Shown: positions 1-64,000 of the stretch, one piece after another
Position numbering within the stretch: the stretch's first letter is position 1
Layout of the letters: every line of letters starts with the position of its first letter
From: Mycobacterium paraffinicum
GTDB lineage: Bacteria > Actinomycetota > Actinomycetes > Mycobacteriales > Mycobacteriaceae
Length of the DNA: 64,000 bases
Assembly (NCBI RefSeq): GCF_001907675.1
Contig: NZ_MPNT01000026.1
Span: 14,946 to 78,945, forward strand
Reading direction: 5' to 3'
Made by a program: the position numbers and the translations under genes
The notes under the pieces: model-generated
The model's database searches: none
Seen by the model: the letters and a program-made list of their open reading frames with translations, nothing else
Told to the model about the DNA's origin: nothing

Positions 1-272
1 AACCGCCGGCCCAGGCGGTCGAAGAGCGGCATGCCGAACTTGCGCCCGACGGTGTAACCGATCGAATCGCCCACCACGGCGCCGATCACCGCGGCGGCGC
101 CGACGCCGATCGGGTTGACGGGCAGGTCGTCGTGTGAGGACATCAGGGCCGCGCTGACCAGGATGATCTCGCCGGGCAGCGGAATCCCCAGGCTCTCGAG
201 GCCGACCACACCGCCGACCACCAGGTAGACGGCGAGCGGCGGAATCGCATGCAGCAAAGCCTCCACGTCCAT
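1..272 (-). CDS. DedA-family membrane protein (3' end cut by window)
   Basis: The visible 90 residues begin MDVEALLHAIPP and include a hydrophobic segment, then the DedA-like stretch around residues 20-40 (GLESLGIPLPGE, where the Pro-Gly-Glu is typical of DedA/SNARE-associated proteins) and a second hydrophobic segment followed by GDSIGYTVGR. DedA proteins are polytopic inner-membrane proteins implicated in lipid-carrier or phospholipid translocation and membrane homeostasis. The start is the ATG at 272; no strong ribosome-binding site precedes it. The C-terminal part lies outside the window, so completeness cannot be judged. Confidence 0.82.
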   Translation of the reverse strand, partial: MDVEALLHAIPPLAVYLVVGGVVGLESLGIPLPGEIILVSAALMSSHDDLPVNPIGVGAAAVIGAVVGDSIGYTVGRKFGMPLFDRLGRR

Positions 273-308
273 GCGTCCAGGATGCCTGACCGCCCGCCGA
301 TGTGCGCC

Positions 309-1118
309 CTAAACCCGCCGGTTCGCATCGGCCGGCGTGCCCAGGCTCTCCAACTGCGGGCGTTTGGGTTCGCGCCCGTCGGCCGACGACATGCCGCGCA
401 GCCGCCGCCAGATCCACGGGAAGAAGCTGTCCTGCGTCCAGCGCAGCTGCTCGTACGCGCCGGCGGTGCGCGAGCGCCGCCGGGCGTCCGGAGTCGCGTG
501 GGCCCAATCATGGTTGCTGCCAGGAAGGTTCAGTGCCTCGGCGGCCGCGGCGGCGAACAGCATGTGCCCCTTGGTGGAGGCGTGCACCCGGTCGATGGCC
601 CAGGTGTCCAGCTCGCGCATCGACGGGGCGTTGTACAGGTCGACGAGCCCGAACCCGTAGCGTTCGGCGGCCGCGGTGATCGCCGCGTTGATGCGTGCGA
701 GACGCCCGGACACCAGCCGCCCGAGCGGGAGGAACTGCGCGACGTTGGGGAACGTGGTCGTCACCACGGTCGCGCCGGACCCGGCCAGCGCGGCGTAGAC
801 GTGCTCGAGGTCGACCAGGGCGGGCCCGAACGACCGGCCCGGCTGGATCACGTCGTTCATCCCGGCGCACACGGTGATCAGGTCCGGCCGCATCGCCAGG
901 GCCCGCGGCACCTGCTCGTGCAGGACGTCGGCGATGCGTTTGCCGCGGATCGCGAGGTTGGCGTAGTGCAGGCCCGGGTGCAGCGAATCGATCATGACGG
1001 CGAGCCGGTCGGCGAATCCGAGGAGGCCGACGACGTCGTCGCCGTCCCACAAGCCCTCGGTCTGGCTGTCCCCGATGGCGACGTAACGGCGATATCCAGA
1101 GGGAAATGCCCCGCGCAC
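309..1118 (-). CDS. SGNH/GDSL-family hydrolase
   Basis: A 269-residue protein with the SGNH hydrolase blocks in order: GDSQTEG at 16-22 with the nucleophile Ser18 (block I), CAGMNDV near 84-90 with Asn88 (block III), and DRVH at 176-179 giving the Asp/His pair of block V. There is no obvious signal peptide, so it is probably a cytosolic esterase or lipase; the substrate cannot be told. The GTG start has no Shine-Dalgarno sequence but a TATTCT hexamer (minus strand, 1126-1131) ends 7 nt upstream, so the mRNA is probably leaderless. It is transcribed away from the permease gene at 1216. Confidence 0.85.
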   Translation of the reverse strand: MRGAFPSGYRRYVAIGDSQTEGLWDGDDVVGLLGFADRLAVMIDSLHPGLHYANLAIRGKRIADVLHEQVPRALAMRPDLITVCAGMNDVIQPGRSFGPALVDLEHVYAALAGSGATVVTTTFPNVAQFLPLGRLVSGRLARINAAITAAAERYGFGLVDLYNAPSMRELDTWAIDRVHASTKGHMLFAAAAAEALNLPGSNHDWAHATPDARRRSRTAGAYEQLRWTQDSFFPWIWRRLRGMSSADGREPKRPQLESLGTPADANRRV

Positions 1119-1215
1119 GAAGCCGAGAATAATCGCGATCGCGGTCCCGGTTGGTCAGGCGTGGCCACCCCCGCGCCCGAGGAGGATCGCGGTTCGTCGA
1201 CTAGCGTCGGTGGGC

Positions 1216-2307
1216 ATGGCGATGCCTTTGAAGGGCAATGCAATTCACGCCGATCCTCGGGGGAACGTCGCGATCGGCGTTTTCATCGCGCTCACCCTGT
1301 TCGTGGCGGGGCTGCTGTGGGCGAAGTGGCTGCCTTACGCCGGCAAGGCCGCCGGCGCCCATCGCACCCACCACTGGTCGGGATCGAGCGTTCTGACCGT
1401 GGGCGGCGTGCACACCGGCGATCGGCCGACCTGGCACGCCGCGGCGACCTTCTTCCACGCATACGTGTCGTCGATCTGGCCGGCGTTGGTGGTCGCGCTG
1501 CTGATCAGCGCCTCGGTGCAGGCGCTGATCCCGCGCCCGTGGCTGCCGCGCGTCTTGAACCGCCACGGTCGGTTGTCCAGCGCGCTGGCCGGCGGAGTCG
1601 CCGGCATGCCATCGATGATGTGCACATGTTGCGCCGCACCGGTCGCGGTCACCCTGCGGCGCAACGGCGTCACGCCTGCGGCCGCCATCGCCTACTGGTT
1701 GGGAAACCCGCTGCTCAACCCGGCGGTGCTCGTTTTTCTGCTCTTCGTCGCTCCCTGGCAATGGAGCCTGACCAGGTTGGTCGTCGGAACCGCGACGGTG
1801 CTGAGTGTCGGGGCCGCGGTGGGATGGCTCTCCCGACCGTCCGGCCGGGGCCCGACGCCGCCTCGCGCGATGGCGCCTCCGGCCGACGACGAGAGCGCGG
1901 GCAGGCCGCGCAGGTTCGTGCGGGCATTGCTGTGGTTGATGCTGTTCCTGCTGCCCGAGTACGCGGTGTTGGTGCTCACGGTCGGGGCGTTCCGCGGTTT
2001 CCTGCTCACCTTGGGACAACCGGCGCACCGCGGGCTGCTGCTGGGCCTGCTGCTGGTCGCGGTCGTCGCGATCGCCGGCACGCTGATGGTCATCCCGACG
2101 GCGGGGGAGATCCCGATCCTGCAGGGTTTGGCCCTGCTGGGCGCATCGTCGGGGACGATCGGCGCGCTGCTGATCACCCTTCCGGCGGTGAGCGTTCCGG
2201 GTGCCGCGATGGTCGCCCGCAGCTTCGGGTGGAAGGCGACCGCGGCCGCGACCGGCGTCGTGGTCGTGGCGGGACTCCTCGGCGCGGCCGTGCTCAGCTT
2301 GCTGTGA
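1216..2307 (+). CDS. Permease of the DUF318/YraQ type, integral membrane
   Basis: A 363-residue polytopic membrane protein with eight or so hydrophobic segments. The first half carries the CTCCAAPV motif (about residues 134-141) expected of the permease family related to YraQ/ArsP, and the second half repeats the fold with the GTLMVIPTAGEIP stretch. Related proteins are proposed efflux permeases, some for organoarsenicals; the substrate here is unknown. ATG 1216 is preferred over the in-frame GTG at 1210 or ATG at 1222, because a TAGCGT hexamer at 1202-1207 sits 8 nt upstream, consistent with leaderless initiation. An IclR regulator gene follows 30 bp downstream on the same strand. Confidence 0.8.
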   Translation: MAMPLKGNAIHADPRGNVAIGVFIALTLFVAGLLWAKWLPYAGKAAGAHRTHHWSGSSVLTVGGVHTGDRPTWHAAATFFHAYVSSIWPALVVALLISASVQALIPRPWLPRVLNRHGRLSSALAGGVAGMPSMMCTCCAAPVAVTLRRNGVTPAAAIAYWLGNPLLNPAVLVFLLFVAPWQWSLTRLVVGTATVLSVGAAVGWLSRPSGRGPTPPRAMAPPADDESAGRPRRFVRALLWLMLFLLPEYAVLVLTVGAFRGFLLTLGQPAHRGLLLGLLLVAVVAIAGTLMVIPTAGEIPILQGLALLGASSGTIGALLITLPAVSVPGAAMVARSFGWKATAAATGVVVVAGLLGAAVLSLL

Positions 2308-2337
2308 GTCGCAATCGGCGCGAGTACCTTCACTGTC

Positions 2338-3141
2338 ATGGCGAGAAAGCGCGAGCGGGCCGCCGGCGCCCCGGCCGCCGATTCGCTTGCGCCGCAGTAT
2401 CCGATCGAGTCGGTCGACAACGCGCTCAAACTCCTGCTGCTGTTGGGTGAGCAACCGCAGATCCGGTTGAGCGAGGCCACCCGATACCTGGGCGTGGCGT
2501 CGTCCACCGCGCACCGGTTGCTCGCGATGCTGGCCTACCGCGGGTTCGTCCGGCAGGACCCGGTGTCCAAGGCCTACCTGCCCGGTCCGTCGCTGACTGG
2601 TGTCGCGTTCGCGATCTTCGGCCGCATCGACATCCAGCGAACGGCCACCCCGATCATGCGAAGCCTCGGCGAACAGCTGCGCGAAACGATTCACGTCGGG
2701 ATGTTGGACGGTGCCAGCGTCCGGTTCGTCGCCGCCGTCGAGGGACCGGCCGCGGTCCGGGTGGCGTCCCGGCTGGGCCGCAGCATGCCGGCGCATTGCA
2801 CCTCGACGGGCAAGGTGATGCTGGCCCAGCTGCCCGAGCCGGAGCTGCGTCAGCTGCTGCCGCGAGAACGGTTGGAACGCATCACTTCATCGTCGATCGG
2901 CAGCCGCACCGAATTGCAGGCCGAGCTTGCCGCCATCCGCGAGCGCGGCTACGCGATCAACCGCGAGGAGAGCGAGGAGGGTGTCGCTTCCGTCGCGGTG
3001 CCGATACCCACGCGGGCGCCGGGGCTGCGGCTGGCGCTGAACGCCGCCGCACCCCAGAATCGGCTCGACGCCGCCCGCTATGCGACGGTGGCCGCCGCGC
3101 TTGTCAAGGCCGCCAAGGAGATTGGCGATCAGCTGGGCTGA
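2338..3141 (+). CDS. IclR-family transcriptional regulator
   Basis: A 267-residue regulator. The N-terminal winged helix-turn-helix spans roughly residues 25-80 (LSEATRYLGVASSTAHRLL is the recognition region). The C-terminal GAF-like effector domain includes the IclR-typical ARPAHCTSTGKVMLAQL-type segment (here MPAHCTSTGKVML) and a late REESEEGVASVAVP stretch. IclR proteins bind small carboxylic or aromatic metabolites and control catabolic genes. TACCTT at 2325-2330 ends 7 nt before the ATG and no ribosome-binding site is present, pointing to a leaderless transcript. Its target is not evident; the permease just upstream is a candidate. Confidence 0.9.
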   Translation: MARKRERAAGAPAADSLAPQYPIESVDNALKLLLLLGEQPQIRLSEATRYLGVASSTAHRLLAMLAYRGFVRQDPVSKAYLPGPSLTGVAFAIFGRIDIQRTATPIMRSLGEQLRETIHVGMLDGASVRFVAAVEGPAAVRVASRLGRSMPAHCTSTGKVMLAQLPEPELRQLLPRERLERITSSSIGSRTELQAELAAIRERGYAINREESEEGVASVAVPIPTRAPGLRLALNAAAPQNRLDAARYATVAAALVKAAKEIGDQLG

Positions 3142-3239
3142 GACAACGCGCGTGTGACCCAAGCCCAGCCAACCGGCAACCGCGAATCTGAGTATTCTTA
3201 CGGATCCGGCGAGCGGGGCGCCGCCGCAGGCTGTTTGGC

Positions 3240-3533
3240 ATGACAACTCCCAACACCATGTCCAAGACCACCACCGCGTTTTTCGTCCAGGCCGCTGTCG
3301 CGTTCGCGATCAGCTTCGTGACCGCGCTGGGCGGTATCTACCTGCTTCCGCTCGACGCGTGGCAGCGGGGCTTCCTCGGCATCACCTTCCTGTTCTTGGT
3401 GTCGAGCGCGTTCACCCTGGCCAAGGTGATTCGCGACCAGCAGGAGGCCGCGACGGTGCGGGTGCGGCTGGATGAAGCGCGCATCGAGAAGCTGCTGGCC
3501 GACTACGACCCGCTCAACACCGCCGCGAACTGA
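3240..3533 (+). CDS. YiaA/YiaB two-helix membrane protein
   Basis: A 97-residue protein matching the YiaAB two-helix family: a short polar N-terminus, two transmembrane helices (about residues 11-35 and 42-62), and a charged C-terminal helix rich in Arg/Glu (RVRLDEARIEKLL). The function of this family is unknown. The stop codon lies inside an 18-bp perfect palindrome at 3530-3547 that may be an operator or processing site for the acyltransferase gene downstream. Confidence 0.8.
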   Translation: MTTPNTMSKTTTAFFVQAAVAFAISFVTALGGIYLLPLDAWQRGFLGITFLFLVSSAFTLAKVIRDQQEAATVRVRLDEARIEKLLADYDPLNTAAN

Positions 3534-3547
3534 GTAGTACTACTCAG
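3530..3547. promoter_or_regulatory. 18-bp perfect palindrome at the end of the yiaA-like gene
   Basis: CTGAGTAGTACTACTCAG is its own reverse complement over all 18 bases. It starts in the last sense codon of the upstream gene, contains the TGA stop, and lies about 100 bp before the acyltransferase start. A hairpin without a loop makes a poor terminator, so a dimeric-repressor operator seems more likely. The binding protein is unknown. Confidence 0.5.
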
Positions 3548-3646
3548 GCCCGACGCGTAGAACTGCGCGGGCGCAGGCCCCCCACGACCGGCAATGCTTG
3601 ATGCGTTCTCGCCCAATGGTTTTCCCGAAAGGTTCGGCACATCCCC

Positions 3647-4963
3647 ATGGCAGCTCTCACCAGATTCCCCGACGTCGCCGAGGTGGCGGCGGCCACTCCG
3701 GCCGACCGCGACCGCGTTCTGGACGTCATCCGCATCACGTCGCTGATCGGCGTGGTGCTCGGCCACACCGTGATGGCCATCAGCATCATCGAAAACCACG
3801 TCTTGATCTGGGACAACCTGCTGACCACCTCGGTGCTGTTTCAGGCGGCGACCTGGCTCCTGCAGATCATGCCGCTGTTCTTCTTCGCCGGCGCCGCGGC
3901 CTGCCTATCGTCGTGGTCCGCAGGCACGAACTGGGGTGACTGGCTGATGAAACGCTGCACCAGGCTGTTCCGGCCGGTGTTCTACTACCTGGCGTTTTGG
4001 GCTGTGGTGCTGACGGTTCTGTATCGGGCTCTGCCGCAACACGTCTACGAGCCGGTGGCCGGTGTCAGCACGCAGCTGCTGTGGTTCTTGGGGGCCTACG
4101 TGCTTGTGCTGGCCGCCATGCCGGTGCTGTACCGCATCACCACCGCGGGGCGTCTCGCCGCCGCCGTGGCCGGCGTCTACGGGACCATCGCGGCGATCGA
4201 CGCCATCCGGCTGCACTGGCCGGCCATGATGCCCCTGGGCTACCTCAACCTGGCCGTCTGGCTTATCCCTGCCATGTTCGGCATCGCCTACCGCCGCCGG
4301 TTGCTCACCCGACGCGTCGCGCTGGCCGTCGCGGCGATCGCGTTCGCCGTCGACGTCGCGCTGGTGGCCTGGGGTCCGTATCAGGTCAGCATGGTCGGCA
4401 CCGGCGATCACCAGCTGTCCAACACCAGCCCGCCCTCACTGCTGTTGGCGGGCCACGCAATCATCCTGAGCGCGTTGGCGATTGCCGCCGCGCCGGCGAT
4501 CGCGCGCTGGGCCCGGCGGCCACGGGTGTGGTGGTGGACGGCGATCGGTAACTCCGGGGCCATGACCCTGTACTTGTGGCACATGCCCGTGCTGCTGGGC
4601 GTGCATCTGGCGTTCGACTACCTCGGCTGCCCTCGCTACCCGGGCGCGCCGGACTTCCTCGTCGTGAGCGTCGCGCAGCTGCTCGTCGTGATCGTCGCCG
4701 TGGCGGTGCTTTTCGTGGCGCTGCGCCCGCTGGAGAACAACCCGCTGTCCGGCTGGGACGGCGCCCCGACCGTGCGGGGGCGCGGGCGGGGAGCGGCCGT
4801 CGGTGGCCTGCTGTGCGTCGCGGGTGTGGCGATCCTCGCCGCCATCAGGTGGGGGCTCAAGGACGACGGCCTGGTGTGCATGGCGGTGATGCTGACCGCG
4901 TTGGTCGGCGCCCGCGTGGTGGCCGCGGCACCGGCGAAGCGCCTCACCACCATTCGCGGCTAG
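3647..4963 (+). CDS. Acyltransferase 3 family membrane protein
   Basis: A 438-residue integral membrane protein of the acyltransferase-3 family, which O-acylates sugars, glycolipids or antibiotics at the membrane. The N-terminal signature is present: RDRVLDVIRITSLIGVVLGH, with Arg in the first helix and the conserved His (about residue 45). About ten hydrophobic helices follow, with a late GAMTLYLWHMPVL segment typical of the family. The acceptor is unknown. No convincing ribosome-binding site is seen at the ATG. Confidence 0.85.
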   Translation: MAALTRFPDVAEVAAATPADRDRVLDVIRITSLIGVVLGHTVMAISIIENHVLIWDNLLTTSVLFQAATWLLQIMPLFFFAGAAACLSSWSAGTNWGDWLMKRCTRLFRPVFYYLAFWAVVLTVLYRALPQHVYEPVAGVSTQLLWFLGAYVLVLAAMPVLYRITTAGRLAAAVAGVYGTIAAIDAIRLHWPAMMPLGYLNLAVWLIPAMFGIAYRRRLLTRRVALAVAAIAFAVDVALVAWGPYQVSMVGTGDHQLSNTSPPSLLLAGHAIILSALAIAAAPAIARWARRPRVWWWTAIGNSGAMTLYLWHMPVLLGVHLAFDYLGCPRYPGAPDFLVVSVAQLLVVIVAVAVLFVALRPLENNPLSGWDGAPTVRGRGRGAAVGGLLCVAGVAILAAIRWGLKDDGLVCMAVMLTALVGARVVAAAPAKRLTTIRG

Positions 4964-5073
4964 CCGCAGGATTCGTTGACTGCAGGGTGGTCACCTGGCT
5001 GCTCTGCGGGTCGGCTGTCGCCGCGATCTTCGGTCGAACTGACGTGACGCCGACAATGCGATGCCGCAATGGC

Positions 5074-5358
5074 TTACGATATCCAGTCGTCGACCAGGTC
5101 CGCCAAGCGGCGCGAGATCGCCTTTTCCATCTCGTCGCGTCGGCGTCGGGTGTTGACGTCGTCAGGGGCGATCGCGCCGACGGCCAACCGGGCGACCTCG
5201 TCGACCTGATCCGGGTCGAGCCCGAAATGCAGGAGGGTGTCCAGGTCCTTTTCCGTGTCGATTTCGTCGGCCACCGTCGAACGGGCAAGTAGGACGGCGG
5301 CGTTCTCCTCTCCGACTTCCAGCAGCATCGCGACCAGCGAGCCCTTGTCGACCTTCAC
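5074..5358 (-). CDS. Small hypothetical protein, last gene of the amidohydrolase/acyl-CoA dehydrogenase operon
   Basis: A 94-residue, acidic and probably all-helical protein (GTG start) that I do not recognise. It contains a run of hydrophobic/acidic heptads (VAMLLEVGEENAAVLLARSTVADEI) and a basic patch RRRRDEMEKAISRRLADLVDDW near its C-terminus. It begins 9 bp after the stop of the upstream amidohydrolase gene, so it is almost certainly co-transcribed with it. No metal- or nucleotide-binding motif is visible. Confidence 0.6.
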   Translation of the reverse strand: MKVDKGSLVAMLLEVGEENAAVLLARSTVADEIDTEKDLDTLLHFGLDPDQVDEVARLAVGAIAPDDVNTRRRRDEMEKAISRRLADLVDDWIS

Positions 5359-5367
5359 GGGGTCGCG

Positions 5368-6567
5368 TCAGACGGGCCGGCGGGTCGCCAACTCGAGGCC
5401 GTTGTCGCGCATGACGGTTCGGCATTGGGCCGGGGTGTAGTCGAAGTTTTCTAGGTCCTTGATGTAAGAGGCTGGGTTGGCGAGGCCTTCGACGTGAGGG
5501 AAGTCCGAACCCATGATGATGCGGTCGGCGCCGACGAGCTTGAGCAGGCTGGCCAGTTCGTCCTCGTAGAAGGGGGACACCCAGACGTGGCGCTTGAACG
5601 TCTCGCGCGGGTCTTCCTGGTAGATGAAGGGGATCTGGCCGTAGGACTTCGTCAGCTTCTCGAAGAGATGGAACACCCACGCCGATCCGCTTTCGATGGA
5701 CGCCATGCGCAGGTTGGGGAATCGCAGGAACAGACCTTTGTGCAAATGGTTGGCGAAAGTGTCTTGGATCGGGTCGCCGGAGAACAGCGACCGAAAGCCG
5801 AGCAGCGCTTGAAAGGACATCATGTAGTCGGATTCACCCCAGGCCGTCATGAACTTCGAGTAATAGTTCTCGCCCGAGTGGTAGCAGACGGTAATACCCG
5901 AATCGTTTGCCAGCCGCCAAAAGTCGTCGAACATCGGGTCACCGGGTGCGCGCGTGCCGATGGCGGTGGTGATCGGTCCGGGGACCATCACGATGAACCG
6001 GGCGTCACGTTCCAAAGCCCATTCGAGCTCGCGCACAGCAGCATCCGGTTGGCAGAGCGTGAAGTAGGGCGCGGCGAAAATACGCTCGCGGTAGGCGAAT
6101 CCCCAGTCCTCGTCCATCCACCGGTTGAACGCGCGGAATGTCGCGACGGTGGCATCGAAGTCGGGCAGCAGCGCCTGTTCCATCCCGACCCCGAGGGTCG
6201 GTAGCAGGATGCAGCCCTGCATGCCCTGCTCGTCCATCAGCGCCAGTCGGGCGTCACGATCCCGATACGCGGCGGGGATGGGCTCCAATTCGCCGAACAA
6301 TGCGTTCATGTCGGCCCCCTTGGGGTTGCGACCGCGAAAGTACTCATCGAGGGCGCCGGGCTTGCCGACAGGATCGAACGTGGGGTTGGGGATGAATCTG
6401 TTGACGCGGCCGCCGACCACCAGACGCTGCTTGCCGTCGATCTGCGCCCACTGGATGGCGCGCTTCTTGAACGCCGGCTCGATGTGGCGGGTGAAGGCAT
6501 CCAGTGCCTCGTAATAGTGGTTGTCGCAGTCGAAGAACGTGAATTCGAGATTTTCTTTCATCGTCAT
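5368..6567 (-). CDS. Amidohydrolase_2-family metal-dependent hydrolase or decarboxylase
   Basis: A 399-residue TIM-barrel protein of the amidohydrolase_2 (ACMSD-like) family, whose members hydrolyse or non-oxidatively decarboxylate ring-derived acids. The N-terminal metal motif appears as FFDCDNHYYE (Asp13/Asp15/His17), a mid-protein VCYHSGENYY supplies a His, and the C-terminal IIMGSDFPHVEG (Asp near 354) is the classical last metal-binding Asp motif. Thus the metal site looks intact, unlike the paralogue at 8841-9710. A purine-rich site (GAGAGGG) lies 3 nt before the ATG at 6567 and about 9 nt before the second ATG (6561), so the latter may be the true start. It lies 35 bp downstream of the acyl-CoA dehydrogenase gene. 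Confidence 0.85.
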   Translation of the reverse strand: MTMKENLEFTFFDCDNHYYEALDAFTRHIEPAFKKRAIQWAQIDGKQRLVVGGRVNRFIPNPTFDPVGKPGALDEYFRGRNPKGADMNALFGELEPIPAAYRDRDARLALMDEQGMQGCILLPTLGVGMEQALLPDFDATVATFRAFNRWMDEDWGFAYRERIFAAPYFTLCQPDAAVRELEWALERDARFIVMVPGPITTAIGTRAPGDPMFDDFWRLANDSGITVCYHSGENYYSKFMTAWGESDYMMSFQALLGFRSLFSGDPIQDTFANHLHKGLFLRFPNLRMASIESGSAWVFHLFEKLTKSYGQIPFIYQEDPRETFKRHVWVSPFYEDELASLLKLVGADRIIMGSDFPHVEGLANPASYIKDLENFDYTPAQCRTVMRDNGLELATRRPV

Positions 6568-6602
6568 GCCCTCTCTGGTGATGGCGGGGAGTGCTTGCGT
6601 TG

Positions 6603-8837
6603 TTATTTGCGTGGTAGGCCGAGGATCATGGAGGCGATCACGGTCAGCTGTATTTCGGGGGTCCCTCCGCCGATGAGTTCGGACGGTATGTCGAAATACG
6701 GTCCGATCACGGCGGGTTCGGAATCTTCGTGCAGCGCGGCGACCCCGGTGTGTCGCAGCGTGGCGGTCGACGCGCGACGGAGCAGCATGACCAGGGCATA
6801 TTTGGCGATGCTCGATGTGGGCCCGGCCGCCCAGCCCTGCACCTGGCGCAGGGTTTCGCGAAGCACCATGGCCTTGATGGCAGACGTGTGGGCCTCGATG
6901 TCGCCGAGTGCTTCCAGGACGGCGCCGCGGTCGGGGCCGTCACCGCGCGCGACGTGGCGCAGTGCGGCTGATCGGTCGATGTTGACGTTGTTGGCGATCG
7001 CGGTGCGTTCGACCGCCATGGTGGCCACCGCGAGATCCCAACCGGCGCCGGGTGTCCCGACCAGCATGTGGTCGGGGACGAAGACGTCGGTGAAGAAAAC
7101 CTCGTTGAAGTCATAGCCACCGCTGGCCTGCCTGATGGGCTCGACGGTGATGCCTTGCGAGGCCATGTCGATGAGAAAGTAGCTGATGCCGCGGTGCTTG
7201 GGCGCATCCGGATCGGCGCGCGCAAGCAGGGCACCGAACTGCGCTCGGTCTGCCTGCGAGGTCCAGACCTTGTGCCCGTTGATCAGCCACCCACCGTCGA
7301 CCTTCTCGGCGCGCGTTTTCAGGGAGGCCAGATCGGACCCGGCCTCCGGCTCGCTGAACAGCTGACACCAGCGCTGCGCTCCGCGCAGCATCGGCCAGGC
7401 GAATTGTTCTCGCTGCCAGTCGTTTCCGTAGGTGAGGATCGTCGGTAGGATCCACTCCGCGATGCCGAGATAGGGCCTTGGCAGATCGGGGCGTTTGTCG
7501 AACTCCTCGCCGATAATCACCTGCTGTAACGCCGTGGCGCCGAGGCCCCACGGAGCGGGCAGGTGCGGGGCCATCAGCCCGCCTTCGGCGAGAAGGTCGC
7601 GCTGTTGACCCCAGGCTTGGCCCGGTGTCCGGGCGTCGTCGGCCGGGTGCTCGTTGGGCAGCCCGCGGGCTTGCTCGAGCCTGGCCGCCACCGAGGCGCG
7701 GAATTCGGCTTCTACGTCGCCGAGATCTAGCGCTGTGCTGCGCCTCTCCCGCAACGCAAGTTCGCCCGTTTCGCGGGCCCACCGCGTGAGCGATCCGACC
7801 GAGGCGGCGAGGGCGATCGCCCGTCGCCAGTACAGGTGCGTGTCGTGTTCCCAGGTGTAGCCGATGGCGCCGAACATGAGCATGGCGTCGAGGACGAGGT
7901 CGGGTGCTGTCGCGATCGACACCTGCGCAGCCGCCCCGGCGGCAAGCCGCTGTTGGGCGACAGAATCCCCGCCCGCGCGCACGGCGTCCCATGCTGCGGC
8001 CGAGGCCAATTCGCAATTGACCAGCAACATTGCGGCCTTGTGCTGCAGGGCCTGGAAGGCGCCGACGGGCCGGCCGAACTGCTCACGGGTGCGGATGTAC
8101 TCGGTCGCCGCTGCCTGGCATCTGCGCACGGTGCCCGCCGCGGCACACGCGGTCAAGGCCACCGCGATGCAACGGGCAGGCGCGCAGGCGATTCCGAACA
8201 GTTCGGCACTTGCGGGCACGACGTGACCGGTCAGTGTCAGGACACCGACGTCGATGCCCAAGTCGGTGCCGCGCCGCGGCTCAACCGACACCCCCGGCCA
8301 CGTCTGCGTGACGTCGAGGCTGAACCAGCGCACGTCGGCCTCAGCGTCGGTGTCGGTGTGTACGGCGAGCAGGATGCGTTGTGCCGAAACCATTCCCGCC
8401 GTCGGTGCGCTGGAACCGTCGAGCTGCCAGCCATCGAGGTGACGTGTCATGCGGACCATGGAGTGCTCGGGCAGCACCGCCGCGGCAGGTGCGCCGGCAG
8501 TGAGTTCGGCGAGTAGGTCGGCGCCGGAGTCGTCCGCGAGTTGGGCGACGGCGCTGGTAATCGTGGTGCTCAGCAGCGGGCCGGGCAGCAGTGCCGCCGC
8601 GGCGGCTTCGACGACGCAGCCGAGGTCGGCGAGGGAGCCGCCCTGGCCTCCCGAGGCTTCTGGCAGGTGCACCGCGTGAAAGCCGGAGGCGGTGAGTTCC
8701 TCCCACCAGGGCGGTAATTCGCCGGCGGCGATGGAGTCGAACGAAGCCCTGGTCTTGTCGATCGGTGCGTGGCGCGCCGCGAAGTCGCCGACTGCAGCGG
8801 CCAGTTGCTCCTGCTCGGCGGTGATTCCGAACGCCAT
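6603..8837 (-). CDS. Double-length acyl-CoA dehydrogenase (two fused ACAD units)
   Basis: At 744 residues this is twice the usual acyl-CoA dehydrogenase length. Residues 1-365 form one unit: a helical N-domain (ITAEQEQLAAAVGDFAARH), a degenerate beta-domain, and a C-domain with EYIRTREQFGRPVGAFQALQHK. Residues 375-744 form a second unit with the well-kept flavin/substrate segment QLFSEPEAGSDLASLKTRA and NGHKVWTSQADRAQFG. The second unit therefore looks catalytic, while the first resembles a partner subunit fused in cis, as in heteromeric FadE pairs of steroid side-chain degradation. It begins 3 bp after an amidohydrolase gene, indicating coupled translation. Substrate unknown; probably a CoA ester of a cyclic or branched acid. 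Confidence 0.88.
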   Translation of the reverse strand: MAFGITAEQEQLAAAVGDFAARHAPIDKTRASFDSIAAGELPPWWEELTASGFHAVHLPEASGGQGGSLADLGCVVEAAAAALLPGPLLSTTITSAVAQLADDSGADLLAELTAGAPAAAVLPEHSMVRMTRHLDGWQLDGSSAPTAGMVSAQRILLAVHTDTDAEADVRWFSLDVTQTWPGVSVEPRRGTDLGIDVGVLTLTGHVVPASAELFGIACAPARCIAVALTACAAAGTVRRCQAAATEYIRTREQFGRPVGAFQALQHKAAMLLVNCELASAAAWDAVRAGGDSVAQQRLAAGAAAQVSIATAPDLVLDAMLMFGAIGYTWEHDTHLYWRRAIALAASVGSLTRWARETGELALRERRSTALDLGDVEAEFRASVAARLEQARGLPNEHPADDARTPGQAWGQQRDLLAEGGLMAPHLPAPWGLGATALQQVIIGEEFDKRPDLPRPYLGIAEWILPTILTYGNDWQREQFAWPMLRGAQRWCQLFSEPEAGSDLASLKTRAEKVDGGWLINGHKVWTSQADRAQFGALLARADPDAPKHRGISYFLIDMASQGITVEPIRQASGGYDFNEVFFTDVFVPDHMLVGTPGAGWDLAVATMAVERTAIANNVNIDRSAALRHVARGDGPDRGAVLEALGDIEAHTSAIKAMVLRETLRQVQGWAAGPTSSIAKYALVMLLRRASTATLRHTGVAALHEDSEPAVIGPYFDIPSELIGGGTPEIQLTVIASMILGLPRK

Positions 8838-8840
8838 TGA

Positions 8841-9710
8841 TTAGTCCTCGAGACCGAGGATGCGTGCGGCATTGCCGTACAGGAACTTTGGCCACACTTC
8901 GTCTTTGAACGGCACGCCGGGCAGCTCGCTGAAGATTCGCTCGAGCGACAGGCCCATGGGGAAGTAGCCGGCGTAGAGGACTTTATCGGCGCCGCGCGTG
9001 TTCGCGTAGTCGATGATGGCCTTCGGGTAGTACTTGGGCGCGAAGGCCGAGGTGGAGTAGTAGAGGTTGGGCCACTTGAGCATCAGCTTGACCGCGAGAT
9101 CCTCCCAGGGTTCGCACCCGTGGCGGGTGACGAACACCAGGTCGGGGAAGTCGAACATCACCACGTCGATCCGCGAGACCTCCTGCGCGGCGAACGGCAC
9201 ACGCGGGCCCGGCACTCCGGCGCACACAAAGATTGGCAGACCCAGTTCCGCACAGGTCGCATAGATCGGATACATCTTCGGGTCGTCGATCGCGACCTGG
9301 GGAAAAGTCCCCGCCGGAAACACCGACGTGGCCCGTATTCCGTACTGCTCGTAGTCGCGGCGGATGGCGTTGACCGAACCCATTACGTCGTTGGGATCCG
9401 CCACGGCGCCCGACGGCACGAACCGATCCGGAAAGGCCTTCAGCGCTTTGGCGGCGCAGTCCTCGGTCACGCCGATCATGGCCTTCTCAATGCCAAATCG
9501 ATCCATCTGCTGAAGCACCAGCGACACCGGGTCGTCTGTCGGTAGACCCTTCGGAACGTCCTTGAACATGTACTCGACGGGAAACTCGAAGCCCTCCTTC
9601 GACTCGCGGTCCTTCGTCTGCCTGCGGATGAAGTCGTACTGGGCCGACCCCTCGTGCGGGAAGCCAATCATCGTGTCAATCACTGGCAGACCGACGGGTC
9701 CGGGCATCAA
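8841..9710 (-). CDS. Amidohydrolase-fold protein with degenerate metal site
   Basis: A 289-residue amidohydrolase_2-like protein that opens the operon, preceded by a good GGAGG 5 nt before its ATG. The fold is recognisable (PVIDTMIGFPHEG at the N-terminus, VFVTRHGCEPWEDLAVKLM in the middle, VLYAGYFPMGLSLERIF near the C-terminus). However, the N-terminal His-x-His is missing (DTMIGFP), and the C-terminal GSD-x-P Asp is replaced by Tyr (AGYFP, near residue 250). It may therefore be metal-free, non-catalytic, or use different chemistry. Two AAC-N3-GTT boxes lie between it and the divergent TetR gene. Confidence 0.82.
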   Translation of the reverse strand: MMPGPVGLPVIDTMIGFPHEGSAQYDFIRRQTKDRESKEGFEFPVEYMFKDVPKGLPTDDPVSLVLQQMDRFGIEKAMIGVTEDCAAKALKAFPDRFVPSGAVADPNDVMGSVNAIRRDYEQYGIRATSVFPAGTFPQVAIDDPKMYPIYATCAELGLPIFVCAGVPGPRVPFAAQEVSRIDVVMFDFPDLVFVTRHGCEPWEDLAVKLMLKWPNLYYSTSAFAPKYYPKAIIDYANTRGADKVLYAGYFPMGLSLERIFSELPGVPFKDEVWPKFLYGNAARILGLED

Positions 9711-9760
9711 TACCTCCGATCTAACCGGCGCGCTGAGAGCGCCGAGCCATGGTTACATAT

Positions 9761-9775
9761 TGAAACGCGGTTCTA
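9761..9775. promoter_or_regulatory. KstR-like operator box 1 (TNNAAC-N3-GTTNNA)
   Basis: TGAAACGCGGTTCTA has the half-sites AAC and GTT of the mycobacterial KstR operator but with three rather than two bases between them. It lies about 51-65 bp upstream of the leftward operon start (9710), immediately upstream of a TATGTA -10-like hexamer on the minus strand (9754-9759), where a repressor would block RNA polymerase. Confidence 0.5.
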
Positions 9776-9856
9776 CTTTAGTCAACCGTGAATCAGGCCG
9801 TCGCACGAAATAGCATGCTCTTAACTGTGAATAGCGCTAGGATTGCGAATCACAGC

Positions 9857-9871
9857 GAGAACATGGTTATC
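9857..9871. promoter_or_regulatory. KstR-like operator box 2 (AAC-N3-GTT) over the TetR promoter
   Basis: GAGAACATGGTTATC repeats the AAC-N3-GTT arrangement of box 1. It overlaps a TATCAT -10-like hexamer at 9868-9873 upstream of the TetR gene (start 9887), which suits autorepression. Confidence 0.5.
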
Positions 9872-9886
9872 ATCCAGTAAGGGGCT

Positions 9887-10543
9887 GTGGTGTCACAGGA
9901 AAGGCGCACCGTCATCGTCAGAACTGCTGAGCGCCCTCACACCCAGGCCCTGCAGGCGGCGGACATGACCAGCGGGCAGCTGGCCCGCCGAGCGAAGATC
10001 GTCGAAGCGGTGATCGCGCTGATCACCGAAGCCGGTGCCGATGCGGTTCAGATGCGGACCGTGGCTCAGCGGTCAGGGGTCGCGCTGGGCACCGTCTACC
10101 GATACTTCAGCTCTAAGGAGCATCTGCTGGCCGCGGCCCTTGAGGACTGGCAGAAGCGATTGACCCGTCGTGTCACGCCAGTTGGCGATCCAGGCGAAGG
10201 CACGCCGCTACCGGGAATTCTGGATTACCTGGAGCGGGCGCAGCGCGCCTTCCACCGCAATCCGAAGATGACGGCACTGATGCTCCAAGCGATGACCTCA
10301 ACTGACCCGGTGACCAAGGCCGGCATCGATCACATGGCTCGCACCAACAGCGAAATGCTCTCCCGGCTACTCAAAGGTGTTGATCCCCTACTTATTCCGA
10401 GTGTCAGCTTCGGCCTCGACGCTGCTCTGTCCAGCGCAGTGACGGCAGTGCTCGTCAAGGCTCGGTCTTTGGATGAGGCGCTCGAACGCGTGGAGTGGGT
10501 TGCACGAACACTTGTCGACGCCGCGGTAGCGACCACGACGTAG
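9887..10543 (+). CDS. TetR-family regulator, KstR-like
   Basis: A 218-residue TetR protein. The DNA-binding domain covers about residues 33-80 (ARRAKIVEAVIALITEAGADAVQMRTVAQRSGVALGTVYRYFSSKEHLL in pieces; the GVALGTVYRYF recognition helix closely resembles KstR). The C-terminal ligand domain has the KstR-type RAQRAFHRNPKMTALMLQAM stretch. KstR proteins bind acyl-CoA thioesters of sterol breakdown, so a CoA-ester effector made by the divergent operon is plausible. GTG 9887 is followed by a second in-frame GTG (9890). A box overlapping its promoter suggests autoregulation. Confidence 0.9.
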   Translation: MVSQERRTVIVRTAERPHTQALQAADMTSGQLARRAKIVEAVIALITEAGADAVQMRTVAQRSGVALGTVYRYFSSKEHLLAAALEDWQKRLTRRVTPVGDPGEGTPLPGILDYLERAQRAFHRNPKMTALMLQAMTSTDPVTKAGIDHMARTNSEMLSRLLKGVDPLLIPSVSFGLDAALSSAVTAVLVKARSLDEALERVEWVARTLVDAAVATTT

Positions 10544-10841
10544 GACTGTCGGGCGTCAGTGGCGATGCAGGTTGGGCGGCTCAAGGGTCGGAGTCGCACG
10601 GCGACGCCGGCGCGTTCAGTCGTCGCGCCGATCCCACGGAATTTCGAATCACAGCGCCCGGGCGAGCGGCATGGAGGTACTGGCCGGTGCTGTCGGAGAG
10701 CACCCCTTCCAGGGCCTGTTGCATACCGGCATGGAAAGGAGTGAGCTGGGATATTTTGTGGCGAACTGGACACGTTCGTCCCCAGCCGGGGCATCTCCGA
10801 TGGGGACGGTCGATATCCGCCTTATCTCCTGCGGATCACCG
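10544..10841. other. Intergenic gap between convergent genes
   Basis: A 298-bp stretch between the ends of the TetR gene and the LuxR-type response regulator. Open frames here have no ribosome-binding site, no recognisable motifs, and run on into neighbouring genes. I see no strong hairpin, repeat or RNA gene. Confidence 0.5.
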
Positions 10842-11498
10842 CTACTCGTCGAGGCCGTGTTCGATGGCGTAGCGCGCCAACTCCACCCGGTTGGCGACCT
10901 GAAGTTTGCGAAACGTTGCCTGCACGTGATTCTCGACGGTGCGGTGGCTCAGTGACAGCTTCTGGGCGATCTGCTTGGCGGACAGGCCCTTTGCCACGTA
11001 GCGCAACACCTCGGTTTCGCGTTCGGTGAGGCTCGGCCGGGCCGGACCGTCGTCCTTGCTCTGCGCCATGCGCCGGTATTCGCCCAGCACCAGCCCGGCC
11101 AGACTCGGGGTGAACACGGCGCGGCCCTCGGCGGTGGCTGTCACGGCCTGCGCCAGTTCCGATTTGGATGCGCTCTTGACCAGATAGCCGATCGCGCCGG
11201 CCTTGACGGCTTCCAACACGTCGTCTCGCTCGTCGGACGCCGAGAGCACCAGCACCCGAGACGAGGGGGAGACTGTGAGCACTCCCGCGGTCGCTTGTGC
11301 CCCGTCGCCGTCGGGCAGTTGCATATCCATCACCACCACATCGGGCTTGACCACGGCCGCCCGGCGCCGCGCCGCAGCGACGCTGTCGGCGGTGGCGACC
11401 ACGGTGAAACCGGCGTCGGCCAGGTCGCGGGCGACCGCGTCGCGCCAGATGGGATGGTCGTCGACGACCATCACCGTCGTGGGGGTCTCATCGGTCAT
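10842..11498 (-). CDS. LuxR/NarL-type response regulator
   Basis: A 218-residue two-component response regulator. The receiver domain (about 8-125) has VVDDHP (acidic pair), the phosphoacceptor Asp in VVVMDMQLPDGDG (about residue 58), and the conserved Lys in YLVKSASK. The C-terminal NarL/LuxR domain is seen in LTERETEVLRYVAKGLSAKQIAQKLSLSHRTVENHV. It overlaps the upstream sensor kinase gene by 4 bp (ATGA), so the pair is translationally coupled. The pair resembles the MacS-type kinase/regulator systems of Actinobacteria; the target genes are unknown. Confidence 0.93.
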   Translation of the reverse strand: MTDETPTTVMVVDDHPIWRDAVARDLADAGFTVVATADSVAAARRRAAVVKPDVVVMDMQLPDGDGAQATAGVLTVSPSSRVLVLSASDERDDVLEAVKAGAIGYLVKSASKSELAQAVTATAEGRAVFTPSLAGLVLGEYRRMAQSKDDGPARPSLTERETEVLRYVAKGLSAKQIAQKLSLSHRTVENHVQATFRKLQVANRVELARYAIEHGLDE

Positions 11499-12649
11499 GG
11501 AGCGCCCGCCCCGCGCGGCACGCACAACTCCCACTCGGCGCCCTCTCCGGGTTCGCTTCGCAGGTGGGCGCTGCCGCCCAGCGCCGCCAACCGTCCGACG
11601 ATCGATTGCGAGATGCCCAGGCGCCCCTGGCCGGCCGCCTCCTCGAGCCGGCCGGCGGCGATTCCGACACCGTCGTCGCGGATGCTCACCACAACGGAAT
11701 CGCCGAGGTCCTCGACGAGCACGAACGCGTGCGCATCGGGGCCGGCATGGGCGCCCACGTTGTCCAGGGCGTTGCCCACCGCGGCGTCGAGCTCGGTGCC
11801 CGCCCGGCGGCCCAAGGGCACCGGTGTTGGGGGCAGGCTCAGCGACACTCGGTCGGATTCCCGGCGCCGCAGCAGGGTGCACAGGTCGACGGTGGCGCCG
11901 TCCGTGTCGTGGTCGTCCTCCGCGCTGGCCAGCCATCGCCGCAGCGCGCGTTCCTGCTCGCTGGCCAGGTCGGCGAGTTCCGCTGTGGGGCCGCCGATTT
12001 CGTGGCCTTTCTTGGCCACCAGCGCCAGCACCTGGATGGCTCCGTCGTGGACTTGGCGGGACAGGCGTTCCCGTTCTTGCACCGCGGCCGTCAATCGGGC
12101 CGCCTCTTGAAGCTCGTCGTGGGCGCGGCGCGCGGTTTGGGCGGCCATGCCGATTGCCATGCCGATCGCCAGCTCGATGATCGCGGTGGCGTTATGCCCC
12201 AGGTTGAGGGCGAAGTAGTTCTTGACGGTGAAATTGGTGGCCATCACCGCCAGGCCGGTGAGCATGCCGCCGGCGGGGCCGAACTGGATAGCCGCCGAGA
12301 TCGTGGGGTTGCTGGCCCACAAGGTCGTCGGCCATGTCTGGTTGTCCGCCGCCCATTGTGGGGTGGTGACGAGTGGGTTCGACGACATGAGCAGCACGAC
12401 GATCACGATCTCGGCGAGCACCCATGCCGGTCTGCGGCCGAACCCGCGCAGGTACGCCAGCGCGCAGGCCGCGCTGAAGCCGATGAGCACCGCGAACAGC
12501 ACCCAGCCCAGGGCGGGCCGACGCAGATCCGGGTTGATGGCGATTTGGAATCCGGTCGCGTAGACGCAGCTCAGCAGCCGGAACACCTGCGCTGCACGCC
12601 ATAACGGCGTGGTGGGGTCGGGGCCGTTTTTCGCCATCGTGGTCAGCAT
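11495..12649 (-). CDS. MacS-type sensor histidine kinase
   Basis: A 384-residue membrane sensor kinase. Residues 15-175 hold five or six hydrophobic helices with no large extracellular domain. They are followed by the HisKA_3-type dimerisation segment ERERLSRQVHDGAIQVLALV, with the phosphoacceptor His near residue 202. The HATPase domain has LDAAVGNALDNVGAHAG (N box) and RDDGVGIAAGR (G1 box) with a C-terminal GRLGISQSIVGRL (G2). The overall layout matches MacS-family kinases, which probably sense membrane state. An alternative ATG lies four codons downstream. The gene ends inside the start of its cognate regulator. Confidence 0.9.
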   Translation of the reverse strand: MLTTMAKNGPDPTTPLWRAAQVFRLLSCVYATGFQIAINPDLRRPALGWVLFAVLIGFSAACALAYLRGFGRRPAWVLAEIVIVVLLMSSNPLVTTPQWAADNQTWPTTLWASNPTISAAIQFGPAGGMLTGLAVMATNFTVKNYFALNLGHNATAIIELAIGMAIGMAAQTARRAHDELQEAARLTAAVQERERLSRQVHDGAIQVLALVAKKGHEIGGPTAELADLASEQERALRRWLASAEDDHDTDGATVDLCTLLRRRESDRVSLSLPPTPVPLGRRAGTELDAAVGNALDNVGAHAGPDAHAFVLVEDLGDSVVVSIRDDGVGIAAGRLEEAAGQGRLGISQSIVGRLAALGGSAHLRSEPGEGAEWELCVPRGAGAP

Positions 12650-12694
12650 AAGTGCGGCGGCTCATGGCGGTCGGCAGGATCGGCGCGGCACTCG

Positions 12695-13417
12695 TCAGTC
12701 GGCCGGTAGCCGGGCCACTTCGTGACGCCAGGCGGCCTGCGCGGTGAACGACGGCCCCAGGTCCGGCAGGTCGTCCCAATCCGCGTCGTCGACGTCACGC
12801 AGGGTCCCGCCGGCGGCTTTCACCCGCAACGACATTCGGGCCAGCGCGTCGAGGCTGATCGCCTGCAGCACCGCCTCTTGCACCGTGGCGGCGGCGCTGG
12901 TGATCCCGTGTCCGCGGCAGATCACCACCGGCCGGCCGCGCATGGCGGCCACCATCTCCTTGCCCAGTGCCGAGGTGCGGATGAGCACGGCACGCTCGTA
13001 GACGGGCACGCCACCGCGCGCCAGCCACGCCCCGGGAATGTCGAAGGCCCCGTAGATCGGTCGGATCGCGATGCCGGCCAGGTCGGCGGCGACCACGGCG
13101 GGCGGGTGCAGATGCGCGACGGCGCGGTGCCCCGGATCGGCCAGCAGGGTCTCCACGTGGATCGGCAGCTCGTTGGGCACGCGGTAGCCGTCGAGTTCCC
13201 CGTCGGCGCCGGCGTCGCCGTCGAAGGTGATCAGCCGAATGTCACCGGGCCGGGTGAACGCCACCCCGGTGTCGCCGTCGCTGCGGCAGCGGATGAGCAT
13301 GCGCTCGTCGTCCACCCGCAGGCTCAGGTGCCCGAGGATGCCGTCGACCAGGCCGCGGGCCGCGGCCACCCGGCAGCCCTGCGCTACCAGCGCGCGTTGC
13401 TCGTTGAGGGAAGTCAT
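12695..13417 (-). CDS. Class II aldolase/adducin-family protein
   Basis: A 240-residue class II aldolase-fold enzyme. Zn ligands are suggested by HLHPPAV (about residue 106-112) and CRGHGI (about 173-178); GHLSLRVDDERMLIRC near the N-terminus matches the family's GN-x-S-x-R substrate loop, with the usual Asn replaced by His. Family members split or decarboxylate hydroxy-keto acids. It overlaps the upstream dehydrogenase gene by 4 bp. The position as last gene of the Rieske dioxygenase operon suggests it works on a ring-fission or side-chain product. Confidence 0.85.
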   Translation of the reverse strand: MTSLNEQRALVAQGCRVAAARGLVDGILGHLSLRVDDERMLIRCRSDGDTGVAFTRPGDIRLITFDGDAGADGELDGYRVPNELPIHVETLLADPGHRAVAHLHPPAVVAADLAGIAIRPIYGAFDIPGAWLARGGVPVYERAVLIRTSALGKEMVAAMRGRPVVICRGHGITSAAATVQEAVLQAISLDALARMSLRVKAAGGTLRDVDDADWDDLPDLGPSFTAQAAWRHEVARLPAD

Positions 13418-14208
13418 CGCGGTGCACCGAGCCCGAATCCGCCGTCGGGGTGGACCGTTTCGCCGGTGATCCCGCGGGCACGGTCGGAGGCCAGGAACAC
13501 GAAGCTCCACGCGTGGTCTTCCCCGGACAGGGCGACGTTGAGCGGCGTGCGCGCGGCGACCTCCCGCGCCCGGTTCGGCGTGTCGTCCAAGCGGACGCCG
13601 TCCAGCCCCAGGCTGGCGAGCCCGCGCAGATCGGTGCCCAGCGTGCCGCCCGGCGCCACCCCGTTGACCCGGACCTGCGGCGCCAGCTCGTGCGCCAGGG
13701 CCGCCACCAAGCCGCGGACGGCGAACTTCGACGCCACGTACAGCGCACCGCCGCGCCCGGGATAGAACGACGACGCCGACTCGGTCAGGACGATCGAGGG
13801 CCCCGCCGCGGCCCGCAGCCGGGGCAGCGCGGCCTTGACGGACTGCAGGTGGCTCAGCACGTTGGTGCGGAACATCTCGTCGAACGCGTCGGGAAGGGCC
13901 TCGGCGTCGATGTCGGCGATGCCGCGGTAGAAGTCGAAGATGCCGACGCAGTTGACCAGCGTGTCCAGACCGCCATAGGCGGCCACCGCGGCATCGACCG
14001 CTCGTACGTTGGCGTCGCGGGTGATCGCGTCGCCCTCGACGACCGGAACGCCGGGCAGCTCCCCGCTCAGGGCCGCGCACTTGTGCGGATCACGTTCCAG
14101 CGCGGCGACTTTCGCGCCCTCGGCGACAAACGCGTCGAGCACGGCCCGGCCGATGCCCGATCCCGCGCCGACGACCAGTGCGCGCTTGCCCTCAAGCCAG
14201 CCGGCCAT
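13414..14208 (-). CDS. Short-chain dehydrogenase, probable cis-dihydrodiol dehydrogenase
   Basis: A 264-residue SDR of the BphB/HcaB type, expected to oxidise the cis-dihydrodiol made by the dioxygenase to a catechol with NAD+. The Rossmann motif GAGSGIGRAV is near residues 12-21, NCVGIFDF replaces the usual NAG motif, the catalytic Ser lies in LTESASSFYPGRGG, and YVASK supplies Tyr and Lys. The start was placed at 14208 because AGGAGG precedes that ATG by 4 nt; the frame is open further upstream but would enter the preceding gene. Coupled to its neighbours on both sides. Confidence 0.88.
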   Translation of the reverse strand: MAGWLEGKRALVVGAGSGIGRAVLDAFVAEGAKVAALERDPHKCAALSGELPGVPVVEGDAITRDANVRAVDAAVAAYGGLDTLVNCVGIFDFYRGIADIDAEALPDAFDEMFRTNVLSHLQSVKAALPRLRAAAGPSIVLTESASSFYPGRGGALYVASKFAVRGLVAALAHELAPQVRVNGVAPGGTLGTDLRGLASLGLDGVRLDDTPNRAREVAARTPLNVALSGEDHAWSFVFLASDRARGITGETVHPDGGFGLGAPR

Positions 14209-14470
14209 CGCCCTCCTCGGCCTCATCGGGCAGCAGCGGTGCGTGGGAATTGCCAACCATCGCAGCCAGTGTGCGACCGTTCTGCCAAGTCAGCGCCTCG
14301 ACCTCGAGCGCGTCCAGGGTGATCCATTGCCCGGACCGCGGCGCGCTGATCAACAACCTGGAGCCGTTTCGGGTGTCCACCCGGCGCACCACCACTTCGG
14401 TGAATTCGTTTGCCACCACGAGGGGTTCGCCGACAGCACCGGCCAGCAGCCGCTGCAGTTCGTCATTCAC
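14192..14470 (-). CDS. Small protein of the dioxygenase operon
   Basis: A 92-residue protein in a reading frame distinct from its neighbours. It begins at a GTG that overlaps the stop of the beta-subunit gene (GTGA) and ends 17 bp inside the start of the dehydrogenase gene, so tight coupling supports that it is real. Its sequence has an Arg/Val-rich strand region (EFTEVVVRRVDTRNGSRL) and a conserved-looking patch SGQWITLDALEVEALTWQNG followed by an acidic tail. No Cys pairs are present, so it is not a ferredoxin. From memory, similar small proteins near mycobacterial ring hydroxylases are labelled dihydrodiol dehydrogenase, but the length excludes an SDR enzyme. Function unknown. Confidence 0.68.
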   Translation of the reverse strand: MNDELQRLLAGAVGEPLVVANEFTEVVVRRVDTRNGSRLLISAPRSGQWITLDALEVEALTWQNGRTLAAMVGNSHAPLLPDEAEEGDGRLA

Positions 14471-14994
14471 AGGAACACCGCCAGGTTCTGCATCCGTAAC
14501 ACCGACTCGTCGGCGATGATATTGCGCCGGGCCAGCTTGAGGGTCTTTTCGGGGCCGCCGCACCAGCGCAGCAGGTCCTGGCGCCCGCACGACAGCAGCG
14601 CGCTTTCGTTCACGTCGCCGCGGCTGCGGAACAACAGCTCGGCCGATTCGACCCACAGGTGCGCCGGGTCGTCGGCCTCGAACGTCCGCACGTTGGTGAT
14701 GAAATGCCGCAGCCGCGACGGCGGATCCTCGGCCCAGGCATGCTCGGTGCCCATCCGCGCGACCCGCTGGGTCAGCGAGTATTTGTCCTCGTCGAAGTGC
14801 GCCATCCCGGGAGAGGTGTCGAACCCCGCGCCGCGCGCGGTGGTGACCCGGACGGGCATCACGTAGCGGACGTCGTCGGTCAGTGTCTCGAGCCACCCCT
14901 CGTACCGCTGGGCGTCGAGCAGGTAGGCCTCGTCCACCAGGAACTGGTGCGCCTGCAGGTGCCGAACATCGTTGAAGGGCAACGGCTTTCTCAT
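14467..14994 (-). CDS. Aromatic-ring-hydroxylating dioxygenase beta subunit
   Basis: A 175-residue protein of the ring-hydroxylating dioxygenase small-subunit family (NTF2-like fold). Features are the N-terminal HLQAHQFLVDEAYLLDAQRYEGWL helix region, DDVRYVMPVR, and SRLRHFITNVRT, all characteristic of the beta subunit. Beta subunits stabilise the alpha3-beta3 hexamer and can influence substrate choice. The start overlaps the alpha-subunit stop by 4 bp. Confidence 0.92.
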   Translation of the reverse strand: MRKPLPFNDVRHLQAHQFLVDEAYLLDAQRYEGWLETLTDDVRYVMPVRVTTARGAGFDTSPGMAHFDEDKYSLTQRVARMGTEHAWAEDPPSRLRHFITNVRTFEADDPAHLWVESAELLFRSRGDVNESALLSCGRQDLLRWCGGPEKTLKLARRNIIADESVLRMQNLAVFL

Positions 14995-16349
14995 ACGGCG
15001 CCCTGTAGGTAGTCGGCCCACAGGTTCAGCAGGGCGCGCTGGTTGTGCTCGTTGTAGCCGACCTGCGCGCGACCCGGCCCGTGGAACGCCTCGGCGGGCA
15101 GCGGCGCGACGACGGGGCTGCCATCGGAGCGCAGGCCCATCCGGCTGTTCAGCAGCAACCGACGGGCCATCGAACCGCCGGCCGTGGTGGTCAGCGACAC
15201 CCAATTCTCCACGTCGTCCTGCTCGAACATGCCGGTCGAACCGAAGCACATCAGATACGCCTTGTACGAATCCCGTTTGTACTGCGGGGGAGCGGCGGCG
15301 TCCACGGCGAACCACGAACACACCTCGGTTTCGTTCTCGCTGATCGGCTGCCACAGCCGGATCGAGATGAAGGGCAGCGTCTCGTCGTCGCGGCCGTCCC
15401 GCACCTTGGGCCAGTTGTGCACGAAGCTCAGGTTCGGGAAACAGGTGGCGGCCGAGATCATGAACCCGTCCTCGCCGACCATTCGTTGCTGTTGCGGCGT
15501 CCACACGCCTTTGATCCGGCCGATCATGTCGTCGGGATAGCCGACGTAGCGCATCCGTTCCTCGAAGCCGCCCGGCGGCAGTTTGTAGGTGGTGCCGCCG
15601 CCCCGGTGCGCCCAGTAGGTGGCGCCGTCCTTGCGTTTCTGCGCCTTCGGCTCGCGGAACAGGCCGATGTCGACGATCGACGCGTGGGTGTGCGGGGTGT
15701 GGTACATGTCGCCGGCGAAGTTCTCGGCGCCGATCTTCCAGTTCGCCTTGATGCGCCAGCGCTGAGGGCCGCGCACTTCGATGCCGCCCGCGCTCTGCTT
15801 GGTGTAGAAGTCCAGATAGAACGCGAAGTCGCCGAGGAAGTCCTCGAGCGGTTCGGCGTTTGGGTCCAGGCTGATGAACAGCAGGCCGTTGTAACTCGCG
15901 AAGTTCGGTGCGGGCAGCAAGGTTTGGGAGCTTCTGGCGAACCCGTCCTCGCCGCCGTAGGCCTCCCGGTGGAACGGCAGGCCGGTGAGCTGGCCGTCGT
16001 TGCGGTAGGTCCAGCCGTGGTACGGGCAGCGGAAGTTGGAGGCGTTGCCCATCTCCGCGCGGCACACCTGCATGCCGCGATGCAGGCACATGTTGAACAG
16101 GGCGCGCACCTCGCCGGTCGAATCGCGGGTGATGATGAAGGAGTCGTCGAGGACCCGGCGCACCACGTAGTCACCGTCCTGCGGGATCTCGGACTCGTGC
16201 GCCACGAACGTCCACGCCCGCCCGAACAGCCGCTCCTTCTCCAGCGCGAACACGTCGGCGTCGTTATATATGTGGGCCGGGATCATTCCGCCGCGGACGC
16301 TGGCGAGCACGCCGTCGAGACCGTTGCCGGCGTCGCGAAGGACTGTCAC
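14991..16349 (-). CDS. Rieske aromatic-ring-hydroxylating dioxygenase alpha subunit
   Basis: A 452-residue catalytic subunit. The Rieske [2Fe-2S] ligands are Cys88, His90, Cys108 and His111 (CxH-x17-CxxH). The mononuclear iron site is seen in NFAGDMYHTPHTH with Asp214 bridging and His217/His222 as ligands, and the later EQDDVENW stretch supplies the third, Asp, ligand. This is a group of dioxygenases that cis-dihydroxylate bicyclic or polycyclic arenes or aromatic acids; the substrate cannot be deduced. No ferredoxin or reductase gene accompanies it, so electrons must come from elsewhere. The GTG start follows GGGAGG at moderate distance. A 13-bp palindrome lies 28 bp upstream. Confidence 0.94.
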   Translation of the reverse strand: MTVLRDAGNGLDGVLASVRGGMIPAHIYNDADVFALEKERLFGRAWTFVAHESEIPQDGDYVVRRVLDDSFIITRDSTGEVRALFNMCLHRGMQVCRAEMGNASNFRCPYHGWTYRNDGQLTGLPFHREAYGGEDGFARSSQTLLPAPNFASYNGLLFISLDPNAEPLEDFLGDFAFYLDFYTKQSAGGIEVRGPQRWRIKANWKIGAENFAGDMYHTPHTHASIVDIGLFREPKAQKRKDGATYWAHRGGGTTYKLPPGGFEERMRYVGYPDDMIGRIKGVWTPQQQRMVGEDGFMISAATCFPNLSFVHNWPKVRDGRDDETLPFISIRLWQPISENETEVCSWFAVDAAAPPQYKRDSYKAYLMCFGSTGMFEQDDVENWVSLTTTAGGSMARRLLLNSRMGLRSDGSPVVAPLPAEAFHGPGRAQVGYNEHNQRALLNLWADYLQGAV

Positions 16350-16376
16350 GGTGATCCCCGCCTCCCGCTTCGGTTA

Positions 16377-16389
16377 TCTGCTAAGCAGA
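16377..16389. promoter_or_regulatory. Palindrome upstream of the dioxygenase operon
   Basis: TCTGCTAAGCAGA is a 6+1+6 perfect palindrome in the AT-rich divergent region between the dioxygenase operon (start 16349) and pcaH (start 16552). A TTGATA hexamer on the minus strand (16402-16407) could be a -35 element, placing the palindrome over the -10/start region, as expected for a repressor operator. Confidence 0.45.
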
Positions 16390-16551
16390 GAAATATTCCG
16401 CTATCAAGAATCCCGCATCTACCCGCCACCGGTCAATCACCCGCTTCCCGCGCTCGACAAGGGGCGGGCAGCGCTGGTGCGCTCGCTGTAACGCCGGCGC
16501 CGCCGCCGATTTCCGCGGTGCGCGGGGCCTTGGAGAGTAGCGTCACGGCTC

Positions 16552-17307
16552 ATGAAGCCCGAGTGTCTCGCGTCTCAGGGTGACATCACGGCCGAGATCG
16601 CCGCCATCGCAGCCGAATACCGCGGGCCCCAGCCCCAGCCCCGACTCGATTACCCGCCCTACCGCGGCACCACACTGCGGCATCCCAAACAAGCCTTGGT
16701 GCCGGTCGACCCCGAGGGGATCGAGCTGTGGGCGCCGTGCTTCGGCCACCAGGACGTCGACCCGCTCGACGCCGACCTGACGGCGGGGCATCCGGGTGAA
16801 CCCCTGGGCGAACGCGTCATCGTGGCCGGGCGCGTGGTCGACGGGTCCGGCAAACCGGTCGCCGGCCAGCTGATCGAGATCTGGCAGGCCAACGCCGGCG
16901 GCCGTTACCGCCATCAGCGCGACCAGCACCCGGCCCCGCTCGACCCCAACTTCACCGGCGCCGGCCGGTGCCTGACCGGGCCGGACGGCTCCTACCGATT
17001 CCTGACCATCAAGCCCGGCCCATATCCGTGGCGCAACCACCACAACGCGTGGCGCCCGGCGCACATCCACTTCTCGGTGTTCGGGACCGCGTTCCCGCAG
17101 CGCCTGGTCACCCAGATGTACTTCCCTGGCGACCCCATGTTCGACTTGGACCCGATCGTCCAGTCGGTCCTCGACCCGGCCGCGCGGCGGCGGCTGATCG
17201 CCCGCTACGACCACGACCTCACCGAGCCCGAATATGCGACCGGGTACCGGTGGGACATCGTGCTGACGGGCGTCGGCCGCACTCCTGTCGAGGGCGACGA
17301 TGACTGA
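16552..17307 (+). CDS. pcaH: Protocatechuate 3,4-dioxygenase beta subunit
   Basis: A 251-residue intradiol dioxygenase subunit that carries the non-haem Fe(III) site cleaving protocatechuate to 3-carboxy-cis,cis-muconate. The four ligands are visible with the exact spacing of the Pseudomonas enzyme: Tyr119, Tyr158, His171 and His173 (GGRYRH, GPYPWRN, RPAHIHF). It begins the pcaHGB operon, overlaps pcaG by 8 bp, and is divergent from the ring-hydroxylating dioxygenase operon, which could supply aromatic acids to it. Confidence 0.95.
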   Translation: MKPECLASQGDITAEIAAIAAEYRGPQPQPRLDYPPYRGTTLRHPKQALVPVDPEGIELWAPCFGHQDVDPLDADLTAGHPGEPLGERVIVAGRVVDGSGKPVAGQLIEIWQANAGGRYRHQRDQHPAPLDPNFTGAGRCLTGPDGSYRFLTIKPGPYPWRNHHNAWRPAHIHFSVFGTAFPQRLVTQMYFPGDPMFDLDPIVQSVLDPAARRRLIARYDHDLTEPEYATGYRWDIVLTGVGRTPVEGDDD

Positions 17308-17863
17308 ATGTGCTTGCACCCCAGGGCAAACGGTGGGCCCCTTCCTGGACCTCGGGTTGCCCTACCCCGGTGGCGGCGCGCTGGTCGGCGACCGGCATCC
17401 GCACGCGGTGCGGCTGCACGGCGCGGTGTACGACGGCGCCGGTGACGGCGTGCCCGACGCCCTGGTCGAGCTGTGGCAGGCCGACGACGCCGGCCACGTC
17501 GCGCGGCAGGCCGGTTCGCTGCGCCGCGATACTCCGGCGTTCACCGGCTGGGGCCGGTGCGCGACCGACGCCGACGGCCGTTACGCCTTCACCACCGTGG
17601 CGCCCGGCCCGACGGCCGCCGGGCGGCCACCGTTCTTCGCCCTCACCGTGTTCGCGCGGGGCCTGCTGGACCGCCTGTTCACCCGCGCCTACCTGCCCGG
17701 CGGCGACCTCGGCGCCGACCCGCTGCTGGCGGCCCTCGACGCCGAGCGTCGCGCCACCCTGCTGTGCGTCCCCGAAAGCGACTGCTCCGATTACCGTTTC
17801 GACATTCGCCTGCAGGGCCGGTTCGAAACGGTGTTCCTGGCGTACCGGGACGGTGGGCGATGA
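17300..17863 (+). CDS. pcaG: Protocatechuate 3,4-dioxygenase alpha subunit
   Basis: A 187-residue partner of PcaH with the same intradiol fold but without the iron ligands, as is normal for the alpha subunit. TPGQTVGPFLDLGLPY at the N-terminus and LVELWQADDAGH in the first strand region are typical. It overlaps pcaH by 8 bp and pcaB by 4 bp, so the three genes are translated together. Confidence 0.93.
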   Translation: MTECACTPGQTVGPFLDLGLPYPGGGALVGDRHPHAVRLHGAVYDGAGDGVPDALVELWQADDAGHVARQAGSLRRDTPAFTGWGRCATDADGRYAFTTVAPGPTAAGRPPFFALTVFARGLLDRLFTRAYLPGGDLGADPLLAALDAERRATLLCVPESDCSDYRFDIRLQGRFETVFLAYRDGGR

Positions 17864-19086
17864 CCAACCTGTTGTGGCCCGGCGACCACCGCGCCCGAGA
17901 CCACATGACGGATCGGGCCCTGCTGGAATCGATGGCCGCGGTGGAAACCGCCTGGCTGGACGCCCTCGTCGCCGAAAGCATGGCCCCACCGGAGTGCGCC
18001 GGGGCGGACCTGCCAATGCTGTTGACGGCCAACGATTCTGAGTCCCTGGCGGCCGCCGCCGAGGACGGCGGCAACCCGGTCATCGGCCTCGTCGGCCTGC
18101 TGCGGCAGCGCGCCGCGCCCGACGTCGCGCCGTGGATCCACCGGGGTCTCACCAGCCAGGATGTCCTGGACACCGCACTGATGCTCGGCGTGCGCGAGGT
18201 CGTGGGGGAGCTCGCCGCACAGCTCAGGGGTCAGGTCGCGACGCTGACCGAACTCGCCAGCCTGCACCGGGTGACGCCCATGGTGGCGCGCACCCTCACC
18301 CAGCACGCGGCGCCCACCACGTTCGGGGCGAAGGTGGCCGGCTGGCTCAACGGCGTCGTCGATGCCTTCAGGACGCTGTCCGCGTTGGTCGTCCCCATCC
18401 AGATCGGTGGGGCGGCCGGGACGTTGGCCGCCAGCACGGAGCTGGCGGCGCTGCTCACCGGCTCCGCCGACCCCGCCGCGGTGTCCGCCAGCCTAGTGCA
18501 AAGCGCCGCAACGGCTTTGGGATTGGCCATCCGATCGCCGTGGCACACGACGCGCGCGCCGGTAACCGCGGCCGCCGATGCCTTCGTCGGCTGCACCGAC
18601 TCCTGGGGGCGGATCGCGTCGGACGTCGTCACCCTGTCCCGCCCGGAAATCGGCGAACTGAGCGAGCCCGGCGGCGAGCACCGCGGGGGCTCGTCGTCGA
18701 TGCCCCACAAACGCAACCCGGTGTTGTCCATCCTGATCCGCCGGGCCGCCCTGTCCGCACCGCCGCTGGCCTCAACCCTGCACACCGCGGCGGCGCTGGC
18801 CAACGACGAGCGACCCGACGGCGCCTGGCACGCCGAATGGGACGCGCTGCGCACGTTGGCCAGGCGCGCCGTCGTCGCCGGATCCCAGTGCGGCGAGTTG
18901 CTGGCGGGGCTGACCGTGCACGCCGACCGGATGTCCGAAACCCTGGATCGCGCGGACGTTTTCGGGGAGCAAGAGGCGATCGCCGGGCTGGCGGGGAGGC
19001 CCCCGTCGCCGACCTACCTCGGCGCGGTGGACCGGCTCATCGACGAGAGCCTGGACCGGGCCCGGCGGGCGCTCGGTCAGCGCTGA
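17860..19086 (+). CDS. pcaB: 3-Carboxy-cis,cis-muconate cycloisomerase
   Basis: A 408-residue member of the fumarase/aspartase superfamily that lactonises 3-carboxymuconate, the product of PcaHG. The superfamily signature GGSSSMPHKRNPV (about residues 282-294) is intact, and the early HRGLTSQDVLDTALML and mid GGAAGTLA stretches match bacterial PcaB. The start ATG at 17860 overlaps the pcaG stop; the frame is open further upstream but that part lies inside pcaG. No pcaC/pcaD or thiolase gene is in the window. Its last 10 bp overlap the 3' end of the convergent EthR-like gene. Confidence 0.93.
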   Translation: MTNLLWPGDHRARDHMTDRALLESMAAVETAWLDALVAESMAPPECAGADLPMLLTANDSESLAAAAEDGGNPVIGLVGLLRQRAAPDVAPWIHRGLTSQDVLDTALMLGVREVVGELAAQLRGQVATLTELASLHRVTPMVARTLTQHAAPTTFGAKVAGWLNGVVDAFRTLSALVVPIQIGGAAGTLAASTELAALLTGSADPAAVSASLVQSAATALGLAIRSPWHTTRAPVTAAADAFVGCTDSWGRIASDVVTLSRPEIGELSEPGGEHRGGSSSMPHKRNPVLSILIRRAALSAPPLASTLHTAAALANDERPDGAWHAEWDALRTLARRAVVAGSQCGELLAGLTVHADRMSETLDRADVFGEQEAIAGLAGRPPSPTYLGAVDRLIDESLDRARRALGQR

Positions 19087-19724
19087 TAGATGCTGGCCAG
19101 CCAGATGTGCAGCAGCGTGTCGACCGCCCGGTCCTCGGGCATCGCCTCGTCCTCGGCGGTGAACGTGGCGGCCATCACCCGCTCGCTCAACATGTTGAGG
19201 GCGAGCGAAAGCTGCTCGGCCGGGACGGTGTCGGGGGCGGCGCCACGGCCGCGCTCCGCCTTGATGGCCGCCGTGGTCAGCGAGATCCACCGCTGCATGA
19301 GCGTGGACCACAACTGCCGCACCTCGGGGTTGGTGGCCTTCGCCGAGGCGCCGGCCACCGCGACCGCTGGGTGGGAGCCGGACACCTCGAAGAACGCCTC
19401 GATGCGCGCCCGCCACAGCTCCGCGGGGTCACCCGACGAGATTCCCCCGAGCGACCGCAGGGCCGCCTGCGCCTTGCCGTTCATCTGGTCCAGCAGCGAC
19501 AGCAACACCGCGTTCTTCGATCGGAAATAGAAGTAGAACGTGGGACGCGAAATCCCGGCGCCTTTTGCTAGGTCGTCCACCGAGAAATCCGCGAGCGGGC
19601 GTTCCCGCAGCAGGCGCTCCGCGGTCGCCAGTATCGCCTGTTCGCGGTCGTCGCCGGAGTGCGGCGACGACCGGCGGCCCCGCGAGGCATGCAGGTACTT
19701 GGTCTGTGTCGGGAGGTTGGACAC
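19077..19724 (-). CDS. TetR-family regulator of the EthR type
   Basis: A 215-residue protein strongly resembling mycobacterial EthR: SGDDREQAILATAERLL, then PLADFSVDDLAKGAGISRP with the recognition helix TFYFYFRSKNAVLLSLLD, and a C-terminal ligand-binding domain ending VDTLLHIWLASIYQR. EthR represses the Baeyer-Villiger monooxygenase gene ethA, but no such gene is next to this copy, so it may be a paralogue controlling other genes. The GTG at 19724 gives the usual EthR length; the frame remains open upstream but that part resembles nothing. Direct repeats of TGTYGATTAAG upstream probably form its operator. Confidence 0.88.
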   Translation of the reverse strand: MSNLPTQTKYLHASRGRRSSPHSGDDREQAILATAERLLRERPLADFSVDDLAKGAGISRPTFYFYFRSKNAVLLSLLDQMNGKAQAALRSLGGISSGDPAELWRARIEAFFEVSGSHPAVAVAGASAKATNPEVRQLWSTLMQRWISLTTAAIKAERGRGAAPDTVPAEQLSLALNMLSERVMAATFTAEDEAMPEDRAVDTLLHIWLASIYQR

Positions 19725-19764
19725 GCCCGCTACTGTTGGGCACCCCGATATACGCGAACGAAAC

Positions 19765-19797
19765 TGTTGATTAAGCCCAGCAATAATGTCGATTAAG
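19765..19797. promoter_or_regulatory. Putative EthR-type operator (direct repeats, 22-bp period)
   Basis: TGTTGATTAAG (19765-19775) and TGTCGATTAAG (19787-19797) repeat at a 22-bp period, two helical turns, in an AT-rich stretch between the EthR-like gene and the divergent dormancy genes. The known ethA-ethR operator is built from similar TGTCGA/GTTGAT repeats bound cooperatively by several EthR dimers. Confidence 0.5.
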
Positions 19798-19888
19798 TTC
19801 GACGCTTTCTTCGCGGGCTTCCGCGAATTTGCTGGCCGTTTCACCGCGTGGGGCGCACCCGGGCCCGGGCCGACGAACTGCCCCGGGA

Positions 19889-19908
19889 TTCGGGACTTCC
19901 GCCCCTAC
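19889..19908 (+). promoter_or_regulatory. DosR-type box A, upstream of the DUF1876-HPF operon
   Basis: TTCGGGACTTCCGCCCCTAC matches the first ten bases of the DosR consensus TTSGGGACTWWAGTCCCSAA and keeps GGGAC-N4-G-N-CCC throughout. Its centre is about 43 bp upstream of the ATG at 19942, the position expected for an activator touching RNA polymerase if that transcript is leaderless. Confidence 0.68.
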
Positions 19909-19941
19909 TGCGGCCCCGCCGCGCAATGGTCGCATCTGGTG

Positions 19942-20223
19942 ATGACGAAGAACGACGACGCCACCAAGGCCTGCCACATCGACGTGCTGGTCGAGGAGCG
20001 CGACGAAAAGACGCGGGCGAAGGCGCGACTGTCCTGGCAAGGCAAGACGCTCGTCGGCGTCGGCCTGGCACGACTCGACCCCGCCGACGAGCCCGTGACC
20101 GCGATCGGGGACGAGCTCGCCGTCGCCCGTGCGCTGTCCGACCTGGCCAACCAGCTGTTGGCTGCGACATCGGTAGATATTCAAGCCAGCACGCACGAGC
20201 CCGTCACGGGCCTGCACCACTGA
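19942..20223 (+). CDS. DUF1876 dormancy-associated protein (Rv1738-like)
   Basis: A 93-residue protein resembling Rv1738/Rv2632c: ACHIDVLVEERDEKTRAKARLSW, then TLVGVGLARLDPADEPVTAIGDELAVARALSDLANQLL. Rv1738 is a DosR-regulated protein with structural similarity to ribosome hibernation factors and a proposed role in translational shut-down. The frame is open from 19786, but the ATG at 19942 gives the family length and leaves box A in the promoter. The HPF-like gene follows after 12 bp, so two hibernation-linked genes are co-transcribed. Confidence 0.85.
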   Translation: MTKNDDATKACHIDVLVEERDEKTRAKARLSWQGKTLVGVGLARLDPADEPVTAIGDELAVARALSDLANQLLAATSVDIQASTHEPVTGLHH

Positions 20224-20235
20224 CCGGGGGACACG

Positions 20236-21039
20236 ATGAGACAACGACCCGATCTTCCGGCCGCCTTCGACGTCGAGGTGACGACGCGCGGCCAGTTGCC
20301 CGGGGCCGACGAATACGCGCGGACGAAGATCGGCGAGCTCGGCCACCTCTCCCACGAGCCGGTGCTGTACGCCCACGTCAAGTTGAGCGAGCACGGTGAC
20401 CCGGCGGTCGCCCGCCGGGTGATCGCGCAGGCCAACCTCGACGTCAACGGCCGGCTGGTGCGTGCGCAGGTCGAAGGCGTCACGGCGCGGGAGGCGATCG
20501 ACCGACTCGAGGCGCGGCTGCGCCGTCAACTGGAACGCGCCGGCGAACATTGGGAAGCCAAGCGCGGTGGCATGCCACGGCGCGGCCCGCACGAGTGGCG
20601 GCACGAAAGCGAGCCGACGCACCGGCCGAACTATTTTCCGCGACCGGACAGCGAACGCCGAGTCATGCGGCACAAGTCATACAGCCTGCTCACCTGCACG
20701 GTGGAAGAGGCCGCGCTGGAGATGGAGCAGCTCGATTACGATTTCCACCTGTTCACCGAGAGGAACACAGGGCAGGACAGCGTGCTATATCGCGAAGGGC
20801 CGGCCGAATACCGCCTGGCACAGGTCAATCCGGTGGCCGCGCAGGAACTGGCGCCGTTCGAATTGCCGTTGACCCTCAGCCCGCAGCCGGCCCCGCGCCT
20901 CGACATCGATCAGGCCATCGAGCGGATGAGATTGCTCGGCCTGCCGTTCCTGTTCTTCGTCGACACCGCCCGCGACCGCGGCAACGTGTTGTATCACCGC
21001 TACGACGGACACTACGGGCTCATCACACCGGCGACGTGA
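20236..21039 (+). CDS. Ribosome hibernation factor, Rv0079-like
   Basis: A 267-residue protein of the HPF/RaiA family, long form. The N-terminal S30AE-like domain covers about residues 1-105 (FDVEVTTRGQLPGADEYARTKIGELG). The C-terminal domain (about 145-265) has the ribosome-dimerisation fold with VRHKSYSLLTCTVEEAALEMEQLDYDFHLF-like features and VLYHRYDGHYGLI at the end. Rv0079 is a DosR-regulated dormancy translation inhibitor in M. tuberculosis. Co-transcription with the DUF1876 gene under box A suggests ribosome protection when respiration fails. Confidence 0.88.
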   Translation: MRQRPDLPAAFDVEVTTRGQLPGADEYARTKIGELGHLSHEPVLYAHVKLSEHGDPAVARRVIAQANLDVNGRLVRAQVEGVTAREAIDRLEARLRRQLERAGEHWEAKRGGMPRRGPHEWRHESEPTHRPNYFPRPDSERRVMRHKSYSLLTCTVEEAALEMEQLDYDFHLFTERNTGQDSVLYREGPAEYRLAQVNPVAAQELAPFELPLTLSPQPAPRLDIDQAIERMRLLGLPFLFFVDTARDRGNVLYHRYDGHYGLITPAT

Positions 21040-21063
21040 AACGCCGATAGGCCAACCGAATCC

Positions 21064-21100
21064 GCGGCGGTCCCGGCATCCCCCCGTCCGGGACCGCCGC
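21064..21100. terminator. Bidirectional hairpin terminator
   Basis: A perfect 13-bp stem (GCGGCGGTCCCGG and its complement) with an 11-nt loop lies between the convergent HPF-like gene and the acyl-CoA synthetase gene. There is no U tract, which is common for mycobacterial terminators. Confidence 0.7.
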
Positions 21101-21146
21101 CCCAAACTTCGCTCTCCTGCAACGCGAACAGGCCGGTATCGGGGCG

Positions 21147-22988
21147 TCAGGATTCGTAGAGAGCCTGGAGGCGGTCGGCGAATTTGTCGATGACCACCTT
21201 GCGCTTGAGCTTCATGCTCGGCGTCAGATCGCCGGATTCGACAGTGAATTCGCGATCGGCGATCGTGAACTTCTTGATCTGCTCCCAGCGGTTCAGTTCG
21301 GTGTTCAGGGCGTCGATGTAGCCGGCGATCAGCTGCTGTGTCTTGTCGTCGCGCGCGATCTCGGCGAACGACTTGCCCGCCAGACCGTTCTTGTTGGCCC
21401 AATCGGTAATCGCCTCGCTGTCGAGGCTCACCAGGGCGACACAGTACGGCTTGCCCTCCCCGTAGACCACGATCTCGCTCACGTACGGGCAGCAGCCCTT
21501 GAATCGCGCATCGATCGCCGACGGCGCCACGTATTTGCCCTGCGAGGTCTTGAACATGTCCTTCTTGCGGTCGGTTATCCGCAGGAATCCGTCGGCATCC
21601 AATTCGCCGATGTCGCCGGTGTGGAACCATCCGTCCCCGTCGAGCGCCTCGGCGGTGGCGTCGGGCAGGTCGTGGTAGGCGGTCATCAGACCCGGTCCCT
21701 TGAGCAAGATCTCGCCGTCGCCGGCGATCTTCACGTCGGTGGCGGGGAACGGCCGGCCGACCGTCCCGAATCGATAGGCGTTGGGGCGGTTGATAAATGA
21801 AGCGGCCGCGGTCTCCGTCAGGCCGTAGCCCTCCAGCACGATGATGCCGACGGCGTCGAACCACTGCGCGACGTCGCGGTCCAGCGCGGCCGCCGCGGAA
21901 ACGAAGAACCGCAGGCGTCCACCGAACCGTTCCCGGATGGTGGTGAACACCAGCCGGTCGGCGACCTTGTAGGCCAGCAACGACGCCCGCGAAGGCTCCT
22001 TCCCGGACTGCCGCGCCTCCGACACCTTCTTGCCGACCCCGATCGCCCAATCGAAGATCATTTTCCTGAGCCTGCCGCGCTCGGCTGCCATGTCCTGGAT
22101 GCGGGCGTGTGCCTTCTCGAAGATGCGCGGCGCCGCGCCCATGATGGTGGGTCGCAGGACGGCGAGGTTGTCGATGATCCGCTCCACGCGGCCGTCGATG
22201 GCGGTGGGGAAGCCGATCTGCAACGGCAGTGCCAACATCACCTTGCCGAACGCGTGGGCCAGCGGCAGCCAGAGGAAGTTCAGGTCGTCGGGGCCCAGGA
22301 TGCCCAGCGAATCGATCGCCGCGGCGGTGTACGTCCATGCCCCGTGCGTCAGCCGCACGCCCTTGGGCCGGCCGGTGGTGCCGGAGGTGTAGATGAGGCT
22401 GGCCAGGTGATCGGGACCGACGGCCGCGACCCTGTCGTTGACGGCATCGGGCGTGTCCGCGAGCAGTTGCTTGCCCAACAGGTCGAGTTCGGCGAGGGAG
22501 ATCGCCCAGTCGCCGTCGCCGTTGCCGTCGATCATGACGACCTTGCGGACGTCGGGCAGTTCGGCCCGGTGCTCGATCAGCTTGTCGAGCTGCGTCTGGT
22601 TTTCGGCGATGACCACCCGGCTCCCGGAATTGGCGACGATGTAGGCGACGTCGGTCGCGTTCGTCGTGGGGTACACGGTGGTGGTCGCGGCGCCCGCACA
22701 CACGATCGCGAAGTCGGCGAGGACCCACTCGTAGCGCGTCGCGGAGGCGAGCGCGACCCGGTCCTCGGGCGCGATTCCCAGCGCGATCAGCCCCGCGGCC
22801 AGGTTGTTGACTCGGTCGCCGACCTGCTGCCAGGTCACGCTGGCCCAGGTGTGGTCCTGCGGATAGCGGAAGGCCTCCGCGTTGGGTGTGGCGGCGACGC
22901 GATTGACGAACATCTGTGCCACCGAGGGCGCGCGGTTCTCGATCTTGCCGAGGTCGGGCCTCTCCATTGAGGCCAGTGGTGCATTCAT
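21147..22988 (-). CDS. Long-chain acyl-CoA synthetase (FadD15-like)
   Basis: A 613-residue ATP-dependent acyl-CoA synthetase of the ANL superfamily, closer to the bacterial long-chain ACSL/FadD15 type than to FAAL enzymes. The P-loop-like YTSGTTGRPKG (about 204-214), the EGYGLTE motif (about 387-393), DGWFHTGDIG, the hinge ITDRKKDMF, and the C-terminal catalytic Lys region TPSMKLKRKVV are present. It activates fatty acids to CoA thioesters and may feed the triacylglycerol synthase at 26483. A DosR-like box lies 90 bp upstream and a GGTATACC palindrome at 23037-23044 may hold the -10 element. Confidence 0.9.
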   Translation of the reverse strand: MNAPLASMERPDLGKIENRAPSVAQMFVNRVAATPNAEAFRYPQDHTWASVTWQQVGDRVNNLAAGLIALGIAPEDRVALASATRYEWVLADFAIVCAGAATTTVYPTTNATDVAYIVANSGSRVVIAENQTQLDKLIEHRAELPDVRKVVMIDGNGDGDWAISLAELDLLGKQLLADTPDAVNDRVAAVGPDHLASLIYTSGTTGRPKGVRLTHGAWTYTAAAIDSLGILGPDDLNFLWLPLAHAFGKVMLALPLQIGFPTAIDGRVERIIDNLAVLRPTIMGAAPRIFEKAHARIQDMAAERGRLRKMIFDWAIGVGKKVSEARQSGKEPSRASLLAYKVADRLVFTTIRERFGGRLRFFVSAAAALDRDVAQWFDAVGIIVLEGYGLTETAAASFINRPNAYRFGTVGRPFPATDVKIAGDGEILLKGPGLMTAYHDLPDATAEALDGDGWFHTGDIGELDADGFLRITDRKKDMFKTSQGKYVAPSAIDARFKGCCPYVSEIVVYGEGKPYCVALVSLDSEAITDWANKNGLAGKSFAEIARDDKTQQLIAGYIDALNTELNRWEQIKKFTIADREFTVESGDLTPSMKLKRKVVIDKFADRLQALYES

Positions 22989-23077
22989 AACGGGAATCCA
23001 TTGCTGCCGAAACGGATACCGATGACGTGGTGCACCGGTATACCGTCGATCCTGCGGAACGCGGGGGCTATGCGGTA

Positions 23078-23091
23078 GTGACGAAAGTCAC
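23078..23091. promoter_or_regulatory. DosR-like box B upstream of the acyl-CoA synthetase gene
   Basis: GTGACGAAAGTCAC is a GTGAC-N4-GTCAC inverted repeat. It matches 11 of 14 core positions of the DosR consensus and closely resembles boxes C and D. Its centre is 96 bp upstream of the ATG at 22988. Confidence 0.4.
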
Positions 23092-23125
23092 GGGGGGCGC
23101 GGGCAAACGTCCCCGGGCGCGCCGG

Positions 23126-23389
23126 TCAGTCGGCCAGGGCGATCTCGATGGACAGGCACTCACCGAGGGCGTGCGCCGCGGACCAGTCTCCTCCCAGAAC
23201 CGCGCGCTCGAGGTCGTCAACCAGCGGGCTGTGCGCGCCGAGTTCCTCCAACCAGGCGGACACGGTGGCGGGTATCTGGTGGGCGGGCACTCGGGCAACA
23301 TGTCCCTCGTGGAGGCGATCGGTCAGCTGGTAGATCCGGGCCGCGGGCCGGCGCTGTGGCCAATGCTGCCGCCACTTCGCTGTGTTCAT
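23126..23389 (-). CDS. Small hypothetical protein of the dormancy island
   Basis: An 87-residue protein that I do not recognise. It starts at an ATG 3 nt after GGGAGGGG. It has a basic N-terminus (MNTAKWRQHWPQRRPAAR) and an acidic helical remainder (TVSAWLEELGAHSPLVDDLERAVLGGDWSAAHALGECLSIEI). No metal or membrane motif is visible. The strong ribosome-binding site and codon use like that of neighbouring genes support expression. Confidence 0.62.
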   Translation of the reverse strand: MNTAKWRQHWPQRRPAARIYQLTDRLHEGHVARVPAHQIPATVSAWLEELGAHSPLVDDLERAVLGGDWSAAHALGECLSIEIALAD

Positions 23390-23718
23390 GTTCCCCTCCC
23401 CGTTTGCCTTCTCGATCCATCCGACCAGCCCCGGGGGCCCGGCCGTAGAGGCCAAGAGCACGTTCACCGAAAGGCTTTGGTCTCGCTTCCGGTCTGCCGA
23501 AGTCCCAGTCCGACAGGGTCTTTTGTCACAGCGGTCGCCTACTTCGTTCTCCCGCGACGGTGGTGCGGCTCGCGTACCGTACATCGCGAAGGACGCATCG
23601 CCACGTTACCCGTCGCGGGGCCGCTGAATTACGAAATTGGCGAGATGACCGCTTTAGCAATGGATTCGCAATCGAGGTGTGATCCGGGCCGGGGACTCGA
23701 GCTGACAGGTGGGCCGAC
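23390..23718. other. Intergenic region between divergent genes of the dormancy island
   Basis: A 329-bp stretch that separates the small gene (leftward) from the acetyltransferase gene (rightward). It contains DosR-like box C (23516-23529), a GGGACTT half-site on the minus strand at 23500-23506, and GGGACTCGAG at 23692-23701 just before the acetyltransferase start. I see no further open frame that can be defended. Confidence 0.5.
23516..23529 (-). promoter_or_regulatory. DosR-like box C
   Basis: On the minus strand the sequence reads GTGACAAAAGACCC, one mismatch from GGGAC-N4-G-N-CCC and one base from box D. It lies in the divergent region between the small protein gene (start 23389) and the acetyltransferase gene (start 23719). 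Confidence 0.42.
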
Positions 23719-24702
23719 GTGAGGGCTGTCCGCGCCGAAGAACTCGTGGCGCTGCCCATGTTCGCCGAGATCCCGGCCGAGGACCTCAAGACGTTGGCCG
23801 CCCTTCTCGAGCCCCTGCACGCGGTCGCCAGCGAGGTCCTGATGCGGCAGGGGGAACGAGCGGAGTCTTTCGCGATCATCGCGTCCGGCCGCATCGGGGT
23901 GCGGCACGTCGGACCCAAGGGCAGGGTCACGGTCACCGAGCTGTCGTCCGCGACGATCGTCGGTGAGATCGCATTGCTGCGGCGCGCCACCAGGACGGCA
24001 ACCGTGACGGCCGTGGAGGACGTGCGCGGGTACATCGGATACGGCGCCGCCTTCGACCGCATGCTGACCGTGCCGGTCATCGCCGACCGGATGCTGCGCA
24101 CCGCGCGGCAGCGGCTGGCCGCATACGTCGCCCCGATCCCGGTGACGATCAAGGACGGCGCCGTGCTCTCGCTGCGCCCCGTCCTGCCCGGTGACGCCGA
24201 GCGGTTCAAGAGCAGCGGTTCGTTCTCCCGGGAGACCCTGTACCGGCGCTATCAAGGGGGCACTCCCACCGATGCGCGCCTGACCTATCTCTTCGAGGTC
24301 GACTACGTCGACCACTTCGTGTGGGTGGTCACCGACGGCGTCGCAGGCCCGGTCGTCGCGGACGCCCGCTTCGTTCGGGACCAGGACGATCCCGCGTCGG
24401 CAGAGGTCGCGCTCACCGTGGCGGACGGCTACCAGGGCCGCGGCATAGGCACGCTGCTGCTCGGCGCGCTCGCGGTCGCGGCGCGCGTCGACGGCATCAA
24501 GCGATTCCACGCCCGCGTGCTGTCCGACAATCCACCCGCGCGCGCGTTGGGCGACAAGGTGCACGCGCAGTGGGCGCACGAGGAGCCGGGTGTGGTCACC
24601 ACGACGGGGGAGATCCCGCGCTATCGGGATCTACCCCTCGATCGCGTTGTGTATCAACAGATCCGGCAGGTGGCCCGTCAGGTGATCCACGCGTTCGACT
24701 AG
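23719..24702 (+). CDS. Cyclic-nucleotide-dependent protein lysine acetyltransferase (Pat/Rv0998-like)
   Basis: A 327-residue fusion of a CRP-like cyclic-nucleotide-binding domain (about 1-135; GERAESFAIIASGRIGV and IVGEIALLRRATRTATVTA, the phosphate-binding cassette) and a GNAT acetyltransferase domain (about 155-310; ALTVADGYQGRGIGTLL is the acetyl-CoA loop). This is the unique mycobacterial design in which cAMP releases autoinhibition and the enzyme acetylates acyl-CoA synthetases such as FadDs and Acs. An acyl-CoA synthetase gene lies only 730 bp away, a plausible substrate. GTG start, weak ribosome-binding site. Confidence 0.92.
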   Translation: MRAVRAEELVALPMFAEIPAEDLKTLAALLEPLHAVASEVLMRQGERAESFAIIASGRIGVRHVGPKGRVTVTELSSATIVGEIALLRRATRTATVTAVEDVRGYIGYGAAFDRMLTVPVIADRMLRTARQRLAAYVAPIPVTIKDGAVLSLRPVLPGDAERFKSSGSFSRETLYRRYQGGTPTDARLTYLFEVDYVDHFVWVVTDGVAGPVVADARFVRDQDDPASAEVALTVADGYQGRGIGTLLLGALAVAARVDGIKRFHARVLSDNPPARALGDKVHAQWAHEEPGVVTTTGEIPRYRDLPLDRVVYQQIRQVARQVIHAFD

Positions 24703-24726
24703 CGGCGCCCGCCGGGTTGGGCGCGT

Positions 24727-24996
24727 CTACTCGCCGTGCTTGCTCACGGCGTGTCCGGCGCTGCGGACCACGCTGCGGAAGAACTCCATGCGTGCGGTGA
24801 CCAACTCGTCGGCCAGGTCCAGGGCGGCGTCGACGACGATCTTGCGTCGTGACTGCTCGGGAAGCACGGGGCTGATCTGGTCGACGAACTTGCGGACCGC
24901 ATCGATGGCTTGCTTGCGGCCGGTTTCGACGGATTCCAGCACGTCATCGGACAGTTCGGCCCATCGCGGTTCGGTCTTTTGCGGTGCCTCGGTCAT
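24727..24996 (-). CDS. Small helical hypothetical protein
   Basis: An 89-residue, predicted all-helical protein with no recognised family. Its acidic first half (MTEAPQKTEPRWAELSDDVLESVETG) is followed by amphipathic helices (AIDAVRKFVDQI, KIVVDAALDLADELVTARMEFF). GAGGAG lies 8 nt before the ATG. It is convergent with the acetyltransferase gene, and DosR-like box D lies 74 bp upstream of its start, so it may be a hypoxia-induced accessory protein. Confidence 0.68.
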   Translation of the reverse strand: MTEAPQKTEPRWAELSDDVLESVETGRKQAIDAVRKFVDQISPVLPEQSRRKIVVDAALDLADELVTARMEFFRSVVRSAGHAVSKHGE

Positions 24997-25069
24997 GATC
25001 GGACTCCTCGGGAGCGTCTGAGGTGCTTGTGGCGGCCCCGACGTTACGACCGCCCGGCGGCTGGCGCGA

Positions 25070-25083
25070 GTGACGAAAGACCC
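25070..25083 (+). promoter_or_regulatory. DosR-like box D
   Basis: GTGACGAAAGACCC matches GGGAC-N4-G-N-CCC with one mismatch and shares its first ten bases with box B. It lies between the divergent small protein gene (start 24996) and the alpha/beta hydrolase gene (start 25209). Confidence 0.42.
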
Positions 25084-25155
25084 TTCGCGCCTGGTCATAG
25101 GGCCCGGGCCGGTTGCGTATCATCGGCTTGTCGGGCAAGGACTTTCGTGAACGCG

Positions 25156-25175
25156 ACCGGGCCGTAAGTCCCTAA
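25156..25175 (+). promoter_or_regulatory. DosR-type box E and leaderless promoter of the hydrolase/TAG synthase operon
   Basis: ACCGGGCCGTAAGTCCCTAA has a complete right half-site (AGTCCC followed by TAA) and 12 of 14 core positions of the DosR consensus. TAGTTT at 25197-25202 ends 6 nt before the ATG at 25209, implying a leaderless transcript. The box centre then lies near -43, the same distance as box A from its gene. Confidence 0.6.
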
Positions 25176-25208
25176 CGCGCCGTTTCGAGCGCCTGCTAGT
25201 TTGCCACC

Positions 25209-26468
25209 ATGGCCGTACCGACCGACGACGACGGTGTTTCCCGACGCCCTGGCGGCGATTTGCCGTTGAGTCCACCCGCGGGTGTCGGCTTGAGCGGCGC
25301 CGTCAAACCGTTCACGAGCACCGGTCGCTACCTGGCCGAATCGTGGCGCGACTACCTCGGTCAAGCGCCCGACGAGCTTCCGATCGCGCGACCCACCCTG
25401 GCCCTGGCGGCGCAGGCGTTTCGCGACGAAGTCGTCCTGATGGGACTCAAGGCGCGACGCCCGGTCAGTCGCCCCGAGGAGTTCGCGCGCATCACGGACG
25501 AGGTGGTCGCCGGGCTGACGTTCTACGGCGACCGCGGATGGCTCGACCATCCGAAGAGATTCTTCGGCGCACCCCCGCCGCTGTCGGACGTCACCGTGCA
25601 CGGGGTCAAAAAGGGGAGGCGATCCTTTTACCGCATGTCTTTCGATAGCGGGTACCTGCCGCGGCCGGGCGAACCCGGCGCGGATCGGTGGATGAGTTAC
25701 ACCGCAAATAACCGCGAGTACGCCCTGTTGTTGCGCCATCCGCAACCCCGGCCCTGGCTGGTCTGTATACACGGAACCGAAATGGGCCGGGCCGCATTGG
25801 ATCTCGCGCTGTTCCGGGCCTGGCGGTTACACGCGGACCTCGGACTGAACGTCGTCATGCCCGTCCTGCCGATGCACGGGCCACGGGCCCGGGGCCTGCC
25901 GAAGGGTGCGGTGTTTCCGGGGGAGGACATCTTCGACGACGTGCACGCGACGGCGCACGCGGTGTGGGACATCCGGCGGTTGCTTTCCTGGATACGCCGC
26001 CAAGAGCCGGAATCCCAGATCGGCTTGAACGGCCTGTCGCTTGGCGGCTATATCACCGCGTTGGTCGCCAGCCTCGAAGCCGGGCTGACCTGCGCGATCC
26101 TCGGTGTACCGGTCGCGGACCTGGTCGGGCTGCTGAGCCGGCACTCCGGGCTTGCCCCCGAAGATCCCCGCCGCCAGACGATCGAACTCGCGGCGCCCAT
26201 CGGGCGGATGACCTCGCCCCTATCGCTTGCCCCGCTCGTCCCCATGCAGGGTCGCTTCATCTACGCCGGACTCGCCGACCAAGTGGTGCATCCCCGCGAG
26301 CAGGTGATCCGCCTCTGGGAGCACTGGGGCAAACCCGAAATCGTCTGGTATCGCGGCGGTCACACGGGATTCTTCCGCGCGCGACCGGTACAGCGGTTCG
26401 TCGAGGCGGCGCTGCAACAGTCGGGCCTGCTGAATGGGGCCGTGGCTCGGCGCGACCGGCCCGCTTAG
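25209..26468 (+). CDS. Alpha/beta hydrolase
   Basis: A 419-residue protein with a long N-terminal extension (about 170 residues of unknown fold) before an alpha/beta-hydrolase core. The core has the oxyanion region CIHGTEMGRAAL (about 186-197), the nucleophile elbow GLSLGG with Ser near 280, an Asp near 357 (GLADQVVHP) and the catalytic His in YRGGHTGFF (about 389). It is followed after 14 bp by the wax ester/triacylglycerol synthase gene, so it is probably a lipase or esterase linked to storage lipid turnover. Leaderless start under DosR-type box E. Confidence 0.82.
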   Translation: MAVPTDDDGVSRRPGGDLPLSPPAGVGLSGAVKPFTSTGRYLAESWRDYLGQAPDELPIARPTLALAAQAFRDEVVLMGLKARRPVSRPEEFARITDEVVAGLTFYGDRGWLDHPKRFFGAPPPLSDVTVHGVKKGRRSFYRMSFDSGYLPRPGEPGADRWMSYTANNREYALLLRHPQPRPWLVCIHGTEMGRAALDLALFRAWRLHADLGLNVVMPVLPMHGPRARGLPKGAVFPGEDIFDDVHATAHAVWDIRRLLSWIRRQEPESQIGLNGLSLGGYITALVASLEAGLTCAILGVPVADLVGLLSRHSGLAPEDPRRQTIELAAPIGRMTSPLSLAPLVPMQGRFIYAGLADQVVHPREQVIRLWEHWGKPEIVWYRGGHTGFFRARPVQRFVEAALQQSGLLNGAVARRDRPA

Positions 26469-26482
26469 TCGCGGAGGCCGAA

Positions 26483-27877
26483 ATGAATCCCCTGGACCCA
26501 CTGGACGCGGCGATGATGACCGCGGAGTGGGTGTCCAGCCCGATGCACGTCGGTGCCGTGCTGATCTTGTCGCCGCCCGACGACGCCGGGCCCGACTACG
26601 TCGACGACCTGTATCGGAGGACGCTCGCGGGGAACGATCCGATCGACCCCAGGCTGCGGAAATACCCACACCGCGGTGTGGACACCGGCGGCATGTGGGT
26701 CTGGCGGCACATGAATCCCGTTGACGTGAGCCAACATTGCCAGCGCCGCACGGTGTCCGGTGACGGGTTCTGGCGGCTGATCGGGGAGCTGGACGCCCTG
26801 CGGCTGGACTCGAGCCGGCCGATGTGGATGTCGTATCTGATCGACGGCCTCGACGACGGCCGCTTCGCCTTCTACATCAAGGTGCACCACACCGTGACAG
26901 ACGGCGTGGCGGGTTTCCAGATGATCACCGACGCGCTGAGCGACGATCCCAGCCGCCGGTCCATGCCACCGTTTTACGCCGACCGTCGTCCCGAGCCCGC
27001 GCCGTCGCCTTCGGCCGGGCTGGTGTCCCGCCTGGTCGCGCCGCTGCGGTCGCTGACGGACGCGGCGGCGTCGGGTGCGGGGCTGATCGGCAAGGTGGCC
27101 ACCGGTGAAATCGCCACCGTGTTCGACGCCCTGGTGGGGCACACCACCGCGTTGCCGCTCGGGGCGCCCTTCACGCGGTTCAACGGGCGCCCCGGCCCCG
27201 AACGCGCGGTCGCCGCCGGCAGCTGGGCCAAGGAGCGCATCCACGCCGTGCGAGAGGCGGCCGGCGTGACGGGCAACGACGTGCTCACCGCGATGGCGGC
27301 CGGGGTGGTGCGGCGGTGGTTGGGCGATCGCAGGGAATTGCCCGAGCGGCCTTTGGTGGCCGCCTGCCCCATCACGGTCCGCGATCACGAACATGATTCG
27401 CCAGATGACCAGCATGGCAACAAGTTCGGGCTGTGGATGTGCCCGTTGGCCACCGACCTGGACGACCCGCTGGCCCGGCTGGACGCGATCCATCGATCGA
27501 TGTCCGAGGGGAAGCGCTGGGTGGGCAAGCGCGGAGCGGCGGCGTCGCTGCTCACGAACGCGGGGAGCATCGCCGCGACGGCGATCGGTCCGCTGCTGCC
27601 GTTCACGCCGAAAGTTCGAACCGGGTACAACCTGCCGATCTCGCATGTCCGCGGTCCAGCGGCCGAAATGTATTGGAACGGAGCGCGAGTCGAGGAGATG
27701 TACCCGGTGTCGACGGTCTACGACGGTCATGCGCTCAACATCACGACGTGCTTGTACGCCGACCGGGTCGGGTTTGGTTACGCCGCGGGCCTCGACGTGG
27801 TGCCCGACATCGAGAAGTTCATACCGCTGACAGAGGAGTGCCTCGCCGAGCTGGAGGACGCTCTCGAGGTGGGCTGA
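26483..27877 (+). CDS. Wax ester synthase/acyl-CoA:diacylglycerol acyltransferase (Tgs-type)
   Basis: A 464-residue WS/DGAT enzyme that acylates diacylglycerol or fatty alcohols with acyl-CoA. The catalytic HHxxxDG motif is His135-His136 to Gly141 (HHTVTDG). The N-terminal MNPLDPLDAAMMTAEWVSSPMHVG segment and the C-terminal YNLPISHVRGP/MYPVSTVYDGHALNIT segments follow the family pattern. Mycobacteria make triacylglycerol through such enzymes when oxygen is lost. The ATG at 26483 follows GGAGG by 8 nt; the frame is open far upstream inside the hydrolase gene but that part is a shadow. Confidence 0.93.
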   Translation: MNPLDPLDAAMMTAEWVSSPMHVGAVLILSPPDDAGPDYVDDLYRRTLAGNDPIDPRLRKYPHRGVDTGGMWVWRHMNPVDVSQHCQRRTVSGDGFWRLIGELDALRLDSSRPMWMSYLIDGLDDGRFAFYIKVHHTVTDGVAGFQMITDALSDDPSRRSMPPFYADRRPEPAPSPSAGLVSRLVAPLRSLTDAAASGAGLIGKVATGEIATVFDALVGHTTALPLGAPFTRFNGRPGPERAVAAGSWAKERIHAVREAAGVTGNDVLTAMAAGVVRRWLGDRRELPERPLVAACPITVRDHEHDSPDDQHGNKFGLWMCPLATDLDDPLARLDAIHRSMSEGKRWVGKRGAAASLLTNAGSIAATAIGPLLPFTPKVRTGYNLPISHVRGPAAEMYWNGARVEEMYPVSTVYDGHALNITTCLYADRVGFGYAAGLDVVPDIEKFIPLTEECLAELEDALEVG

Positions 27878-27933
27878 CGGCGGGAGCAACGGTCTGGCCG
27901 TCGTGGTGGGAACCGGCGGAATCGCCGGTGTGG

Positions 27934-27992
27934 CCGAGCCTGTAAATTTGCAGACCCGCACTCGCAGTTTGTCTGCGGATTTACAGGCTCGG
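27934..27992. terminator. Two-part hairpin between convergent genes
   Basis: An outer 14-bp stem (CCGAGCCTGTAAAT at 27934-27947 with ATTTACAGGCTCGG at 27979-27992) and an inner 6-bp stem (GCAGAC with GTCTGC) enclose a 15-nt loop. It can end transcription of the TAG synthase operon and of the opposite small gene, whose TAA stop at 27981-27983 lies inside the right arm. Confidence 0.7.
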
Positions 27993-28235
27993 TGCGGTCC
28001 GAAACGCCAGCCGCGAGGCGCGGCCCGCGTGGCCCATGATGCGCTCCAAGACGGTGTTGGACAGGTCGCCGTCGTCGGCGACGCGAGCCAGGCCGCGGCG
28101 CCGCAGGAAGGTGTCCAGGCGTCGATCGGGAGACCAGTCGGCATAGATGGGGCCGAGATACCGCGACTCCAGGAACTCGCAAGCCAGGGCGTCCACGTCA
28201 GAGTCGGTCAACATCAACGGTGGGATACCACCCAT
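27981..28235 (-). CDS. Small hypothetical protein with C-terminal basic tail
   Basis: An 84-residue protein without a recognised family, starting MGGIPPLMLTDSDVDALACEF and rich in Arg near its end (RRRGLARVADDGDLSNTVLERIMGHAGRASRLAF). AGGAG lies 10 nt before the chosen ATG (28235) but only 1 nt before the alternative ATG at 28244, so the shorter form is preferred. Its stop lies in a terminator stem shared with the convergent TAG synthase operon. DosR-like sequences lie upstream (28323-28385). Confidence 0.65.
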   Translation of the reverse strand: MGGIPPLMLTDSDVDALACEFLESRYLGPIYADWSPDRRLDTFLRRRGLARVADDGDLSNTVLERIMGHAGRASRLAFRTAPSL

Positions 28236-28371
28236 AACCGCCATGCTCCTTTGTTCAACCGGAACCGCATGCCAAATTACGTGAGAAGGCCCCGGTATTC
28301 CGTCACGCGGAGATTGCGGATCGGGCCCAAAGTCATCACCGCCGACCGGCCGCGGCGATTGCCGCACGCCG

Positions 28372-28385
28372 GGGTCAAACGACCC
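28372..28385. promoter_or_regulatory. DosR-like box G upstream of the M50 peptidase gene
   Basis: GGGTCAAACGACCC is a GGGTC-N4-GACCC inverted repeat with one mismatch from GGGAC-N4-G-N-CCC. It lies 85 bp upstream of the peptidase gene (28470), and a weaker sequence, GGGCCCAAAGTCAT, is found 49 bp before it at 28323-28336. Confidence 0.45.
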
Positions 28386-28469
28386 TAGTAGCAACCGAAG
28401 CGTCGCACTACCTTCGGACACGAGGCGGCGGGCGGACCGCCTGCCCGCAACGACTTTGGGAGGTTCGAG

Positions 28470-29630
28470 GTGCGCGATGCGATCCCGATTGGGCGGATCG
28501 CCGGCTTCCCGGTGAAGGTCCACTGGAGCGTGCTGGTGATCCTGTGGTTGTTCACCTGGAGCCTGGCCAGCATGCTGCCCGGCAGCGTCAAGGGGTATTC
28601 ACCCGCCGCCTACTGGGTGGCCGGGGCGTGCGGCGCGCTGGTGCTGTTGGCGTCGCTGGTGGCGCACGAACTCGCGCACGCCGTCGTCGCCCGCCGCGCC
28701 GGGGTGCCCGTGGGCAGCGTGACGCTCTGGTTGTTCGGTGGAGTCACGACGCTCGGCGGCGAAGCGAAGACGCCGACGGCGGCCTTCCGGATCGCGATCG
28801 CCGGCCCGGCCACCAGCCTTGCGTTGGCGGCCGTCTTCGGCGGCCTGGTCGCTGTCCTGCCGGTGGTGGGTGTATCACCGATCGCGATCGGGGTCGCGTC
28901 GTGGTTGGCCGGCATCAACATGCTGCTGGGCCTGTTCAACCTGCTGCCCGGCGCACCGTTGGACGGTGGGCGGGTGCTGCGGGCATTCCTGTGGCGCCGC
29001 CACGGCGACAGCGTGCGCGCCAGCATCGGCGCCGCGCACGCCGGGCGGGTGGTCGCCTTCGTCCTGATTGGCTTGGGGCTGGCCGAGTTTCTGCTCGGCG
29101 GTCTGGTGGGTGGGGTCTGGTTGGCGTTCATCGGTTGGTTCATCTTCGCCGCCAGTCGCGAAGAGGAGACGAGGATTTCGACCCAGCAGATGTTTTCCGG
29201 GGTGCGCGTGGCCGACGCGATGACCGCCCGCCCGCACACCGCGCCCGGATGGATCACCGTCGACGATTTCGTCCAGCGCTATGTGCTCGGCGATCGCCAC
29301 TCCGCGTACCCGGTCGTCGACCAGAGCGGGGCGATTTCGGGTCTGATCACGTTGCGCCAGTTGCGTGACGTCGCGCCCGATCGCCGCGCCACCGCCACCG
29401 TGGGGGAGATCGCGCAGCCGCTGCCGGAGGTGCCGTCCGGCGCACCGCAGGAGCCGCTCACCACCCTGCTGGAGCGGATGGCCCCCGCCGGTCCGCGCAG
29501 CCGCGCCCTGGTGTTCGACGGCGGCCAGGTGGTCGGCATCGTGACGCCGACCGATGTGGCCCGGCTGATCGAGGTCTACCGGCTCGCTCACCCCGAGGGC
29601 GCGAATTCGGCTCCGGCTCAAAGCATTTAG
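28470..29630 (+). CDS. Site-2 protease family membrane peptidase with CBS domains (Rv2625c-like)
   Basis: A 386-residue M50 metalloprotease. Transmembrane helices surround the zinc motif HELAH (about residues 66-70) and the second motif [12 protein letters not shown] (about 163-174) that supplies the Asp ligand. The C-terminal 130 residues form two CBS modules ([20 protein letters not shown] and [17 protein letters not shown]), which usually sense adenine nucleotides. Rv2625c of M. tuberculosis has the same architecture and belongs to the DosR regulon. GTG start with GGGAGG 6 nt upstream. Confidence 0.9.
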
Positions 29631-29724
29631 ATCGAGACCTCGCCGTCAGGGTTTACCGGTCACGGTTGCTTGCGATGCCGGCGGAACCGTGTTGTTACAA
29701 CCAACCTTGTGTAAACTCTCTCGC

Positions 29725-29877
29725 ATGACGTGCGTGATCGGGAACGCGTGCATCGACGTGATGGGACGAGACGCCCCCCTCGGGTCACCGGGCGGCGCGG
29801 CCAAGTTGGATCCGATAGGTGTAGACACTCCTTTGCTGGCCGTTCACCCGGGGGCCGGCCAAGCGGAAGGAGTGTGA
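29725..29877 (+). pseudogene. Ferredoxin FdxA remnant with internal in-frame deletion
   Basis: A 50-codon open frame whose first 13 residues (MTCVIGNACIDVM) resemble the start of mycobacterial seven-iron ferredoxin FdxA (MTYVIGSECVDVM) and whose remainder (APLGSPGGAAKLDPIGVDTPLLA) resembles its C-terminal tail. The central part, which should hold all but one of the cluster-binding cysteines, is absent; only Cys3 and Cys9 remain. It cannot bind the two Fe-S clusters. The reading frame is intact and ends 7 bp before the regulator gene, so it may now act as a short leader coupled to that gene. FdxA of M. tuberculosis (Rv2007c) is DosR-regulated, which fits this island. Confidence 0.7.
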
Positions 29878-29884
29878 GGGTCGC

Positions 29885-30568
29885 GTGAATGTGCCGCCCA
29901 CGTCGGTCGGAGAGTCCGCCGGCCGCCGCCGCGAGGTGTTGCGGGTGCTGCGGTCGTCGCCCGACGCCATGAGCATCGCCGCGATCGCCGACGTGCTGGG
30001 CGTGCATCCCAACACCGTCCGATTCCACCTGGAAACCCTGGTCGGCGACGGGCAGGTCGAGCACGTCGAGCTGGACCGCAAGGGGCCGGGCCGCCCGCCG
30101 CTGATGTTTCGCGCGGTCCGGCAGATGGACCGCGGCGGGACGCGACACTATCGCCTGCTCGCCGAGGTGCTGGCCACGGCGTTCGCCGGTGAGCCGGACG
30201 CCAGCGCCAAGGCGGTGGCCGCGGGCCGGGCCTGGGGCAGAAGACTGGACGCCGGCCTGCAGCGGGTCCCGACGAATGTCGCCGCCAGCGCCGACGACGC
30301 CATCGACCACCTGGTCAACATGCTCGATGAACTCGGCTTCGCGCCCGAACGCCGGACGGCCGACGGAGAGCAGCAGGTCGGGCTGCGGCACTGCCCCTTC
30401 CTGGAACTGGCCGAGAACCGGACGACCGTCGTCTGCCCCGTGCACCTCGGCCTCATGCAGGGCGCCATGGAGACCTGGGGCGCGCCCGTCTCGGTCGACC
30501 GGCTCGAGGCGTTCGTCGAGCCCGATCTGTGCCTGGCGCACCTGAAGCTGCGGAAGGCCGCCAAGTGA
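29885..30568 (+). CDS. SufR-like winged-helix regulator with C-terminal cysteine cluster
   Basis: A 227-residue regulator: an N-terminal winged helix (about 10-75, with the turn SIAAIADVLGVHPNTVRFHLETL and the wing GPGRPPLMF) and a C-terminal sensor with cysteines in LRHCPF, VVCPVHLGLMQGAM and DLCLAHL, the pattern of SufR-type Fe-S-binding repressors. Such proteins sense iron, oxygen or NO through the cluster. GTG start with GAGGG 4 nt upstream. The gene overlaps the next by 4 bp. Confidence 0.82.
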   Translation: MNVPPTSVGESAGRRREVLRVLRSSPDAMSIAAIADVLGVHPNTVRFHLETLVGDGQVEHVELDRKGPGRPPLMFRAVRQMDRGGTRHYRLLAEVLATAFAGEPDASAKAVAAGRAWGRRLDAGLQRVPTNVAASADDAIDHLVNMLDELGFAPERRTADGEQQVGLRHCPFLELAENRTTVVCPVHLGLMQGAMETWGAPVSVDRLEAFVEPDLCLAHLKLRKAAK

Positions 30569-30990
30569 GCACGGGTCCGGCGATCGCCGTCGCGGTCACC
30601 TTCGTGTGGCTCGGCATGGTGCTGGCCATCTCGTTCCTGGAAGCCCCGCTGAAGTTCCGTGCGCCGAACGTGACGTTGCAGATCGGGCTCGGGATCGGGC
30701 GGCTGGTGTTTCGGGCCCTCAATACCGCCGAGGTGTGCTTCGCGCTGGTGATCGTGGCGATCGTGGTCGCGGGCCCGACGCCCGCGGGCGTCGCCGCGGC
30801 GGCGTGCGTCGCCGTGGGAGCGCTCGCCGTCCAGTTGATCGCCATTCGCCCCCGATTGACGCGCCGATCCGACAGCGTGCTCGCCGGGGCGGACGGGCCG
30901 CGCTCCCGGGCGCACTACGGTTACGTCGGCTTCGAGGTGGTCAAGGTAGCCGCGCTTGTCGCGGCGGGGATACTGCTACTGACGGGGTGA
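30565..30990 (+). CDS. Small four-helix membrane protein
   Basis: A 141-residue protein with four predicted transmembrane helices (about 5-25, 42-70, 72-93, 115-138) and a charged loop with RPRLTRRSDSVLAGADGPRSRAHYG before the last helix. No family is recognised with confidence. It starts at a GTG that overlaps the stop of the SufR-like regulator and is therefore probably controlled with it. Confidence 0.75.
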   Translation: MSTGPAIAVAVTFVWLGMVLAISFLEAPLKFRAPNVTLQIGLGIGRLVFRALNTAEVCFALVIVAIVVAGPTPAGVAAAACVAVGALAVQLIAIRPRLTRRSDSVLAGADGPRSRAHYGYVGFEVVKVAALVAAGILLLTG

Positions 30991-31021
30991 TCGCATCCGC
31001 TCAACCGCAAAGGACACAGCA

Positions 31022-31366
31022 ATGGAATCGATCTCGCTGACCAGCCTCGCGTCCGAAAAGTTGGCGGAGGCCAAGGAGACGCACAGCGGCCGCGCCGCCC
31101 ACACCATCCACGGGGGCCACACCCACGAACTACGGCAGACCGTGCTGGCTTTGCTTGGCGGACATGAGCTTTCCGAACACGACAGCCCCGGCGAGGCGAC
31201 GCTGCAGGTGCTGCAGGGCCACGTTCGCCTGACCACCGGTGGTGACGCTTGGGAGGGCAAAGCGGGCGACTACGTCGCGATTCCGGCGGCCCGGCACGCC
31301 CTGCGTGCGGTCGAGGATTCGGTGGTGATGCTGACGGTGCTCAAGACCCTGCCCTCGGCCCACTAG
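31022..31366 (+). CDS. Cupin-domain protein
   Basis: A 114-residue single-domain cupin. The first cupin motif is weak (LALLGGHELSEHDSPGEATLQVLQG) and the second reads AGDYVAIPAARHALRAVEDSVVML, with one His in each. Such small cupins often bind a metal and act as enzymes or sensors; nothing shows which here. It lies 31 bp after the membrane protein gene and may be in the same operon. Confidence 0.8.
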   Translation: MESISLTSLASEKLAEAKETHSGRAAHTIHGGHTHELRQTVLALLGGHELSEHDSPGEATLQVLQGHVRLTTGGDAWEGKAGDYVAIPAARHALRAVEDSVVMLTVLKTLPSAH

Positions 31367-31370
31367 CCGC

Positions 31371-32312
31371 ATGCTTTCGACGTCCTGGTCGAGGGAATTC
31401 GGGCTGCGGGTACCGATCGTCAACGCGCCGATGGGCGGGGTTGCCGGCGGCCGGCTGGCGGCGGCGGTCACCGCGGCCGGCGGCCTGGGCATGGTGGGCA
31501 TGGGCAGCGCGGCGACGAGGGAACTGCTGAGAACCCAGCTGCAGCACGTGCGGGGGACGTTCGGCATCGGCTTGGTCGATTGGGTGATGCGCACCGAGGC
31601 GGGCCTGTTCGAGGACGCCCTGGCGGCGCGTCCGGCCCTGCTGTCGGTCAGTTTCGGGACCGACTGGTCGTGGGTCGCGAAGGCCCACGACGCCGGAATC
31701 CCCACCGCCACCCAGGTATACGACGGCCCCGGGGCTCGCCAGGCGGCCGATGCCGGCGTCGACATCCTGGTGGCCCGCGGCTCGGAGGGCGGCGGGCACG
31801 GTGAGACGACGCTGGCGACGCTCCCGTTGCTGGACACCGTGTTGGACGCCGTCTCGGTGCCGGTCCTCGCCGGTGGCGGCGTGGCGTCGGCGCGCAGCCT
31901 GGCCGCCGTGCTGGCCGCCGGGGCGAGCGGAGCGTGGGTGGGCACCCGCTTGGCCGCGTGCCCGGAGGCGCTCTCCGGTGACGGCAGCCGCCGCGCGCTG
32001 ATCGCGGCCCGGGCCACCGACACCGCGGTCACCCGGGCCTTCGACGTCGCCCAGGCCCGGCCGTGGCCGGCGCGATTCCCGTCGCGGGTGCTGACCAACG
32101 ATTTCGTCGAGCGCTGGACCGGCAAGGAGGACGCGCTCAACCCGCAGGCCTGCGACGAACTCGAGGCCTCCATCGCCGCCGACGACCGCCGGGTCGCGCC
32201 GGTGGATGCCGGTCAGGGCGTCGGGATGATCCGGGACGACGCGTCGGTGGCCGAGGTCATCGACGAAATGTGTTCGGGCGCAGAACGTTTGCTGAAGGCC
32301 TGGGGCTCGTAG
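31371..32312 (+). CDS. Nitronate monooxygenase-family FMN protein
   Basis: A 313-residue TIM-barrel protein of the 2-nitropropane dioxygenase/nitronate monooxygenase family, which uses FMN and O2 to oxidise alkyl nitronates. The N-terminal APMGGVAGGRLAAAV, the mid DILVARGSEGGGHGE (catalytic His region) and LAGGGVASARSLAAVLAAGASGAWVGTR (FMN phosphate site) stretches are typical. It begins 4 bp after the cupin stop and may form an operon with it; a real ribosome-binding site is not obvious. Confidence 0.88.
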   Translation: MLSTSWSREFGLRVPIVNAPMGGVAGGRLAAAVTAAGGLGMVGMGSAATRELLRTQLQHVRGTFGIGLVDWVMRTEAGLFEDALAARPALLSVSFGTDWSWVAKAHDAGIPTATQVYDGPGARQAADAGVDILVARGSEGGGHGETTLATLPLLDTVLDAVSVPVLAGGGVASARSLAAVLAAGASGAWVGTRLAACPEALSGDGSRRALIAARATDTAVTRAFDVAQARPWPARFPSRVLTNDFVERWTGKEDALNPQACDELEASIAADDRRVAPVDAGQGVGMIRDDASVAEVIDEMCSGAERLLKAWGS

Positions 32313-32323
32313 CGCCCCGGGCC

Positions 32324-32377
32324 GTCACGCTGGCGTGACACTCGGCGGCCATCGTCACGCTGGCGTGACACTCGGCG
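32324..32377. repeat. Tandem 24-bp repeat, each with a 7-bp inverted repeat
   Basis: Two exact copies of a 24-nt unit begin at 32324 and 32354, a 30-bp period. Each starts with GTCACGCTGGCGTGAC, a 7-bp hairpin stem with a 2-nt loop, followed by ACTCGGCG. They lie between the convergent nitronate monooxygenase and DUF1990 genes and could act as terminators or be a small dispersed repeat. Confidence 0.75.
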
Positions 32378-32423
32378 ACGAACTGCACAACGGCGGCGTC
32401 GGGCGCCACTAACCCCGCCGGGC

Positions 32424-32924
32424 TCAGACCCCGCGCAGATAGCGTTTGGCGATGACGCGCTGAGCCACCGACACCACGGGCCGGGCGGCCTTGCTCCACC
32501 AGGTCGCGGGCCGCGAGAACGCCGTCACCTCAGCGAACACCGCGTCAGAAGCGGGGTCACGCCGGACGACGAAACGTTCCTCACCGGACTCGGGATGTCC
32601 AGGCAACGTGCCGTAGGCGAATCCGCGGATGTCGGGCTCGTCGATGACATACACCACCCGGCACGGCGCGGGCAGAAAACCCATGCGCACCAACACAACT
32701 GTGCCGACCTCGGCAACCTCGGAGCTGGCCCGCACCCGCAGGCGGGCCCCGTGCTGCATGCCCCAGCGCATGACGGCGTCGGCGGCGCGCTCGAAGCGCT
32801 GCTGCCCGGTGCCGATCTGTTTCTCCGTGTGCAGGTGGCCGTATCCCGCGGGCAACGCGCCGGACGCCGTCGCCCCCACCTCGGGGTAGGTCAACGGCAG
32901 TTCCTCGAGCGCCCCTAAGTCCAC
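32424..32924 (-). CDS. DUF1990-family protein
   Basis: A 166-residue protein of the DUF1990 family. Recognisable are LTYPEVGAT near the N-terminus, YGHLHTEKQIGTG (about 29-41), the central WGMQHGARLRV, and the late FAYGTLPGHPESGEERFVV segment with EVTAFSRPATW near the end. The function is unknown. GTG 32924 gives the family length; the frame is open further upstream but would overlap the divergent aldo/keto reductase gene. Confidence 0.85.
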   Translation of the reverse strand: MDLGALEELPLTYPEVGATASGALPAGYGHLHTEKQIGTGQQRFERAADAVMRWGMQHGARLRVRASSEVAEVGTVVLVRMGFLPAPCRVVYVIDEPDIRGFAYGTLPGHPESGEERFVVRRDPASDAVFAEVTAFSRPATWWSKAARPVVSVAQRVIAKRYLRGV

Positions 32925-32967
32925 CCGCCCAGCTTGCCACGCCGAGATGCGGGCCAGATGTCCGGCG

Positions 32968-32973
32968 TACGGT
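32968..32973 (+). promoter_or_regulatory. -10 hexamer of a leaderless aldo/keto reductase transcript
   Basis: TACGGT ends 7 nt before the GTG at 32981 and no ribosome-binding site precedes that start. The same hexamer precedes the thioesterase start at 33886 by 6 nt. Confidence 0.45.
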
Positions 32974-32980
32974 CGTAAAA

Positions 32981-33865
32981 GTGACCGCACAAAACTCCGA
33001 AACCGTTGCACAAGCGTCCGGAACCTTCACGCTCGGCGGCGACCTGACCATCAACCGATTGGGCTTCGGCGCGATGCGCCTGACCGGCAAAGGCGTGTGG
33101 GGCCCGCCCGCGGACCGCGACGAAGCGGTCCGCGTGTTGCGGCGCGCCGTCGAACTCGGCGTGAACTTCATCGACACTGCGGACTCCTACGGGCCCTACA
33201 TCGCCGAGGAAATCATCCGCGAGGCGCTGCACCCCTACGACGGGTTGGTCATCGCCACCAAGGCGGGGCTGCTACGCACCGGACCCGACATCTGGATCCC
33301 GCTGGGCAACCCGAGCTATCTGCGGCAGGAATGCGAGATGAGCCTGCGCCGCCTCGGCGTCGACACGATCGACCTGTTCCAGCTGCACCGCATCGACCGC
33401 GACTTCCCGCTGGCCGACCAGGTGGGCGAGCTGCAGGCGCTGAAGAACGAGGGCAAGATCCGCCACATCGGCCTGTCCGAGGTCAACGTCGATCAGCTCA
33501 CGGAGGCCCAGCGGATCACCGAGATCGTTTCGGTGCAGAACATGTACAACCTCTCGGCCCGAGGGGCCGAGCCGCTGGTGGAGGCCGCGACCAGCCAGGG
33601 CATCGGCTTCATCCCGTGGTTCCCGCTGGCGGCCGGGCCGCTGGCCGCTCCCGACGGCCCGCTGCAGCGCATCGCCGCCGAGCACCATGCGAGCGCGTCC
33701 CAACTGGCGCTGGCCTGGCTGCTGAAACGGTCGCCGGTGATGCTGCCGATCCCGGGCACGTCCAAGGTGGCGCACCTGGAGGAGAACGTCGCCGCGGCCC
33801 GGATCGAGCTGAGCGACGACGAGTTCGAGGCGCTGTCGACCGCCGGAGGTCAGAAGACCGTCTGA
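32981..33865 (+). CDS. Aldo/keto reductase
   Basis: A 294-residue NADPH-dependent aldo/keto reductase (TIM barrel). The catalytic residues are visible: Asp in FIDTADSYG, Tyr in the same motif, Lys in VIATKAG and His in LFQLHRIDRD. The cofactor-binding end IPGTSKVAHLEENV is typical. It resembles the Rv2298-type oxidoreductases; the substrate is unknown. Probable leaderless GTG start. Confidence 0.9.
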   Translation: MTAQNSETVAQASGTFTLGGDLTINRLGFGAMRLTGKGVWGPPADRDEAVRVLRRAVELGVNFIDTADSYGPYIAEEIIREALHPYDGLVIATKAGLLRTGPDIWIPLGNPSYLRQECEMSLRRLGVDTIDLFQLHRIDRDFPLADQVGELQALKNEGKIRHIGLSEVNVDQLTEAQRITEIVSVQNMYNLSARGAEPLVEAATSQGIGFIPWFPLAAGPLAAPDGPLQRIAAEHHASASQLALAWLLKRSPVMLPIPGTSKVAHLEENVAAARIELSDDEFEALSTAGGQKTV

Positions 33866-33885
33866 CCACCGGATACGGTGTCCCG

Positions 33886-34509
33886 GTGATCAGCGGACAC
33901 GACCGGCACCCCGGCGGCGGGTTCAACCCGCCCGAACCGACGACCAAGGGCGGCCCCGACTACGGCCGGTTCATCGACGCCGTGCGCAAGCTGCAGGACC
34001 ATGCCCGGGCCGTGGACGCCCCCGACGAGGTCATCAGCGAGGCGGCGAATCAGCTGGAGAAGCTGTCGGCGCTGCTCGCCCCGTACGACGCCGACGAGTG
34101 GGCGGCACCCTCGGGCCGCCGCATGGACCTGCCGATGCGCGGCAACGTCCTGACGGTTCCGATGTCTGCCCGCAAGGGTGACGACGGCCGCGTGCACGGC
34201 TGGGCGCGTTTCGCCCGGTTCCATCTGGGGCGCAACGGCGCGGTGCACGGCGGCTCACTCGGCATGCTGTTCGACACCGTGCTCGGCCTGACGGCGGTCC
34301 TTCTCACCGGGAGTCGGCGGCAGCGCACCGCCTACCTCAAGATCGATTACCGCAACATCGTGCCCATCGAAAAGGAATTGCAGTTCGACGCCGGGGTGGA
34401 CAGGGTGGATGGGCGCAAGATCTTCGTCTCCGGCCGGCTGACCGACGGCGACACGCTGCTCACTGAAGCCGACGCCCTGTTCGTGCGGCTCAAGCCCGGC
34501 CAGCCCTGA
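33886..34509 (+). CDS. Hotdog-fold thioesterase (PaaI-like)
   Basis: A 207-residue protein with a polar N-terminal extension (about 85 residues) and a C-terminal hotdog domain. In the domain GAVHGGSLGMLFDTVLG marks the active-site helix and YLKIDYRNIVPIEKEL the following strand. It probably hydrolyses acyl-CoA thioesters. The GTG has TACGGT 6 nt upstream (33874-33879) and no ribosome-binding site, so it may have its own leaderless promoter 20 bp after the reductase gene. Confidence 0.82.
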   Translation: MISGHDRHPGGGFNPPEPTTKGGPDYGRFIDAVRKLQDHARAVDAPDEVISEAANQLEKLSALLAPYDADEWAAPSGRRMDLPMRGNVLTVPMSARKGDDGRVHGWARFARFHLGRNGAVHGGSLGMLFDTVLGLTAVLLTGSRRQRTAYLKIDYRNIVPIEKELQFDAGVDRVDGRKIFVSGRLTDGDTLLTEADALFVRLKPGQP

Positions 34510-34515
34510 GTCGAG

Positions 34516-36183
34516 TCAGAGCCGGCTGGTCGGCAGCGTCACCTCTTCGTGGTCGAGTTCGCGTTCGAGCACCCGAAGGCTCCGATCGGGCAGCATGCCG
34601 GCGTCACGCCAGCGCACCAGTTCGTCGCGCTCGGCATCGATGGCCGCCCGCCGGATCGCCACGGCCGCCTCGTATTCGGGGTGCTCGGGTAAGTCGTCGG
34701 AATCCGACAGGAGATCGAGCCGGCGTTGGTACCGCTCAAGCCGGGCGCACAACTGCCTCCGCACTGCGTCGATCGCCCTTGCGTCGGCTTCGCTGCCATG
34801 ACCCAGCTCGTTGAGGGCGTCGAGGGCCGCGCGAACGGCGGCCGTGCGCGCCCGATTACGGAGGCGCACTTCGTCGACGGCCTTCGCGTGAACGCCCAGA
34901 GCGCGCACGACCGGGCCGAACGTGCTGCCCTGCCCGATCAGCGTCACCAGGACGACCACCAGGGTGCAGAACAGCAAGAGATCCCGGACGGGAAACCGTG
35001 CGCCGCTGTCGGTCGTGAAGGGCACGGCGAAGATGGCGGCGAGGCTGACGACGCCGCGGGTGCCGGCCCAACTCAGCACGAAAATCTCACGGCCACTGAG
35101 CCTCTCCGCGTTGCGGTCGCGCCCGGGATTGGGTTGGGCCGGATCATCATCATCATCGTCGTCGTCATCGCCGGTCCCCGTGACGTTGCCGAGCCGGGTA
35201 TGCAGAGACCGCGGCAGCGACTGGGTGAGCAGCAGCCACAGCGGCCGCACCAACAGCACCGCCGCGGTGGTCACGGTGGTCGCCACGACGATGGTCGACA
35301 CCGGGTAGCCGCGCAGGCCGTCGAGGATGACCGGAAACTGCTGACCGATCAACAGGAAGACGAGGCCCTCGAGAAGGAAGTTGGCCAGCCGCCACACGGC
35401 CCGGGTCTGCAACCGGCTCGCGCCCGACTCCGAGCGGGGTGAGTCGTGTCCGACGACCAATCCGCACACGACGACCGCCAGCACACCCGACGCGTGCACC
35501 TGTTCGGCCGCGAGATAGGCCAGGAACGGCGTGGCCAGCGAGATCGCGTTGGCCGTCATCACGTCGTGCGGGAACCGCCGCAACAGGCGCCGACACCAAG
35601 CGAAGGCCAGCCCGATGACCAGACCGCCCACCGCGGCCAGGGCGAACTCCCGGACCGCAAACGGGAACGAGAAGTCCGCGCCCCTGGCCACCGTGATGGC
35701 CACCGACAACGTGGTGAGCGCAGTCGCGTCGTTGAGCAGCCCCTCGCCTTCGATGAGCGTGACGATGTTGAGCGGCAGACCGACCTTACGGGCGACCGCG
35801 AGCGCGGCCACGGGATCGGTGGGTGCCACCGCCGCGCCGAGCACCGCACCCGCCGCGAGCGTCGCACCGGTGACGAGCAGGGCGAAGGCGGCGCCGACCG
35901 AAGCCGCGGTCAGTAGAACGAGGATGACCGACAGGCTGATGACCGTGCGCAGGTTGCGGCGGATCCCGACCAGCGACGACTCCAGGGCCGCGTTGTACAG
36001 CAGAGGCGGCAATATGCAGGTCATCACGATGTCGGGCCGCAGGCCGACGTTCGGCCCCGGCAGCAGCCCGTAACCGATACCGACGAGGGTGAGCAGCCCC
36101 GCGCTGGGGAGTCCGGTGCGGTCGCTGACCCAGTTCGTCACCACGATGGCGCCGACAGCGGCGAGCAGCAATGCCAAAGCCAT
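34516..36183 (-). CDS. Na+/H+ antiporter of the CPA1 family
   Basis: A 555-residue cation/proton antiporter with about twelve membrane helices. The ion-binding region APTDPVAALAVA (about 100-111) and EGEGLLNDATAL (about 125-136) are the conserved CPA1 motifs, and SWAGTRGVVSLAA lies in a later helix. A run of nine Asp residues stands in a cytoplasmic loop (about 340-348), encoded by GAT/GAC triplets. A long C-terminal helical domain follows the last membrane helix. ATG 36183 is chosen; a GTG four codons earlier (36195) is possible. Confidence 0.9.
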   Translation of the reverse strand: MALALLLAAVGAIVVTNWVSDRTGLPSAGLLTLVGIGYGLLPGPNVGLRPDIVMTCILPPLLYNAALESSLVGIRRNLRTVISLSVILVLLTAASVGAAFALLVTGATLAAGAVLGAAVAPTDPVAALAVARKVGLPLNIVTLIEGEGLLNDATALTTLSVAITVARGADFSFPFAVREFALAAVGGLVIGLAFAWCRRLLRRFPHDVMTANAISLATPFLAYLAAEQVHASGVLAVVVCGLVVGHDSPRSESGASRLQTRAVWRLANFLLEGLVFLLIGQQFPVILDGLRGYPVSTIVVATTVTTAAVLLVRPLWLLLTQSLPRSLHTRLGNVTGTGDDDDDDDDDPAQPNPGRDRNAERLSGREIFVLSWAGTRGVVSLAAIFAVPFTTDSGARFPVRDLLLFCTLVVVLVTLIGQGSTFGPVVRALGVHAKAVDEVRLRNRARTAAVRAALDALNELGHGSEADARAIDAVRRQLCARLERYQRRLDLLSDSDDLPEHPEYEAAVAIRRAAIDAERDELVRWRDAGMLPDRSLRVLERELDHEEVTLPTSRL

Positions 36184-36292
36184 CTGCGCCCCCACCGTCC
36201 CATTCTGCCGACAATTCGCTGCGGGCGCCGTCGCTGCGCTGCCGGGCCGGGCGGACCTCGACCCGACGGCGGGGCGCTGGAAGTCGGTCGGC

Positions 36293-37144
36293 CTAGGCGT
36301 TCTGCCCGATCGAGATTCGCTCGGCCAACTTGTCGAGCTCCCCGGTGACTTGTGAATCGTCACCGTCCGGCAGCAGGAACAGGCACCGGTCGATCCCGGC
36401 GGACGCGTACTTTTCGGCCATGCCCTGGTCCGGCGATGCGGCGAAGAGGCTGATCGGAATCCGGGCTCGCCCCGCATCGGCGGCGCGCTGCTGCAATCGG
36501 GCCGCGCGCTCGGCGAACTCGTCCAGATTTTCCGGCGTGACGTCCTGCGCCAGCCAACCGTCGCCGAACGAAATGATGCGGTCCTCCACGGTGGGGCCCA
36601 TCCCGCCGACCAGCACCGGCAGGGGGGATTGGACCGGCTTGGGGTAGGACCAGATCGGGTCGAAATTGACGAACTCGCCGTGGTATTCCGCCTCGTCGTT
36701 GGTCCAGATCTGCCGCATCGCCTCGACCCGTTCGCGCATCACGGACATCCGGACGCGAGGGTCGGTGCCGTGGTTGGCCATCTCTTCGCGGTTCCATCCC
36801 GCTCCCACCCCGAAGAGGAAACGACCGAGGGAAAGGCGGTCAACACTGGCCACCTCCTTGGCCGTCGTGATGGGGTCTCGCTCCACCACCAGACACACCC
36901 CGGTGCCGATCTTCAAGCGGCTCGTCGCCGCCGCCGCGGCGGTGCACGCGACGAACGGGTCGTACGTGTGCACGTACATCCTGGGCAATTCGCCACCCCC
37001 GGGGTAGGGCGACTTCCTGCTGGTCGGGATGTGGGTGTGCTCGCAGAACAACAGCGACTCGAAACCGCGTTCTTCGCCCGCTGCTGCGAGTTCGTCCGGC
37101 CGCATACCGTAGTCCGTCGGGAAATAGCACAAACCGAATTGCAT
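36293..37144 (-). CDS. LLM-class F420-dependent oxidoreductase
   Basis: A 283-residue luciferase-like monooxygenase-family protein, probably using coenzyme F420. It has the N-terminal MQFGLCYFPTDYGMRPDELAA, LLFCEHTHIP, the GTGVCLVVERDPITTAKEVASVDRLSLGRFLFGVGAGWN cofactor region (in pieces), and LPVLVGGMGPTVEDR. Mycobacterial enzymes of this class reduce or oxidise diverse lipophilic compounds. The ATG at 37144 follows GGGAGG by about 8 nt; the open frame upstream is not supported. Confidence 0.88.
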   Translation of the reverse strand: MQFGLCYFPTDYGMRPDELAAAGEERGFESLLFCEHTHIPTSRKSPYPGGGELPRMYVHTYDPFVACTAAAAATSRLKIGTGVCLVVERDPITTAKEVASVDRLSLGRFLFGVGAGWNREEMANHGTDPRVRMSVMRERVEAMRQIWTNDEAEYHGEFVNFDPIWSYPKPVQSPLPVLVGGMGPTVEDRIISFGDGWLAQDVTPENLDEFAERAARLQQRAADAGRARIPISLFAASPDQGMAEKYASAGIDRCLFLLPDGDDSQVTGELDKLAERISIGQNA

Positions 37145-37323
37145 AGGGTGGCCTCCCTGCCTCACGCGGTACCAAGCGACGACTTCGCTCGATCGAGCGG
37201 TCACCGTGGGCTACCCGGAGGGCGTGACGAAAAACGGGAAGCCAAGACCGGATCCGGAGAACCGTTCGCACGTCGGCGCAAGCGCGCTACTCGACGGCCC
37301 TGCTCGGCCGTGAGACGCCCCGA

Positions 37324-37329
37324 TAGCAT
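37324..37329 (+). promoter_or_regulatory. -10 hexamer candidate for thrS
   Basis: TAGCAT lies 35 bp upstream of the thrS ATG, and AGGAG (37350-37354) precedes the ATG by 10 nt. The short leader leaves no space for a T-box. Confidence 0.4.
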
Positions 37330-37364
37330 GGTCGTCGACCCACCGACCTAGGAGAACCCACGCG

Positions 37365-39419
37365 ATGAGCGCCCCCGCAAACCCGTCCCCAGCAGGCCCT
37401 ATCCGGGTGCCCGCCGGGACCACCGCCGCGGCCGCGGTGCGGGAGGCGGGGCTGCCGGGCCGCGGGGCACCCGACGCGGTCGTCGTGGTGCGCGACGCCG
37501 ACGGCAAGCTGCGCGACCTGAGCTGGACGCCCGGAGTCGATACCGAGGTCGTCCCGGTCGCGGCCAACACCGACGAGGGGCGCAGCGTCATCCGGCATTC
37601 GGCCGCGCACGTGCTGGCTCAGGCCGTCCAGGGCATGTTTCCGCAAGCGAAGCTGGGAATCGGGCCGCCCATCACCGACGGCTTCTACTACGACTTCGAC
37701 GTGGCGGAGCCGTTCACCCCCGAGGACCTGGCCGCGCTGGAAAAGCGGATGCGCCAGATCGTCAAGGAGGGGCAGCTGTTCGAGCGGCGCGTCTACGAAT
37801 CCAAGGACCAGGCGCGCTCGGAGTTGGCCGACGAGCCCTACAAGCTGGAACTCGTCGACGACAAGTCCGGCGACCCCGACATCATGGAGGTCGGCGGTGA
37901 CGAGCTCACCGCCTACGACAACCTCAACCCCCGCAGCCGGGAACGTGTTTGGGGCGACCTGTGTCGCGGCCCGCACATCCCGACCACCAGGCACATCCCG
38001 GCGTTCAAGCTGACCCGCAGCTCCGCCGCGTATTGGCGCGGGGATCAGAAGAACGCGAGCCTGCAACGCATCTACGGCACCGCGTGGGAATCGCAGGACG
38101 CGCTGGACCGCCACCTCGAGCTGCTCGCCGAAGCGCAGCGGCGCGACCACCGCAAGCTGGGCGCCGAGCTGGACCTGTTCAGCTTCCCCGACGAAATCGG
38201 TTCGGGGCTGGCGGTTTTCCACCCCAAGGGCGGCGTGGTGCGCAGGGAGCTGGAGGAGTACTCGCGGCGCAAGCACATCGAGGCCGGGTACGAGTTTGTC
38301 AACACCCCGCACATCACCAAGGCGCAGCTGTTCCACACCTCCGGCCACCTGGACTGGTACGCCGACGGAATGTTCCCGCCGATGCACCTCGACGCCGAAC
38401 TGGGCGACGACGGAGCGGTGCGCAAGCCGGGGCAGGACTACTACCTCAAGCCGATGAATTGCCCGATGCACACGTTGATCTTCCGGTCGCGGGGGCGGTC
38501 GTATCGCGAACTTCCGTTGCGGCTCTTCGAATTCGGCACCGTCTACCGCTACGAGAAGTCCGGTGTGGTGCACGGGCTGACGCGGGCGCGCGGATTCACC
38601 ATGGACGACTCACACATCTTCTGCACGCGCGACCAGCTGCACGGCGAACTGGCGTCGCTGCTGCGGTTCGTGCTCGAGCTGCTGGGCGACTACGGCCTGG
38701 AGGACTTCTATCTGGAGCTGTCCACCAAGGACCCGGAGAAGTTCGTCGGCACCGACGAGATGTGGGAGCAGGCCACCAACTCCCTGGCCGAGGTGGCGGC
38801 CGAGTCGGGCCTGGAACTGGTTCCCGACCCCGGCGGCGCGGCGTTCTACGGCCCGAAGATTTCCGTGCAGGCCCGCGACGCCCTGGGCCGCAGCTGGCAG
38901 ATGTCGACCATCCAGGTGGACTTCAACTTCCCGGAGCGCTTCGAGCTGGAGTACACCGCCCCGGACGGAACCCGGCAGCGGCCGGTGATGATCCACCGTG
39001 CCCTGTTCGGGTCGATCGAGCGGTTCTTCGGCATCCTCACCGAGCACTACGCGGGGGCGTTCCCGGCGTGGCTGGCGCCCGTGCAGGTGGTCGGGATACC
39101 CGTCGCCGACGAACACGTTTCCTATCTGGAAAGCGTTGCGGCGCAGCTGAAATCGCGCGGCGTGCGGGTGGAGGTGGACGGCAGCGACGACCGGATGGCC
39201 AAGAAGATCGTCCATCACACGGCGCAAAAGGTGCCGTTCATGTTGCTGGCGGGGGACCGCGACGTCCAGTCAAAGGCGGTGAGCTTCCGTTTCGGGGACC
39301 GCACGCAGATCAACGGTGTGCCCCGCGACAGCGCCGTCGACGCCATCGTGGCGTGGATCGCCGAACGCGAGAACGCCGCCCCCACAGCCGAACTGGTGAA
39401 GGTGACCGGCGGTGAGTGA
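37365..39419 (+). CDS. thrS: Threonyl-tRNA synthetase
   Basis: A 684-residue class II synthetase. The N-terminal TGS-like domain (about 1-75) is followed by the editing domain with [13 protein letters not shown] (His pair, about 78-90) and the later Cys/His zinc ligands. The catalytic core has the three class II motifs: [43 protein letters not shown] in pieces, and the C-terminal [18 protein letters not shown]. The anticodon-binding domain ends the protein. It heads the operon leading to phosphatidylinositol synthesis and overlaps the HIT-family gene by 8 bp. Confidence 0.97.
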
Positions 39420-39987
39420 ACCCACGGAACGCACGGAGGACACCATCCTGGACACCGGTGTCGGCGAGAGTGACCACCTGCAACGGCTGTGGACGCCGTA
39501 CCGGATGACCTATCTGGCCGAAGCGCCGATGAAGCGCGACCCCAACTCGTCGGGCAAGACCGAGCAGCCGTTCACCGACATCCCGCGACTGTCGGACGAG
39601 GAAGGCCTGGTGGTCGCCCGCGGCGAACTCGTCTACGCCGTCCTCAACCTCTACCCGTACAACCCGGGGCACCTGATGGTGGTGCCGTATCGGCGGGTCT
39701 CCGAACTCGAGGACCTCACCGACCAGGAGAGCGCGGAGCTGATGGCCTTCATACAGAAGGCCATTCGCGTCATCAAGAACGTGTCGCGACCGCACGGCTT
39801 CAACGTCGGCCTCAACCTCGGCACGTCGGCGGGCGGCTCGCTGGCCGAGCACCTGCACGTGCACGTCGTGCCGCGTTGGGGCGGCGACGCGAACTTCATC
39901 ACCATCATCGGTGGCTCGAAGGTGATCCCGCAGTTGCTGCGCGAAACCCGCCGGCTGCTGGCGGCGGAGTGGGCTAAACAGTCATGA
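39412..39987 (+). CDS. HIT-family Ap4A phosphorylase-like protein (Rv2613c-like)
   Basis: A 191-residue HIT-superfamily protein with [10 protein letters not shown] (about 144-153), the histidine triad; the catalytic His is the middle one of the triad. The M. tuberculosis counterpart Rv2613c is a diadenosine tetraphosphate phosphorylase, and synthetases such as ThrS make Ap4A, giving a link to the gene upstream. GTG start overlapping thrS by 8 bp and ending 4 bp inside pgsA. Confidence 0.9.
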
Positions 39988-40616
39988 GCAAGGTGCCGTT
40001 CCTCTCGCGGGCGGCGTTCGCGCGGCTCACCACGCCGACCGCCAAAGCGTGCCTGCGGATGGGCTTGACGCCGGACGTGGTCACCGTGTTGGGCACCACC
40101 GGATCGGTGGCGGGGGCGCTCACGCTGTTCCCGATGGGCAAGTTGTTCGCCGGTGCCTGCGTGGTGTGGTTCTTCGTGCTGTTCGACATGCTCGACGGCG
40201 CCATGGCCCGCGAGCGCGGGGGCGGCACCCGGTTCGGCGCCGTGCTGGACGCCACCTGCGACCGCGTCAGCGACGGCGCGGTGTTCTGCGGCCTGCTGTG
40301 GTGGGTGTCCTTCGGCATGCACGACAAGCTGCTCGCGGTGGCGACCATGGTCTGCCTGGTCACCTCGCAGGTCATCTCCTACATCAAGGCGCGGGCCGAG
40401 GCCAGCGGCCTGCGCGGTGACGGCGGCATCATCGAACGCCCGGAACGGCTGATCATCGTGTTGGTCGGCGCCGGCGTGGCGGACTTCCCGTTCGTCGCCT
40501 GGCCGCCCGCGCTGCCGGTGGCCATGTGGCTGCTGGCGGCGGCCAGCGTGATCACCTGCGTGCAACGCGTGCGCACGGTGTGGGCCTCACCCGGCGCGAC
40601 GGAGCACATGCCGTGA
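39984..40616 (+). CDS. pgsA: Phosphatidylinositol phosphate synthase
   Basis: A 210-residue CDP-alcohol phosphotransferase with several membrane helices. The motif D-x2-D-G-x2-A-R-x8-G-x3-D-x3-D is complete in FDMLDGAMARERGGGTRFGAVLDATCDRVSD (split here into its elements: DMLDGAMAR, GAVLDATCD). In mycobacteria the enzyme condenses CDP-diacylglycerol with inositol-1-phosphate, the base of phosphatidylinositol, PIMs and lipoarabinomannan. ATGA overlaps on both sides couple it with the HIT gene and patA. Confidence 0.93.
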   Translation: MSKVPFLSRAAFARLTTPTAKACLRMGLTPDVVTVLGTTGSVAGALTLFPMGKLFAGACVVWFFVLFDMLDGAMARERGGGTRFGAVLDATCDRVSDGAVFCGLLWWVSFGMHDKLLAVATMVCLVTSQVISYIKARAEASGLRGDGGIIERPERLIIVLVGAGVADFPFVAWPPALPVAMWLLAAASVITCVQRVRTVWASPGATEHMP

Positions 40617-41554
40617 TCCCGGGGCTGGGTTTGATCACCGCGCCGCGGCGCCTGGTGTCCGGGACCGTGAGCGACTGGACGTACGCGGCCGGCTGGATGG
40701 CCGTGCGGGCGATGCCCGAATTCGCGGCGCGCTCGGCGTTCGAGACCGGGGCGCGCTACGCGGCGCGGCGCGGCGGCCCCGAACAGCTGCGCAAGAACCT
40801 GGCCCGGGTGATCGGCGTCACGCCGGCCGAGGTGCCCGGCCACCTGATGCGGGCGTCGCTGGCCTCCTACGGCCGCTACTGGCGGGAGACCTTTCGCCTG
40901 CCGTCGATGGATCTGCGCGCGCTGGCCGGCGAACTCGACGCCGCGTTCCAGGGCGCCGGCAACCTGGACGCAGCGCTGACCACGGGCCGCGGCGCGATCT
41001 GCGCGTTGCCCCACAGCGGCAACTGGGACATGGCCGGGGTGTGGTTCACCCAGACGCGCGGCACCTTCACCACCGTCGCGGAGAGGCTGGAGCCGGACTC
41101 GTTGTACCGGCGCTTCCTCCGCTATCGCGAGAGTCTCGGCTTCGAGGTGCTGGCGCTGTCCGGAGGCGAACGGCCGCCATTCGATGTACTGTGCGATCGA
41201 CTGCGGGCGAACCAACTGGTGTGCCTGATGGCCGATCGCGACCTCACCCGCACCGGTGTGCAGGTCGACTTCTTCGGCGAGGCCACCCGGATGCCGGCCG
41301 GACCGGCGAAGCTGGCGGTCGCGACCGGGGCGGCGTTGCTTCCGGTGCACTGCTGGTTCGACGGCGACGGCTGGGGGTTTCACGTGTTCCCGCCACTGGA
41401 TTGCAGCAGCGGCGACGTCGGCGCCATCACCCAGGCGCTGGCCGACCGGTTCGCGCAGAACATCGCCGCGCACCCCGAAGACTGGCACATGCTGCAACCG
41501 CAGTGGCTGGCCGACCTGTCTGAAGCCAGGCAGGCGCGGCTCAGGGAGACCTGA
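40613..41554 (+). CDS. patA: Phosphatidylinositol mannoside acyltransferase
   Basis: A 313-residue membrane-associated acyltransferase of the LpxL/HtrB-like family, corresponding to Rv2611c, which acylates the mannose of PIM1/PIM2 using palmitoyl-CoA. The catalytic HxxxxD motif is seen in LPHSGNWDMAG (about 124-134). The GTG start overlaps the pgsA stop (GTGA); the open frame further upstream is a shadow of pgsA. Confidence 0.92.
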   Translation: MIPGLGLITAPRRLVSGTVSDWTYAAGWMAVRAMPEFAARSAFETGARYAARRGGPEQLRKNLARVIGVTPAEVPGHLMRASLASYGRYWRETFRLPSMDLRALAGELDAAFQGAGNLDAALTTGRGAICALPHSGNWDMAGVWFTQTRGTFTTVAERLEPDSLYRRFLRYRESLGFEVLALSGGERPPFDVLCDRLRANQLVCLMADRDLTRTGVQVDFFGEATRMPAGPAKLAVATGAALLPVHCWFDGDGWGFHVFPPLDCSSGDVGAITQALADRFAQNIAAHPEDWHMLQPQWLADLSEARQARLRET

Positions 41555-42678
41555 TGCGCATCGGGATGGTCTGCCCCTACTCGTTCGACGTCCCGGGCGG
41601 GGTGCAGTCGCACGTCTTGCAGCTCGCCGCGGTGATGCGCCAGCGCGGGCAGCAGGTGAGCGTCCTCGCGCCGGCCTCGCCGCATGCGGCCCTGCCGGAC
41701 TACGTCGTCTCCGCGGGCAAGGCCGTCCCGATTCCCTACAACGGCTCGGTGGCCCGGCTGCGGTTCGGCCCGGCCACCCACCGCAAGGTCAAAAAGTGGC
41801 TCGCCGAAGGCGATTTCGACGTGCTGCACCTGCACGAGCCCAACGCGCCGAGCCTGTCGATGCTGGCCCTGAACATCGCCGAGGGGCCGATCGTCGCGAC
41901 GTTTCACACCTCGACCACCAAATCGCTGACCCTGACGGTCTTTCAGGGCATCCTGCGGCCGATGCACGAAAAGATCGTCGGCCGGATCGCGGTGTCGGAC
42001 CTGGCCCGTCGCTGGCAGATGGAGGCGCTGGGCACCGACGCGGTCGAGATACCCAACGGCGTCGACGTCGACTCGTTCGCCTCGGCGCCCCCGCTGGACG
42101 GCTATCCGCGGCCGGGCAAGACGGTGCTGTTCCTGGGCCGCTACGACGAGTCCCGCAAGGGCATGTCGGTCCTGCTCGAAGCGCTGCCCGGGGTGGTCCA
42201 GCACTTCCCGGACGTTCAGCTGCTCATCGTCGGCCGCGGCGACGAGGCCGAATTACGCGGCGAGGCAGGCGATTTGGTCAAGCACATGCGGTTTTTGGGC
42301 CAGGTCGACGACGCCGGGAAGGCGTCGGCGATGCGTAGCGCCGACGTGTACTGCGCGCCTCATGTGGGGGGCGAGAGCTTCGGCATCGTCCTGGTCGAGG
42401 CGATGGCCGCGGGCACCGCGGTGGTGGCCAGCGACCTGGACGCCTTCCGCCGAGTGCTGCGCGACGGCGAAGTGGGGTGCCTGGTGCCGGTCGGCGACGG
42501 CGCTGCGCTCGCCGACGCCCTTATCTCGGTGCTAGAAAACGACGTGCTGCGCGAACGCTGTGTGGCGGCCGGTTCGGCCGCCGTCCAGCGCTACGACTGG
42601 TCGGTGGTGGCCAGCCAGATCATGCGCGTCTACGAGACGGTCGCCGCGACGGGCGCCAAAGTTCAGGTGGCCAGCTGA
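41554..42678 (+). CDS. pimA: Phosphatidylinositol alpha-mannosyltransferase
   Basis: A 374-residue GT-B glycosyltransferase (GT4) that transfers mannose from GDP-mannose to phosphatidylinositol, the first step of PIM synthesis at the inner face of the membrane. Features: MRIGMVCPYSFDVPGGVQSHVLQLA with the Gly-rich loop, LHLHEPNAPSLS, and the donor site APHVGGESFGIVLVEAMAAG (Glu pair, about 270-289). It overlaps patA and the Nudix gene by 1 bp each. Confidence 0.95.
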   Translation: MRIGMVCPYSFDVPGGVQSHVLQLAAVMRQRGQQVSVLAPASPHAALPDYVVSAGKAVPIPYNGSVARLRFGPATHRKVKKWLAEGDFDVLHLHEPNAPSLSMLALNIAEGPIVATFHTSTTKSLTLTVFQGILRPMHEKIVGRIAVSDLARRWQMEALGTDAVEIPNGVDVDSFASAPPLDGYPRPGKTVLFLGRYDESRKGMSVLLEALPGVVQHFPDVQLLIVGRGDEAELRGEAGDLVKHMRFLGQVDDAGKASAMRSADVYCAPHVGGESFGIVLVEAMAAGTAVVASDLDAFRRVLRDGEVGCLVPVGDGAALADALISVLENDVLRERCVAAGSAAVQRYDWSVVASQIMRVYETVAATGAKVQVAS

Positions 42679-43715
42679 TGGCCTGGCTCGCCGTCGCCGT
42701 CGCGGTATTGGTCGGGTTGCTGGCGATCCTGGGCGCCTGGGCCTATCAGACGGCCAACCGGCTGGACCGGCTGCACGTCCGCTACGACCTGTCGTGGCAG
42801 GCGCTCGACGGGGCGCTGGCGCGGCGCGCGGTGGTCGCCCGTGCGGTCGCCATCGACGCCTACGGCGGCGCCCCGGGGGGCAGGCGGTTGGCCGCGCTGG
42901 CCGACGCCGCCGAGGCGGCGCCGCGGCAGGAGCGCGAGTCGCGCGAGAATGAGCTGTCGGCCGCGCTGGCGATCGTCGACCCGGCTGCGCTGCCGGCCGG
43001 GCTGATCGCCGAGCTGGCCGATGCCGAGGCCCGGGTGGTGCTGGCCCGGCGCTTCCACAACGACGCGGTCCGGGACACCCTTGCGCTGCGCGAGCGATTC
43101 CTGGTGCGGACCCTTCGTCTCGGCGGAACCGCGGCGCTGCCAAGCTATTTCGAGATCGTCGAGCGCCCGCACGCGCTGGCCCACGGCGACGTCGGGTCCT
43201 TCAACGGGGTGCTCAGCCACCGCACGTCGGCGCGCGTGGTGCTGCTCGACGAGAGGGGCGCGGTGCTGTTGCTGCGCGGTTCCGATCCGGCGATCGGCCG
43301 CGGCGGCGCGCCGAAGTGGTGGATCACCGTCGGCGGGGAGGTGCAGAAGGGGGAGCGGTTGGCCGAGGCCGCCACCCGCGAGCTTGCCGAAGAGACGGGA
43401 CTTCAAGTGGCGCCGGGGCAGATGGTGGGTCCGGTCTGGCGGCGCGACGAGGTCTTCGAGTTCAACGGCTCGCTGATCGACAGCGAAGAGTTCTACTTCG
43501 TCTACCGCACCCAGCGGTTCGAGCCGTCCGGTGCGGGCCGAACCGACTTGGAGCGCAGCTACATTCACGGCCACCGCTGGTGCGACGCCGCCGACATCGC
43601 CGCGCTGGCCGCCACCGGGGAGACGGTGTACCCCACCCAGCTGGCCGAGCTGCTGCCCGACGCGGCCGCGCTGGCCGGCGGCCGCGCGCCGGGCCCGCTG
43701 ATGTCGATCCGGTGA
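42678..43715 (+). CDS. Nudix hydrolase with N-terminal membrane anchor (Rv2609c-like)
   Basis: A 345-residue protein that starts with a single membrane helix (residues 2-24), followed by a helical region of about 160 residues and a Nudix domain. The Nudix box G-x5-E-x7-REUxEExGU is complete in GGEVQKGERL and AEAATRELAEETGL. Family members hydrolyse nucleoside diphosphates linked to a moiety; here a role beside GDP-mannose use is plausible but unproven. Its end is 1 bp from the convergent PE gene. Confidence 0.88.
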   Translation: MAWLAVAVAVLVGLLAILGAWAYQTANRLDRLHVRYDLSWQALDGALARRAVVARAVAIDAYGGAPGGRRLAALADAAEAAPRQERESRENELSAALAIVDPAALPAGLIAELADAEARVVLARRFHNDAVRDTLALRERFLVRTLRLGGTAALPSYFEIVERPHALAHGDVGSFNGVLSHRTSARVVLLDERGAVLLLRGSDPAIGRGGAPKWWITVGGEVQKGERLAEAATRELAEETGLQVAPGQMVGPVWRRDEVFEFNGSLIDSEEFYFVYRTQRFEPSGAGRTDLERSYIHGHRWCDAADIAALAATGETVYPTQLAELLPDAAALAGGRAPGPLMSIR

Positions 43716-43716
43716 G

Positions 43717-44913
43717 CTAGAACCCGCTCGCGAGACCGTTGGAGACCAGCGGCGGCGCTGCCGCCACGAGCGGGTTGCTGATGCCGGACGCGACGCCGGG
43801 GCCGAGATAGCCGGCGCCGCTGAGCGCGCTCGGGAAAAGGCCTGGCGCATAGCCCAAATCGACGATCGGCTTGAGGAACGGTTGGAGCAGGTCGGCCAGC
43901 GGATTTCCGATGATCGGCAGCATCCGCAGCGGGTCGAGCAGCGGTAATTGCGTGGTGGGCATGAAGTAAAAGCTCAGGTTGCCGATCTGCTGATGCAGGG
44001 CGCTGGCGACCTGTGCGGGGGCGAGGAAGGGCATCGTGTGGTGCAGTTCGAGGAACCCGAACAGCGCGTTGAGGTCCGAAGGCAGCCACAACGGGTGCAG
44101 CGGGAAGTCGGCGATCGCGTCGTATTGCAGCGTGAAAATCGACGTCGCGTAGGACGTGGTCAGCGGCGTCGCGAAATGGAATGCACCGAAGCCCGGAATG
44201 AAGTGCGTCAGGATGCCGCCCATCGGGTTGTTGGGATCGGCGAGCAACACGAAGTTGAGTAGGTCTTGACTTGGCCGTAGGGCGGCCGGCAGGGCTTGCA
44301 GATACCGCATTTCCAGGCTGGCGATGGTCGCGCTTTGCGAATAGCCCACGACCACAACGTGATTCCCCGCAGCGGTTTGCGTCAGGATCGCGCTGTTCAG
44401 CGTCGCCACGCCCTGGTAGACGGACTTGCCGAAGGTTTCGCTGCCGAGCCCGGTGACCGGCCAGAACTGTTCTGGCGTGCGCAAACTCACCAACGTGTAG
44501 CCGGAGTAATTCTGGGCGAGATACGTCTGTTCGATCGACGTCAGGTACTTCAGGTCCGGCGACGGGTTGCCGGTGCCGCCCATGATCAGTGCGATCTTGT
44601 CCGACGCGGTGGACGACTGCATGGCGGCCGCGTTGGAGGCCTCGGTTTCGGCGTACGCGTTCCGCGCGGTGATCAGCGTCTGCACGAACTGGTTGTGGAA
44701 CAGCTCCGCCTGCGCACTGACGGCCTGATACTGCTGGGCGTGCGCGTCGAGCAGGGCCGCCGCGCGCGCCGACACCGAATCCGTGGCCGGCGGCAGCACT
44801 CCCGTCGTCGGGGCCGCCGCGGCCGCGTTCGTCGCCTCCAGGTCCGAACCGATCGCCTGCAACTCGTCGGCGGCCGCCGCCATCGCGTCAGGGTCGGTGA
44901 TCACGAACGACAT
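43717..44913 (-). CDS. PE-family protein with PE-PPE hydrolase domain
   Basis: A 398-residue protein. The N-terminal PE domain (about 1-95, MSFVITDPDAMAAAADELQAIGSDLEATNAAAAAPT) is joined to a PE-PPE alpha/beta-hydrolase domain (about 100-330) with the nucleophile elbow GYSQSA (Ser near 195). PE proteins are exported by type VII secretion, often as a heterodimer with a PPE partner; the domain suggests an extracellular esterase. It begins 15 bp after the PPE gene. Confidence 0.9.
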   Translation of the reverse strand: MSFVITDPDAMAAAADELQAIGSDLEATNAAAAAPTTGVLPPATDSVSARAAALLDAHAQQYQAVSAQAELFHNQFVQTLITARNAYAETEASNAAAMQSSTASDKIALIMGGTGNPSPDLKYLTSIEQTYLAQNYSGYTLVSLRTPEQFWPVTGLGSETFGKSVYQGVATLNSAILTQTAAGNHVVVVGYSQSATIASLEMRYLQALPAALRPSQDLLNFVLLADPNNPMGGILTHFIPGFGAFHFATPLTTSYATSIFTLQYDAIADFPLHPLWLPSDLNALFGFLELHHTMPFLAPAQVASALHQQIGNLSFYFMPTTQLPLLDPLRMLPIIGNPLADLLQPFLKPIVDLGYAPGLFPSALSGAGYLGPGVASGISNPLVAAAPPLVSNGLASGF

Positions 44914-44928
44914 CGGTGGTCCCCCTGG

Positions 44929-45990
44929 CTAACTCGGCACCAGCCGTGGAGAAAGGCCCTCGCGCGCGGTCGCCGATGTGGCGGCGGCCGCTCGCGCGGG
45001 AATGCCCGTGGAGGACAGGTGCGGCGTCGCGGGCAGACTCGCCGAGACCGGGCTCGCCGCCGCACTGGGCGTCGCCGCGGCAGCCGAGGTTGCGCCCTGC
45101 GCGGCGGTCGGCCAGCTCGCCGGCACCGACAGCGCCCCAATCGAACCGGCCCGGCCGGTGCTCGCGGCGACCACACGCCCGGCGAGTTGCGCGCTGATCG
45201 GGCCGCCCGTGCCCGGACTGACCGCGGACGCCAGCGCCGGGTCCATCGCGGGACCACTGCCGGCGCTGGTCAGCACGGGATTGGCGCCGGACATGAGCTG
45301 GCCCACCATCATGTTCATGGGCTCCATCGCGAACTGGGCGGGCGTCGAGAGCATCTGCAGTTGCGACATCGGGTTCATCAGCGACTGCGTCATCGACTGG
45401 ATCAGCGAATCGAGCAGCTGCTGACCGAACGAGGTGAAGGACGCGGTGGGCAGGCTCGTCAGGGTCAGCGGCGGGTCGCCGAACGGCGTCCAGGTGGCCT
45501 CGGCCGCCCGCGTGCTGGCGTCGTATCCGGTCATCGCCGCCACATCCTGGGCCCACATCTCGCCGTACTCGGCTTCGGTCGCCGCGATCGCCGCGGTGTT
45601 CTGGCCCAGGATGTTGGTCGCGATCAGCGTCATCAGCAGGGCGCGGTTGGCCGCGACGACCGCCGGGGGCACGGTCGCGACGAAGGCCGCCTCGAACGCG
45701 CCGGCGGTCAACCGGGCCTGGTTGGCCACCAGCTCCGCCTGCGCCGAGGTCGTGGTCATCCATTGCACGTACGGGGCGGCCGCGGAAGCCATCGTCATCG
45801 ATGCCGGCCCCTGCCACGCCCCACCCGTCAGCGCCGACACCGTCGACTGGAAAGCACTTGCCGCCGACTCCAATTGGGCGGCCACTCCGTCCCAGGCCGC
45901 GGCCGCGGCCCACATCGACGCGGAGCGCGGGCCGGCATACATGCGCGCCGAATTGATTTCCGGGGGCAACAGCACGAAATCCGGCAACAT
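44929..45990 (-). CDS. PPE-family protein
   Basis: A 353-residue PPE protein. The N-terminal domain of about 180 residues starts [20 protein letters not shown] (the Pro-Pro-Glu motif at 9-11 in PPE) and has [37 protein letters not shown] and the later [21 protein letters not shown] (with the WxG-like features of PPE). The C-terminal part is rich in Ala, Ser and Pro. The ATG at 45990 is chosen because the PPE domain begins there. It probably dimerises with the PE protein encoded next. Confidence 0.92.
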
Positions 45991-46171
45991 CCGGGACCCC
46001 TTTTCGGCCAACCGCCACGGCCGGTGTGACCAGGGTTGCCATCCACGGATCCGCACCAGCAGCAACGGTCTGCGCAAACAGTCGAGGCAATTGTTAGCAC
46101 AATGTGACGCTCGTCGCATCCCCTTGGAGCGACTCCCGGAAGCGCACGGAGAACTCGTTTGTTCCCCCCAC

Positions 46172-46177
46172 TAGAGT
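46172..46177 (+). promoter_or_regulatory. -10 hexamer candidate of the pdxS operon within a small palindrome
   Basis: TAGAGT lies inside CCACTAGAGTGG (46168-46179), a perfect 12-bp palindrome, upstream of pdxS. The palindrome over a probable -10 element could bind a repressor. Confidence 0.4.
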
Positions 46178-46211
46178 GGAGGCGCGAGTGGTTCAAGGAG
46201 AGCAGGAGCTA

Positions 46212-47123
46212 GTGGAGAGCGGCGCACGGCCGAGTCAGGCCAATCAGACGGGAACGGCGCGAGTCAAACGCGGCATGGCCGAGATGCTCAAGGGCGGCGT
46301 CATCATGGACGTCGTCACTCCGGAGCAGGCCCGCATCGCGGAGGCTGCCGGCGCCGTCGCCGTGATGGCGCTCGAACGGGTGCCCGCCGACATCCGCGCC
46401 CAGGGCGGGGTGTCGCGGATGAGCGACCCCGACATGATCGAGGGCATCATCGCCGCGGTGACCATCCCGGTGATGGCCAAGGCGCGCATCGGCCATTTCG
46501 TCGAGGCGCAGATCCTGCAGAGCCTCGGCGTGGATTACGTCGACGAGTCCGAGGTGCTCACTCCCGCGGATTACACCCACCACATCGACAAGTGGAAGTT
46601 CACCGTGCCGTTCGTGTGCGGGGCGACCAACCTGGGCGAGGCGTTGCGGCGCATCAGCGAGGGCGCGGCCATGATCCGGTCGAAGGGCGAGGCCGGCACC
46701 GGAGACGTCTCCAACGCCACCACGCACATGCGTGCGATCAGCGGCGAGATCCGCCGGCTGACCTCGATGTCGGAAGACGAATTGTTCGTCGCCGCAAAGG
46801 AATTGCGGGCGCCGTACGACCTCGTGGCCGAGGTGGCCCGGGCCGGCAAGCTGCCCGTCACCCTGTTCACCGCCGGCGGCATCGCGACGCCGGCCGACGC
46901 GGCGATGATGATGCAGCTCGGGGCCGAGGGCGTTTTCGTCGGCTCGGGGATCTTCAAGTCCGGGGATCCCGCGCAGCGCGCCGCCGCCATCGTCAAGGCG
47001 ACCACCTTCTACGACGACCCGGACGTGTTGGCGAAGGTGTCGCGCGGGCTGGGCGAGGCCATGGTGGGCATCAACGTCGAGCAGATCGCGCAGCCCCACC
47101 GACTGGCCGAACGCGGCTGGTAA
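46212..47123 (+). CDS. pdxS: Pyridoxal 5'-phosphate synthase, synthase subunit
   Basis: A 303-residue TIM barrel that makes PLP from ribose 5-phosphate, glyceraldehyde 3-phosphate and ammonia. The start of the conserved part, [23 protein letters not shown], is followed by [20 protein letters not shown] and [13 protein letters not shown] [12 protein letters not shown] (catalytic Lys, phosphate loop). GTG 46212 gives the usual length; a GTG at 46188 is possible. Ammonia comes from PdxT, encoded two genes downstream. Confidence 0.97.
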
Positions 47124-47132
47124 GAACAGTCC

Positions 47133-47978
47133 GTGGCGATCGAAGAGATCCTTGATCTGGAGCAACTCGAGGTCAACATCTACCGCGGTCGGGTGTTCAG
47201 CCCGGAGTCGGGATACTTGCAGCGCACGTTCGGCGGCCACGTCGCCGGGCAGTCGCTCGTCTCGGCGGTGCGCACCGTAGACCCGCGCTACCAGGTGCAT
47301 TCCCTGCACGGCTATTTCCTGCGGCCCGGGGACGCCAACAAGCCCACGGTCTTCATCGTGGAACGCACCCGCGACGGCGGTTCGTTCGCCACCCGGCGTG
47401 TCAACGCCATTCAGCACGGCGAAATCATCTTCAGCATGGGGGCGTCCTTCCAGACCGACCAGGAGGGCGTCCACCACCAGGACGTCATGCCGGCCGCGCC
47501 GCCGCCCGACGGCCTGCCGGGGCTGAACTCGATCAGAGTCTTCGACGACGCGGGGTTCCGGCAGTTCGCGGAGTGGGACGTGCGCATCGTGCCGCGCGAT
47601 CGCCTGCAGCCGTTGCCGGGCAAGGCTTCTCAACAGCAGGTGTGGTTCCGCCACCGCGACCCGTTGCCCGACGACCCGGTCCTGCACATCTGCGCGCTCG
47701 CCTACATGAGCGACCTCACGCTGCTGGGCTCGGCGCAGGTCACCCACCTCGACGTCCGCGAGCATCTGCAGGTGGCGTCGCTGGACCACGCGATGTGGTT
47801 CATGCGGGCTTTCCGGGCCGACGAGTGGCTGCTCTACGACCAGTCGTCGCCGTCGGCGAGCGGCGGACGCGCGCTGTGCCAGGGCAAGATCTTTACCCAG
47901 ACCGGCGAGATGGTGGCGGCGGTAATGCAGGAGGGGCTGACGCGCTTCCCGCGCGGATTTCAGCCGACCGCGCAGTGA
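47133..47978 (+). CDS. tesB: Acyl-CoA thioesterase II (TesB2-like)
   Basis: A 281-residue double-hotdog thioesterase that hydrolyses medium- to long-chain acyl-Co[21 protein letters not shown] (about 30-49) and the C-terminal hotdog with [30 protein letters not shown] carry the catalytic Asp/Gln/Thr region of TesB. In M. tuberculosis the counterpart (Rv2605c) also lies between pdxS and pdxT. Overlaps pdxT by 4 bp. Confidence 0.92.
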
Positions 47979-48571
47979 ACGCGCCGCGCATCGGCGTGCT
48001 GGCGCTGCAGGGTGACACCCGCGAGCACCTGGCCGCGCTGGGCGAGGCCGGGGCCGATTCGATGCCGGTGCGCCGACGCGGCGAGCTGGAGAAGGTCGAC
48101 GGGCTGGTCATACCCGGCGGGGAATCCACCACGATGAGCCACCTGCTGTTGGACCTCGACCTGCTGGAGCCGCTGCGCGGGCTGCTCGCCGACGGGCTGC
48201 CCGCCTATGGCGCGTGTGCGGGCATGATCCTGCTGGCCAGCGAGATCCTCGACGCCGGCGCGGGCGGGCGCGCGGCGCTGCCGCTGCGGGCGATCGATAT
48301 GACCGTGCGGCGCAACGCTTTTGGGCGCCAGGTCGATTCGTTCGAGGGTGACATAGCGTTCGCCGGGCTGGAGGGTCCGGTGCGGGCGGTGTTCATCCGC
48401 GCCCCGTGGGTAGAGCGGGCCGGCGACGGCGTGCAGGTGCTGGCCGAAGCGTCGGGGCACGCCGTCGCCGTGCGGCAGGGGAGGAGTCTGGCGACGGCGT
48501 TTCACCCCGAGATGACCGGGGACCGCCGCGTCCACCAGCTCTTCGTGGACATCGTCAACGGGCTCGCCTGA
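47975..48571 (+). CDS. pdxT: Pyridoxal 5'-phosphate synthase, glutaminase subunit
   Basis: A 198-residue class I glutamine amidotransferase. The nucleophile Cys is in [12 protein letters not shown] (about residue 78), the His/Glu pair in FHPEMTGD (about 172-174), and IPGGESTTM is the oxyanion/glutamine-binding loop. It delivers ammonia to PdxS. The GTG start overlaps the thioesterase stop. Confidence 0.96.
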
Positions 48572-48583
48572 CACATAAGCCGT

Positions 48584-48641
48584 CGAGTGTGGGGCCTATG
48601 GACGAATTCGGGGCGGATCACGTGCCTAGGGCCCACACTCG
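48584..48641. repeat. Intergenic inverted repeat between pdxT and yebC
   Basis: CGAGTGTGGGGCCTA (48584-48598) pairs with TAGGGCCCACACTCG (48627-48641) with one mismatch, around a 28-nt loop. The right arm ends ACACTCGGCG, the same ten bases that end the unit of the 32324 repeat, so both may belong to one dispersed element. Confidence 0.65.
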
Positions 48642-48698
48642 GCGCCCACGTAGACTCGTCTGGCGAACTTTCGAAGACAGAAGAGGTAAGAGACACCG

Positions 48699-49454
48699 AT
48701 GAGCGGCCATTCCAAGTGGGCCACCACCAAGCACCAGAAGGCCGTCAAGGACGCGCGGCGGGGCAAGGAGTTCGCCCGGCTGATCAAGAACATCGAGGTC
48801 GCCGCCCGCACCGGCGGCGGGGACCCGGCGGGCAACCCGACGCTGTATGACGCCATTCAGAAGGCGAAGAAGACGTCGGTGCCCAACGACAACATCGAGC
48901 GCGCCCGCAAGCGCGGGGCCGGCGAGGAAGCCGGCGGCGCCGACTACCAGACGATCATGTACGAGGGCTACGGGCCCAACGGCGTGGCGGTGCTGATCGA
49001 ATGTCTGACCGACAACCGCAACCGCGCGGCCGGCGAGGTCCGGGTGGCGGTGACCCGCAACGGCGGCACGATGGCCGATCCGGGCTCGGTGTCCTATCTG
49101 TTCACCCGCAAGGGCGTGGTCACGCTGGAGAAGAACGGGCTCACTGAAGACGACGTGCTGACGGCGGTCCTCGACGCCGGCGCCGAGGACGTCAACGACC
49201 TGGGCGACAGCTTCGAGGTCATCTCGGAGCCCACCGATCTGGTCGCCGTGCGGACCGCCCTGCAGGACGCCGGCATCGACTACGAGTCGGCCGAGGCCAG
49301 CTTCCAGCCCTCGGTCAGCGTGCCGGTGGACGTCGACAGCGCCCGGAAGGTGTTCAAGCTTGTCGACGCCCTCGAGGAGAGCGACGACGTGCAGAACGTC
49401 TGGACCAACGTCGACCTATCCGACGAGGTTCTGGCCGCCCTCGACGAGGACTAG
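48699..49454 (+). CDS. YebC/PmpR-family protein
   Basis: A 251-residue protein starting [19 protein letters not shown] and including [19 protein letters not shown] and [23 protein letters not shown], all hallmarks of the YebC family. Members act as transcriptional regulators or, by recent evidence in other bacteria, as ribosome-associated factors easing translation of proline-rich stretches. The position next to pdxT and near ruvC is conserved in mycobacteria. Confidence 0.95.
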
Positions 49455-49508
49455 TCGATCGCAAGCGCGCCGCGAGGCGGCGGGCGCGGCGGGTCGGCGC
49501 CATTGAAA

Positions 49509-51095
49509 CTAGTCGTATCCGTGCCGCATGTCCTCGACGATGCGCGGATTGTCCAGCGTTGACGGGTCCAAAGCGCGTGGGCGGGTGTCGTCGGGGAACA
49601 CCGTCGCGGCGTCGAGCACGTGCTGATTGAGGAAGCGCAGCGGGGGCGCGTTGGGCGGCACGGTGGGTGCCGGCGGTGCGGACCCGCGGCGCGCCAGCGT
49701 GAAACCCCAGTCGCCGAACGTCGGCACATAGACGTGGTACGGCGTCACCGCATAGCCGGCCGCGCGGATCGACGAGGTGGTGCGCCAGAACGCCGTCTGC
49801 GTCGAGAACGGGCTGCCGGCCTGCACGACCAGGAGCCCGTCGGCGGTGAGCGCGTGCCCGACCAGCGCATAGAACTCGGTCGAATAGAGCCGGCCCAGGA
49901 CCGGGGTGTCGGGGTCGGGAAGGTCGACGATGATCGCGTCGAAGCCCCCCGGCGGGATGACGTCCGGGTGCGGCGAGCGCAACCAGCGCATGGCGTCGTC
50001 GATCACCACCTTGACGCGCGGGCTGTCCAGCGAACCGCCGTTGGCCCCGCGCATCGTGGTGCGGGCCAGCTGGATCACCGCGGGATCGAGCTCGACCTGC
50101 ACGATCTTGGTGATGCCCGGCTGGCGCAGCAGTTCGCGGGCCACCAACCCGTCGCCGCCGCCGAGCACGAGGACCGATCGGGCGCTGGACCCCAGCGCGG
50201 GATAGACCAGGCTTTCGGTGTAGCGGTACTCGTCCCGGGTGGAGAACTGCAGGCCGCCGTCCAGGTAGAGCCGCATGTCGTTACCGCGCTGGGTGACCAC
50301 GATCTCCTGGTAGGCCGAATGCTGGTAGGCGATGATCGGGTCGGCGTAGAGCCGTTGCCTGCTGGTCGTCTCGATGGCGGCCGAACGCGCCAGCAGCGTG
50401 GCCAGCAGCGCGAGCGCCGCGGCGAGCGCGCACAGCGCCATCGCGAGCTGCCGGCCCGAAACCACCCGGCGCAGCACGAAGATTGCCACGACGGCCGCGG
50501 CCAGCAGGTTGACGATGCCGGTCGCCGCCGCGCCGCGGATCATGCCCAGCTGCGGCAGCAGCAGGAACGGCCACACCAGGCCGCCGGCCAGCGCACCGAG
50601 GTAGTCGGCCGCGTTGAGGTTGGCCAGCGTCCGGCCGGTGTCGGGCGCCTCGCCGCTGCGGCCGCGTTGCAGCATGGTCATCAACAGCGGCACCTCGGCG
50701 CCGACCAGCCCACCGATCAGCGCGGTGCCCAGCGCCAGCATCCACATCGACTCGTCGTCGATGAAGGCGAACACCGTGTAGAGCGCCGCGGCGGACAGGC
50801 CGCCGACGATGCTCAGCAGCACCTCCACCGCGACGAACGCGATGGCCGCGTGCGCCAGCAGGGGCTTGACCACCAGGGCGCCCACCCCGAGCGCGGCGAT
50901 GTAGCCCGCGACGATCAGCGAGGTGGCGACGATGCCGCCGCCGTTCAGGCTCGCCGCCAGCGTCAGGAGCGCGAGTTCGTAGATGATGCCGGACGCCGCG
51001 CAGGCCGCGACGGCGGCCAGCAGGACGGCCCGCCACCGCCCGGGCAGCGCCGTTGAGGCGACCGACGGCTGTGGGCGGCTTTCCGTCGAGGTCAT
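49509..51095 (-). CDS. speE: Membrane-bound polyamine aminopropyltransferase (SpeE-like)
   Basis: A 528-residue protein with seven or so N-terminal membrane helices (about 20-215) followed by a spermidine-synthase-like methyltransferase fold (about 225-500). The domain has [57 protein letters not shown] and [10 protein letters not shown], the last two supplying acidic residues for dcAdoMet and the amine. The same membrane/enzyme fusion is typical of mycobacteria. Last gene of a leftward operon, overlapping the DUF350 gene by 4 bp. Confidence 0.9.
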
Positions 51096-51547
51096 GAGAT
51101 GGCGGCGGCGATCACTCCTCCCACGGCCACCAGCATGGTGGCGGTGGCAAAAGCCGCCGGGTGCAGTTCCGGTTCGTCGACGTGCTCGCGGAACTTGCCC
51201 GGCACCGCGATCTGCAGGATCAGCAGCGCCCCGCCCTGCAGCACGACACCCACCAGCCCGTATACCGCCACACCGACGAGTCCCTGCCCCAGCTGGCTGT
51301 AACTGCTCGCGATCGCGCTGATGATGACGATGGCGAGCGCGATGTACATGGCCGACGCGAGGACGACGGCGTTCGGGCGCTTGTCGATGAACACCAGTTG
51401 GCGCAGGTTACCGGGGGTGAGGACGTCCACCATCAGAAAGCCGGCGATCAGCACGACGACGCCGACCGCGAAATACAGCACGACGGCGACCACGCCCTGG
51501 GTGATCGTGCCGAGGTTGGTGGATCCGAAATCGATCGCGAGGTACAT
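51092..51547 (-). CDS. DUF350-family membrane protein
   Basis: A 151-residue protein with four hydrophobic helices (about 15-38, 50-75, 82-105, 125-150) that matches the DUF350 family of short membrane proteins often found beside SpeE-like and DUF4178 genes. Function unknown. AAAGGAG lies 7 nt before its ATG. Confidence 0.82.
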
Positions 51548-51578
51548 GGTTTGTCTCCTTTGCGTTTCCGGCTAGAGG

Positions 51579-52010
51579 TCACTTGGTTCCGCCCGGGCCG
51601 CCCGGGCTGCCGCCGGCGCCACCCGAGGGGGAGCCGGGCGTGAAGCCGGGGCCGAGAAAGATGAAGGCGCCGTGGCTATATCCGGCGTTCAGGCTTTCCA
51701 GGCGGATGCTGCACGGGTGATTGCCGTCGGGGCCGACCGTCACGATGTTGCTGCGGTAGCGCAGGTACTCGTTGTCGCCGTTGGCGGCACGCGCCTCCGG
51801 GGCCTGATACTCGGCGAGCGTGTCGGCCACGTCGTCGGCGGAGCCGCTGCACTCGTAGCGGGTCCCGTTCGCGTCGTGGGCGTACTCGTGATAGTGGCTG
51901 GCGATGTAGGAAGCAATGTTCTTCTGCGACAGGATGATTCCGAAGATCAGGCAGACGGTGGCGGCGACGGCCAGCACACCGGCGATGACGAACAGGCGGT
52001 TACGGCTCAC
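51579..52010 (-). CDS. DUF4247-family membrane-anchored protein (Rv2599-like)
   Basis: A 143-residue protein with an N-terminal membrane helix (about 5-27) and an extracytoplasmic part containing two Cys residues (YECSGSADDVADTL and NHPCSIRLESL) that could form a disulphide, then a Gly/Pro/Ser-rich tail. The GTG at 52010 overlaps the stop of the upstream DUF2617 gene by 4 bp and gives the same length as the Mtb counterpart; another GTG three codons upstream is less likely. Confidence 0.8.
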   Translation of the reverse strand: MSRNRLFVIAGVLAVAATVCLIFGIILSQKNIASYIASHYHEYAHDANGTRYECSGSADDVADTLAEYQAPEARAANGDNEYLRYRSNIVTVGPDGNHPCSIRLESLNAGYSHGAFIFLGPGFTPGSPSGGAGGSPGGPGGTK

Positions 52011-52519
52011 GGACGCCACCTGCTGGTCGTGTGGACCACCTGCCCGCCGGACCCCACCGGGCCGCGCGGGTAGAGGTGCCAGGTCCGCCAACGCCAGCCC
52101 GCCGCGTCGGGTTCGGCGGCCAACGCGGTCAGCGCGGCGTCGTCACCGGGGAAAGATCCGCCGAGCCAACCCTTTTCGCGGGCACAGCGATCACGAAGGT
52201 CATGCGCCAGGCGGCGGAAGGTGCCCTCGTCGTAGGTGTCGATGCGGGACTCCAGGGAGTAGCCGGGCGCGGCCGTGCGCTCCGGCAGGTCGACGCCGAG
52301 GCCGCGCGCCGTGCACGAAACCTCTTCGGAGAACGGGCCCGCGGCGTGCTCGACCGTGACGATGTGCGACGCGCCGAGGACCCCGAGCAACAAGGCACCG
52401 CCGCCGGGGTGGTGCAGCAGGCAGGTCGCCAGCGGTGGCGGTGCGGGCGCGTTGAGCGCAAGTCCGAGCCTTTGCCCCGAAACGTCGCAAGGGGTTACTG
52501 CGAGCTGATGAAGCGGCAC
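52007..52519 (-). CDS. DUF2617-family protein
   Basis: A 170-residue cytosolic protein of the DUF2617 family (Rv2598-like), with LGVLGASHIVTVEHAAGPFSEEVSC in the middle and CAREKGWLGGSFPGDDAALTAL near the end. Function unknown. It is always seen, in my recollection, with the DUF4178/DUF4247/DUF350/speE set, which suggests a joint role at the membrane. Confidence 0.8.
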   Translation of the reverse strand: MPLHQLAVTPCDVSGQRLGLALNAPAPPPLATCLLHHPGGGALLLGVLGASHIVTVEHAAGPFSEEVSCTARGLGVDLPERTAAPGYSLESRIDTYDEGTFRRLAHDLRDRCAREKGWLGGSFPGDDAALTALAAEPDAAGWRWRTWHLYPRGPVGSGGQVVHTTSRWRP

Positions 52520-52529
52520 CGGCGCGTTC

Positions 52530-53141
52530 CTAGGAGGACGACGGCGGGGGCGCGGGATACACGGTCAGCTCGCCGGCCAGCACCGGCTTGCCGGTCGAAA
52601 CCTCCCACGGCATGCCCGGCGCCCAGCGCTCGAACGAAAGCAGCAGCGATTCATCGGAGTTGGCGCAGTCGACGAACTCCATCTCGCCGCCCGCGGGCAG
52701 GCCCGTGGTGCCCTCGGTGGTGAACGAGGCGCGACCGCGTTCGGACTCGTGAAACGTCACCCCGTCGACGACGTACTGGCCGCCCGGCTGCAGCGCGAGG
52801 TCCTTGCGGCTGACCCACATCGCCAGCTCGAGCCGCCCGTCGTCCTCCTCGACGCTGAACCAGATCGGCTGGTCGCCGCCCTCCAACAGGTGCTCCCACC
52901 ACACGAACGGGCCCTCGCGGTAGGTCACCGATCCGCGCACCACGTAATCGACGCCGCCGTAGCTCACGATCGCGCCGGGGCCGAGTTGCCGCGGACCGAA
53001 CTCCGGCATCGCGTTGAACGAGAGGGGATCCTGGCGACCGCGTGGGGGACTCGGTTGCTTGGGGCGCCGCAAAGCGATGACGAGTACGACGATGGACGCG
53101 ATGAACAGCACGATCGCGATAACGACCAGCAATGATCCCAC
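52530..53141 (-). CDS. DUF4178-family membrane-anchored protein (Rv2597-like)
   Basis: A 203-residue protein with one N-terminal membrane helix (about 3-25) and a beta-rich DUF4178 domain: GPGAIVSYGGVDYVVRGSVTYREGPFVWWEHLLEGG and WFSVEEDDGRLELAMW. GTG start preceded by GGAAGG at 6 nt. First gene of the speE operon, divergent from ruvC. Confidence 0.82.
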   Translation of the reverse strand: MGSLLVVIAIVLFIASIVVLVIALRRPKQPSPPRGRQDPLSFNAMPEFGPRQLGPGAIVSYGGVDYVVRGSVTYREGPFVWWEHLLEGGDQPIWFSVEEDDGRLELAMWVSRKDLALQPGGQYVVDGVTFHESERGRASFTTEGTTGLPAGGEMEFVDCANSDESLLLSFERWAPGMPWEVSTGKPVLAGELTVYPAPPPSSS

Positions 53142-53289
53142 GCGAAACCTTCCGTTGCCACCTGTCTTGAGCGAACGTGGGGTAAAGCTAACAGCTTTTC
53201 GTTGAGTTCGGCGCTGTAACGTCGCGCGGCGGAATTGGCAGTACCGCCGCGTGTCCTGCGCGGAGCCGTCGGTGCCGGCCGCTAGGGTA

Positions 53290-53305
53290 TCGAACAGCTG
53301 TTCTA
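53290..53305. promoter_or_regulatory. LexA/SOS box upstream of ruvC
   Basis: TCGAACAGCTGTTCTA departs from the mycobacterial LexA consensus TCGAAC-N4-GTTCGA by one base. It lies just downstream of a TAGGGT -10-like hexamer (53284-53289) and 17 bp before the ruvC start, placing the ruvCAB operon under SOS control. Confidence 0.85.
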
Positions 53306-53321
53306 CAGGTGGGAGCGGGCA

Positions 53322-53876
53322 ATGCGCGTGATGGGCGTCGACCCCGGACTGACCCGATGCGGACTGTCGGTCGTGGAAACTGGGCGCGGGCGAAACGTGG
53401 TCGCGCTGGACGTGGACGTGGTGCGGACGCCGTCGGACGCGCCGCTGGCCGAGCGGCTGCTGGCCATCAGCGATGCCGTCGAGCACTGGCTGGCCACGCA
53501 CCAACCGGACGTCGTCGCCGTCGAGCGGGTGTTCTCCCAGCTGAACGTGTCGACGGTGATGGGCACCGCGCAGGCCGGCGGCGTGGTCGCGCTGGCGGCG
53601 GCCAAGCGCGGCATCGACGTGCACTTCCACACCCCGAGCGAGGTCAAGGCCGCCGTCACGGGCAACGGCGCGGCGGACAAGGCTCAGGTGACCGCGATGG
53701 TCACGAAAATCCTTGCGTTACAAGCAAAGCCGACTCCCGCGGACGCCGCGGACGCGCTGGCGTTGGCGATCTGCCATTGCTGGCGGGCGCCGATGCTGGC
53801 CCGGATGGCGGCGGCCGAGGCGCTGGCCGCGCAACAGCGGCACGCGTACCTCGCCAAGCTGAAGGCCGCGCGATGA
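53322..53876 (+). CDS. ruvC: Holliday junction resolvase RuvC
   Basis: A 184-residue RNase H-fold endonuclease that resolves Holliday junctions. Acidic catalytic residues are visible in [11 protein letters not shown] (Asp), [12 protein letters not shown] (Glu) and the C-terminal [15 protein letters not shown] (Asp pair). ATG start with GGGAG upstream. The gene overlaps ruvA by 4 bp. Confidence 0.97.
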
Positions 53877-54469
53877 TCGCCTCGGTGCGCGGTGAGGTGC
53901 TCGAGGTGGCGCTCGACCACGCCGTCATCGAGGCGGCCGGTGTCGGCTACCGGGTGAACGCGACGCCGTCGACGCTGGCGACGTTGCGCACCGGGACCGA
54001 GGCGCGGCTGATCACCGCGATGGTGGTGCGCGAGGACTCGATGACGCTGTACGGGTTCGGCGACGCCGAGACCCGCGACCTGTTCCTGACCCTGCTGACC
54101 GTGTCGGGGGTTGGCCCGCGGCTGGCGATGGCGACGCTGGCGGTTCACGACGCCGTGGCGCTGCGGCAGGTGCTGCACGACAGCGACGTGGTTGCGCTGA
54201 CCCGGGTCCCCGGCATCGGCAAGCGCGGCGCCGAACGGATGGTGCTCGAGCTGCGCGACAAGGTGGGCGCGGCGGTGTCGGCGGGCGCACCCGCGTCCGC
54301 GGTGAACGGGCACGCGGTGCGCGGGCCGGTGGTCGAGGCCCTGGTCGGCCTCGGCTTCGCCGTCAAGCAGGCCGAGGAGGCCACCGACAAGGTGTTGGCC
54401 ACCGAACAGGACGCGACGACGTCCGGCGCCCTGCGCGCCGCTTTATCGCTGCTGGGTAAGTCGCGATGA
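53873..54469 (+). CDS. ruvA: Holliday junction branch-migration protein RuvA
   Basis: A 198-residue RuvA with the three domains: the OB fold ([12 protein letters not shown]), the helix-hairpin-helix pair ([13 protein letters not shown] and [19 protein letters not shown]), and the flexible linker to domain III ([23 protein letters not shown]) that contacts RuvB. Overlaps ruvC and ruvB by 4 bp each. Confidence 0.97.
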
Positions 54470-55512
54470 CCGACGACTTCGCCGACCGCGAGCTGTCCCC
54501 GGCGCTGGCCGTCGGGGAGGGCGACGTCGACGTCAGCCTGCGGCCGCGGTCGCTGGGGGAATTCATCGGCCAGCCGCGGGTGCGCGAACAGCTCCAGCTG
54601 GTCATCGAGGGGGCCAAGAACCGCGGCGGCACGCCGGATCACATCCTGCTGTCGGGGCCGCCGGGGCTGGGCAAGACGTCGCTGGCCATGATCATCGCCG
54701 CCGAGCTCGGGTCGTCGTTGCGGGTGACGTCGGGTCCCGCCCTGGAGCGCGCCGGTGACCTGGCCGCGATGCTGTCCAACCTGGTCGAGCACGACGTGCT
54801 GTTCATCGACGAGATTCACCGCATCGCCCGGCCCGCCGAGGAAATGCTGTACCTGGCGATGGAGGACTTCCGCGTCGACGTGGTGGTCGGCAAAGGCCCC
54901 GGGGCGACGTCCATACCCCTGGAGGTGGCGCCCTTCACCCTGGTCGGCGCCACCACCCGGTCCGGCGCGCTGACCGGTCCGCTGCGCGACCGGTTCGGGT
55001 TCACCGCCCACATGGACTTCTACGAACCCGTCGAGCTGGAGCTGGTGCTGGCCCGCTCCGCCGGCATCCTCGGCATCGAGCTGGGCGCCGAGGCGGCCGA
55101 GGAGATCGCCCGGCGCTCGCGGGGGACGCCGCGCATCGCCAACCGGCTGCTGCGCCGGGTCCGCGACTTCGCCGAGGTGCGCGCCGACGGGGTGATCACC
55201 CGCGACGTCGCCAAGGCCGCGCTGGCGGTCTACGACGTCGACGAACTCGGTCTGGACCGGCTGGACCGGGCGGTGTTATCGGCCCTGACCCGCAGCTTCG
55301 GCGGCGGCCCGGTCGGGGTCTCCACGCTGGCGGTGGCCGTGGGGGAAGAGGCCGCCACCGTCGAGGAGGTGTGCGAGCCGTTCCTGGTCCGCGCTGGGAT
55401 GGTCGCCCGCACGCCGCGGGGCCGGGTGGCCACCGCGCAGGCATGGACACACCTGGGCTTGAACCCGCCGGCGGGCGTCACCGGGTTGGGCCAACCCGGT
55501 CTGTTCGATTAG
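54466..55512 (+). CDS. ruvB: Holliday junction branch-migration helicase RuvB
   Basis: A 348-residue AAA+ ATPase that drives branch migration on RuvA-bound junctions. Walker [12 protein letters not shown] (about 64-74), Walker [10 protein letters not shown] (about 112-120), sensor 1 [17 protein letters not shown] with the arginine finger, and the C-terminal winged helix ([20 protein letters not shown]) are complete. Confidence 0.98.
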
Positions 55513-55723
55513 TGGCCAGGCCCCATTTGCGGCCAAATCGTGACCTTTGCGGCTGAGCCGGCGAGCGACCGTTCCCGGCTCCGCTTTTCTGCCTGCTCAG
55601 AAGGCCGCTGCGGCGGCGATCGCGCTCCCGCTCACCGGCCATAGCCACCACCTGCGCGGGTTACCCGCCGGCATCGCCGGGTAACCAGGCTCACAGCAGT
55701 AATACCTGTTAAAGGAGATTCCG

Positions 55724-56398
55724 ATGAGGACCACGCGCTATGACAATGAACGCCCTCGCGCGCTGTACATGCCACGTACCCGCGGCGCGCTAACCGGGCT
55801 GCTCCTGATTCTGTTGGGTGCTTGGGGCGCACTGGTGCCGTTCTTCGGGCCCAACGTCGACTGGGCCTACCTGACCGACCCCGCATGGACGTGGACCGCG
55901 ACCAAGGGATGGCTCGAGGTACTCCCCGGTGCCGCCACGGCACTGGGTGGCCTGCTGGTGCTCCTGTCCGGCAATCGCGCCAGCGCCGTGTTCGGCGGTT
56001 GGTTGGCCGTCCTCGGCGGCGCCTGGTTCGTGGTCGGCCGCGCGTTCGCCTCGACCCTTGGCCTCGGGGACCTCGGTCAGCCGGCAGCGGCGACGGACCT
56101 GAAGCGCGCATTGCTCGAGATCAGCTACTTCACCGGCCTGGGCGCCCTGATCGTGTTCCTGGGCGGGGCGGCCGTGGCGCGCACGGCGGTTCGGCACGCG
56201 CGCGACGTCGTGGTGACGGAACCCGCCCCGGTGGCGGCCGGCGCCGTGCCGGCGGGTGAGCCGGCCGTCTACGACGAGACGCGCGGTGTGACCGCGGCGC
56301 GGACAGACCGGGTGGAAGCCGAACCCCGCGGGCGTGGCTTCTTCGGTCGGCGCGCCGGTGGCGGCCTGTTCCACCGGCACCACCACGCCGGCGTGTAA
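55724..56398 (+). CDS. Membrane protein, paralogue of the product at 57044
   Basis: A 224-residue protein with four membrane helices (about 25-48, 72-92, 98-118, 142-165) and a long charged C-terminal tail. It shares its plan and sequence blocks with the second paralogue: LYMPRTRGALTGLLLILLGAWGALVPF, GWLEVLPGAATALGGLLVLLSGNR, GGWLAVLGGAWFVVGR and [40 protein letters not shown] precedes the ATG. A hairpin with a 9-bp stem (55657-55684) lies in the leader. I do not recognise the family. Confidence 0.82.
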   Translation: MRTTRYDNERPRALYMPRTRGALTGLLLILLGAWGALVPFFGPNVDWAYLTDPAWTWTATKGWLEVLPGAATALGGLLVLLSGNRASAVFGGWLAVLGGAWFVVGRAFASTLGLGDLGQPAAATDLKRALLEISYFTGLGALIVFLGGAAVARTAVRHARDVVVTEPAPVAAGAVPAGEPAVYDETRGVTAARTDRVEAEPRGRGFFGRRAGGGLFHRHHHAGV

Positions 56399-56413
56399 CT
56401 ACCCACGCGGGAG

Positions 56414-56440
56414 GCGCCGGTAGCCCTTGGCTACCGGCGC
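56414..56440 (+). terminator. Rho-independent-type terminator
   Basis: A perfect 12-bp stem (GCGCCGGTAGCC with its complement) and 3-nt loop, followed by TCTTTCG, lies 16 bp after the stop of the first paralogue. Confidence 0.85.
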
Positions 56441-56527
56441 TCTTTCGCGTCTGGGCCCGCCGGACGACCGCGTGTCGGTAGAGTTCAGCGTGCCCACGGC
56501 GCAGGCCTCGACCCCCGAGGAGGAGCG

Positions 56528-56914
56528 ATGATCACCGCCGGGTTGGTATTCGCCGGGCTGGCGGCTTTATTGCACGTCTACATCTTCGTGATGGAATCGT
56601 TGACCTGGACCTCGCCGCGCACCCGCGCCACGTTCGGCACGACGGCCGAGGAGGCCGAGACCACCAAGCTGCTGGCTTTCAACCAAGGCTTCTACAACCT
56701 GTTCCTGGCCGTGCTCACCGGCCTTGGCATCGCGTCGATTGTCTTGCGACACAACGCCGTTGGTGCGACGCTCATCTTCGCCGGCGTCGGGTCCATGGCC
56801 GCGGCCGCGGTGGTCCTGCTGCTGTCCGCGCCGGAGAAGGCGCGGGCCGCGGCGACCCAGGGCGCCTTTCCGGCCATCGCTATCGTGCTGTTGCTACTCG
56901 GCCTCACCCGTTAA
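56528..56914 (+). CDS. DUF1304-family membrane protein
   Basis: A 128-residue protein with four membrane helices matching DUF1304: FAGLAALLHVYIFVMESLTW in the first helix, TKLLAFNQGFYNLFLAVLTGLG in the second (the NQG-Y-N motif is typical), and two further hydrophobic helices. Function unknown. GGAGGAG lies just before the ATG. The gene is preceded by a terminator, so it probably has its own promoter. Confidence 0.88.
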   Translation: MITAGLVFAGLAALLHVYIFVMESLTWTSPRTRATFGTTAEEAETTKLLAFNQGFYNLFLAVLTGLGIASIVLRHNAVGATLIFAGVGSMAAAAVVLLLSAPEKARAAATQGAFPAIAIVLLLLGLTR

Positions 56915-57043
56915 CAACTGTCTCACCAGCCCCAATCGTCACGGGGGCGGGCTCGCCTGCGCCCATCCGATGGGTTACGAGTGGAAATGGTCGGGTACCC
57001 ATGTCGCGCCGGAAATAGGCCCGGTATTCAACGAGGGGATGTC

Positions 57044-57733
57044 ATGAAATACGCAGAAGACGACCAAACCCGCGGGCTGAGCATGCCGCGTTCGCGTGGC
57101 GCGGTCAGCGGACTGCTTCTGGTCATTCTGGGAGCTTGGGGGGCGTTAATACCGTTTGTCGGACCGCGCTTTAATTTCGCCTACACGCCCGATCGGGAGT
57201 GGGCATGGAGCACGGCTCGAGGGTGGCTCGAGGTTCTGCCTGGTGCCGCGACCGTCCTGGGCGGTCTCTTGCTGATCGTCGCCGGAAACCGCGTCGCCGC
57301 GATGCTGGGCGGCTGGCTGGCGGTCCTGGCCGGCGCCTGGTTCGTCGTCGGTGGTCAGCTGGCGCCGCTGCTGGGAATCGGCTCCGCCGGTGACCCGATC
57401 GCCGCGACCGAGCGCAAGCGCGCGGTCCTCGAGGTCAGCTATTTCTCCGGACTGGGTGCGCTGATCGTCTTCGTGGGCGGTGTGGTGCTGGCGCGCACGG
57501 CCGTGCGGCTGGCGCGTGACGTGCAGCCCGTCGCACCGGCGGCCGCGGCAACGCCGGGCGTCGAACCGTACCGGGAGTCGACGTATGAGCCGGCCGAGGT
57601 GTCCTCCGGCGCGCTGACCAAGCCACGGACGGCTGCCGACCCGGAACCGAAGCGCGGGTGGCGCCGCCAGCGCCCGGGCGCGGCGTCGGGCGCCAATGCC
57701 GCGTACCTGCGCTGGCCGCACCCTTCCCAGTAA
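57044..57733 (+). CDS. Membrane protein, paralogue of the product at 55724
   Basis: A 229-residue four-helix membrane protein that repeats the blocks of the paralogue: MPRSRGAVSGLLLVILGAWGALIPFVGP, RGWLEVLPGAATVLGGLLLIVAGNR, GGWLAVLAGAWFVVGGQL and VLEVSYFSGLGALIVFVGGVVLARTAVRLARDV. Its charged, Pro- and Ala-rich tail differs. GAGGGG lies 5 nt before the ATG at 57044. Duplication of an ancestral gene is evident, with the DUF1304 gene between the copies. Confidence 0.82.
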   Translation: MKYAEDDQTRGLSMPRSRGAVSGLLLVILGAWGALIPFVGPRFNFAYTPDREWAWSTARGWLEVLPGAATVLGGLLLIVAGNRVAAMLGGWLAVLAGAWFVVGGQLAPLLGIGSAGDPIAATERKRAVLEVSYFSGLGALIVFVGGVVLARTAVRLARDVQPVAPAAAATPGVEPYRESTYEPAEVSSGALTKPRTAADPEPKRGWRRQRPGAASGANAAYLRWPHPSQ

Positions 57734-57745
57734 CGCGCACGCAGA

Positions 57746-57787
57746 AAGACCGATCGCCAGCCTGAAGCCAGGCTGGCGATCGGTCTT
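57746..57787. terminator. Strong bidirectional hairpin terminator
   Basis: A perfect 18-bp stem (57746-57763 with 57770-57787) and a 6-nt loop separate the convergent membrane protein gene and the carboxylic acid reductase gene. The stem begins with AA and ends with TT, so either direction gains a short U run. Confidence 0.88.
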
Positions 57788-57794
57788 GGGTGCC

Positions 57795-60700
57795 TTACAG
57801 CAGTCCGAGCAACTGCAGGTCGGTGATGTACTTGACGATGATCGGCGCCGAGACATGCGGAATGTCTTTGTCGGGGCCGATTTTCGCCTCCTGCACCGCG
57901 GCGCGGAAGCGGTCGGTCGGTGCCATCGAACCGTTGATCGGCTTCTCGGGCTTCTGATAATTGTGCAGCAGCGGCAGCAGCGAGTACTGGCGCTGCCGCT
58001 CCGGCAGGCCCCGCATCGTCTGCTCGAACCGCCGCAGCCATTCGCCGTAGTCGGCGATGCGCTGGATCCCGTAGCCCGCCTCGATCAGCCAGTCGACGTA
58101 CTCGTCGAGGCCGATGCCGTCGTCGTACGGGTTCATCACGTGGTACGTCTGGAACCCAGTCCCACGGGAGCCCTCGTCCAGCACCTGCGTCCCCAGTGTG
58201 GAGATCGCCGCGGCGATGAACTCGACGGGCAGGCCGTCGTAGTGCGAACGCTGGCGGTTGCCCTCGGCGTCCAGCTCGTAGAACGAACCGGGCGCGACAC
58301 CGGTAGCGACCAGGCTCAGCATCAGCCGGGTGAACATGTCCGGCAGGTTGAGCTGGCCGGCGTAGGTGATGTCGGCCAGGATCATGTCGCACCGGAACAC
58401 CGCCACGGGCAGGCCGCACAGGTCGTGCGCCTCGCGGAGCAGCACCTCGCCGGCCCACTTGCTGTTGCCGTAGCCGTTGGCGTAGTCGTCGTTGATCGCG
58501 CGGGTGGGGCTGATCTGCCGGATGTCGGCGTCCTCGACGAACTGTCCGGGCTTGATCTGGTCACCGACGCCGATCGTCGACACGTAGGTGTACGGCTTCA
58601 GCTTGGTGGTGAGCGCGATCCGGATGAGCTCGGCGGTGCCGAGCGCATTGGGGCCGAACAGCTCGCTGTACGGCAGCACGTGGTTGACCAGCGCGGCCGG
58701 GTCGACGATCAAGTCGACCGTGTCGGCGAGCCGCTGCCAGGTCTGCTGGTCCAGGCCGAGGTTGGCCTCGCCCTTGTCGCCGGCGACGACCTCCAGGTGG
58801 TCGGCGGCAAGCTCCCGGTAGTGCGCCAGAAGCTTGGGGTCTCCACTGTCGAAGGTCTTGTCCAGCCGGGCGCGCGCCTCCGCGTCGGACTTGGCCCGAA
58901 CCAGGGCGATCACCTTGCCGTCGACCATGTCCATCCGCTCGAGCCATTCCAGCGCCAGGTAGCGGCCCAGGAAGCCGGTCGCTCCGGTCAGCAGCACGGT
59001 GCGGACCTCGGCGGTCGCCTTCGGCAGGCTGGGCGCGGCGGCCAGCGTCTCGGCCTCGAGGAACTTGTCCAGGGTCAGGTCGCGGGCGTGCACCTCGGTC
59101 GCGTCACGGCCGTGGACGGCGGCGAAGGTGGGCCGCTTGGTGCCCTGCCGCTCGCCCTCGATGTAGTGGGCGATGGCCTGCAGGTCACTGGCCGGACTCA
59201 CGATCACGCCGACGGGGACGTCGATGTCGAAGATCTCGCGCAGCAGGTTCCCGAACGTCAACGCCGACAACGAGTCTCCGCCGAGGTCGGTGAAGTGCGC
59301 GTCGGGCGTCAGCTCGCTGCTCGCCGTGCCCAGCATGGCCGCGGCGGCCCGGCTCACGGTCTGCAGCACGGGCGCGTTCGCGCCGTTGCGCCGCAGTTCG
59401 GCCAGCTCGTTGGCCTGCCCCTCGGCCAGCTCGGCGTAGAGCTGCTCGAGCCGCTCGCCGTAATGCTGCTTCAACTTCGGCCACGCCAGCTTGCGGATCC
59501 CGGTCAGCAGACCGTTCTCCAGGCTGAACGGGGTGGTCTCGATGATGAAGTCGCGCGGCACCTCGTAGGACTGCAGGCCGGCCTGGCGCGCGACGTTCTG
59601 CAGCGAGTCGGCGATCCTGGGCTTGAGTGTCTCCAGGTCGCCCGAGGCCAGTGCCTCCTCGGTGGGGACCACGACGGCAAGCAGGTAGGGCTGCGAACTG
59701 TTGCCGTAGACGTAGATCTGGCGCACCAGCGGGCTGTTGCCGAACTCGGCCTCCAGCTTGGCCAGGGTGACGAACTCGCCCTGCGCCAGCTTCAGCACGT
59801 TGTTGCGGCGGTCGACGTACACCAGCTTGTCGGGCGCGACCTCGGCGAAGACGTCGCCGGTCCGGTAGTAGCCCTCCTCGTCGAACACGTTGGCGGTGGT
59901 CTCGGCCCGCTTGTAGTAGCCGGGGAACATGTTCTCGGTCCGCAGCAACAACTCGCCCCTTGGGTGGGGCCGGTCGGTGCGGAAGTAGCCCAGGTCCGGC
60001 ACGTCGACGAGCTTGTAGTCGATCACCGGCGGGCGCTGAACCTCGCCGTCGAACAGCACCATGCCGGCCTCGGTGGAGCCGTAGCCGTCCATCAGGTGCA
60101 TTTCGAGCAGCGATTCGACCCAGGCGCGCAGCTCCGGCGAGGTGGGCGCCGAGCCCGTCATCGCGAAGATGTACCGCCCGCCCAACAGGTACTGGCGCTG
60201 CTCGGCCAGCACCTCGGCCTCGATCGCGGCACGGTCGCCGCCGTCGGCCAGCCGCCGTTCGACGACGCGCTGGAATTCGCCGAACAGCGTCTCCCAGATG
60301 CGCGGCACGAAGTTCAGCTCGGTGGGCCGCACCAGCTCGAGGTCCTCGAGCAGGGTCGACAGGTCGCTCTTGGCCGCGAAGTAGGCCGTGCCGCCGTTGC
60401 CCAGCGTGCCGTAGAGGACGCCGCGGCCCATGACGTGGCTCATCGGCATGAAGTTCAGGGTGATCGACGCGGCGCTCTCGCCGAACCAGTTCCTGCTGCC
60501 CCGGCGCCAGATCTTGCCGACGTTGCTCTGCGGGTACATCGCGCCCTTGGGCGCGCCGGTGCTGCCGGAGGTGTAGATCAGCAGGGCCAGCGGGTCGGGC
60601 TCGTCGGTGGCCGGGATCGGCGCGTCCGGCAACGCCTTGCCGCGATCGAGCACCTCGGCGAGCGTTTCCACCGTGACGCCGGCGTCCGCGAGCCGCATGC

Positions 60701-61322
60701 GGGCGGTCTCCACCGCCTCGCGCTCGTCGTCGACCTCGGGGTGGTAATCGAACACCACCAGCTTGGCGGGCCGGTGGCCGCTCAGGATCAGCTCCACGGC
60801 GTCGGGCAGCTGGTTCGCACTCGCCGCGATCACGGTGGGCTCGGTCTCGGCGACGATCGGCTGCAGCGACGTCAGCGACGCGCTGGTCTGCAGCGGGACC
60901 GACACCGCGCTGATCGTCGCCAGGGCCACGTCGATGGTGGTGTAGTCGACGCTGTTGAAGCCCAGCACGCACACCCGGTCACCGGGGTGCACCTCGTCGT
61001 GGGCCCAAGCGCGGCCGAGCGCTGAAACCCGTTGGCTGAGCTCGCGGTAGGTCAGCGTCTGGTAGCGGGAAAGCAACTCCAGCCTGGTGCGTCCGCTCGC
61101 TGAGTCCTTGACGAACTCCACCGCGCGGTGCGCCAACGCGGGGCGGTCCGCGTACCCCTCGAGCACCGTCCGGATCACCTGCGGGAGGCGCAGCCCGGGC
61201 TGCTCGAGCGCCGCTTCGATCGCCTTGTCGGGGCGGGCGGCGGCGAACTGGGGGTCGTTGGCGGTCAGGTCCTCGATGCGGCGCTCGAGCCGCTCGTCGT
61301 GATTGATGGTCGACATAAACAA
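57795..61322 (-). CDS. fadD9: Carboxylic acid reductase (FadD9)
   Basis: An 1175-residue three-domain enzyme that reduces carboxylic acids to aldehydes using ATP and NADPH. The adenylation domain covers about residues 1-640 ([17 protein letters not shown] near 247; DGYGSTEAG). The carrier domain has the phosphopantetheine Ser in [10 protein letters not shown] (about 683). The reductase domain starts near 770 with the Rossmann motif [17 protein letters not shown] and has the Tyr/Lys pair in [11 protein letters not shown] (about 952). The protein needs a phosphopantetheinyl transferase encoded elsewhere. Mycobacteria may use it in lipid or aldehyde metabolism. The ATG follows AAGGGAA. Confidence 0.97.
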
Positions 61323-61466
61323 TTCCCTTGTAATGAAAGATATTGAGTCTTCTCGCGCTGATGCGCTGATGATTAGAACGTTAGCTAAAGTAACGGTATT
61401 CCACCATGGCCGCGCCGCGGCTCACCTTGTGAGGTTGCCCACGCGGCTCGCTCGAGTCCGCCGGTG

Positions 61467-62816
61467 TTACAGGTCGGCCAGCAGTCCCGCCAGGACTTCG
61501 AGGCCCTCGTTCAGCAGCTCGTCGCTGATGGTCAGCGGCGGCAGCAGCCGGATGATGTTGCCGAACATGCCGCAGGTCAAGACGACGACCCCGGCGGCAT
61601 GGGCCGCGGTGGAGAGTTTCTGAGTCAGCTCCGCATCGGGCTCGGCGGTTCCTGACTTCACCAGCTCGATGGCGATCATGGCGCCGCGACCGCGCACCTC
61701 GCCGATCCGGTCATCGCCGGCCTGCAGGCGCAACAACGGTTCGGTGATCAGCCGTTCCAGTTGCCGGGCCCGCTCGATCAGCCCGTCACTTTCGATCGTG
61801 GTAATGGTGGCCAGTGCTGCAGCACAAGCGATGGGGTTTCCGCCGAATGTGCCGCCCAAACCGCCAACGTGCGACGCGTCCATGATTTCCGCGCGGCCGG
61901 TGACGGCCGAGAGCGGCAGTCCGTCGGCGATGCCCTTGGCGGTGCAGATCAGGTCGGGTTCCAGACCTCCCGGGCCCTCGTGCTCGCACGCGAACATCGC
62001 GCCCGTGCGCGCGAAACCGCTCTGCACCTCGTCGGCGATGAACACCACGTCGTTGTTACGGCACCAGCTGAGCAGGGTGGGCAGGAATCCCTCGGCGGGC
62101 ACGATGAAGCCGCCTTCGCCGGCGATCGGTTCGATGACGACCGCGGCGAGGCTGTCGGCGCCGACTTGGTTCTCGATCACGTCGATCGCCCGGGCGGCGG
62201 CCTTCTCTCCGTCGGTGGCCAGCTCCTTGTCGAGCAGGCCGTCCCGGTACGGGTAGGACATCGGAGCCCGGTAGACCTCCGGGGCGAACGGCCCGAAGCC
62301 GCTCTTGTACGGCTTGGACTTGGCGGTGAGCGCCATCGCCAGGTTGGTGCGGCCGTGGTACGCGTGGTTGAACGCCACGACGGCGGGCTTGCGGGTGTAC
62401 GCGCGGGCGACCTTGACGGCGTTCTCGACGGCCTCGGCGCCCGAGTTGAACAGCACCGAGCGCTTCTCGCCGGAGCCCGGCGTGATCCGGTTGAGCTCCT
62501 CGGCGACAGCGACGTACTGCTCGTAGGGCGCAACCATGAAGCAGGTGTGGGTGAACTCGGCGACCTGGGCGCGCACCGCCTCCACCACCCGGGGCGAGGA
62601 GTTGCCGATGGTGGTCACCGCGATGCCCGAGGCCAAGTCGATGAGCCGGTTGCCGTCGACGTCCTCGATGATGCCGCCAAAGGCCCGCGCCACGAACACC
62701 GGTAACGAGACGTTGACCCCATGAGACACCGCCGCCGCGCGCCGTTTGGTCAGCTCCAGCGAAGCGGGACCGGGGATTTCGGTGACCAGCTGGCGAGTCT
62801 GCTCGAGGCCGGCCAC
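61467..62816 (-). CDS. gabT: 4-Aminobutyrate aminotransferase
   Basis: A 449-residue class III PLP-dependent aminotransferase converting GABA plus 2-oxoglutarate to succinate semialdehyde plus glutamate. Segments: FNSGAEAVENAVKVARAYT and FNHAYHGRTNLAMALT (cofactor), VVIEPIAGEGGF, FIADEVQSGFARTG (Asp), and the PLP Lys in LICTAKGIADGLPLSAV. GTG start with GAGGAG about 7 nt upstream. It lies upstream of fadD9 with a 144-bp gap, so the two may be transcribed separately. Confidence 0.94.
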   Translation of the reverse strand: MAGLEQTRQLVTEIPGPASLELTKRRAAAVSHGVNVSLPVFVARAFGGIIEDVDGNRLIDLASGIAVTTIGNSSPRVVEAVRAQVAEFTHTCFMVAPYEQYVAVAEELNRITPGSGEKRSVLFNSGAEAVENAVKVARAYTRKPAVVAFNHAYHGRTNLAMALTAKSKPYKSGFGPFAPEVYRAPMSYPYRDGLLDKELATDGEKAAARAIDVIENQVGADSLAAVVIEPIAGEGGFIVPAEGFLPTLLSWCRNNDVVFIADEVQSGFARTGAMFACEHEGPGGLEPDLICTAKGIADGLPLSAVTGRAEIMDASHVGGLGGTFGGNPIACAAALATITTIESDGLIERARQLERLITEPLLRLQAGDDRIGEVRGRGAMIAIELVKSGTAEPDAELTQKLSTAAHAAGVVVLTCGMFGNIIRLLPPLTISDELLNEGLEVLAGLLADL

Positions 62817-63026
62817 GATTTTCTCCTCACCGCGGCGCGCCTGTCACGTCGCTACTCCAGCCTATCCGGCAGGGCCCCGCCCGGCCTCGCGTGCACCGCG
62901 GCGCTCGGGAGCTACCTGCGGCAATGGCACACTGGCCGGTATGAGGTGGGCGGCCCGCGGGTCGTCCCGGCCACCAATGGCATTGAAGTGCCACGACGAA
63001 GCCACTACGAAAAGACAGGCCCCTTG

Positions 63027-63365
63027 ATGGATAGTTTGATCCTGTTCCTGCCCTTCCTGCTCATCATGGGCGGGTTCATGTACTTCGCGTCGCGGCGCCA
63101 GAAGCGCGCGATGCAGGCCACCATCGACCTGCACGAGTCGTTGCAGCCGGGCGACCGCGTGCACACCACGTCCGGGCTTCAGGCCACGGTCGTCGAGATC
63201 ACGGACGACACCGTCGACCTCGAGATCGCGCCCGGCGTGGTCACCACCTGGATGAAGCTGGCGATCCGCGACCGGATCCTGCCCGACGAGGACGATCTCG
63301 CCGAGGACGACGATGCCGACGACTTGGAAGAATTCGGCGACAACCGGGCGACCAAGGATTCCTGA
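63027..63365 (+). CDS. yajC: Preprotein translocase accessory subunit YajC
   Basis: A 112-residue protein with one N-terminal membrane helix (about 3-22, ILFLPFLLIMGGFMYFASRRQ) and a small cytosolic domain (MQATIDLHESLQPGDRVHTTSGLQATVVEI) with a very acidic tail. YajC associates with SecDF at the Sec translocon. secD follows after 112 bp. Confidence 0.94.
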   Translation: MDSLILFLPFLLIMGGFMYFASRRQKRAMQATIDLHESLQPGDRVHTTSGLQATVVEITDDTVDLEIAPGVVTTWMKLAIRDRILPDEDDLAEDDDADDLEEFGDNRATKDS

Positions 63366-63477
63366 CGGCAATTGCGGCCCAAACGCACCAGCGGCGCGAT
63401 CGCCGAGTCGGAGCCACGTAGTCTTTTCTAGGCTCTGTCCGGGGTAAGAAACCGATTCGCGAGGAGATAGAAGGAAC

Positions 63478-64000
63478 GTGGCATCGTCTTCTTCGGCGCC
63501 GGTGCACCCTGCCCGCTACCTGTCCGTCTTCCTGTTGCTGCTCGTCGGGGTGTACCTGCTGGTGTTCCTGACCGGGGACAAGCGTGCCGCCCCCAAGCTC
63601 GGGATCGACCTACAGGGCGGCACCCGCGTCACGTTGACCGCGCGCACGCCGGACGGGTCGCGTCCGAGCCGCGACGCGCTGGCGCAGGCGCAGCAGATCA
63701 TCAGCGCGCGGGTCAACGGGCTGGGCGTCTCCGGTTCGGAGGTCGTGGTCGACGGCGACAACCTGGTCATCACCGTGCCCGGAAACGACGGCAACGAGGC
63801 CCGCAACCTGGGGCAGACCGCCCGGCTCTACATCCGCCCCGTGCTCAACTCGATGCCCGCGCAGGAGCTCCAGCCCAAGCCCGCGCCGCAGGCGCCGCCG
63901 CCGGGTCAAGCGCCGGCCCCGGGACAGCCGGCGCCGGGCCAGGCACCGCCCCCGGCCGAGGCGTGGGTGCGCCCGGGGCTGTCCGATCCCCGCATCGCCA
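63478..64000 (+). CDS. secD: Protein translocase subunit SecD (5' part, cut by window)
   Basis: The first 174 residues of SecD: a short cytosolic N-terminus, a membrane helix (about 15-33), then the start of the periplasmic domain with [20 protein letters not shown], the SecD D1 hallmark, and [20 protein letters not shown] Pro/Gln/Ala-rich insertion of about 35 residues (near 125-160) follows the first part of the P1 domain. GTG start; GAGGAGATAGAAGGAA precedes it. SecDF uses the proton motive force to complete export. Confidence 0.95.

Follow-up and report, generated by a model that had tools for sequence, protein, structure and literature searches.

A predicted DosR-controlled cluster for ribosome hibernation, fatty-acid activation and fat storage in Mycobacterium paraffinicum

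The Mycobacterium paraffinicum window analyzed here, a stretch of 64 kb, contains an island of roughly ten genes linked to slowing the cell down and storing fat (Table 1). From its sequence, this block is very probably a DosR-regulated dormancy cluster. The prediction that DosR controls ribosome hibernation, fatty-acid activation and fat storage together in this block has good in silico support from the matrix scores of its boxes, their location and conservation, and an identical DosR recognition helix in relatives. The box scores, locations and conservation, the motifs held in common with the Rv0998 clade and the DosR helices of relatives were all computed here.

Table 1. Predicted features of the island (positions in the 64-kb window)
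Feature	Position	Strand	Remarks
DosR box 1	19890..19908	+	16.2 bits; precedes Rv2632c/Rv1738-like and RafH pair
Rv2632c/Rv1738-family small protein, 93 aa	19942..20223	+	PF08962, 100 bits
RafH-type ribosome hibernation promotion factor (HPF), Rv0079-like	20236..21039	+	PF16321, PF02482
FadD-type acyl-CoA synthetase, 613 aa	21147..22988	-	PF00501, 1.2e-73
DosR box 2	23075..23093	-	17.3 bits; precedes fadD
orfX, 87 aa	23126..23389	-	paralogue in second cluster (L112), 57.5% identity
DosR box 3	23514..23532	+	14.4 bits; divergent orfX/pat intergenic region
Pat-like cAMP-binding protein lysine acetyltransferase	23719..24702	+	PF00027, PF00583; Rv0998 paralogue
orfY, 89 aa	24727..24996	-	predicted two-helix hairpin
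DosR box 4	25068..25086	+	15.3 bits; between orfY and hydrolase
DosR box 5	25156..25174	-	13.7 bits; 34 bp before hydrolase-TAG synthase pair
Alpha/beta hydrolase, ABHD18-like	25209..26468	+	PF09752, 22.9 bits (cut-off 21)
WS/DGAT, TAG synthase family	26483..27877	+	TIGR02946, 330 bits (cut-off 310); PDB 6chj, 7nxg
orfZ, 87 aa	27981..28244	-	paralogues in second cluster, 51-52% identity
DosR box 6	28320..28338	-	13.3 bits; precedes orfZ; absent from the preliminary description
DosR box 7	28369..28387	-	14.8 bits; precedes M50 protease gene
M50 site-2 protease with CBS domains	28470..29630	+	PF02163, 1.5e-21; PF00571
fdxA remnant	29725..29877	+	tblastn, FdxA queries from relatives: 36 aa at 83%, 15 aa at 73%

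DosR boxes of the island

For the scan of the window we built a 19-bp DosR matrix from 18 loci in relatives' other DosR clusters, leaving out the island. Seven sites of at least 13 bits were found in the 64 kb, all within the island's intergenic DNA, which totals 1,210 bp (eight positions, two of which overlap), against an expectation of 1.66 for 64 kb derived from 50 non-island loci. Dinucleotide shuffles of the same intergenic DNA (n = 1,000) gave a mean of 0.029 such positions and a maximum of one. The window's remaining intergenic DNA (8,839 bp) contained none at this threshold, and 175,382 bp of non-island intergenic background contained five. All six boxes named in a preliminary description of this DNA are among the seven sites. 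Common ancestry of training and island promoters was considered as an explanation and rejected: with a stricter matrix, in which promoters near paralogues of island genes were masked from training (67 sites), the seven boxes still occupy ranks 1-4 and 6-8 in the window. Rank 5 is a coding-region site at 31552 which, at 13.5 bits, scores like the middle of the seven.

The core of box 1, GGGACTTCCGCCCCT at 19892, equals the published consensus exactly. With up to two mismatches, that consensus, GGGACTTNNGNCCCT, has five matches in the window (four places), every one in an island promoter region; their number is at chance level (5.58 expected) and only their location is special. Exact matches in relatives number 38, with 1-6 per genome, and the reversed pattern gives three; the ten handles counted represent nine genomes, G001 and G007 being identical, and in G010 the reversed pattern exceeds the consensus (two matches vs one). 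Among the ten relatives' exact-match loci inspected, one match falls within a 490-aa reading frame (L100) and another lies beside genes that could not be linked to dormancy (L105). The Park consensus, TTSGGGACTWWAGTCCCSAA, proved too strict, matching one of six genomes at up to three mismatches.

Conservation was assessed over 26 fetched island loci, the scrofulaceum and kansasii groups among them. Of 169 gene-by-genome tests, 158 show a box. The full grid has 208 cells, of which 39 lacked the gene or sufficient sequence and were left out; the tests are not independent since divergent gene pairs share sites. In all seven regions the box columns are better conserved than the remaining upstream columns. 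Box 1 occurs in 20/20 relatives' loci tested, 14 of them with identical 19 bases (column identity 1.00 vs 0.69 in other upstream DNA), and box 2 in 23/24 at 12 bits or more. The box 3 region retains a box in 22/22 relatives for orfX and 25/26 for pat, and orfY has one upstream (box 4) in 19/19. In 22 of 24 loci the start of the hydrolase gene is preceded at 34-36 bp by a site of at least 10 bits, and a box of at least 12 bits lies within 250 bp upstream in 22/24. Sixteen of 18 relatives score at least 12 bits at the box 6 site, 70-79 bp upstream of orfZ (maximum 20.8; column identity 0.93 vs 0.59), the exceptions being L004 with 10.7 bits and L001 with none listed. Box 7 is the least conserved (9/16).

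DosR itself is encoded in all 26 relatives' genomes carrying the island, and its recognition helix, FLAEKTVKNYVSRL, does not vary among the 30 DosR loci fetched (32 places found). This sequence is the 175-188 peptide of M. tuberculosis DosR (PMC5861037).

Three other readings of the boxes were weighed against DosR control. That they are chance palindromes in GC-rich DNA, chosen because of the gene names, gains something from pattern counts: the loose pattern put forward in the preliminary description (GGGAC-N4-G-N-CCC, up to two mismatches) is under-represented rather than enriched (409 vs 616 expected), a perfect copy of it at 21090, in the gap between a convergent gene pair, stays below 10 bits on the matrix, and the published consensus is no more frequent than expected. 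The confinement of every high-scoring site to 1.2 kb of block promoter DNA, the shuffles, conservation across 26 genomes and the within-family control provided by the Pat clades (below) refute this reading as far as sequence can, and we regard it as scarcely credible. Hardly better placed is the idea that some boxes, above all box 2, are sites for the cAMP receptor CRP, whose consensus we take to be GTGA-N6-TCAC. Box 2 does overlap such a motif in the window and in five relatives (L001, L002, L003, L014 and L015), but both arms are kept in only 5 of the 23 relatives with a fadD site, too few for the CRP regulon, whereas none of the 23 has a DosR score under 15.3 bits; in the kansasii group the sequence is GATGACTTTGGTCCCTA. 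For the fadD box, CRP is rejected on conservation.

The boxes might instead be read chiefly by another NarL-family regulator or a DosR paralogue. A second DosR-like protein (E ≤ 1e-80) is encoded in 6 of the 26 island genomes, and one related island (L131, genome G153) itself contains 43% DosR-like and 60% DosS-like genes. However, each of the 13 genomes closest to the window (L001-L013) has just one DosR at this threshold, and the training loci include clusters around dosRS, making this reading very unlikely, if a little less so than the other two. DosR remains the preferred regulator.

Gene identities

Identities proposed in the preliminary description for the RafH-type factor, FadD, the Pat-like protein and WS/DGAT are upheld by HMM or PDB sequence matches. 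The RafH-type factor aligns with RafH (PDB 8whx) over residues 12-266 at 382 bits and, by position, shares a transcript with the small-protein gene upstream. The small protein, previously labeled Rv1738-like, does belong to the Rv2632c/Rv1738 family but is nearer to Rv2632c (PDB 2fgg, 147 bits) than to Rv1738 (4wpy, 87 bits); a PF08962 search of 14 control genomes found nothing. FadD11 is the top NCBIfam model for the FadD-type protein, which scores under that model's cut-off. The WS/DGAT gene lies immediately 3' of the hydrolase gene. Boxes before both fadD and this pair support the earlier proposal that the block includes fatty-acid activation and storage.

The M50 protease with CBS domains is presumably the homologue of Rv2625c, and orfX is assumed to be Rv2628-like. 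No Pfam or NCBIfam family matched orfX; it has 113 homologues, every one with an organism name being mycobacterial, and none of those listed has a named function. The AlphaFold model of orfY is a plain helical hairpin (residues 9-44 and 48-87, mean pLDDT 72.6). Among the best 120 of its 339 homologues one UniRef row reads "Antitoxin" and no function is otherwise named; a phasin-like role would be a guess. Likewise, no function is named among the best 120 of 283 orfZ homologues.

An FdxA remnant was also claimed for the block. It exists, but lies beyond the range given for it and has no DosR box: the best upstream score is 2.2 bits in the window, and 1.8-6.2 bits in three relatives with fdxA, so FdxA was rejected as a boxed member. 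Both ends are kept, while the iron-sulphur middle that characterizes FdxA is lost.

The island Pat protein has the cyclic-nucleotide and GNAT domains of its family, matching PDB 4ava at 338 bits and the NCBIfam Pat model NF058543 at 484 bits (cut-off 460). The cyclic-nucleotide motif GEIALLR..RTATV and the GNAT blocks are common to it and the Rv0998 clade. It forms a clade apart from Rv0998 (support 100/100) and is not its orthologue; both copies are present in 13/13 close relatives, whose second copy is 52-54% identical to the island Pat. A DosR box lies upstream of the island copy in 25 of 26 genomes and of the Rv0998-clade gene in 0 of 48. The paralogue was found in 16 of 148 genomes sampled across the genus.

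Comparison with known systems and proposed mechanism

By gene order, we take the island to occupy the position of the M. tuberculosis Rv2623-Rv2632c DosR cluster, with the same neighbors. It resembles that cluster in its Rv2632c-like gene and, on our assignments, in its Rv2628- and Rv2625c-like genes. In contrast to it, the island includes FadD, the Pat paralogue, the hydrolase and the TAG synthase, and the window has no baeRF gene and no intact fdxA. Relatives' islands additionally hold a USP gene and a baeRF gene, the latter presumably Rv2629-like. The preliminary description set one block here against a scattered regulon in M. tuberculosis. One boxed block is indeed present, but relatives have a second DosR cluster on another contig, with dosR, dosS, USPs, a nitroreductase and a second HPF, and given the position of the M. 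tuberculosis cluster the contrast was overstated. In the M. tuberculosis dosRS block with Tgs1, which we take to be Rv3126c-Rv3134c, a TAG synthase is likewise under DosR control, which is predicted here; unlike that block, the island lacks dosRS, which relatives carry in the other cluster, and has its own synthase adjoining a hydrolase. The island Pat has the domain set of Rv0998 and M. smegmatis Pat, cAMP-dependent lysine acetyltransferases, but differs in its separate clade and its DosR boxes.

In M. tuberculosis, DosR motifs are reported before Rv2623, Rv2625c and Rv2629 (PMC2867773), and PMC1884158 gives expression groups. M. avium, a slow-growing non-tuberculous species, has DosRS-dependent hypoxia genes; in contrast to the island, its DosR regulon comprises 13 genes, with no TAG synthase reported under DosRS (PMC11876180). 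An hspX probe over 396 genomes gave no M. tuberculosis-like match and one partial match of 89%. A limited literature search, mostly of titles and abstract beginnings, found no paper on a DosR-controlled Pat paralogue or on hypoxia RNA-seq of these species.

We infer the transcript borders, DosR binding, induction and enzyme substrates as follows. Under low oxygen or NO, the DosS/DosT sensors would phosphorylate DosR, which would bind the seven boxes and induce six transcripts or more. Ribosomes would then be parked by RafH and the Rv2632c/Rv1738-like protein, while FadD would activate fatty acids for the hydrolase and WS/DGAT to store as triacylglycerol. The M50 membrane protease and the second cAMP-responsive lysine acetyltransferase would join the response. 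Rv0998, which is known to restrain DosR, acetylates DosR K182 in M. tuberculosis (PMC5861037), which makes feedback via the island Pat conceivable. By this analogy, a DosR-induced island Pat might acetylate K182 in a cAMP-gated manner, limiting or ending the dormancy response and also tuning the neighboring FadD. We consider this unlikely: K182 acetylation falls in hypoxic M. tuberculosis, and timing or another substrate would be needed to explain induction of the enzyme then.

Judging from the island, the DosR program of some slow-growing non-tuberculous mycobacteria may have absorbed, at a single locus, the activation of fatty acids, their storage as TAG and an extra, duplicated acetyltransferase responsive to cAMP. 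It raises the questions of whether DosR may govern the acetylation of DosR itself and where signals from hypoxia and cAMP may meet in lipid storage.

DosR boxes of the island

Against a 19-bp DosR matrix, seven sites in the window score 13 bits or more, every one in intergenic DNA of the island, a block of about ten genes. The matrix was trained on 101 distinct sites in the intergenic DNA of 18 non-island loci, among them clusters with dosR and dosS. Shuffled island intergenic DNA yields a mean of 0.029 positions versus eight observed (seven sites); the background is five hits in 175 kb of non-island intergenic DNA and none in the 8.8 kb of window intergenic DNA outside the island. Weaker window sites at 48590 and 48962 reach 11.6 and 12.0 bits. 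The DosR-boxed dormancy island proposed in the preliminary description is confirmed and strengthened by the analysis. The training loci contain paralogues of island genes (orfX, 57.5%; orfZ, 51–52%; HPF, 60%). With a stricter matrix, in which all DNA near homologues of island genes was masked and 67 training sites remain, the seven sites rank 1–4 and 6–8 in the window; rank 5 (31552, 13.5 bits) lies within a coding region.

The stringent DosR consensus of M. smegmatis, GGGACTTNNGNCCCT in the excerpt of PMC6448022, is matched exactly at 19892–19906. Across ten handles (nine genomes, with G001 and the genome of L003, Mycobacterium sp. E1747, counted as one because their contig coordinates are identical), it has 38 exact matches, 1–6 per handle. 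The reversed consensus, used as a control, has three in the same handles: none in eight, one in genome G003, and two in G010, versus one real match in G010. A match to GGGACTTCCGCCCCT stands at the island's own coordinates in eight of the ten. Several of ten other match loci inspected are near pfkB-, DUF1918-, nitroreductase-, HPF- or TGS-like genes; the match at locus L100 sits within a reading frame, and that at L105 has neighbors without such a dormancy-type link. When up to two mismatches are allowed, the five window matches (four places) all fall within the island, a count equal to chance. The looser pattern used originally, GGGAC-N4-G-N-CCC, fails as a marker, as it does not tell real from chance sites. 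It is matched exactly at 21090–21103, where the RafH and fadD genes converge, but this site scores below 10 bits and is probably fortuitous.

Conservation was assessed in all 26 island loci of relatives (L001–L026) as a site of at least 12 bits no more than 250 bp upstream. Of 169 gene-by-genome cells that could be assessed, 158 keep the box; the cells are not independent, since divergent neighbors have sites in common. In the window and the 13 nearest loci (9–14 rows per region), identity is 0.82–1.00 in box columns versus 0.59–0.88 in other upstream columns. Although the window's fadD box resembles a CRP site as well, no more than 5 of 23 relatives preserve the two arms of such a site. From these comparisons of sequence, control of the island by DosR is very likely.

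Gene content and surroundings

Features of the island and its flanks, left to right, with the box count in relatives
Feature	Window coordinates	Remarks	Box upstream
Left flank: EthR-type TetR, dioxygenase and lyase genes			
1, Rv2632c/Rv1738-family protein		147 bits to Rv2632c, 87 to Rv1738	20/20
2, RafH-type hibernation factor		382 bits	
3, FadD ligase			23/24
4, orfX		presumably Rv2628-like	22/22
5, Pat-like acetyltransferase			25/26 (exception L021)
6, orfY	24727–24996		19/19
7, alpha/beta hydrolase			22/24
8, WS/DGAT			
9, orfZ		proximal site alone ≥12 bits in 16/18	18/18
10, M50 protease with CBS domains			9/16
fdxA remnant	29725–29877	iron-sulphur middle gone	
HTH gene			
153-residue protein		without family	
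Cupin gene			
Threonyl-type tRNA synthetase		farther right	
Glycosyltransferase		farther right; presumably PimA	

We take these neighbors to be those of Rv2610c–Rv2632c in M. tuberculosis, and because they match, the island appears to be the counterpart of the Rv2623–Rv2632c DosR cluster. The leftmost gene, described initially as Rv1738-like, belongs to that family, with Rv2632c as its closer relative. The FdxA remnant exists as reported, outside the range given for it and without a box; relatives carry full-length fdxA at the matching position. The product of orfY, which adjoins the TAG synthase operon, is predicted to form a two-helix hairpin with amphipathic stretches; our guess is that it might be a phasin-like coat of lipid droplets.

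The suggestion that the regulon forms one block does not hold, as relatives have a second DosR cluster on another contig, with dosRS, USPs, a nitroreductase, and a second HPF. In G001, the nearest genome compared with the window (22% of 31-letter words common), this cluster comprises L111 (2226–9114) and L112, and also carries paralogues of orfX and orfZ.

Distribution and turnover of the locus

The island-type Pat occurs in 16 of 148 genomes sampled across the genus, and 15 of these have the hydrolase gene no more than about 4 kb away (G120 is without). Eleven further genomes with a hydrolase match were hand-picked for closer inspection: five (L129, L134–L137) have boxed FadD, hydrolase, and WS/DGAT genes without Pat, five (L130–L133, L139) have the hydrolase, their boxes lying at other places in the region, and L140 has no box in the region inspected. 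Extra genes in the 26 relatives' islands, counted as lower bounds with a basic ORF caller from loci trimmed to 10 kb, encode a baeRF protein (at least 17), a 930-residue acyl carrier, AMP-ligase, and acyltransferase protein that the window lacks (at least 13), flavodoxin (at least 8), HspX (at least 5), a second WS/DGAT (at least 4), FdxA, ribonucleotide reductase, and USP (at least 3 each), and DUF1918 (at least 2). In locus L005, the 930-residue protein is encoded at 11170–13956, between pat and orfY. Given these added genes, the window island is a shortened version of a DosR locus that is gene-rich and variable in content.

The probable regulator and the acetyltransferase paralogue

All 26 island genomes encode a DosR of the LuxR family. 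Of 32 places found, 30 were fetched, and these share one recognition-helix segment, FLAEKTVKNYVSRL; the excerpt of PMC5861037 prints it as M. tuberculosis DosR peptide 175–188. Two DosR-like proteins are present in six of the 26 genomes (L019, L022–L026). Within the related island L131, a DosR-like gene (43% to DosR) adjoins a DosS-like gene (60%) at 2802–5638, and this pair may respond to a different signal.

The island acetyltransferase, a paralogue of Rv0998, is 96% and 88% identical to the copies of M. scrofulaceum E3039 and DSM 43992, respectively, which assigns the window to a species of the M. scrofulaceum group; its cyclic-nucleotide motif is conserved. In the tree, a 100/100 branch splits island Pats (27 rows) from Rv0998-type Pats (48 rows); both types are present in 13 of 13 close relatives. 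Six rows (L027–L032) were assigned to neither group: L027 stands next to the kansasii group, L030 falls with the Rv0998 side, and the other four branch basally within the island side. All six lack both a surrounding island and a box upstream of Pat, and the island-side clade is therefore slightly wider than the island. Boxes precede none of the 48 Rv0998-type Pats, versus 25 of 26 island Pats.

DosR-type clusters are known as a kind; for a block in which a Pat paralogue with a DosR box accompanies FadD and a TAG synthase, no published account was found in the limited literature searched (other papers cited, as excerpts: PMC12919924, PMC2867773, PMC5069765, PMC3388012, PMC5322544, PMC1884158, PMC2275270, PMC11876180, PMC13284343). 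According to the excerpt of PMC5861037, Rv0998 acetylates DosR K182 in M. tuberculosis, and its deletion leads to higher expression of DosR targets. Since Rv0998 thus modifies DosR and restrains its targets, we infer that a DosR-controlled paralogue could feed back on DosR, or could act on FadD.
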